Part shown: piece by piece, positions 1 to 32,718 of the stretch
Numbering within the stretch: the stretch's first letter is position 1
How the letters are laid out: each line of letters begins with the position of its first letter
Assembly: GCA_003162335.1 (NCBI GenBank)
Contig: PMMG01000137.1
Coordinates: 1 to 32,718, forward strand
DNA length: 32,718 nucleotides
Direction: 5' to 3'
From: Dehalococcoidia bacterium
GTDB taxonomy: Bacteria > Chloroflexota > Dehalococcoidia > Dehalococcoidales > Fen-1064
Program-made: the position numbers and the translations under genes
Notes under the pieces: model-generated
The model's database searches: none
Told to the model about the DNA's origin: nothing
What the model saw: only the letters and a program-made list of their open reading frames with translations

Positions 1-3
1 ATG

Positions 4-32
4 GCTGGGACCGGTTACAAACCGGTACCAGC
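4..32. other. Imperfect hairpin upstream of cheW
   Basis: GCTGGg-ACCGGT-TACAA-ACCGGT-aCCAGC: 6 bp + 5 bp stem with one mismatch, followed by an A-rich stretch; possible terminator or leader structure. Confidence 0.4.
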
Positions 33-91
33 CTGCCTTAAAAAACAAACCACGCAAATTGTGGAAAAAGACAATAGAAGGAGAGACTCCC

Positions 92-619
92 ATGACTAAA
101 GATGCAGTTATAAATGAAAAACAGGTGGCGCTTTTTGAACTCGGGGGAGAGACCTACGGCCTGGATATCGGTACCGTCCATGAAATTATTCGGATGCAGC
201 CGATTACCCGCGTCCCGAAAGCACCGTTTTATGTTGAAGGCGTGATCAACCTCAGGGGCAAAGTAATCCCCGTCGTTGATATGCGCAAGAGATTCGGGCT
301 CGATACCTCGGACCGCACCAAAAACAACCGTATCGTCGTGGTAGCGATCAGCGGTACAACTATTGGTATTATCGTGGACGCCGTCACGGAAGTTTTGCGC
401 ATCCCCAATTCGGCAGTCGAAGCGGCTTCCACTATTGTAACCGCCGGTGACACTGATTATCTGCAGGGTATCGCCAAACTTGGAGACCGCATGGTTATCC
501 TGCTTGACCTGGGTAAAGTGTTATCCAAGGATGGTATGTTTATGGATGGATCAGCCTCGAATGCCAAATCGGAAAAGCATACCCCCGGTTTAACGCTCGC
601 CGGCAGCAGCGTCGCTTAG
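92..619 (+). CDS. cheW: Chemotaxis coupling protein CheW
   Basis: ORF with CheW fold motifs (VALFELGGETYGLDI..EIIRM..ITRVPKAPFYVEGVINLRGKVIPVVDMRKRFGL). ATG at 92 is preceded by GAAGGAGAG; the TTG at 59 in the ORF track looks upstream of the true start. Confidence 0.93.
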   Translation: MTKDAVINEKQVALFELGGETYGLDIGTVHEIIRMQPITRVPKAPFYVEGVINLRGKVIPVVDMRKRFGLDTSDRTKNNRIVVVAISGTTIGIIVDAVTEVLRIPNSAVEAASTIVTAGDTDYLQGIAKLGDRMVILLDLGKVLSKDGMFMDGSASNAKSEKHTPGLTLAGSSVA

Positions 620-740
620 ATTTTTAAATAGCGGTTATAGTTGCTTCCGGTAACCGAACAGCTGTTCCGGCCCGGCAGTCAAAATACGAATAATGCGGAA
701 ATAAAGGGTTACACGTTTAAACTCAAAAAGGAGTACTTCG

Positions 741-2906
741 GTGGAATTAGCAGATGGAATCACTCCACAAGATATAAAGCTATTCCTCACAGAGGCTGAC
801 GAACAATTACAGCTTCTTGATGAAGATATTGTCCGGTTGGAAAGAGAATCAGGCAATGTCAAACTGCTGCAAGAAATCTTTCGCGCTTCGCATACCATCA
901 AAGGCTCCTCGGCAATGATTGGTCATCAGCGGATGTCGCACATGGCTCACGGCATGGAAAATGTCCTTGATAAAGTGCGTAAAGGAACGCTGCCCGTCAG
1001 CAGTTTAGTCGTTGACGCCCTGCTCAAAGGACTGGATGGGCTGCGAATCCTCCGGGAAGAATTAGTGACCGGGGAAGAAAGCAAAGCGGATATCAATACC
1101 GTATTACTGGAACTGGAAGCGGCAATTTTACAAGGCGAAACCAGTCCGGAAGCAGCCGTTGCTGCTGCGGAGTTGCCCCTTGATAATGAATCTAAAGCTA
1201 AACTGGACAACGCACAGTCTCGTGGGGAGCGCGGTTTTCATATCAAAGTTGTTGTCAATAAAGATACTACCTGGGTGGCGGTTCGCTGCTTCCAGATCAT
1301 CCAGGAACTATCAAAAATCGGCGCTATTGTTAAATCGAACCCTTCGTTACCGGATATTGAAGCCGGTAAAACCGGTTCGAACATGGAGTTGATAATTACC
1401 AGTGCCGGTGACGAAAAGTCGATCAAAGAAGCGCTGGTAGATGTTCCTGAGTTGGATAGTGTGGCTGTTACATTGTACGCTTCCGAACAACCCGCATCTC
1501 CCGAAAAAGTAGAGCATGCGCCGACGGTCAATATTGCAGCGCCTGCTTGCGCCGAAAAACCGGCAATTCCGATCGCCGCATCCACTCCTGCGAATGCTGA
1601 AAAAACGGCCGCAGTAACCGGGGAAACCGCTACTCTCCATAAAGAAGACATGGCGGTCAAGCAAACCATTCGCGTCGATGTCAGCCGTCTGGATACCCTG
1701 ATGGAGCAAATCGGCGAACTGGTCATCAACCGCAATCACATCGGTCAGATTAGTAAAACACTGGCGGAAAAATATCAGGACGATGAAATGATTCGCACAC
1801 TCGCCGACAGCGTCTCCCAGACCGGTAAAATAGTGAACATCCTGCAGCAGGATATCATGACTATCCGCATGCTGCCCATCGAATTGGTATTTAATACTAT
1901 GCCGCGTATGGTTAGAGACTTGGCGCGCAAAATAGGTAAAAAAGTTGATTTTATCGTCGAAGGTCAGGAGACCGAGGTTGACCGCAGTGTTATCGAGCAT
2001 CTGCGCGACCCGCTGATCCACCTTTTGCGGAATTCTGTCGACCACGGCATCGAAAGCCCCGAAGAACGTCTAGCCGCGGGCAAACCCGAGACGGGCACTA
2101 TACACCTTTCGGCACATCACGAACAGGACCATATCGTGATTACCGTGTCGGATGACGGCAGAGGTATTGACCCGGAGGCAGTAAAAGCCGCCTCCATCAG
2201 AAAAGGAGTAATTTCACCCGAGGCCGCGGCCAGAATGACAGATACCGAACTGATGAATCTGATCATGGCATCCGGTGTTTCCACCGCCAGGACGATTACC
2301 GAAGTCTCAGGACGAGGAGTCGGCCTGGACATCGTGAAGAAAAACATCGAGTTCCTGAACGGAAAGATTAATGTCGAATCCAACGTAGGGAAGGGTTCTA
2401 CTTTCACGCTGCAATTGCCGCTTACCCTGGCTATAATTCCTACACTGATGGTCTCACTGGGAAATACGGTTTACGCAATTCCTCTGGCCACGATCGTAGA
2501 GGCAATTAAATTAGAATCAAAAGAAATTAAAACAGTCAGAGGGAAAGAGGTGACTCTGTACAGAAACCGTGTCTTACCTCTGCTTCGGTTAAACACTATT
2601 TTCAAATGGAGTCCCACAAACAACGGGGCATCTAATTTAATTCATATTGTCATAGTCAAAGCTTGCGAAATGCAGGTTGGTATCATTGTTGACGAACTGA
2701 TCGGACAACAGGAAATCGTGGTTAAATCGCTTGACCAGTTCATCGGCGGCGCCGAAGGTCTGAGCGGTGCCAGTATTCTTGGCGACGGCCAGGTGGTACT
2801 CATTCTTGATGTAAATTCACTCGTCAAAAGCACTATTGCCGAATCTCAAAACATTAAAGATGACACAGAACAGAATGGCACGGCCGTATTGGCCGGCGCG
2901 AGATAA
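741..2906 (+). CDS. cheA: Chemotaxis histidine kinase CheA
   Basis: HPt motif HTIKGSSAMIG, P2-like region, dimerisation domain, HATPase motifs (LRNSVDHGIE, DDGRGID, GRGVGLDIVK) and C-terminal CheW-like domain. GTG start with AAAGGAG. Confidence 0.95.
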   Translation: MELADGITPQDIKLFLTEADEQLQLLDEDIVRLERESGNVKLLQEIFRASHTIKGSSAMIGHQRMSHMAHGMENVLDKVRKGTLPVSSLVVDALLKGLDGLRILREELVTGEESKADINTVLLELEAAILQGETSPEAAVAAAELPLDNESKAKLDNAQSRGERGFHIKVVVNKDTTWVAVRCFQIIQELSKIGAIVKSNPSLPDIEAGKTGSNMELIITSAGDEKSIKEALVDVPELDSVAVTLYASEQPASPEKVEHAPTVNIAAPACAEKPAIPIAASTPANAEKTAAVTGETATLHKEDMAVKQTIRVDVSRLDTLMEQIGELVINRNHIGQISKTLAEKYQDDEMIRTLADSVSQTGKIVNILQQDIMTIRMLPIELVFNTMPRMVRDLARKIGKKVDFIVEGQETEVDRSVIEHLRDPLIHLLRNSVDHGIESPEERLAAGKPETGTIHLSAHHEQDHIVITVSDDGRGIDPEAVKAASIRKGVISPEAAARMTDTELMNLIMASGVSTARTITEVSGRGVGLDIVKKNIEFLNGKINVESNVGKGSTFTLQLPLTLAIIPTLMVSLGNTVYAIPLATIVEAIKLESKEIKTVRGKEVTLYRNRVLPLLRLNTIFKWSPTNNGASNLIHIVIVKACEMQVGIIVDELIGQQEIVVKSLDQFIGGAEGLSGASILGDGQVVLILDVNSLVKSTIAESQNIKDDTEQNGTAVLAGAR

Positions 2907-2942
2907 CAGGGCAAAGTGCAGGATAAGGAGGCAACTTCAAAC

Positions 2943-3536
2943 ATGGCAGAAAATATCACTGTGAAAACGCTGACTAGCAGCGAACAAATTGAAATGTTAA
3001 GGACAGGTGTCAGCAATGCGGTCAAAGGTCTTTCCCAGATGGTGGGCCAGGATATCAAAATTGCTAATATCAATTTGAATAAAGTGCAGGTAAAGGATAT
3101 TCCTGAACTTTTTGGCGGCCCGCAGGAAATGATGGTGGCTGTATACCTGGCAATTTGCGGCAATACCAATGGGCATATGATTGCCATTTATCAACCGCAA
3201 ACAGCTTTCGATCTTATAGATATGTTACTGGGGCAACCAGTCGGCTCCACTAAAGAACTGTCCGAAATGGAACGTTCCGTTCTGGGAGAAGTGGGTAATA
3301 TCATGGGTTCGTTTTTCCTGAACCATCTCTCCAATACTACCGGCAATTCTTTACAGCCGTCACCACCGGCAGTGTTGATGGACATGGCCGGCGCTATTCT
3401 CGAGGTCGCTACTGTCAGTGTCATGGAACAATGCGACCAGACCTACGTTATTGAAACTATATTCGAATCCAGCGATCGACAGGTAGCCGGCACTTTTTTG
3501 GTGATGCCGGTTCCGGGAATGGATCTAATTCAGTAA
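2943..3536 (+). CDS. cheC: CheC/CheX-family CheY-P phosphatase-like protein
   Basis: MERSVLGEVGNIMGSFFLNHLS matches the CheC active-site pattern (S-x3-E-x2-N). Flanked by cheA and cheD. Start revised to ATG 2943 after AAGGAGG. Confidence 0.85.
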   Translation: MAENITVKTLTSSEQIEMLRTGVSNAVKGLSQMVGQDIKIANINLNKVQVKDIPELFGGPQEMMVAVYLAICGNTNGHMIAIYQPQTAFDLIDMLLGQPVGSTKELSEMERSVLGEVGNIMGSFFLNHLSNTTGNSLQPSPPAVLMDMAGAILEVATVSVMEQCDQTYVIETIFESSDRQVAGTFLVMPVPGMDLIQ

Positions 3537-3570
3537 ATGAAAGTTAATAAAAATAATCGGGGAAAACACG

Positions 3571-4089
3571 ATGATCGAAACTTTGTCGAAAAATGAAGCC
3601 GATAACCAGGAATCAGTTCTCGTCGGATTGGGGGAGTTAAAAGTAACGCATTCGCCTTTGGTCATTCTGTCCTGTCTGGGAATTGGTTCTTGTATTGCAG
3701 TCTGTGTTTACGACAATTTATACAAAGTGGGAGGGATGGCGCATGTTGTCCTGCCTCACTGCGAAGGGAAACCGGGGGACAATCCAGGAAAGTACGCGGA
3801 TACTAGCATCCCGCTGCTCATTGGCGAGGTCGTAAAAATGGGCGGTCACCGCTCCCGTTTGACTGTGAAAATCGCCGGGGGAGCACAAATGTCACTGGCT
3901 CCCGGTCTTAAAAATACCTTTAAAACCGGAGAGCGGAATCTGGAAGGAGTAAAAGTCGCTCTCAGTAAAGAAGGGGTATCTTTAACCGCCGAAGATGTTG
4001 GCGGCAATAAAGGACGCACAGTCCGCATGTATGTTAACACCGGTAAGGTGACTGTGAGAATATCGGGAGGCGAAGACCGGGAAATATAG
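3571..4089 (+). CDS. cheD: Chemoreceptor glutamine deamidase CheD
   Basis: LSCLGIGSCIAVCVYDNLYKVGGMAHVVLPH (catalytic Cys/His context of CheD), KIAGGAQM; located between cheC and cheY. Confidence 0.92.
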   Translation: MIETLSKNEADNQESVLVGLGELKVTHSPLVILSCLGIGSCIAVCVYDNLYKVGGMAHVVLPHCEGKPGDNPGKYADTSIPLLIGEVVKMGGHRSRLTVKIAGGAQMSLAPGLKNTFKTGERNLEGVKVALSKEGVSLTAEDVGGNKGRTVRMYVNTGKVTVRISGGEDREI

Positions 4090-4142
4090 CTGATTATTTA
4101 CACCGGACTTTGTATTCTTAAAATCAGGGAGGATAAGTAAAA

Positions 4143-4508
4143 ATGGCAATAATATTAGTGGTAGATGACGCCATGTTCATGCGTAAGAAATGTTCTCAGC
4201 TCTTAACCGAGCAGGGGCATCAGGTCGTAGAAGCCGCTAACGGCGCGGAAGCAATCGCGCGTTATAAAGAGGCCAGACCGGACGGCGTGTTGATGGATAT
4301 TACCATGCCGGACATGGATGGACTGGAAGCACTAAAAGTAATGAAAGAGTACGACCCCAGTGCCAGGATCGCCATGTGCACCGCGATGGGACAGCAGAGC
4401 ATTGTTATTGAAGCATTAAAATCCGGGGCGATCGATTTCGTTGTTAAGCCGTTTGATGCCAACCGTGTTAAAGCGGCTGTGGCCAAACTGGTTCCCAGCG
4501 CGTCTTAA
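4143..4508 (+). CDS. cheY: Response regulator CheY (stand-alone receiver)
   Basis: Single REC domain: VVDDAMFMRKK, VLMDITMPDMDGLEAL, CTAMGQ, DFVVKPFD. Confidence 0.92.
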   Translation: MAIILVVDDAMFMRKKCSQLLTEQGHQVVEAANGAEAIARYKEARPDGVLMDITMPDMDGLEALKVMKEYDPSARIAMCTAMGQQSIVIEALKSGAIDFVVKPFDANRVKAAVAKLVPSAS

Positions 4509-4535
4509 AAATCGCCTTATGGCAAGAGGATGTAA

Positions 4536-5612
4536 ATGAGTAAAATCAGAGCATTTGTTGTCGATGATTCAGATTTTGTTATCGCGTCGGTTACGAAAAA
4601 ACTGAGCACCGACCCCGATATAGAAGTTGTTGGTTCGGCCCGCGACGGTAAAGAAGCAATTGAAAAAATCCGTACATTAAAACCGGACGTTATTACGCTG
4701 GATGTCGTCATGCCCGTGATGGATGGATTGGCTGTGCTGGAGCAGTTAATGACCTGGCAGCCGACACCGGTTGTTATGCTCAGCGCGCTGACCAGCGAAG
4801 GCGCAGAAACTACGATCAAGGCATTGGAACTGGGCGCTGTTGATTTCTTTTTAAAACCCTCTCTTCTCCGTCCTACCGGGAACGATGAGACCGGCGAAAC
4901 TTTGATCGAAAAAGTGAAGCGGGCTGCCGCATCGAAATTGAAACCATATTCGCCCGCTGCAAAACCGAAAATCACGATATCGAATAAAGACGCCGCCGCG
5001 AAAAGTCCCGTATCTTCAGGACAAAAATTTCCGGTTATCGTTATCGGCAGTTCGACCGGCGGTCCGCGGGCGTTGATGCAGATCATTCCTAATTTACCCA
5101 AAGATTTTCCTGCTGCGATTTTGATGGTCCAGCATATGCCGCCGTTATTTACTAAATCCCTTGCTGAAAGATTGAGCGGGGCATCACAAATCAAAGTTAT
5201 GGAAGCTGTGAACGGCAGCCAGATTGAACCCGGTCAGGCATTACTCGCGCCAGGCAGCTACCATATGGTGCCGGTCCGCGGTAACCGCATTACTTTGACT
5301 CAGGACCCTCCTGTCCACGGCGTCAGACCGGCGATCGATGTGACGATGAAAGCAGCAGTTGAAGTATATGGTAATAGCCTCATGGGTGTGGTGTTAACCG
5401 GTATGGGTTCGGACGGCGCTATCGGAGCATCGCAAATAAAAGCGGTGGGCGGAAAAGTGATCGTCGAAGATGAATCCACCTGTGCGGTTTACGGGATGCC
5501 GCAGGTTATTGTAAAAGCGGGTAACGCGGACAAGATCCTGCCCATTCACGAGATTGCGGCTGAACTTATCCAGATATATTGCGGTAATGCGCAGCCGGCG
5601 GTAAGGAGTTAA
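4536..5612 (+). CDS. cheB: Protein-glutamate methylesterase CheB
   Basis: REC domain plus methylesterase domain (VIVIGSSTGGPRAL, VQHMPPLFTKSLAERL, GMGSDGAIG). Confidence 0.95.
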   Translation: MSKIRAFVVDDSDFVIASVTKKLSTDPDIEVVGSARDGKEAIEKIRTLKPDVITLDVVMPVMDGLAVLEQLMTWQPTPVVMLSALTSEGAETTIKALELGAVDFFLKPSLLRPTGNDETGETLIEKVKRAAASKLKPYSPAAKPKITISNKDAAAKSPVSSGQKFPVIVIGSSTGGPRALMQIIPNLPKDFPAAILMVQHMPPLFTKSLAERLSGASQIKVMEAVNGSQIEPGQALLAPGSYHMVPVRGNRITLTQDPPVHGVRPAIDVTMKAAVEVYGNSLMGVVLTGMGSDGAIGASQIKAVGGKVIVEDESTCAVYGMPQVIVKAGNADKILPIHEIAAELIQIYCGNAQPAVRS

Positions 5613-5616
5613 TTGC

Positions 5617-6441
5617 ATGAATGAAATTGAATATGAGCATTTAAAAAGAAAGATCCGCCAGCTAATTCAGATTGACCTGAACAATTATAAAGAAAATCAG
5701 ATGATGCGCCGTCTTGACGGGTTCATTTCGCGCGCTAAAGCGACTGATATCGCTCAGTATTGTTCCAAACTCGATGGCGACCCTATGGAAATTGCCAAGT
5801 TACGTAATTTTATTACGATTAATGTTTCGGAATTCTACCGCGACCAGGTGCACTTCGAAACATTGCGGAAAATGGTGTTTCCCTCCTTACTGAGGAACAG
5901 CGCCAGACTAAATATCTGGAGCGCTGGCTGTTCAGACGGTCAGGAACCTTATTCCATTGCCATGATTCTTGATGAACTTACGCCCGGTATAAAACACCGT
6001 GTCTTCGCCACGGATATCGATAAAGAAAGCTTGAGCAAAGGCAATGCCGGAGGCCCTTACCAGCCCGCGGAAGTAAGAAATTTGCCCCAGACGCTGCTGA
6101 TGAAATATTTTTATTTTGGCGAAGATGGCTATACGGTTAATGAGAAAATCCGGGAAAGGATCATTTTTTCTCAATTGGACCTGACACGGGACAAATTCCC
6201 GATCGGTTTTGACTTGATTGTGTGCCGCAATGTCACTATCTATTTTTCGAACGAAACCAAGCGGATTCTTAGCCTTAATTTTCAGAATGCGCTAAAAGAA
6301 AACGGGATTTTATTCATTGGCGCCACCGAGACAATGCTCGATGCTGCCGATCTGGGATTCCAGCGCGTGCACCCCTGTTTTTATAAGAAGGTTACAAATC
6401 CCATATCGGAATCACCGAAGGTGTTTTCTTCAGCAATATAA
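5617..6441 (+). CDS. cheR: Chemotaxis protein methyltransferase CheR
   Basis: NVSEFYRD, IWSAGCSDGQEPYSIAM, FDLIVCRNVTIYF; AAGGAG start region. Confidence 0.94.
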   Translation: MNEIEYEHLKRKIRQLIQIDLNNYKENQMMRRLDGFISRAKATDIAQYCSKLDGDPMEIAKLRNFITINVSEFYRDQVHFETLRKMVFPSLLRNSARLNIWSAGCSDGQEPYSIAMILDELTPGIKHRVFATDIDKESLSKGNAGGPYQPAEVRNLPQTLLMKYFYFGEDGYTVNEKIRERIIFSQLDLTRDKFPIGFDLIVCRNVTIYFSNETKRILSLNFQNALKENGILFIGATETMLDAADLGFQRVHPCFYKKVTNPISESPKVFSSAI

Positions 6442-6461
6442 GCAGTAAATGAGAGAAACAT

Positions 6462-7541
6462 ATGAGACGTATAACGACAAAATATGCTCAGCCCGGAATG
6501 ATCCTGGGAATGCCGGTTTATGATAATTACGGGAAAGAATTATTAGGCCGGCGTACCAATCTGAATGAACAGCATCTGGCGCTTATGGCCAGGAACAGCA
6601 TCAGCGAAATCCTGATCGAAGACCAGCGCGTGGATGATCTGGTGGTCGCGCCGATGGTTTCTCCGGAAAAAGAAGGTAAACTCGCGGATGCCTTCCGCCA
6701 GATGCTGGTTAGAACTAAAAATATACAGACTATCGATTCCGCTTTCCTTTCTGCGGTCAATGTCGCGGTGAATGAGATCGGACGGAGTTTGTCTCTCAGT
6801 ATCATGGGTGAAATCAATGTGTCCTGCTCTGTTTCACAGACGGATTACGAGTATCTGCACCCGGTCAAATCCGCTATTCTTGCCATGGCGCTGGGGTACA
6901 GATTGGGCAAGTCCCATGATGAACTAGTTACCCTGGGCATGAGCTCACTTTTAAAAGATCTCAGCGGTGTTTTCCTGCCACCGGGTTTGCTGAACAAATC
7001 AAATCTGACGCCGGAAGAAGCCGCGCTCGTACAACAACACCCGGTAAAAAGTTATGAGTTGCTCTCACAGTTCAGTGAGATCAAAAACGGAATCGCCAAT
7101 GTGGTATTACAACATCACGAACAGTGGAACGGCAGCGGTTATCCGCGCGGATTAAAGGGCGAGCAGATTTCAAATTATGCTCAAATCATCTCCGCAGCCG
7201 ATGTATTTTCAGACTTGCTGGTGGAAGCGCCGGGAAAAGATAAATGCATGTCCCATGAAGCGATCGAATTTATTATGGCCGTCAGCGGCGACCAGTTCGA
7301 TCCCAGATTAGTGGAGTCTTTTGTCCGTAAAATTCCCGCCTATCCCAATGGGTTGACCGTAAAACTGAACAGCGGTGAAATCGGTATTGTGTCTGATCCT
7401 AATCTCGGTTTTGTCGCCAGACCGGTGATCAGGGTTACTTATGATCCGGAACACGGTAATCTGAAAAAACCGTATGATATCAATTTGGCGAAATCTGAAT
7501 ATCAGCGAAAACTGATTAGTAAAGTGCTGGAGTACGACTAG
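6462..7541 (+). CDS. HD-GYP domain protein with degenerate HD motif
   Basis: HHEQWNGSGYPRGLKGEQIS is an intact GYP segment, but the usual LLHDIGK position reads LLKDLSG. Directly downstream of cheR. Confidence 0.85.
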   Translation: MRRITTKYAQPGMILGMPVYDNYGKELLGRRTNLNEQHLALMARNSISEILIEDQRVDDLVVAPMVSPEKEGKLADAFRQMLVRTKNIQTIDSAFLSAVNVAVNEIGRSLSLSIMGEINVSCSVSQTDYEYLHPVKSAILAMALGYRLGKSHDELVTLGMSSLLKDLSGVFLPPGLLNKSNLTPEEAALVQQHPVKSYELLSQFSEIKNGIANVVLQHHEQWNGSGYPRGLKGEQISNYAQIISAADVFSDLLVEAPGKDKCMSHEAIEFIMAVSGDQFDPRLVESFVRKIPAYPNGLTVKLNSGEIGIVSDPNLGFVARPVIRVTYDPEHGNLKKPYDINLAKSEYQRKLISKVLEYD

Positions 7542-8134
7542 TGGCAAACGATGATGAAAAGGTCCTTTCTCAGGCCGATGTTGATGCTTTGGTAGCTTTG
7601 GTGCCGGATGCGCCGCGCGCTGCTGCACCTCTTCCGCAAGCTACACAGCCCCCGCCGCCACCTCCACCCGTGCCTGCGTCCGTGCCGCCGATAATGGTTA
7701 ATGTTAAAACGGTACCGGCCGCCGCGGAACCCGCCCGCGCCAATTCTTCTGCTGTTCACGGATCTAGTGTCAGCTCTGTCTCTTTGGGTGAGGTAATGGT
7801 CTTGAAAAAAAATGTGGACGACCTCACTAAACAGGTGAATAAATTCGCTAACACTGCCCAGCGGCTCGATGCAATGGAAGAAAGAATCGGGGAACTGGCA
7901 TTCAAGATTGAACGCAGTTCATATAACGTACAACCTGGTCGTGAAGAAATTGCCCAGATCAGGAACGAATTACGGGAACTGGCGCGTGAAGCGAATCACC
8001 GTCCGCAAGGGCTACAGGATGAATTCCTGTGCGAGCATTGTAAAGCGAAAGGCACAATGGCTGTTTTTACCAAATGTACCTCTTGCGGTAGGGAAGGCTG
8101 GTTCGGTTGGTGGCCCAGGAAGAAAACCCGTTAA
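7541..8134 (+). CDS. FliM-N-terminus-like CheY-binding peptide / Pro-rich linker / coiled coil / zinc-ribbon protein; candidate chemotaxis-archaellum adaptor
   Basis: N-terminus MANDDEKVLSQADVDALVALV resembles FliM/FliY (LSQ-x-E-I-D-A-L-L); linker PLPQATQPPPPPPPVP; coiled-coil region with LDAMEERIGELAFKIE; C-terminal CEHC...CTSC zinc-ribbon pattern. GTG overlaps the preceding TAG (TAGTGG), suggesting translational coupling. Confidence 0.85.
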   Translation: MANDDEKVLSQADVDALVALVPDAPRAAAPLPQATQPPPPPPPVPASVPPIMVNVKTVPAAAEPARANSSAVHGSSVSSVSLGEVMVLKKNVDDLTKQVNKFANTAQRLDAMEERIGELAFKIERSSYNVQPGREEIAQIRNELRELAREANHRPQGLQDEFLCEHCKAKGTMAVFTKCTSCGREGWFGWWPRKKTR

Positions 8135-8238
8135 AATCTATTATCTTTGGTGTAAACAATAAGCTCCTTTCCCTGGCCGTTTATGTAGAAGGGGACAGGT
8201 ATGAGGTTCTTCCTTTGGTCTAAACTTGCGCTTGTTGT

Positions 8239-8256
8239 TCCCGCCTTGATCGGGAA
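8239..8256. repeat. Small inverted repeat TTCCCG-n-CGGGAA
   Basis: gTTCCCGccttgatCGGGAAtccat resembles remnants of the dispersed intergenic repeats seen in many bacterial genomes. Confidence 0.3.
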
Positions 8257-8838
8257 TCCATCTAACTAACTGTGTGCAGTACAGGCCTCTGCAAATATAT
8301 TTAGCTGCATCTTATGATTAAAAACCCTCCGCGGATTTTTCCTATCTTCCTTAGTGAGCGAGAAAACTAACCTGATGTTTTTATACTGGTGAAAATCGGG
8401 ATCCAGTCCCCAAATTCTCTTTTCATTCCCTTCGTACGATAAGGGGAAATTCTGGTTATCTCAAATTCAAAATCGTGGAAGACTCTCGCTTTCGAAAAAG
8501 GAAGATTGATAAGGATTTTTTCTGGGGAAGTAAATATTGACAATACAAATGGTTATTATACCTGAACCGGCAACCACTGAAAAATGCTCTAAATATCAGC
8601 AATCCATTTGTTTACTTTTTGCTTCAGTCTAATTATCTTATGAATTATTTCGTTTTTCTGTTTTGAAGCTAATACTGCTTGTTTGTGCGCTCAAACTTCC
8701 GGAATCTCTAATTTGTCCGTCTTTCACTTGTGCTAAAATGTAAGACAAAAGGAAGCAATGAAGTATCGCTCTTATCCTGGTCACCTGAGTGATACGGAGC
8801 CAATGGTGAAACCACCCTGAAAATGATAGGAAAGATAA

Positions 8839-9249
8839 ATGAAATTTTGGTTTCAACGCGTTAATGTTCCCGTCTTGGGGAACTCCACCGGAAAATCAAG
8901 GACAGACTCTCAATCCTTCGGGGAAAAAACGAACGCCTTTTCCCGTGGATTGATGCAAGTTATTGTTCTCTTTTGTGCTCTGGAAATGCTGGATGCGTTG
9001 TTTACCTTTGCCGCGGTTAACCTCGGGTTGGTCTTGGAAGGCAATCACCTGGTTGCCCAGATGGCGGGGAACTGGGTTTTTCTTCTGTTAAAATTCGCCG
9101 GCGCGGTTTTATCCGGGTTGGTCCTGCAAAAATTGCACGCGCATTTCCCCAGGCTAGCGCTTGGGGCTGCGATCGGTATCGCAGTGTTTTACGGATTGGT
9201 CTTGGCCTGGAACTCAGGTATGATTATCCGAGTGCTGCTCAAGGGCTAA
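8839..9249 (+). CDS. Small membrane protein, DUF5658-like
   Basis: Three predicted TM segments, MLDALFTFAAVNLGLVLEGNHLVAQMAGNWVFLLLKFAGA; AGGAAAG upstream of the ATG. Confidence 0.65.
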   Translation: MKFWFQRVNVPVLGNSTGKSRTDSQSFGEKTNAFSRGLMQVIVLFCALEMLDALFTFAAVNLGLVLEGNHLVAQMAGNWVFLLLKFAGAVLSGLVLQKLHAHFPRLALGAAIGIAVFYGLVLAWNSGMIIRVLLKG

Positions 9250-9377
9250 ACCCTGCCTCAAAAATGGCATCCTTACCGAATACTATGTCTGCTTTATGCA
9301 CGATTTTTAGTGTTTCTAATGTTAAATTTTGATATTATCTAGTATTTAGATATTGAGACGTAGTATTTTTCCACGAC

Positions 9378-10004
9378 CTAATGCTCGATCCAGTAAAGTA
9401 TTTTCACATTAACGGTCGGGTCTTTATCCAGGATATAAGGATGAAAAACATAATACCCGTCCGGCCACTTCTGATCCGACGGTGTGAGCACGATACTGCC
9501 TGACCTGTTCAATTGGTCGCATGGGGTGTCGCCGGTCAATGCTACAAATCCGCCTGTTGCCTTTTCTCCGACATATTTTCCGTCCGGCGTGTTAATTGAC
9601 ATTCTGATATGTTCTCCCACACCGGATACAGTCCAGACCAGGTGAATAGTGTCATTGGCGGATAAATATATCGGCAACGTATATTCAGCATATGTCTGCG
9701 GCGTGGTAATTTGCAGAGGGAAAGTCGATTGTATCAGTGTTGGGGTTGTTGTTACCTTGGTTGTCGTAGGTGTCGTGGGAGGAGGAACTGTCGGAGTAGT
9801 CGAAGGCGCTGCGGTAGATGCGGCGGGTTTTGGCGTGGTTTTAGTGGGGGTTTTGGAAGCGCAACCGGCGGCTGTTATTGTTAAAGTGAGAAATGCAAGC
9901 AAAATACCCATAAATACAAAACGGTTCCCCATTATCGCTTGAGCAAAATTGCCGCCGGTTTTTTGCGCTTTCCTCTTTATTAATGATGCCTGTATATTTC
10001 TCAT
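9378..10004 (-). CDS. Putative lipoprotein with Thr/Pro-rich stalk, terminal gene of archaellum operon
   Basis: Hydrophobic signal followed by lipobox-like TAAGC, then a T/P/A-rich segment and a C-terminal beta-rich domain. Starts 6 bp after the stop of the upstream gene; AGGAG before the ATG. Confidence 0.75.
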   Translation of the reverse strand: MRNIQASLIKRKAQKTGGNFAQAIMGNRFVFMGILLAFLTLTITAAGCASKTPTKTTPKPAASTAAPSTTPTVPPPTTPTTTKVTTTPTLIQSTFPLQITTPQTYAEYTLPIYLSANDTIHLVWTVSGVGEHIRMSINTPDGKYVGEKATGGFVALTGDTPCDQLNRSGSIVLTPSDQKWPDGYYVFHPYILDKDPTVNVKILYWIEH

Positions 10005-10009
10005 GATCG

Positions 10010-10966
10010 TTAGCTCCTGTTTCGTTTCAGAATGCTTATAAGGTCCTGGCTTTCTTTGAGCAGACTGTCAATTTCTACATCTTTCATATCTTTGGCGAGT
10101 TTAGTAGCTTCAGTATCGTCCACCGCGTCTTTTGAAAACATCTTGGACATGTCATCCAGCGATGACTTCTGTTCCGTCGGTTTTTTTACGATCGGCGTAC
10201 TCGCCGCTGCCGCCGCGGGTTTAGCCGCCGGTGGTGTTGCGGGCGTTTTTACGGCTGCCGGGTTAACAGGCGGTGTAGTAGTTTTATTGTCCATCTTTGG
10301 ATTGGTCTCCTTTTTTACGGGTTCGTTAGCGGTTTTTACGTTTTCAGCGGAGACGGGATTTTTATTTTCCGCTGTCGCAGTTGTTTTTACCGCATTTACG
10401 GCAGGCGGAGTATTTTGCACAACTGAAGGTATTGTCTTTGTGGTTTCGCTTTTGGGCGGTACCGGCGTTGCTGCCGCGGTTGGCTTAATATTGCTTGCAG
10501 CACTGACTGGATTCTCTTTTTTCACCTGATTCGCAATTATTGTTTGCTGACCGTCGGCCTTCGGCGCAAGTGATTGCACCTGTTTATTAGTTGCGTTTGT
10601 ATTCTGTGTTACAGTTTCGTTTGTTTTTTCTGATCTAACTTTGCCTAACCGGATTTTAAAAAGCTTCTTTTCCTTTTTTCCCGGTTTGCCGGTTTCATTG
10701 ACCGGTTTAACGGTCTTTTCCGATTTTGTCTTCGCAAACGGCATTTTATAAACTTTCTTGGCTTTAGGTTGCTTTGCTTCAAATGTTTTTACTTCCGGTT
10801 GTTCCTGTGTTACCTGTTGTCCCGGTTCCTTTTCTATTGTTGTATTAATCGCACCAGTCCTTGTCACAGGGGCTCTGACAAAGTAAATAATTGTCAAAAC
10901 CAGCACAGTGCCGGCCATCAGCAGGATACCGATGTAAAGGTAAATCGCTATCATATTTTCGTCCAT
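10010..10966 (-). CDS. Single-pass membrane protein with long Lys/Pro/Ala-rich region and conserved-looking C-terminal helix
   Basis: N-terminal TM (IYLYIGILLMAGTVLVLTIIYFV), low-complexity K/P/A/T region, C-terminus DMKDVEIDSLLKESQDLISILKRNRS. Begins 16 bp after the arlJ stop. Confidence 0.75.
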   Translation of the reverse strand: MDENMIAIYLYIGILLMAGTVLVLTIIYFVRAPVTRTGAINTTIEKEPGQQVTQEQPEVKTFEAKQPKAKKVYKMPFAKTKSEKTVKPVNETGKPGKKEKKLFKIRLGKVRSEKTNETVTQNTNATNKQVQSLAPKADGQQTIIANQVKKENPVSAASNIKPTAAATPVPPKSETTKTIPSVVQNTPPAVNAVKTTATAENKNPVSAENVKTANEPVKKETNPKMDNKTTTPPVNPAAVKTPATPPAAKPAAAAASTPIVKKPTEQKSSLDDMSKMFSKDAVDDTEATKLAKDMKDVEIDSLLKESQDLISILKRNRS

Positions 10967-10981
10967 TTTCCCTCTTAAAGG

Positions 10982-12505
10982 TTACTTGAAATTCAAAAAC
11001 ATCATGTTTACTACAGGAGGCACTCCGATCATAATTATTCCGGAGATCGCGCTGGTTATTGCCAGGTAGAATGTAAGCTTTGCAGTATGTCCTCCGCTTA
11101 CGGCGTAAATAGCGAACGCGTTAGCAATCGTAAGAATGATCGTAATTAATATGATCATGAAATGTAACAGCTTGATTTCGGTGCCGCCCGAGGAAAAGAA
11201 TCCGGAGGTAGCCAAACCTAACGATTGAATTGAAGTGTCGCTGTTCGCCGGAATAATTGTTTGCACAAGTGTGGAGAATGAAAGAAAAACCTGATAAACA
11301 AATACCGACAATGTAACCAGTACTGCGTGCATCGCTATGGTTAGCCACGTAAAACCTAAGGAAATCTGTGTTCTTTGCGAGCGCAGCAGCGAAATTTTCA
11401 GTGCGAAGGCGCTGGCTTCATTACCTATTTTTTGCGGGTCTCCTCCCAAAGAAATCCCGTCCCAAAAAATCCGTACGGTACGGTTAACCAACTCTGAACC
11501 TGTTTCACTTACAAATCTGTCCCAACATAGATTCGGGCTTACGCCTGCCTCCAGTCTGGTATGGAGCAGTTTAACATCTTCTGTCAGTATACCCAGCGAA
11601 CGAAAATCGAGACGGCCCATTGCTTCGGCCGCGGTGGCGCCGATCGCTGCCATCGTGCCACCGAGTGAACGGAGAAATGCGGAAACATCAGCATCCCGTA
11701 ATGTGACTTTTTTATCATCAGTTGTCGCTACAAATCCTATCGGGAAAAGAAAAGCGCTGGCCGCCAGCAGCATGTATCCCAGGTCCAGTTTCATTACCAG
11801 CATGACCAGCATCACAAATCCACCCAGGGGCAGAAGGATCCGGCATAAATATTTCACCATGTTTTGTTCATGAGAACGGTAAGGTAACGTATGGTTTATA
11901 GATTCGCGGGGAGCTGTATTATACAAAAACCAGGCTCCAAAAATGGTGGCCAGAATTGTGATCGCAGAAATCGATATAATAAAAGCTACACTGACGCTGC
12001 CGATCATCATTGTTACCACAGACATTACCGTGACCAGGGCTGAGGTCAGGATTAAAGACACGTATGCATCGGCCCATTTCTTTAAAAGGTCGATTTTCCT
12101 TTCGTAAATACTGGTATATGATTCGGAAAGAATGTGCGCTTCACGCGAAAGAAACGCGGAAACGTCCTCGCCTGATGCCAGTGCATTGGACAGACGTAAC
12201 AACAGCGCCTTGATCTCCGATATTTTTGTTTTTTCACCAACGATACGGCATGCCTGTGCGTAATCGTGGTTAAACATCTTTGCGACAAAATCTACTCTGC
12301 GGAAGTATTTCGTGGCAATGTAAGGCAATTTCGCCGAATAAAAGAAAAGTCCGCTGCGCGTTATCCCCGATGTGGATATCGAAGCCATATAAGCGAGTTG
12401 CGAAAAGAAATCGATATCGGCTAATTGATTATCGAAATTAGCTTCACCGGCTTTTTTCTTTTTATCGGTTTCTTTATTTTTTAGAAAGAGAGTAAGTAGT
12501 CCCAT
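10982..12505 (-). CDS. arlJ: Archaellum membrane platform protein ArlJ (FlaJ)
   Basis: Type II secretion F-domain-like polytopic protein with two similar cytoplasmic helical regions (FFSQLAYMASISTSGI..., DVSAFLRSLGGTMAAIGATAAEAM); immediately downstream of two arlI genes. Confidence 0.88.
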   Translation of the reverse strand: MGLLTLFLKNKETDKKKKAGEANFDNQLADIDFFSQLAYMASISTSGITRSGLFFYSAKLPYIATKYFRRVDFVAKMFNHDYAQACRIVGEKTKISEIKALLLRLSNALASGEDVSAFLSREAHILSESYTSIYERKIDLLKKWADAYVSLILTSALVTVMSVVTMMIGSVSVAFIISISAITILATIFGAWFLYNTAPRESINHTLPYRSHEQNMVKYLCRILLPLGGFVMLVMLVMKLDLGYMLLAASAFLFPIGFVATTDDKKVTLRDADVSAFLRSLGGTMAAIGATAAEAMGRLDFRSLGILTEDVKLLHTRLEAGVSPNLCWDRFVSETGSELVNRTVRIFWDGISLGGDPQKIGNEASAFALKISLLRSQRTQISLGFTWLTIAMHAVLVTLSVFVYQVFLSFSTLVQTIIPANSDTSIQSLGLATSGFFSSGGTEIKLLHFMIILITIILTIANAFAIYAVSGGHTAKLTFYLAITSAISGIIMIGVPPVVNMMFLNFK

Positions 12506-14244
12506 TAGAACAACCCCTCTTGTTGTGCCTTATTGAGCACATCTAATACCTCATAGAAGCCCTTGACACCTCTTTCTTTGTGCAGCTTTTGCAGGATGAT
12601 CGCCCTTCTCTCAACTTCGGCATAGACACGTTGTTTTTTGTGCGGCGGTATGCCCAGTTTCGGCGCGATTAATTCCTCCAGCACATAGCTGCTCATATAT
12701 CCGCTAAATTCAAATGTATCGTTTTCCTGATTCCATTTAAAACTTTCCACAAATGAAAATGATTCAAGAGCGGCATCATAGTTCACGATCTCGGAAATAC
12801 CGGTAATACGCCGTCCCTGTCTGCCATTTGGTAATTTAACCTGGCTGGTCAGGATGACAACATTCAGGTTATCCACATAGTTTTTCGGTACCAGGATGGG
12901 ATCGCCGGTTAAACGCTGGATCAATTTCTCAATTGATGCGGCGTGAAAAGTTGCCATTACCGAGTGTCCTGTCTGCATTGCCTGAAATGCGACGTTGCCT
13001 TCTTTGCCTCTGATTTCACCGATCATTAATTCATCAGGTCTCTGGCGTAAAGCAGCTTTCAGCAGGTCGAACATGGTGATTGCGCCGCCGTTGTCCTCAA
13101 CTTTGCTGGACTGTACCACTTCCCTGATCCAGTTCTGGTGCGGCACCTGCAATTCCGGAGTATCTTCGATTGTGATTATTTTCGCCAGCGGCGGGATAAA
13201 AACAGTTAAAGCATTCAGTAAAGTCGTTTTGCCCGATGCCGTTTCTCCAGAAACGAAGGCATTCATACCGTTGCCGATTGCCAGCGAAAGGTAGGCTAAC
13301 ATCTCGTAATTGAAAGTGCCGAACTCCAGCACCTCGAAGACTGAGAGAGGGACTTCCGCGAATTTACGAATACTGAAATTGGATCCTCTTTTGGAAACTT
13401 CGCGTCCGTAAACTATATTAATACGCGAACCGTCCGGCAATGTGGCATCGGAAATCGGCGCTTTAAATGTGACCGGTTTCTTGACCCGGTCGCCCAGCCA
13501 CAGCACGAATTCATCCAGGTCGTCCAGTGTGACAAAAGTGACGGTGCTTTTCAGCGCCTTAAAAATTTTATGTTCGATAAATATTTGTCCGAGCCCGGAG
13601 CAGCTGATATCTTCGATGTACGGGTCTACGATCAGCGGGTCCATTGCCCCCAGTCCCAGTTTATTACGCACAAACAGGTATTTAATAGCATCCAGTTCCC
13701 TTTGGGTGACCTTGATCTTGTTCACTCCCTGAAGATTATTTTGCAGAAACCCCAGACTTTTGTTGATGACGCCTGTATTCTTCGGGTCATCTTCGACAGT
13801 GGTTACCAGCTTGAGAAAATCAATGAATTGTTTTTCTTTGTCTTCATCCGGGTTGACCTTTTTCAGTTTATTTCTGGCATTAAGTAATTGAATCTCAATA
13901 TCCATCATCAATTTATCGAGTTCAAGCCCATAATGGGGTTCGATGGGGATGTAATGGTTTCTATCCGGTCCCGGCAGAATATGGATGAAGACCGCGTTCC
14001 GGTGGGCGGGGTAAATGATGTTGGGTTTTTTGATATCCCCGTGCTTACGGGTCAATTCCGGGGCATACTCCGGTATCCCGAATTCCTCGAACGGCATTCG
14101 GCTGAGGTATGCCAGCACATGGGGATGCTCCTCGGCTACTTTCTTCAATCCCTCCGGCAGGTCCTTGAAAATATCAGCCTGGATATTTGCGTTATCCGCA
14201 GCCGTATCGGTTTTTATTGCATATGGTAATTGTGTTATTGCCAT
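12505..14244 (-). CDS. arlI: Archaellum motor ATPase ArlI (FlaI), copy 2
   Basis: Walker A GETASGKT, Walker B LMIGEIRG, His box TGHSVMATFHAAS, PYIEDISCSG. Start revised to ATG 14244 (TTAAGGTGTTTTTTATG). Overlaps the arlJ start. Confidence 0.92.
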   Translation of the reverse strand: MAITQLPYAIKTDTAADNANIQADIFKDLPEGLKKVAEEHPHVLAYLSRMPFEEFGIPEYAPELTRKHGDIKKPNIIYPAHRNAVFIHILPGPDRNHYIPIEPHYGLELDKLMMDIEIQLLNARNKLKKVNPDEDKEKQFIDFLKLVTTVEDDPKNTGVINKSLGFLQNNLQGVNKIKVTQRELDAIKYLFVRNKLGLGAMDPLIVDPYIEDISCSGLGQIFIEHKIFKALKSTVTFVTLDDLDEFVLWLGDRVKKPVTFKAPISDATLPDGSRINIVYGREVSKRGSNFSIRKFAEVPLSVFEVLEFGTFNYEMLAYLSLAIGNGMNAFVSGETASGKTTLLNALTVFIPPLAKIITIEDTPELQVPHQNWIREVVQSSKVEDNGGAITMFDLLKAALRQRPDELMIGEIRGKEGNVAFQAMQTGHSVMATFHAASIEKLIQRLTGDPILVPKNYVDNLNVVILTSQVKLPNGRQGRRITGISEIVNYDAALESFSFVESFKWNQENDTFEFSGYMSSYVLEELIAPKLGIPPHKKQRVYAEVERRAIILQKLHKERGVKGFYEVLDVLNKAQQEGLF

Positions 14245-14262
14245 AAAAAACACCTTAAATTA

Positions 14263-16014
14263 TTAGAATAATCCTTGCTGCTGGGCTTTACTGAGAACAT
14301 CCAGCACTTCATAAAAGCCTTTTATTCCCCTGCCTCTATGCAGTTCTTCCAATATTCTTGCCCGGCGGTCGATTTCTTCATAAATTTTACCTTTCTTGTT
14401 ACTGGGGATACCCAGACGGGGCGCAATTTTAAACTCCATGACAAAACTGGTCATGTAACCGACGAAATCAAACCTGTCCGTTGCTTCATCATGATGAAAG
14501 GCTTCGGCGATGTTAAAAGATTGTGTTAACGGATCCCAACCCACTATTTCCGCGATGCTGGTAATGCGGCGCCCGATCTTCCCGTTCGGCAGCCTGACCA
14601 TACCCATCAGTACGGCGATGTTCAGGTTATCCAGGTAAGCTCTCGGCACGGAGATAGGTTCACCGGTGATTCTTTGAATCAGTTTCTCGATGGATGCAGC
14701 GTGGAAAGTCGCCATGCAGGAGTGCCCGGTTTGCATAGCCTGGAAAGCAATGTTCCCTTCCTTTCCGCGGATTTCCCCGATCAAAATTTCGTTTGGTCTC
14801 TGCCGCAAAGCTGCTCTCAGCAGGTCGAACATGGTGACACCGCCTTCGCCTTCTGCTTTGCTGGAGGAAACTACTTCGCGGATCCAGTTTGCGTGCGGCA
14901 CCTGTAATTCCGGCGTGTCTTCAATCGTAATGATCTTGGACAGCGGCGGGATGAAGGTGGTAACGGCATTGAGCAGTGCTGTTTTACCTGAGGCTGACTC
15001 CCCCGCGACAAACACATTCATACCGTTACTGATTGCAAGCGAAAGGTATGCCAACATCTGATAATTAATCGTACCGAAATCCACAATTTCAAAAATGGAA
15101 AGCGGGACTTCGCTGAATTTCCGGATACTGAAATTGGAGCCCCGTTTTGAAATATCACGGCCGTAAACGATATTGATACGCGATCCATCCGGCAATGTGG
15201 CATCTGCGATCGGATTTTTGTAAGTGACAGGTTTTTTGATCCGTTCGGCCAGCTCGATCACGAATTCATCGAGGTCCTCAAAAGTGGAAAAGTTAATGGT
15301 GCTTTTCAGACTTTTGAATATCTTGTGTTCAATAAAAATATTGCCCATACCGGAACAGCTGATATCTTCGATGTAGGGATCCGTAATAATCGGCTCCAGA
15401 ATGCCCAGTTTTACTTTGTCGCGCACGAAGAGATATTTGATGCCGGCCAGTTCTTCCGGGGTTACTTTGACGTTGAGCGGAGTTTCGTCATCCTTCTTCT
15501 TCTTTAAAAGTTGCGAGATAAATTTAAGAAAGAAATTTGTGCCGGGTTGTTTTGCATCCGCGGTAGCCTGGTCCAGATAAGCGAGCAGTTGTTTTTCCCG
15601 GTCGACATCAGGGTTGATCCCGGGTATTTTTTCACTGATGGCAATGCAAGCATCTTCCACTTCATTCAGTATTTTATCCAGATTCAGCGTCGTGGTGGGC
15701 TCGATTTGAATGTAATTATGTCTATAGCCGCTGTCATCGAACAGGATGTGCACAAAGAGACCGTCATTCTTTATCGGGTAGATGATGTTCGGCGCTTTGT
15801 TATCCCCCATATTTCTGGTCAATTCCGCCGCATAATCCGGTATCCCGATTTTCGATATCGGCAGCCAGCTGATGTATTCAAAAAGGCGGGGATTCTTCTC
15901 TGCCACTTCCCGCAAACCTTCCGGCAGCATCTCGGCGAGTTGGTCCCGAGTGCGCTCAAAGTCGCGGGCGTCCGCCCTTTTTTCTATTGAAAATGGTAAA
16001 GTTATTGTTCCCAT
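14263..16014 (-). CDS. arlI: Archaellum motor ATPase ArlI (FlaI), copy 1
   Basis: Walker A GESASGKT, Walker B ILIGEIRG, His box TGHSCMATFHAAS, PYIEDISCSG. Long identical blocks shared with 12505-14244. Confidence 0.93.
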   Translation of the reverse strand: MGTITLPFSIEKRADARDFERTRDQLAEMLPEGLREVAEKNPRLFEYISWLPISKIGIPDYAAELTRNMGDNKAPNIIYPIKNDGLFVHILFDDSGYRHNYIQIEPTTTLNLDKILNEVEDACIAISEKIPGINPDVDREKQLLAYLDQATADAKQPGTNFFLKFISQLLKKKKDDETPLNVKVTPEELAGIKYLFVRDKVKLGILEPIITDPYIEDISCSGMGNIFIEHKIFKSLKSTINFSTFEDLDEFVIELAERIKKPVTYKNPIADATLPDGSRINIVYGRDISKRGSNFSIRKFSEVPLSIFEIVDFGTINYQMLAYLSLAISNGMNVFVAGESASGKTALLNAVTTFIPPLSKIITIEDTPELQVPHANWIREVVSSSKAEGEGGVTMFDLLRAALRQRPNEILIGEIRGKEGNIAFQAMQTGHSCMATFHAASIEKLIQRITGEPISVPRAYLDNLNIAVLMGMVRLPNGKIGRRITSIAEIVGWDPLTQSFNIAEAFHHDEATDRFDFVGYMTSFVMEFKIAPRLGIPSNKKGKIYEEIDRRARILEELHRGRGIKGFYEVLDVLSKAQQQGLF

Positions 16015-16016
16015 GT

Positions 16017-16736
16017 TTAAGCCTTTGCTCTAGACAGCGGCATGATCTTCATTCCGACCTCCGGTTCTATTTCGAAAGTCACGATGTTGCCGGTGGTCTG
16101 GGCTGCGCCTCTGACCTTGGCTACCTCGAGGGTTTTTACCAGTTTATCCCCGATTTTTTCGATCGTCAGTTTCAGGTGTGCATCACAGGCCGAGCGCAGA
16201 CGGATCAAAATATCATTATTGACTGCATAAGTATGTACCACGTTAATTATCGTTCTGTTCTGGTCGCAATAAGTCTTGCAGCGCTCAAAATAACTGAGTA
16301 ACTCCCCGTCGTTTGTGTTGGACACGATAGGCGTTAAAGAATCCAGAATAGTGAGTTGATAATTGGTATATTTCCCCACCGTGTCCAGGATAGTATCAAA
16401 AGTTTTGGTCGCGTTAACCTTTATCTCCGAAGGCCGCATATAATAAACCTTGACCTTGCCCAGCAGCATATAATCCAATATGCCTAATCCCAGGCTGTCC
16501 ATCTGCTTGACCAGGCTTTTTGCCGAATTTTCAGAGGTGAACACCAGCACTTTATAATTGCTCTTCAGTGACCCCCAGATCATTTGCTGGCAGAGTACCG
16601 ATTTCCCGGCATCCGATTGGCCTTCGATCAGAGTCAGTGAGCCGATGGGTAAACCGCCGCCCAGTTTCTTATCGATCTCCGGGTGCCCGGTGGATATAAT
16701 TTTCTTTTTTGTCTCGGTTTCCTCTACGTTTGCCAT
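16017..16736 (-). CDS. arlH: Archaellum KaiC-like ATPase ArlH (FlaH)
   Basis: RecA/KaiC-like: ISTGHPEIDKKLGGGLPIGSLTLIEGQSDAGKSVLCQQ (Walker A), LTILDSLTPIVS (Walker B); directly upstream of arlI. Confidence 0.92.
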   Translation of the reverse strand: MANVEETETKKKIISTGHPEIDKKLGGGLPIGSLTLIEGQSDAGKSVLCQQMIWGSLKSNYKVLVFTSENSAKSLVKQMDSLGLGILDYMLLGKVKVYYMRPSEIKVNATKTFDTILDTVGKYTNYQLTILDSLTPIVSNTNDGELLSYFERCKTYCDQNRTIINVVHTYAVNNDILIRLRSACDAHLKLTIEKIGDKLVKTLEVAKVRGAAQTTGNIVTFEIEPEVGMKIMPLSRAKA

Positions 16737-16760
16737 GAGTATCCAGCTCCTCGGATTTTC

Positions 16761-17273
16761 TTAGTCTCTGATAAGATCGGTTTGTGATTTCACACCATTT
16801 GAGGTGGATATTGTTATCCGGCATGCTTGTCCGGAACTTAACTCCGGGTTAAGCCCGATCGTTAAGGTCGCCTGTTCGCTCGGATTTAGTACATTATAGT
16901 CGAAGATTTCCGGCGTTCCGGCAGAAGAATAGATCCCTTTAACTGTCCATTGATTGTTGGCCGGTGGATAAACTGGGTTAAAAGTCAGATAGGTGACGTT
17001 CCCGGACTGGTACTGGACAATGACATCCCATTTGGGAAAGTCACTCAGATTTGTTTGCCCGTCATTCTTGACGGTAAGATCGATTGCGCCGCCGGCATAG
17101 TGCGCGGGAGCGGTTGCGGCGATATCCGTCCGGTTGATATTGGCGGACTGCGTTTCCATATTCTTCCAGGAATCGGCAATTTTACTGCTGGATTGCATTG
17201 TGCTGATTGCCATCGTCACGGATGCGACGATGATAAGCGCCAGCGAAACAAGACTGACAAGTATCGTTTCCAC
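16761..17273 (-). CDS. arlF: Archaellum stator-like protein ArlF (FlaF)
   Basis: N-terminal hydrophobic helix plus beta-rich domain (GGAIDLTVKNDGQTNLSDFPKWDVIVQY); position G-F-H-I-J. Confidence 0.75.
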   Translation of the reverse strand: METILVSLVSLALIIVASVTMAISTMQSSSKIADSWKNMETQSANINRTDIAATAPAHYAGGAIDLTVKNDGQTNLSDFPKWDVIVQYQSGNVTYLTFNPVYPPANNQWTVKGIYSSAGTPEIFDYNVLNPSEQATLTIGLNPELSSGQACRITISTSNGVKSQTDLIRD

Positions 17274-17275
17274 GG

Positions 17276-17749
17276 CTATTCAACTCCAAAGACCGTCTCA
17301 TCGAAAATGCCGTTGGGTATTATTACTTTCAATATATAAGTGTTCGGCGAAGGTAAAGCCGCTAAGTGAATGACTATCTTGTTGGTATCTGTCGGCCGCC
17401 ATTGGCTGTCCGTTCCTTCGATTTGATAGCTCCAATACGGCAGCGGTGAGCTTTCATTGCCGTACGGGATTCTGGTGAAGTTGCCCTGGGGACCAAAAAA
17501 GATATCACTGTTTTCTACAGTGACAATATCGGAAGTCCCGACATTTTTCACCCAGGCATCTACGGTTGTACCGTTGTCATTGACCTGAATAATCCGGATA
17601 TCGCTCTTTATCCGCTCATTCAGCGAATCGCTGGCGCTCGTGATTGCCGAACCGCTGCGCTCTATCGCCGGATATATTCCGTTAAAGACGGCAAAAGCCG
17701 CCACAATTCCACCGATAATTAGCATTACCGTAACAATTATTTTATCCAC
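17276..17749 (-). CDS. arlG: Archaellum stator-like protein ArlG (FlaG)
   Basis: N-terminal helix VTVMLIIGGIVAAFAVFNGIYPAIERSGSAITSASDSLNERIKSDIRIIQV, as in FlaG, followed by an Ig-like beta domain (VDAWVKNVGTSDI). Confidence 0.75.
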   Translation of the reverse strand: MDKIIVTVMLIIGGIVAAFAVFNGIYPAIERSGSAITSASDSLNERIKSDIRIIQVNDNGTTVDAWVKNVGTSDIVTVENSDIFFGPQGNFTRIPYGNESSPLPYWSYQIEGTDSQWRPTDTNKIVIHLAALPSPNTYILKVIIPNGIFDETVFGVE

Positions 17750-18611
17750 GAGCGTCTCCTTGTGCCAGAACCATCAGCAGAGCCGCGTTATAGTCGCTGT
17801 TATTACCAAAAAGCGCCGCGATCTTAACGAGGGATTCAAAATAATCACGGGCGTTTGGTTTATATGAATTTTCATTTGATTTGATCGTCGTCAGTTTAGT
17901 TAATATTGTTTTCACTTCCGGCGGCAAAAATCCGGCCACTTCCGATAATTCCAGAAGGGCCTGTGTTCTTTCTTTGCCCAGCCGTTTGGTTGCGTCTTCA
18001 ACCCAGCAAGCCAGACCGGCATAAGCCGCCAGGTCCGGTTGTCCTTTTACCGTCCGGCTGGCGCATAATTCAAAGCGGGGTCGTTCATTTTCATAGTCAT
18101 CCATCAGATTTGTGTCCTCACGGAGTGTTTCCGTGGATTTTTTACCGTTATGCTTATGTTCTATTTCAGTTTGTTCCATTGCTTTTCTCCCGTTTCCTTT
18201 ATGTTCGGGTTCGTAGCTTTCATTAGCGTGCGTTTCATTTTGGCGTGTTGTTTGTGCCGTTTTTTGTTCTTGTAACGGCTGAGCTTGAGCGGCTGCCTGC
18301 ACGGGGGCATTTGCGGCAGCGGAGATTGGTGCGGGTGCCGGCGCGGTGGCAGAGGGCGCAGCAGCTGTTTTTACTTCTGCTGCTGGTTGCGGCGGGCTTG
18401 TCTGGATCTGACGGTCGATGATAATCTGACTGGTATTATTGGCATTAGCCCTCTGTGAGTTAAACGGATTTTCTGCGTTGAGCACATTCTCCCGGATATC
18501 AAGCAAAACAGCCTGAACTTCATTTTTCAGGACTTTTATCTCGTTTTCCAGTTGGGTTATTTTGTCGCTAGTTTCCAAAGGAGTGCTCCTCAGGTTCATT
18601 CTAAGCTTCAC
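17742..18611 (-). CDS. ArlD/E-like archaellum cytosolic scaffold protein
   Basis: N-terminal coiled coil, A/P/Q-rich linker, C-terminal LAAYAGLACWVEDATKRLGKERTQALLELSEVAGFLPPEVKTILTKL, reminiscent of the FlaD/E domain (WleflvervG...dvLdyYveiGWIs..V). Located between archaellins and arlG. Confidence 0.65.
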   Translation of the reverse strand: MKLRMNLRSTPLETSDKITQLENEIKVLKNEVQAVLLDIRENVLNAENPFNSQRANANNTSQIIIDRQIQTSPPQPAAEVKTAAAPSATAPAPAPISAAANAPVQAAAQAQPLQEQKTAQTTRQNETHANESYEPEHKGNGRKAMEQTEIEHKHNGKKSTETLREDTNLMDDYENERPRFELCASRTVKGQPDLAAYAGLACWVEDATKRLGKERTQALLELSEVAGFLPPEVKTILTKLTTIKSNENSYKPNARDYFESLVKIAALFGNNSDYNAALLMVLAQGDARG

Positions 18612-18639
18612 CCCGGAAGCCTTTAATAAAATATTTTGC

Positions 18640-18668
18640 GGAGAGGCCGGTGTTTAGCCGGCCTCTCC
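18640..18668 (-). terminator. Strong hairpin downstream of archaellin genes (possible leaky terminator / RNA processing site)
   Basis: Perfect 11-bp stem GGAGAGGCCGG / CCGGCCTCTCC; the minus-strand 3' flank is GCAAAATATTTTATT. Confidence 0.6.
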
Positions 18669-18687
18669 AGCCTGCGGGGTGGAACTT

Positions 18688-19299
18688 TTAGTGTAAATCC
18701 ATCACGGTTTGGATTGCGCCGGGCAGAGTCCTCGTGATGGTAATCGCTGCGCCTTTCGGCGGGATCACTTGGATGGTGAAGGATCCGTAACCGGCCAGCG
18801 TATTTGTTGGCAGGGTTACTGTTATCTTCATCTGTTCGTCGGCGTCCAGCATTGTGGCTACGCCGCGCTCTTTACCTTCCAGTGCGGCGGCCCAATTGCC
18901 GGTACCGGTGGCACCACCAATATTGGGTACATTTGCGCCGGTAGAATCAGTGTAGTTAATGACTACGCCGTTGTTCGGGGGTGCCGTCATGTCGACTGCG
19001 TCGTCCTGCAGCACCGAAGCCAGGGTGAATTGTACGGAATCGACTGTTGCAGCCGTGTTACCGTTGGCCGGTGTGCCCATACAAATGACATCACCTCTCA
19101 ATTCCATTGAAGCAGAAGCCTGGTCGAGTCCCTTGTACACCGCGGCTTTACCCTTTTCAGAGGAGAAGATACCGGCGGATAGTACGCTGTAAGCTAAGAC
19201 TGACGCCACGGTCACGAAGGCGATCAGGATAATAGCTGTTTCAAGGCCGGTAATACCTTTTTCCCCGCGATGTAAACCCTTGAAGAACTTTTTGATCAT
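18688..19299 (-). CDS. arlB: Archaellin, copy 3
   Basis: Class III signal peptide MIKKFFKGLHRGEKG|ITGLETAIILIAFVTVASVLAYSVLSAGIF; C-terminus ITRTLPGAIQTVMDLH. Confidence 0.92.
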   Translation of the reverse strand: MIKKFFKGLHRGEKGITGLETAIILIAFVTVASVLAYSVLSAGIFSSEKGKAAVYKGLDQASASMELRGDVICMGTPANGNTAATVDSVQFTLASVLQDDAVDMTAPPNNGVVINYTDSTGANVPNIGGATGTGNWAAALEGKERGVATMLDADEQMKITVTLPTNTLAGYGSFTIQVIPPKGAAITITRTLPGAIQTVMDLH

Positions 19300-19350
19300 C
19301 GTTATTTAACTCCCTTTTTATTATTTTTAGCCGTTCTCAAGCTAAATTGA

Positions 19351-19962
19351 TTAATGTAAATCCATGACATCGGCGATGGCACCCGGCAGCGTGCGGGTAA
19401 TGGTGATCGCTGCGCCCTTCGGTGGGATTATCTGCAGGGTGAACGTGCTGTAAGCAGCCAGTGCGTTGGAAGTGGGCAACGTTACAGTTACAATCATTTG
19501 CTCATCGGCATCCAGCATGTTGACGGTACCGCGCTCGGCGCCAACCAGTGCGGCAGACCATGTGCCGCTGGCGGCGGCGGAGCCACTGCCCATGTCTGAG
19601 ACATCCATACCGTTGGAATCGGTGTAATTAATGACAACGGAATTGTTCGTGGGAGCTGTCATGTCAACCGAATCATCCTGTAATACGGAAGCAACTGTAA
19701 ATTGAATGCTGCTTACCTTTGTGCCGTTGGATGACAGCGCCAGGACTGAACCTCTCAGTTCCATGGAAGCAGAAGCCTGGTCGAGTCCTTTATAGACCGC
19801 TGCTTTGCCTTTCTCAGATGAGAAGATACCGGCAGATAATACACTGTAGGCTAAGACTGATGCTACAGTTACGAAAGCAATCAAAATGATCGCTGTTTCA
19901 AGGCCCGTGATGCCTTTTTGTCCGCGATGCAGACCTTTAAAGAACCTGTTGAATTTGCTCAT
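19351..19962 (-). CDS. arlB: Archaellin, copy 2
   Basis: MSKFNRFFKGLHRGQKG|ITGLETAIILIAFVTVASVLAYSVLSAGIF; C-terminus ITRTLPGAIADVMDLH. Confidence 0.93.
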   Translation of the reverse strand: MSKFNRFFKGLHRGQKGITGLETAIILIAFVTVASVLAYSVLSAGIFSSEKGKAAVYKGLDQASASMELRGSVLALSSNGTKVSSIQFTVASVLQDDSVDMTAPTNNSVVINYTDSNGMDVSDMGSGSAAASGTWSAALVGAERGTVNMLDADEQMIVTVTLPTSNALAAYSTFTLQIIPPKGAAITITRTLPGAIADVMDLH

Positions 19963-20009
19963 TTTATTTACTCCTTTTTTATTATTTATGATCTTTTTTC
20001 AACAATTGA

Positions 20010-20591
20010 TTAATGTAAATCCATGACATCGGAGATCGCGCCCGGCAGGGTGCGGGTGATTGTGATCGCTGCGCCCTTCGGCGGGATTACCTGGATGGTG
20101 AACGTGCTATAGGCTGCCAAAGTGTTGGTAGGTAATGTTACGTCAATAACCATTTGCTCGTCGGCATCCAGCATCCCGGCAACGCCGCGTTCTTTACCAA
20201 CCAGTGTCGCGGTCCAGGTTTGAACGTCAGTGCTGTTTAAACCGGTGGAATCCGTGTAATTGATGACAACCGAGTTATTCCCGGGAGGGGTCATGTCTAC
20301 CGAGTCATCCTGTAATACGGAAGCTACGGTAAATTTGACATCTGTGACCGCACCGGCAGTAGCAAGAGCCAGGACTGAACCTCTGATTTCCATTGAAGCA
20401 GAAGCCTGGTCAAGTCCTTTGTAGACCGCTGCTTTGCCTTTCTCAGATGAGAAGATACCGGCAGACAGCACGCTGTAGGCTAAGACTGATGCCACCGTGA
20501 CGAAGGCGATTAAGATGATGGCCGTTTCCAGACCGGTGATACCTTTTTGTCCGCGATGCAGACCTTTGAAGAACCTGTTGAATTTGTTCAT
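20010..20591 (-). CDS. arlB: Archaellin, copy 1
   Basis: MNKFNRFFKGLHRGQKG|ITGLETAIILIAFVTVASVLAYSVLSAGIF; C-terminus ITRTLPGAISDVMDLH; good SD AAAGGAG. Confidence 0.93.
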   Translation of the reverse strand: MNKFNRFFKGLHRGQKGITGLETAIILIAFVTVASVLAYSVLSAGIFSSEKGKAAVYKGLDQASASMEIRGSVLALATAGAVTDVKFTVASVLQDDSVDMTPPGNNSVVINYTDSTGLNSTDVQTWTATLVGKERGVAGMLDADEQMVIDVTLPTNTLAAYSTFTIQVIPPKGAAITITRTLPGAISDVMDLH

Positions 20592-20686
20592 TCTATTACT
20601 CCTTTTTCGTTTTGTTTAATTTGTGAATTAAAATTTTCTGGTTTCGGATTTCCCGGGGGTGCCCTGCATATTTGTGATGTCACATC

Positions 20687-21178
20687 TCATGCACCTCCTG
20701 GTTCAGTCTCAGGACCAGGTTGGATGTCCCTGGAGAAAATACTGGATGGAATTGGTTGGCCGTGAGACCATGCGCGTACTTCTTTGATGATCGGTAACAG
20801 ATCAAGTGCATCAATCTTCCGGTATAACAACGCCGCGACCTTCGACTTAAGCGCGCATCTGAGAAACCGGAAAGGATTATCGGATACTATTATTGTTCGT
20901 GTATTCATTTCCATTCTGCATAATGTTAGTAGAGTTTTATTAAAGATATCGGGAGATGTCCCGCTGTCGGTTACCGCAACGATCACGTCCGGTAAATCCA
21001 CACCGACCATTGCTTCAATTTCGGTATCGTCTTTTGCTTCACTGACAATCAGAGATTCGCTTTCTGATTCAAGTGATTTTTTCAGTTTCTTCGTCTGGTT
21101 GCTCCCCACCAGAAGGATGTGGGTATCCTCATTAGTTGAAGAGACGTTGCCTTTTAATTCGGTTGTTAACACATCCAT
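20687..21178 (-). CDS. Degenerate (pseudo) receiver-domain protein upstream of archaellins
   Basis: REC-like pattern (THILLVGSNQT... LPDVIVAVTDSG... TRTIIVSDN... AALLYRKIDALDLLPIIKEV) lacking the phospho-acceptor Asp. Start revised to ATG 21178 after GAGGAAG. Confidence 0.6.
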   Translation of the reverse strand: MDVLTTELKGNVSSTNEDTHILLVGSNQTKKLKKSLESESESLIVSEAKDDTEIEAMVGVDLPDVIVAVTDSGTSPDIFNKTLLTLCRMEMNTRTIIVSDNPFRFLRCALKSKVAALLYRKIDALDLLPIIKEVRAWSHGQPIPSSIFSRDIQPGPETEPGGA

Positions 21179-21392
21179 GTTTTTCTGCTTCCTCAATTAT
21201 TGATAAAACAATTATCTGATTTACTGCCTGTCTGCGTAAGACATAAACGGATTATTAAAGGGAACCGGGTATACCACTTCTTTTGGCCTAAGATGTCAGG
21301 AAAAAGATACTTTTGGTTCATTAAATTCAATTTCTCCCTATTAATAACTTATAGCCTGTATCCCGGTTATCTTCGCCATAAAATTCAGTGCT

Positions 21393-21683
21393 CTACCTCC
21401 TGGCCTTTATTTGTATGAATTTCAGGAAAAGCAATAATAATGAAGCCATCACCAGCAAATACGATGTCAGCCATATGGTCGTGATTTGCACGCGGCTGAT
21501 CTGAATCCCACTTGCCAGCAGCGTTTCAAAAACTGCCATGCACGCCCAGCCGGTTGCCAGCACGATCCAGAACATCCATCTCTCGCCGATTCTCTTTAAT
21601 GTAATGAAATAACCCCCTGCGGCCAGGACCACTATGGACCACGTAAACACGCAGTTAGTCACATTGATAACCATTTGATTCAT
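21393..21683 (-). CDS. Small integral membrane protein
   Basis: 96 aa, about three hydrophobic segments, AGGAGG upstream of the ATG. Confidence 0.6.
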   Translation of the reverse strand: MNQMVINVTNCVFTWSIVVLAAGGYFITLKRIGERWMFWIVLATGWACMAVFETLLASGIQISRVQITTIWLTSYLLVMASLLLLFLKFIQIKARR

Positions 21684-21930
21684 GTTGCCCTGCCTCCTTG
21701 TCCTTCTTTACTTTTCGGGAAATGTTTAAGTTACTACTTCATTCTGACGCGGCAGTCAATTTTCCGTAAGGCATAAAGGTACACTTAATCCAAACCGGGA
21801 GGTTCAATATTCTGAGACAGACGTATCACCGCACAGTTATTTCGTGATGAGAAAGCATTTTTAAGGATTGTAATGCTGTGCCTTATTCGAAAATATAAGT
21901 ATTTGATAAAAACTGGCGACCAAAACGTTA

Positions 21931-21952
21931 ATCGAGTATAATCGAGTATAAT
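21931..21952 (+). repeat. Tandem 10-bp repeat ATCGAGTATA x2 creating two TATAAT boxes
   Basis: atcgagtata atcgagtata at in the divergent intergenic region. Confidence 0.7.
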
Positions 21953-22021
21953 TAGTCAACCGGGGGATTTTTGCCCATGCTGTTTTAATGAATCACTAGT
22001 GAATTCACTGATGTTATGAAC

Positions 22022-22049
22022 TTGCAATTGTACATAATAGTGCTATAAT
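22022..22049 (+). promoter_or_regulatory. Sigma70-type promoter (extended -10) for the CHASE4 histidine kinase
   Basis: TTGCAA, 16-nt spacer, TGcTATAAT; about 75 bp upstream of the ATG at 22123. Confidence 0.6.
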
Positions 22050-22122
22050 GAACAGCAAATTACATTTACGTTGTAAACCTTAACAGATACAAACGGGCCG
22101 CATTTCTACGGAGGTACCTCCC

Positions 22123-24264
22123 ATGTCTATCGGTAAAAAACTATTGATCGCCGTTATTTTTTTAATTTTCTTTTCTTTTTTGACAACATTGTGTTTTTCT
22201 ATAGTAATTTTCCGCAGCAGTTATTCCAACCTGGAAAAAAAGACCCTGGATAATAATATTGAAAGAGTAGTTAATGGCTTATCCGTCGTTACCAAAAGAC
22301 TAGCTGCCGATACAGGGGATTGGGCGGTCCGGGATGATACTTATAATTTTGCCCTTAATGGTAATGACGACTATATAAAGAAAAACTTCATCGATCAGAT
22401 TTTTGAAAATAAAAACCTTAATTTGATCGTAATCCTCGATAAAAACGGGCAGATCGTTCATGGAAAAGCCTATGATCTGGAAAAACATCAGGAAATACCT
22501 ATTCCCCAGGAGATATATCGTTACATATCTTCCGCTACTTTCGCCGGACACAAGGATAATTCGTCCGGCGAAAGTACCGACGTCATACTTTTACCGGATT
22601 CCCCCCTTTTAGTTTCGTTACATCCCATTTTGAGCAGTTTGTCCCAGGGGCCAAGCAGCGGCGTCCTTATTTTTGGCGTTCTGATGGATAGCGCCTTTGT
22701 AAACGACCTTTCCCAAACTACCGCTTCGTCTATCAGCCTCTGGCAAGAAAATGATACCCGGATACCGGTCGATATCATGAAAGCCCGCACCGCTTTAACC
22801 GCCCCCGCGGTCAATTATACCGAGACGTTAAATACAAACTACGCTGCCGGATATACCTTGCTCAATGATGTTTATGGTAATCCGGCGGTTATTCTCAAGA
22901 CAACCGTGCCGCGGGATGTTTACAATCAGGGACGGCTGACTGTTATATTTTTGTTCGCCGTGCTGGCGTTATCCAGCGTTTTATTTGGTTTGATATTCAT
23001 ATTTATTATGAAGAAGACCATTTTAACGCGCTTCGATGCATTAGCTGAAGGCGTCAGTATTATTGGGCATACTGGCGACGTTTCCAGTACCATCGCTTTG
23101 CCTGCATCTATATTGGGAAAGAAAGATGAAATAACTGATCTGGCAGATAATATTAATATGATGCTCGGAAAAATTGAGGAAACGGAATTTACCCTGCATC
23201 ATCAGCAGCATCTCTTTGAACGCCTTCTATTATATATACCGGCTGTCATTCTGGTGGTCGACGGGCAGGAAAATATTATGCTGGCGAACAAGGCGTTCTG
23301 TGCGCTTTTTAACATTAACGAGGCTGAGGTAATTGGTAAACACCTCAGTAATTTTGTTCCCTTCGAAGAAATAGTACATACCGGTGACAAAGTCAGTGAA
23401 GTAGAAGGGTCGGTTCTTGTTATTGAGCGCCGTTTTAAAGTCGGTGAACATGAAAAAACATTTGAACTTACTATTATTACGATGAGTCCTAATGAATATC
23501 TGATCATTGGGCGGGATGTCACCGGTGAGCGGGAAGAGCAGGAGAAATTATATTTGAATGACCGCTTAGCCTCCGTCGGTGAAATGGCAGCCGGTATTGC
23601 CCACGAACTCAATAATCCTTTGACCGGTATTGTCATGCTGTCGCAATTACTGATGCAGACGGACTTTCCAGAAGATGTAAAAAAGGATCTCAGTGATATT
23701 AATAGTGAAGCCAGCCGGGCCACTGATGTTGTTCGGAATTTGCTTGCATTCGCGCGTAAACAACCGCCTGCCAAGCGCTTGACACAGATTAATAAAATCA
23801 TCAACGATGTGCTCCGCCTGCGGCACTATGAGCAGACGGTAAACAATATCGAGGTCGCGGCACTGCTGGACCCTGATTTACCGGAAATTATGGTAGACAA
23901 TATTCAGATTCAACAGGTTTTTCTAAACCTGATATTAAATGCCGAATATTCCATGACGCATGCCCGCAAAAAGGGCAAATTACAGGTTGAGAGCTCCGTC
24001 ATTGATAGTAAAGTTGTAGTCTCGTTTACCGATGACGGCGAAGGTATCAAAGAGGAAAACATGAAGAAACTGTTCCAGCCGTTCTTCACCACCAAAGAAG
24101 TCGGCGTAGGCACGGGCCTGGGATTAAGTCTCTGTTACGGTATCGTTAAAAGACACGGCGGTATGATATACGTGAAAAGTAAATACGGCAGTGGTGCTAC
24201 ATTCACCATCGAGCTGCCAATCGATACTTCTATTAATAATGGAGATGAAAGTGGAACAAAGTAG
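22123..24264 (+). CDS. CHASE4-HAMP-PAS-HisKA-HATPase sensor histidine kinase
   Basis: Two TMs flanking a CHASE4-like domain (DTGDWAVRDDTYNFALNGNDDYIKKNF), H-box ASVGEMAAGIAHELNNPL, GTGLGLSLCYGIVKRHGG. Confidence 0.9.
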   Translation: MSIGKKLLIAVIFLIFFSFLTTLCFSIVIFRSSYSNLEKKTLDNNIERVVNGLSVVTKRLAADTGDWAVRDDTYNFALNGNDDYIKKNFIDQIFENKNLNLIVILDKNGQIVHGKAYDLEKHQEIPIPQEIYRYISSATFAGHKDNSSGESTDVILLPDSPLLVSLHPILSSLSQGPSSGVLIFGVLMDSAFVNDLSQTTASSISLWQENDTRIPVDIMKARTALTAPAVNYTETLNTNYAAGYTLLNDVYGNPAVILKTTVPRDVYNQGRLTVIFLFAVLALSSVLFGLIFIFIMKKTILTRFDALAEGVSIIGHTGDVSSTIALPASILGKKDEITDLADNINMMLGKIEETEFTLHHQQHLFERLLLYIPAVILVVDGQENIMLANKAFCALFNINEAEVIGKHLSNFVPFEEIVHTGDKVSEVEGSVLVIERRFKVGEHEKTFELTIITMSPNEYLIIGRDVTGEREEQEKLYLNDRLASVGEMAAGIAHELNNPLTGIVMLSQLLMQTDFPEDVKKDLSDINSEASRATDVVRNLLAFARKQPPAKRLTQINKIINDVLRLRHYEQTVNNIEVAALLDPDLPEIMVDNIQIQQVFLNLILNAEYSMTHARKKGKLQVESSVIDSKVVVSFTDDGEGIKEENMKKLFQPFFTTKEVGVGTGLGLSLCYGIVKRHGGMIYVKSKYGSGATFTIELPIDTSINNGDESGTK

Positions 24265-24652
24265 CGGAACGAAAAATTTGCTTGTTGTGGAAGATGAAAC
24301 GGTTATCAGTGCTATTTGCCACAGAGTGTTATCTAAAGAAGGATTCAATGTAATTCTGGCCGGGGATGGCAGAAAAGCGATCAAGTTGTTAGCTGAGAAT
24401 AAGATTGATCTTTGCCTTTTGGACATCAGAACTCCTGGCATTGATGGCCTCGAACTTTATGAACATATTCGCCAGACTTTCCCGGAACTGGCATTCAAAG
24501 TAATTTTTATGACCGGAGATTCACTCTCCCGGAATATTCCTGAATTCGCCAACGAGGTTGGGTGCCAGCTGCTGGAAAAACCATTTACGACCAACGAGCT
24601 GATATCCGCCATAAGAAATCTCTGTTTAGTTTCTGCTCCCTTTGAGGAATGA
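24251..24652 (+). CDS. Single-domain response regulator
   Basis: REC: LLVVEDETVI, LCLLDIRTPGIDGLEL, FMTGDS, LLEKPFT. Start revised to GTG 24251 after GGAG; overlaps the kinase stop. Confidence 0.85.
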   Translation: MEQSSGTKNLLVVEDETVISAICHRVLSKEGFNVILAGDGRKAIKLLAENKIDLCLLDIRTPGIDGLELYEHIRQTFPELAFKVIFMTGDSLSRNIPEFANEVGCQLLEKPFTTNELISAIRNLCLVSAPFEE

Positions 24653-24889
24653 AGCCTCAGTTGTAAGTACCATGGAAATAATAAGATACTGAACTATTTT
24701 TCCTCGCCACCTGCAAGAGGAAGTACTTTTGATCTTAAATCAAAATGTATGGAGCGGATTAAGGTGGGGAAATTGAATCAATTTAAATTTTGGTTATCGG
24801 TATTTGAAAATTTCAGGTGAGGGATTATGCTTTAATCCCATACTTCTCAATATTAATATGCTTAATCTGCATTATTCCCTTAAAAAATA

Positions 24890-24918
24890 AAAACTCACAG
24901 CGGTCAGCTGTGAGTTTT
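24890..24918. terminator. Bidirectional intrinsic terminator
   Basis: AAAACTCACAGC-GGTCA-GCTGTGAGTTTT, perfect 12-bp stem with T tract, between convergent genes. Confidence 0.85.
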
Positions 24919-24985
24919 TAAATCTGTAAAACCTAACTTAGTCCCTTCCCCGGCATTGGAGCTGGCCAGAGTGAGGTGGTATTTC

Positions 24986-25633
24986 TCAGGAAATCAATTT
25001 TTGCCTGATTGCTTCGGAAACCGCGTGCGGACGGTCGTTTACCCCGAGTTTATCAAAGATCTGTCCTACTTCTCTTTTCACCGTAGATAGACTGATATAT
25101 AATTGTTCCCCGATTTCGGAAGTATTTTTACCCTCGGCGATCAACTTCAGCACTTCGATCTCGCGCGAACTCAGTATTAAGGATTGTCCTTTTTGTCTGA
25201 GTCCGGCCAGTTCAGTCATTAAATTCCGTGTCAATGATGGTGAGATCGGGCAAAGGCCCTGAAATACCTGATGCACTGCGTTGGCAATTTCTTTCGGTGC
25301 GGAATCTTTCTGCAGATAGCCGGATGCGCCGGCTTCCATCGCTTTTTCTACCAGATCGTCGCCGCACATCGTCAACATCAGTATTCTCACATTGGAGAAT
25401 CTTGCTTTTAGTTCCCTCGTTGCGGATACTCCATCCATTACCGGCATCTTCAAGTCCATTACAATTACGTCTGGTAAGAGACTTGTTGCCATAGAAATGG
25501 CTTCACTGCCATTCCTTGCTACGCTGACTACTTCTATATCCGGATCCAGCCCTAGGATACGTCGTAACCCTTCCAGCACCACTGTGTGGTCATCTACCAG
25601 CAGGACTTTGATCTTTGTAATTGTTTCGTTCAT
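24986..25633 (-). CDS. NarL/FixJ-family response regulator
   Basis: REC (LLVDDHTVVLEGLRRIL, VIVMDLKMPVMDG) plus LuxR HTH (LSSREIEVLKLIAEGKNTSEIGEQLYISLSTVKREVGQIFDKLGVNDR). Confidence 0.93.
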   Translation of the reverse strand: MNETITKIKVLLVDDHTVVLEGLRRILGLDPDIEVVSVARNGSEAISMATSLLPDVIVMDLKMPVMDGVSATRELKARFSNVRILMLTMCGDDLVEKAMEAGASGYLQKDSAPKEIANAVHQVFQGLCPISPSLTRNLMTELAGLRQKGQSLILSSREIEVLKLIAEGKNTSEIGEQLYISLSTVKREVGQIFDKLGVNDRPHAVSEAIRQKLIS

Positions 25634-25739
25634 TTATGCACCTCATCTTCAGTAACGGTCATTGAGTTTTTGTATTAATAATTATCCCTGTTATATTCTT
25701 TATTGTTCTATTTTTTACTGGTATATATCGTGTATAGTT

Positions 25740-25943
25740 TTATTCGCCTTCGTTTATCCGGTTTGCTTGTACAACGATTGAGTCCAGTTCCTCTCGTGTA
25801 AATAGCCGCCATCCCCGCATATCTCTTCTTTTGGCATCGAGGAAAGTGCCTTCCCGCAGCCAACGGAAGAACGTAGGTTTGCTGATTCCTGCCGCCTGGC
25901 ATACTTCCGCGGTTCGATAATACTTTTTAGTCTCAATTTTCAT
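25740..25943 (-). CDS. MerR/excisionase-like helix-turn-helix protein
   Basis: KYYRTAEVCQAAGISKPTFFRWLREGTFLDAKRRDMRGWRLFTREELDSIV. Start revised to ATG 25943 after GAGGAG. Confidence 0.75.
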   Translation of the reverse strand: MKIETKKYYRTAEVCQAAGISKPTFFRWLREGTFLDAKRRDMRGWRLFTREELDSIVVQANRINEGE

Positions 25944-26409
25944 ACTACATTCAACTCCTCTAGAATTAATACGAGCCTGATAGGCTATAGATAATTCTCT
26001 TAAAACATACTTTACTATTATCAAGCATAGTCATTACACCTAACAATCACTAAATAGTACTGGGTACTTCACAGACAAAGGTACTATGCAAGTGCTATTC
26101 CCTGCATATAAAAAAGGCCATAATTGGCAAAATTTCCTGAACGTGTTTTCAGCGTGAGATTCCACTAAATGAAATTTGATGATATTTGCCGAATTTTCCG
26201 CCTTTTCATTTGTTGTTTACCCTGAAAAGTTGAACCTGGAGGCTCATTTTCGTGAACCTTCGGGTTCAAAAAGCGTCATGCCGGGGTGTCATATTCTCTG
26301 CACTGGCGTGTCTTCATTATTGGTCACTTAGAACTTACTGGTGGTCTGGATGCCGTGCAATAATACAGGAACGTGACAAATATTCTGTAATTACGAAAGC
26401 AGGCAAAAG

Positions 26410-28509
26410 ATGTATAACCTTTCCATTGGGAGAAGAACATTTATCGTGGTTTTGTGTACCACACTCATTTTATTTTCAATGCTCTTCCTTATTTCAGACC
26501 TCATGTACATGAAAGGCTATAAAGAATTAGAAAACCAGGATGTCGCCCAAAATACCGCCAGGGTTTCAGATGCTTTATCTGCCAGACTGAAATCAATGGA
26601 TGTCATGTGTCATGATTGGGCTTCCCGGGATGCTACATATCAATTCGTTCAAGACCGAAATGACGACTACATAAAAGCAAATCTGGTTAACGAAACTTAC
26701 GCTTCGACTGATCTTAATCTGATTGCAGTTATCGATTACACCGGGCAAACCATTTATCAACGCGCTTATGACCTGGCCGATTCAAAAGAAATCCCTGTTC
26801 CTTACGATTTCCAGAATTATCTGAGCCCGGACAGCCAGACCCATTTCCCTGTTTTAACCGGACAAACTTCGGGAATTATCATGCTTTCAGGGGTTCCGAT
26901 GTTAACCGTCTGCAGACCGATTTTAAACAGTCATAATGAAGGTCCGAGCGTTGGCACACTGATTATGGGACGTTTCTTGGACGCAGGTCTTATTTCAAGC
27001 CTTGGCCAGACTACCTATTTATCGCTGAACATGCTGCCGGTAAATACTCCGGGCCTTCCGTCCGAATTGACGGCGTCTATTAAAAACGCCGATCGTTCTA
27101 ATGATACCTATATACAAATTGCGAATAATAGTATGATTACCGGATACACACTCATAAGTGATCTGCGCGGATTGCCGGCTTTTGTCTTCCGTGTCGATAT
27201 GCCCCGCGATATTTATGCGCAGGGGCGTAAAACATTAGCTTATTTACAGGTATCTTTGTTGTTAATGAGCATCGGCTTTTTCTTTATGTTCATTTTTGTT
27301 GTTCAAAAAACAATACTGAATCGTATGACAGCTCTTAGCAAAAGTGTCGGCAATATCGGTTCCCAGGGAAATTTGTCCAGGCGTGTCCAGGTTTCCGGTA
27401 AAGATGAATTATCGAGTCTGGCGAATGATATCAACGGCATGCTTACTTCGATCGAGAAATCAGAGGCCGAAATCTGCAGTCAGAAGGAATTTATCGACCG
27501 TATCCTGGCTAAGATACCCAATGCGGTACTGGTAATCGACAAATTTAAAAATATCAGGTTGACGAATGCTGCTTTTAAATCCATGTTTGATCTGGATAAT
27601 ATCAATTTAGATGGCAAATCAATAACAAAAATTTCTGCCTTGAATGACCTCAGATCTGATGCTGCCGGGTTTTTTGCCGGTCAAACTGCCGAGTTCCGGA
27701 CGGAATTGCAATACAAGGTCGAGGGTGTCTGTAAGACCCTTACCGTCAGCATCACCCGCATGCAGGGAGAGGAGTTGTTCCTGATCATTTTCACCGATAT
27801 CACGCTGGAGCTGGACCGACAGGACAAACTGTATCTCACTGACCGTCTGGCGTCAGTCGGAGAAATGGCTTCCGGTATCGCCCACGAATTGAATAATCCG
27901 CTCTCGAGCATCCTCGGTTTGTCCGAGCTTCTGGCGGATGAAGGGCTTCCGGATAGCATTAAAGAAGATGTGACCACAATCAATGGTGAAGCCAAACGGG
28001 CTGCCGTCGTAGTGAAGAATATGCTCAGCTTTGCGCGCAAACATGCTTCGTCCAAACAGGCGGTGCAGATGAATCAGGTTATTGAAGATGTGCTGAAACT
28101 GCGCAGCTATCATTGGAAGACTAACAATATCGCTGTGGAATGCAACTTCGATCCCGCGCTGCCCTACGTCATGGCTGACTATTTCCAGATGCAGCAAGTA
28201 TTTCTGAATATTATTTTAAACGCCGAACAATCGATGGAAGAAGCTCACGGCAAGGGTAAACTAATTATTTCGAGCAAGCATGTCGGTGGTCTGGTAAAGC
28301 TGACTTTTATCGATGATGGGCTGGGGATTGCCCGGCAAAACATGGGACGTATCTTTGACCCCTTCTTTACCACTAAGGAAGTCGGCCGTGGTACCGGACT
28401 GGGATTAAGTATTTGCTACGGCATCGTAACTTCTCACGGCGGCAGAATATATGCGCAGAGTGAAATTGGCAAAGGCGCTACCTTTATCGTCGAGTTACCG
28501 TCTGAATAA
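26410..28509 (+). CDS. CHASE4-HAMP-PAS-HisKA-HATPase sensor histidine kinase (paralog)
   Basis: CHASE4-like CHDWASRDATYQFVQDRNDDYIKANL, H-box ASVGEMASGIAHELNNPL, GTGLGLSICYGIVTSHGG. Confidence 0.9.
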   Translation: MYNLSIGRRTFIVVLCTTLILFSMLFLISDLMYMKGYKELENQDVAQNTARVSDALSARLKSMDVMCHDWASRDATYQFVQDRNDDYIKANLVNETYASTDLNLIAVIDYTGQTIYQRAYDLADSKEIPVPYDFQNYLSPDSQTHFPVLTGQTSGIIMLSGVPMLTVCRPILNSHNEGPSVGTLIMGRFLDAGLISSLGQTTYLSLNMLPVNTPGLPSELTASIKNADRSNDTYIQIANNSMITGYTLISDLRGLPAFVFRVDMPRDIYAQGRKTLAYLQVSLLLMSIGFFFMFIFVVQKTILNRMTALSKSVGNIGSQGNLSRRVQVSGKDELSSLANDINGMLTSIEKSEAEICSQKEFIDRILAKIPNAVLVIDKFKNIRLTNAAFKSMFDLDNINLDGKSITKISALNDLRSDAAGFFAGQTAEFRTELQYKVEGVCKTLTVSITRMQGEELFLIIFTDITLELDRQDKLYLTDRLASVGEMASGIAHELNNPLSSILGLSELLADEGLPDSIKEDVTTINGEAKRAAVVVKNMLSFARKHASSKQAVQMNQVIEDVLKLRSYHWKTNNIAVECNFDPALPYVMADYFQMQQVFLNIILNAEQSMEEAHGKGKLIISSKHVGGLVKLTFIDDGLGIARQNMGRIFDPFFTTKEVGRGTGLGLSICYGIVTSHGGRIYAQSEIGKGATFIVELPSE

Positions 28510-28531
28510 TGGTCTATGGAGGAGAAATAAA

Positions 28532-28936
28532 ATGATTGTGAATGCGGAAAACCGGTGTAAAGTGTTAATGCTGGAAGACGAGCCGATTATCGGACGCGCT
28601 GTTTCACGGGCTTTAGCCATGCACGGCTACGATGTTGAAGTCGCGCTAAACGGGCTGATCGCCAAGGAAAAAATCGATGCGCAAACACAATATGAATTTA
28701 TAATCTGCGATATTAAAACACCGGTTATGAACGGCATTCAGCTCTTTGAGTATCTACTGCAGGAGCACCACAGACTCGCCGACCACATTATATTCACCTC
28801 CGGCGATAGCCTGGGTATCATTACCAGGGAATTTGTAGAAAAAGTAAAAAAACCGTTTCTGAGTAAACCTTACACTCCTGCTCAGTTACTGACCATGATC
28901 GGAGAAGTCTTTCATTTGGATTCAGTTCAAACCTGA
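28532..28936 (+). CDS. Single-domain response regulator (paralog of 24251-24652)
   Basis: REC: VLMLEDEPII, FIICDIKTPVMNGIQL, FTSGDS, FLSKPYT. Start revised to ATG 28532 after GGAG. Confidence 0.85.
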   Translation: MIVNAENRCKVLMLEDEPIIGRAVSRALAMHGYDVEVALNGLIAKEKIDAQTQYEFIICDIKTPVMNGIQLFEYLLQEHHRLADHIIFTSGDSLGIITREFVEKVKKPFLSKPYTPAQLLTMIGEVFHLDSVQT

Positions 28937-28968
28937 GACTGGTTCCGTCGGGTGTTGAGGAGGAAAAT

Positions 28969-30000
28969 ATGACCACCGCAACTAAAAGTGAAACAATCCT
29001 GATTGTTGATGATGAGGAACCAATCAGAAGACCGTTAAAAAGGATGTTGACTAAAAAAGGATATCCTTGCCTGGAAGCTGATTGTGCTAACCAGGCTATG
29101 CTGCGTTTGGACGAAAATTCCGTCGCATTGGCGATTCTGGATGTCCGGATGCCTGTAAAATCCGGCATTGAGCTACTCTCTGATATTAAAGCCGGATACC
29201 CTGATACCGCGGTAATCATGGCCACCGCTGTCATCGAACCGGAGGTCATCATTCAGTGTATGAAAAACGGCGCTCTCGACTACATCATGAAGCCCTTCGA
29301 GTTCGATAAAGTTATCCGCAGCATGGAAATTGCCCTCCGCAAGCGGCAATTAGCCATGACTTTAAAAGATTTTCAGGATACTTTAAAAGGCAAAGTTGAT
29401 GAGCAGGCGACGGAAATCCGCCGGCTTTTCCTCGCTTCGATCCAATCCCTCGTCTTCGCCCTCGAATCCAAAGATAAATATACCGCCGGCCATTCCCGCA
29501 GAGTGAGTGAATTTACCCTGATTATTGCCCATTATATGGGAATACCTCCCGAAGAGTTGGAAGATATCCGCTACGGCGCGTTATTGCATGATGTCGGCAA
29601 GATTGCCATCGATCCTGATATTCAGAACAAACCTGGAAAACTAACGGTGGACGAATATGAGCATATCATGACCCACGCAACGGTAGGGCCGGCCATTGTC
29701 AAACCGATTGCTAATCAAAACATCATCGATATAATCCATTATCATCATTGCCGCTTTGACGGGCGCAGCAAAGACCAGACACTTACCGGCGCGCAGATCC
29801 CGCTCGGTGTCAGAATTGTGACCCTTGCTGATTCCTTCGATGCCATGACCTCCGAACGCCCTTACCGCAAAGGCCTATCGCTGGACGCCGCCTTGCGCGA
29901 GGTCATCCGCTGCACCGGCTCTCAGTTCGATCCTGAAATCGTTGATGTCTTTATTCGCATTCCCCAGCGCGAGATTAAAGCCATCATGGCCTTGCAGTAA
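28969..30000 (+). CDS. Response regulator with HD (HD-GYP-like) output domain
   Basis: REC (ILIVDDEEPIRRPL, LAILDVRMPVKSG) plus GALLHDVGKIAID, HYHHCRFDGRSKDQTLTGAQIPLGVRIVTLADSFDAMTSERPYR; canonical GSGYP replaced. Confidence 0.88.
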   Translation: MTTATKSETILIVDDEEPIRRPLKRMLTKKGYPCLEADCANQAMLRLDENSVALAILDVRMPVKSGIELLSDIKAGYPDTAVIMATAVIEPEVIIQCMKNGALDYIMKPFEFDKVIRSMEIALRKRQLAMTLKDFQDTLKGKVDEQATEIRRLFLASIQSLVFALESKDKYTAGHSRRVSEFTLIIAHYMGIPPEELEDIRYGALLHDVGKIAIDPDIQNKPGKLTVDEYEHIMTHATVGPAIVKPIANQNIIDIIHYHHCRFDGRSKDQTLTGAQIPLGVRIVTLADSFDAMTSERPYRKGLSLDAALREVIRCTGSQFDPEIVDVFIRIPQREIKAIMALQ

Positions 30001-30119
30001 CCGGCTCTTACCTCAAAGCTGACCGCTGACTGTTCGCTGAACTTGTCATCCCTTCACGCTCAGGTGTATAATCTAGCCTGAACAACAACATAAAACTACT
30101 AAAAAATGGAGGGTTTCCG

Positions 30120-31448
30120 GTGACAAAAATCGTACTCGTTGGCGCAGGCAGTTTTGTCTTTGCGCGGGACACAATTAACGATGTTCTCTTGTTCCCCGAA
30201 CTGCGGGACAGCACCATCACGCTGATGGACATCGACAAAGAGCGAAATGACCTGATGGCCGCTTTCGCCAAAAGAATGGTAGAGCAGAACGGCTTCAAGA
30301 CAAAGATCAAAGCGACAACAAACCTCAAGGAATCGCTGGACGGCGCGGACTTCGTGGTTGTTTCTATCCGGGCCGGCGGCTGGGCGAATGTCATGAAGGA
30401 TTACGAGCTGACCACCAAACTCGGCTATGAATCCTCGCCGGATGCCCTGGGGCCCACCGGTATCTTCGCGGGATTGCGGCAGATCCCGGCCGTGCTGGAA
30501 ATCTGCCATGTTATGGAAGAAGTCTGTCCTGATGCCCTGTTATTAAACTTTTCTAATCCCATGGCAATGATGTGCTGGGCGATCAATGATTACTCCAAGA
30601 TCAAGAGCGTCGGCCTGTGCCCCAACGCTTATAACGGCGCCATGCGCTATGCCACCTATCTCGGTGTGCCCGTTGAGGAATGCACTTATTGGGCCGCCGG
30701 TTTAAACCATTTCACCTGGTATCTGGAATTCAAACACAACGGCGTCGATGCCTATCCCAGGTTCAGAGAGATTTTCACCGACCCTGCGGTTTATACCAAA
30801 CCCGATTACTTCGGCAAAGGCGTCAAGCTCGACCAGGTTGAAGTGGAGATGCTGAAGCGGTTCGGGTATTTTACCAGCGGCAGCGAAGGTCATATCCCGC
30901 AATATACTTCCTACTTCCGCAAGCGTCCGGAACTGGTGGAAAAGTACAAATTAGGGCCTCTCGGCATTTCCTTCAGACTGGCGCCGAAGCGCACCGCCGA
31001 TGAGAATGAAGACCTAAAGAAAAAACTGGCCTCAGGCTTTAAATTCAAGCTCAGCAAAGAATACCATTGGAGCATCAATGCCGCCATGATCATGCACTCG
31101 ATTGTTAGCGGTATCCCGTCGCGGATTGACGGCAACGTCAGGAATAACGGCCTGATCACCAACCTGAAGGACGGCTGCTGCGTCGAGGTTCCCTGCTTCG
31201 TGGACAAAGAAGGGATTCATCCCAGTTACATCGGGGATCTGCCCGCCCAGTGCGCCGGGTTGAATCAGACCAGCGTAACCGTGCAGGAATTGACCGTCCG
31301 CGGTGTCATGGAAAAAGATAAGACCAAACTCGCCCTGGCTGTCACCCTCGACCCGTTAACCGCTGCCATGCTTGATCTCGAGGAGACTGACAAACTGATC
31401 GAAGCTTTGTTCAAAATTGATAAACCATTTCTGAAAGGCTTCAAATAA
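30120..31448 (+). CDS. Glycoside hydrolase family 4 (alpha-galactosidase / 6-phospho-glucosidase-like)
   Basis: NAD-binding VGAGSFVFARDTINDVL, GPTGIFAGLRQIP, NFSNPMAMMCWA, GLNHFTW. GTG start after GGAGG. Confidence 0.88.
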   Translation: MTKIVLVGAGSFVFARDTINDVLLFPELRDSTITLMDIDKERNDLMAAFAKRMVEQNGFKTKIKATTNLKESLDGADFVVVSIRAGGWANVMKDYELTTKLGYESSPDALGPTGIFAGLRQIPAVLEICHVMEEVCPDALLLNFSNPMAMMCWAINDYSKIKSVGLCPNAYNGAMRYATYLGVPVEECTYWAAGLNHFTWYLEFKHNGVDAYPRFREIFTDPAVYTKPDYFGKGVKLDQVEVEMLKRFGYFTSGSEGHIPQYTSYFRKRPELVEKYKLGPLGISFRLAPKRTADENEDLKKKLASGFKFKLSKEYHWSINAAMIMHSIVSGIPSRIDGNVRNNGLITNLKDGCCVEVPCFVDKEGIHPSYIGDLPAQCAGLNQTSVTVQELTVRGVMEKDKTKLALAVTLDPLTAAMLDLEETDKLIEALFKIDKPFLKGFK

Positions 31449-31556
31449 CTCGCCACTTGGTTTCCTCGCCCCTTGAGGGAGAGGATTGAGATGAGGGGGA
31501 AGCCCCTGCCTAAACGAAGCTAATGCATGAGGGTGTACCAAAAGCCAAATCAACAA

Positions 31557-31590
31557 AAGGAGTCCGCCGCAAGGCGGGCTCCTTCTTTTT
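31557..31590 (+). terminator. Intrinsic terminator
   Basis: AAGGAGtCCGCC-GCAA-GGCGGgCTCCTT followed by CTTTTT. Confidence 0.8.
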
Positions 31591-31606
31591 GTCATCCTGA
31601 ACGCAG

Positions 31607-31627
31607 GGTTGAGTTTTGAACTCAACC
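31607..31627. repeat. Inverted repeat (9-bp stem)
   Basis: GGTTGAGTT-TTG-AACTCAACC. Confidence 0.6.
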
Positions 31628-31654
31628 GCTTATGGGGTCTTTAGAATGTTAGTC

Positions 31655-31678
31655 CTCTCTCCCCAACGTGGGAGAGAG
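31655..31678. repeat. Inverted repeat (9-bp stem)
   Basis: CTCTCTCCC-CAACGT-GGGAGAGAG. Confidence 0.6.
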
Positions 31679-31696
31679 CTAGAGAGAGGGTCTAAA

Positions 31697-32596
31697 CTAA
31701 ATCCCTACTATCTTATCAACCGCCTCATTCCGCCATTCTTTCTGCTCATTATAAACAGGATGCGGCCGGAACCGCCGGTAGCATTCCTTGAAAGTTGAAC
31801 CGACGATCTCCATGTCTTTAACATCGCAGACGCCCAGCCCCTTTTCCTGCAGATACCACAGGTAACCGATGTCTGTGATGTGGAAGCCCATCAGTTGCGC
31901 TGCCAGACAGTCCGCGGCCACCGGGTCAGTACTTGCGATTGCCACGCCCCATTCTACCGGGTCGCCGGTTACCGGACCGTCGCCGTCCATGCCCAGATAG
32001 CCGTCGATGATGCCGAGCTGGGGAGGATAAGCTTTGGCCAGCAGGTAAAGGTCGAGGGTGTGCACCGGGTAGCCCTGGCGCAGTTTCCGCTTGTCACCGC
32101 CGGCATTGCGCAGAGCCATCGCCATGTTCTTGAGTGAGAGCGTCACGCCGACCATATCGTGGGTCTTCGGCGGGCCGATCGAGATGCGGTAATCGCTGTC
32201 GACGACTGCTTTGGAGAAATGCACCTTCATGTTGCCGAGTTCCGCGTCATACAGGTCGACGATCTCCCATTGTCCCAGATTCAGATCGACGAGTTCGACG
32301 TTAAATTCTTTGTCCATGCCTTTGTAGCCGAAACGTTCGTATCTGACCTCTGCCGGGATGTTGGTGGATTCGCCGATGGTGATCTTGCCTTTGTAGAATT
32401 CCCGAAGGAACTTGAGCAGCGCACGCACCGCTTCTGCGTTGGTGGCGCCGAGCTGGTTGTCGCGGGAGGTGAAATTCACCTTCACCAGCACATTCTTTTT
32501 ACCTTTGAGTATGATGTCGTCCTTGATCAACCGCAGGGCTGAATCGATGTTTTGTGCCCGGCTCCCGCCTCTGGTCAGTGCAACTCTCGGTTTCAT
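31697..32596 (-). CDS. DUF362-family protein
   Basis: KPRVALTRGGSRAQNIDSAL, VLVKVNFTS, TNAEAVRALLKFL, GPPKTHDMVGVTLSLKNMAMA; GAAGGAGG upstream of the ATG. Confidence 0.82.
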   Translation of the reverse strand: MKPRVALTRGGSRAQNIDSALRLIKDDIILKGKKNVLVKVNFTSRDNQLGATNAEAVRALLKFLREFYKGKITIGESTNIPAEVRYERFGYKGMDKEFNVELVDLNLGQWEIVDLYDAELGNMKVHFSKAVVDSDYRISIGPPKTHDMVGVTLSLKNMAMALRNAGGDKRKLRQGYPVHTLDLYLLAKAYPPQLGIIDGYLGMDGDGPVTGDPVEWGVAIASTDPVAADCLAAQLMGFHITDIGYLWYLQEKGLGVCDVKDMEIVGSTFKECYRRFRPHPVYNEQKEWRNEAVDKIVGI

Positions 32597-32718
32597 CGGT
32601 GCCTCCTTCAGGTGTTTTCAGGGGGACATGTGATGGAGATAGACTGAATGGCCACATTATATCATGGTTTAAACAGAGAATCTATAGCACTAAGCTACCA
32701 GAATCCACCATCTAATTG

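Follow-up and report, generated by a model that had tools for sequence, protein, structure and literature searches.

Protein X, an apparently unnamed protein encoded behind arlJ in arl2-type archaellum operons of Chloroflexota and, very likely, archaea: a possible membrane tether with a motor-docking module

The window analysed here is a 32,718-nucleotide stretch of a Dehalococcoidia contig (PMMG01000137.1, assembly GCA_003162335.1), and its minus strand carries an arl2-type archaellum operon that ends in arlJ, a gene whose product we call protein X, and a lipoprotein gene. In order of transcription, the operon comprises three archaellins (18688-20591), an arlC/D/E-like gene (17742-18611), arlG, arlF, the KaiC-like arlH (16017-16736; Pfam ATPase/KaiC, 2e-23), two tandem open reading frames for arlI ATPases (14263-16014 and 12505-14253), arlJ, encoding the membrane platform (10982-12505; T2SSF Pfam match), X (10010-10966) and a putative lipoprotein (9378-10004). 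The latter begins 5 nt after the stop codon of X and is probably co-transcribed with it, and was seen only in the window and its closest relative, locus L045. A che operon occupies the plus strand (59-8134). Several gene names in the two operons were assigned by position and by reading of the sequence, and the arlI label is based on a GKT motif seen in the sequence together with operon position. Homologs of arlJ are present in 13 of 61 relatives, and a comparison of ArlJ places Dehalococcoidales and other Dehalococcoidia MAGs closest among the named relatives. That Chloroflexota have functional archaella is established (PMC12488501).

Protein X has 318 residues and is, judging from its reading frame, operon position and orthologs, the product of the last motor-type gene of the operon. 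The frame opens with an ATG directly preceded by a sequence resembling a ribosome binding site (AGAGGG), and it lies close behind arlJ as originally proposed, with a gap of 15 nt after the arlJ end at 10982 in place of the 16 bp claimed. The predicted N-terminal transmembrane (TM) helix is supported by a Kyte-Doolittle maximum of 2.57 near residue 12 and by an AlphaFold2 helix spanning residues 3-30 (10877-10960) at a pLDDT of about 90. It is followed by the expected low-complexity region of about 230 residues, a Lys/Pro/Ala/Thr-rich linker (residues 38-266, 10169-10855; 42% P/A/S/T, 18% K/R) that is predicted to be disordered (AlphaFold2 pLDDT below 50), and by a conserved C-terminal three-helix module at about residues 269-318 (10013-10162), delimited by the profiles A3 and A4 and by AlphaFold2. 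In the full-length model the module helices cover residues 269-276, 286-295 and 299-317 with pLDDT of about 65-89, and the module modelled alone with 26 sequences again gave three helices at a mean pLDDT of 83, with a pTM of only 0.43. The C-terminus had been described as acidic and helical; the helices stand, but the acidity is only mild (12 D/E and 9 K/R in the last 51 residues). According to the positive-inside rule, positively charged segments flanking a TM helix remain on the cytoplasmic side, and since Lys/Arg-rich sequence follows the helix here, we infer a membrane topology in which the linker extends into the cytoplasm.

Among the three parts of X, it is the C-terminal one that persists across Chloroflexota. 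The C-terminus is 65% identical to that of an ortholog adjoining an ArlJ of 71% identity, close relatives keep the C-terminus of the post-arlJ gene while the linker differs, and the profile of the module, about 45 residues long, finds matches across the class with E down to 3e-19. Loss of conservation at the C-terminus had been set in advance as evidence against the original prediction; the module is instead conserved. When the profile of the last 50 residues was searched against all ORFs of 63 ArlJ loci and the results were read by eye, a complete bacterial X was found at 44 loci and a cut X at two, the remaining loci reaching a contig edge or being archaeal or fragmentary; the most divergent of these proteins (SAR202 and several Anaerolineae) had no significant iterated-profile E, and their assignment is based on position and visual reading. 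Synteny proved similarly stable, with X near-universal as the last arl gene: wherever the contig extends far enough, it occupies this place at all Chloroflexota arl loci that the arlJ scan covered, and in clusters rearranged to the order J-C-DE-H-I it follows arlI instead of arlJ. The membrane anchor, in contrast, is variable, as a TM helix is present in 19 and absent from 27 of 46 bacterial X proteins (the 44 complete ones, the window protein and that of L029). SAR202 and other lineages begin with a short basic or amphipathic stretch in its place, in some Anaerolineae (L068, L085, L087) an extra stretch apparently separates two TM helices, and the X of L048 has 78 residues and thus little beyond the module. 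The linker also varies in length and composition, many orthologs having D/E-rich linkers, so the Lys/Pro/Ala/Thr composition seen in the window is not conserved. Because both the TM helix and the linker vary, the C-terminal module is the defining part of X.

Several features accompany X in particular lineages. At the SAR202-type loci L089, L090 and L093-L098 the linker of X contains an additional conserved segment, ALWDLSELDPEIYEDVF, and several of these clusters have a response regulator gene next after X. In Anaerolineae, reading by eye placed a prepilin peptidase-like gene after X (in the stretches L083 11986-14318, L080 12013-14965, L068 12556-13197, L085 12532-13236), and at L083 and L080 PilN- and PilO-like proteins are also encoded downstream. 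The gene order at L083 and L080 thus places X behind arlJ and ahead of the pilN/pilO genes, which have been reported for loci of the L. aerophila type.

By profile search, X occurs in 53 and arlJ in 56 of 393 genomes of the class, and both occur together in 49, leaving four genomes with X alone and seven with arlJ alone; the Fisher p of 6e-50 is only indicative, as the genomes share descent. In most of the seven arlJ-only genomes an X-like gene is present on reading by eye. In one archaellated genome, G581, no X could be recognised immediately after arlJ, and in G648 the downstream X is doubtful. Of 62 module matches, 46 are encoded immediately behind arlJ and on its strand, and most others are explained by contig breaks (G048, G535, G682), by weak or false matches, or by free copies of the module. 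Three matches were set aside as probable false positives: one with internal stop codons (G454), one inside an enzyme (G490, contig C110) and a weak one away from arl genes (G453, contig C3). The free copies are found in six genomes of one family, f86 (G465, G480, G508, G568, G578 and G598), as stand-alone ORFs that contain hardly anything besides the module (modelled length 54-133 residues), and they share a similar neighbourhood near a DegV-like gene and devoid of motility genes (L196 8230-8403 on the minus strand, L197 3680-4081, L198 1652-1951, L199 1885-2049, L200 1454-1618 and L201 1763-2002). Orthologs away from arl clusters had also been named as evidence against the original prediction; they do occur, mainly as these short copies, but the genomes concerned carry an operonic X as well. 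Such micro-copies, which are possibly soluble competitors of X, would also suit a soluble regulator and hence a role of X in positioning or recruitment, where the N-terminus would fix the membrane site of the assembled motor and the module would bind either a MinD-like protein or a polar landmark. Recruitment adaptors in general typically combine an anchor and a disordered linker with short docking helices at a terminus, and the placement of the Haloferax archaellum needs MinD4 (PMC12488501). However, X is strictly linked to arl operons in bacteria and archaea alike, which speaks more for a dedicated partner of the motor, and we consider the positioning role plausible but rather unlikely.

The archaeal side of this linkage emerged from Methanocalculus and an Archaeoglobales MAG, in which the gene directly 3' of arlJ has an X-like layout. 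The module is present at 46 of 49 further archaeal arlJ loci, and the archaeal profile matches 73 of 247 genomes of that archaeal phylum. Across a short alignment, the bacterial and archaeal module profiles match at E 8e-6 with a probability of 84% (hhalign), sequence evidence that is moderate on its own; in a similar profile comparison the score was 25.1, whereas none of 100 column shuffles exceeded 19.4. With just four archaeal sequences, an earlier comparison had given a weak match (probability 16%), which became convincing with 24 or more. In the searches of ORFs, almost all matches of the bacterial profile among archaeal ORFs are the post-arlJ gene, and, searched against 20,620 ORFs, the archaeal profile matches nothing bacterial at E<1 except X genes. 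The post-arlJ protein of Methanomicrobia and Archaeoglobales (examples are L101 11509-12648 and L092 11548-12282) resembles X in position, N-terminal membrane segment or segments, long low-complexity linker and C-terminal helical module, and the window protein in turn has the post-arlJ place, the module and the N-terminal membrane segment of the archaeal family. The archaeal protein differs from the window X in its acidic linker and, in Methanomicrobia, in its two TM helices, and direct identity is low, as the module alone aligns. Considering the profile evidence together with the identical operon position, homology is very likely, and the sequences thus very likely represent one family that is archaeal as well as bacterial. 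A Methanotecta-like donor of the Chloroflexota arl cluster is proposed in PMC12488501, and given this homology X probably arrived with the cluster from such a donor. Halobacteria seemingly lack X (archaeal profile, 247 genomes of the phylum), so X is not required for every archaellum. The least probable reading is that X is a passenger gene of the operon, devoid of any motor role, since fast linker evolution and a variable anchor, which would agree with it, stand against a gene kept in Chloroflexota and archaea, with a conserved module, and retained through changes of gene order.

No family had been recognised for X, and our searches bear this out, as there is no credible Pfam, NCBIfam or PDB sequence match and a PDB fold search with the full-length model returned no match. 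Term searches in passages of the literature on Chloroflexota archaella and of archaellum reviews found no mention of X. A set of 191 T4P-linked arCOGs is tabulated in the supplement of Makarova et al. 2016, and an unnamed arCOG for the archaeal protein may already exist. The family is thus apparently unnamed and, because it is present in nearly all Chloroflexota clusters and in the majority of those from related methanogens and Archaeoglobales, X is probably a genuine, overlooked part of the archaellum motor. With ArlC, ArlD and ArlE it shares the character of a cytosolic accessory protein encoded in the arl operon, these often having low-complexity linkers too, but neither X nor its relatives match the ArlC/D/E Pfam models (FlaC_arch PF05377 and related; E up to 1), and the window has a separate arlC/D/E gene. 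The original prediction had likened X to ArlX (FlaX) of Thermoproteota, which shares a single N-terminal TM helix, a cytoplasmic part and a gene in the arl operon (PMC8978795). ArlX, by means of its coiled-coil domain, assembles into rings of 30 nm and takes the place of ArlCDE. X appears highly unlikely to be a similar ring scaffold around ArlI/ArlH, and this analogy is not supported: a ring-forming coiled-coil domain is lacking, residues 38-266 are predicted to be disordered, arlC/D/E, regarded as the counterpart of ArlX, is found in the same operon and at related loci, the module has only about 45 residues, and across the family the TM helix is dispensable.

A further part of the original prediction, a tether to the chemosensory machinery, is not supported either. 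In its most explicit form, this reading takes the C-terminal helix of X (DVEIDSLLKES) as a FliM-like peptide that docks CheY-P and replaces CheF, which is reported absent from Chloroflexota. The EIDSLL of the window protein does resemble the EIDALL of FliM (PMC9126983), and X is often encoded between arl and che genes; across the family, however, the EID columns vary, and an LSQxEIDALL-type motif is not conserved. Further, 34 of the 49 genomes with arlJ and X have no detectable CheA, 24 of them being at least 90% complete, so chemotaxis is not the main role of X. CheF itself is likewise encoded next to arl genes in the same archaea, but it binds CheY-P and carries two PH-like domains at its N-terminus (PMC9126983), whereas X has no predicted globular domain and no Pfam match, occurs without CheA and coexists with CheF, a CheF-like gene following X in Methanocalculus. 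Taken together, a chemotaxis link through X seems very improbable. A zinc-ribbon protein encoded by the last gene of the che operon (7541-8134, plus strand), separate from X, has a far better FliM motif at its start, and its distribution follows that of CheA. Its relatives (L045 10178-10783, L049 12505-13182, L046 12466-13047, L053 1084-1674 and L216-L239) mostly start with LSQ/LTQ-x-E/D-I/V-D-A-L/M, followed by a linker, a coiled coil and a CxxC...CxxC...GWWGWWP ribbon, and a few matches lack the FliM-type motif; motifs of the FliM/FliY type bind CheY-P (PMC9126983). The zinc-ribbon protein was found in all 17 tested genomes with arl genes (arlJ, or X for G682) and CheA, in one of 21 with arlJ and no CheA, and in none of three with CheA and no arlJ; for the first two groups the Fisher p is 6e-10, a value that ignores kinship among the genomes. 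PMC12488501 presents the route from CheY to the archaellum in Chloroflexota as an open question and calls for a substitute of CheF. Judging from these patterns, the zinc-ribbon protein may be the missing CheY-to-archaellum adaptor, for which it is a better candidate than X, and it makes this route directly testable in Chloroflexota.

For X itself, the membrane-to-motor tether contained in the original prediction is still the best reading, and we hold with moderate confidence that X is a conserved accessory subunit of arl2-type archaella serving as a membrane tether with a motor-docking module. Counting against this reading are the lack of a TM helix in 27 of the 46 bacterial X proteins, the near module-only X of L048, the genomes G581 and G648, and the seeming absence of X from Halobacteria. 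The layout of X, in which a disordered linker joins a membrane anchor to a helical module at the C-terminus, is consistent with a tether or recruitment protein; the docking, the partner and the mechanical role are inferred. X would be inherited jointly with the motor genes and kept at the membrane by its N-terminus, that is, by one TM helix in the window protein, by two in Methanomicrobia and some Anaerolineae, and presumably by a short basic or hydrophobic start with membrane-targeting capacity in SAR202 and other lineages. The long linker would then extend into the cytoplasm, where the three-helix module would dock on the cytosolic motor and thereby retain or recruit ArlI/ArlH beneath the ArlJ platform. 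The partner should be present in all arl operons that carry X. ArlI/ArlH is favoured because X stays beside arlH-arlI when arlJ moves, and because of the precedent of ArlX, a membrane-anchored protein that binds ArlI and ArlH (PMC8978795); ArlCDE or ArlJ are alternatives that we do not favour. More tentatively, X could be an overlooked core subunit in Methanotecta and Chloroflexota, a flexible tether of ArlH/ArlI to the platform on which assembly or torque would depend, and the micro-copies would compete with it in soluble form. If this were true, X and the zinc-ribbon adaptor with its FliM-N motif would supply two missing parts of the bacterial archaellum. Descriptions of the archaellum present a simple motor whose list of parts is fixed; X would extend that list and is relevant to how the membrane holds the cytosolic motor.

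Two other features of the locus recur elsewhere. The GKT (Walker A) motif is apparently intact in both tandem arlI copies of the window, and a tandem pair is also present at L045, L046, L048, L049, L050 and L104; of the two copies, one might serve assembly and the other rotation. Additionally, a small DUF5658 membrane protein encoded close to the arl and che genes (8839-9249, plus strand) is found again at L017 (9591-9974), L046 (14130-14432), L048 (11704-12087) and L053 (16217-16618).
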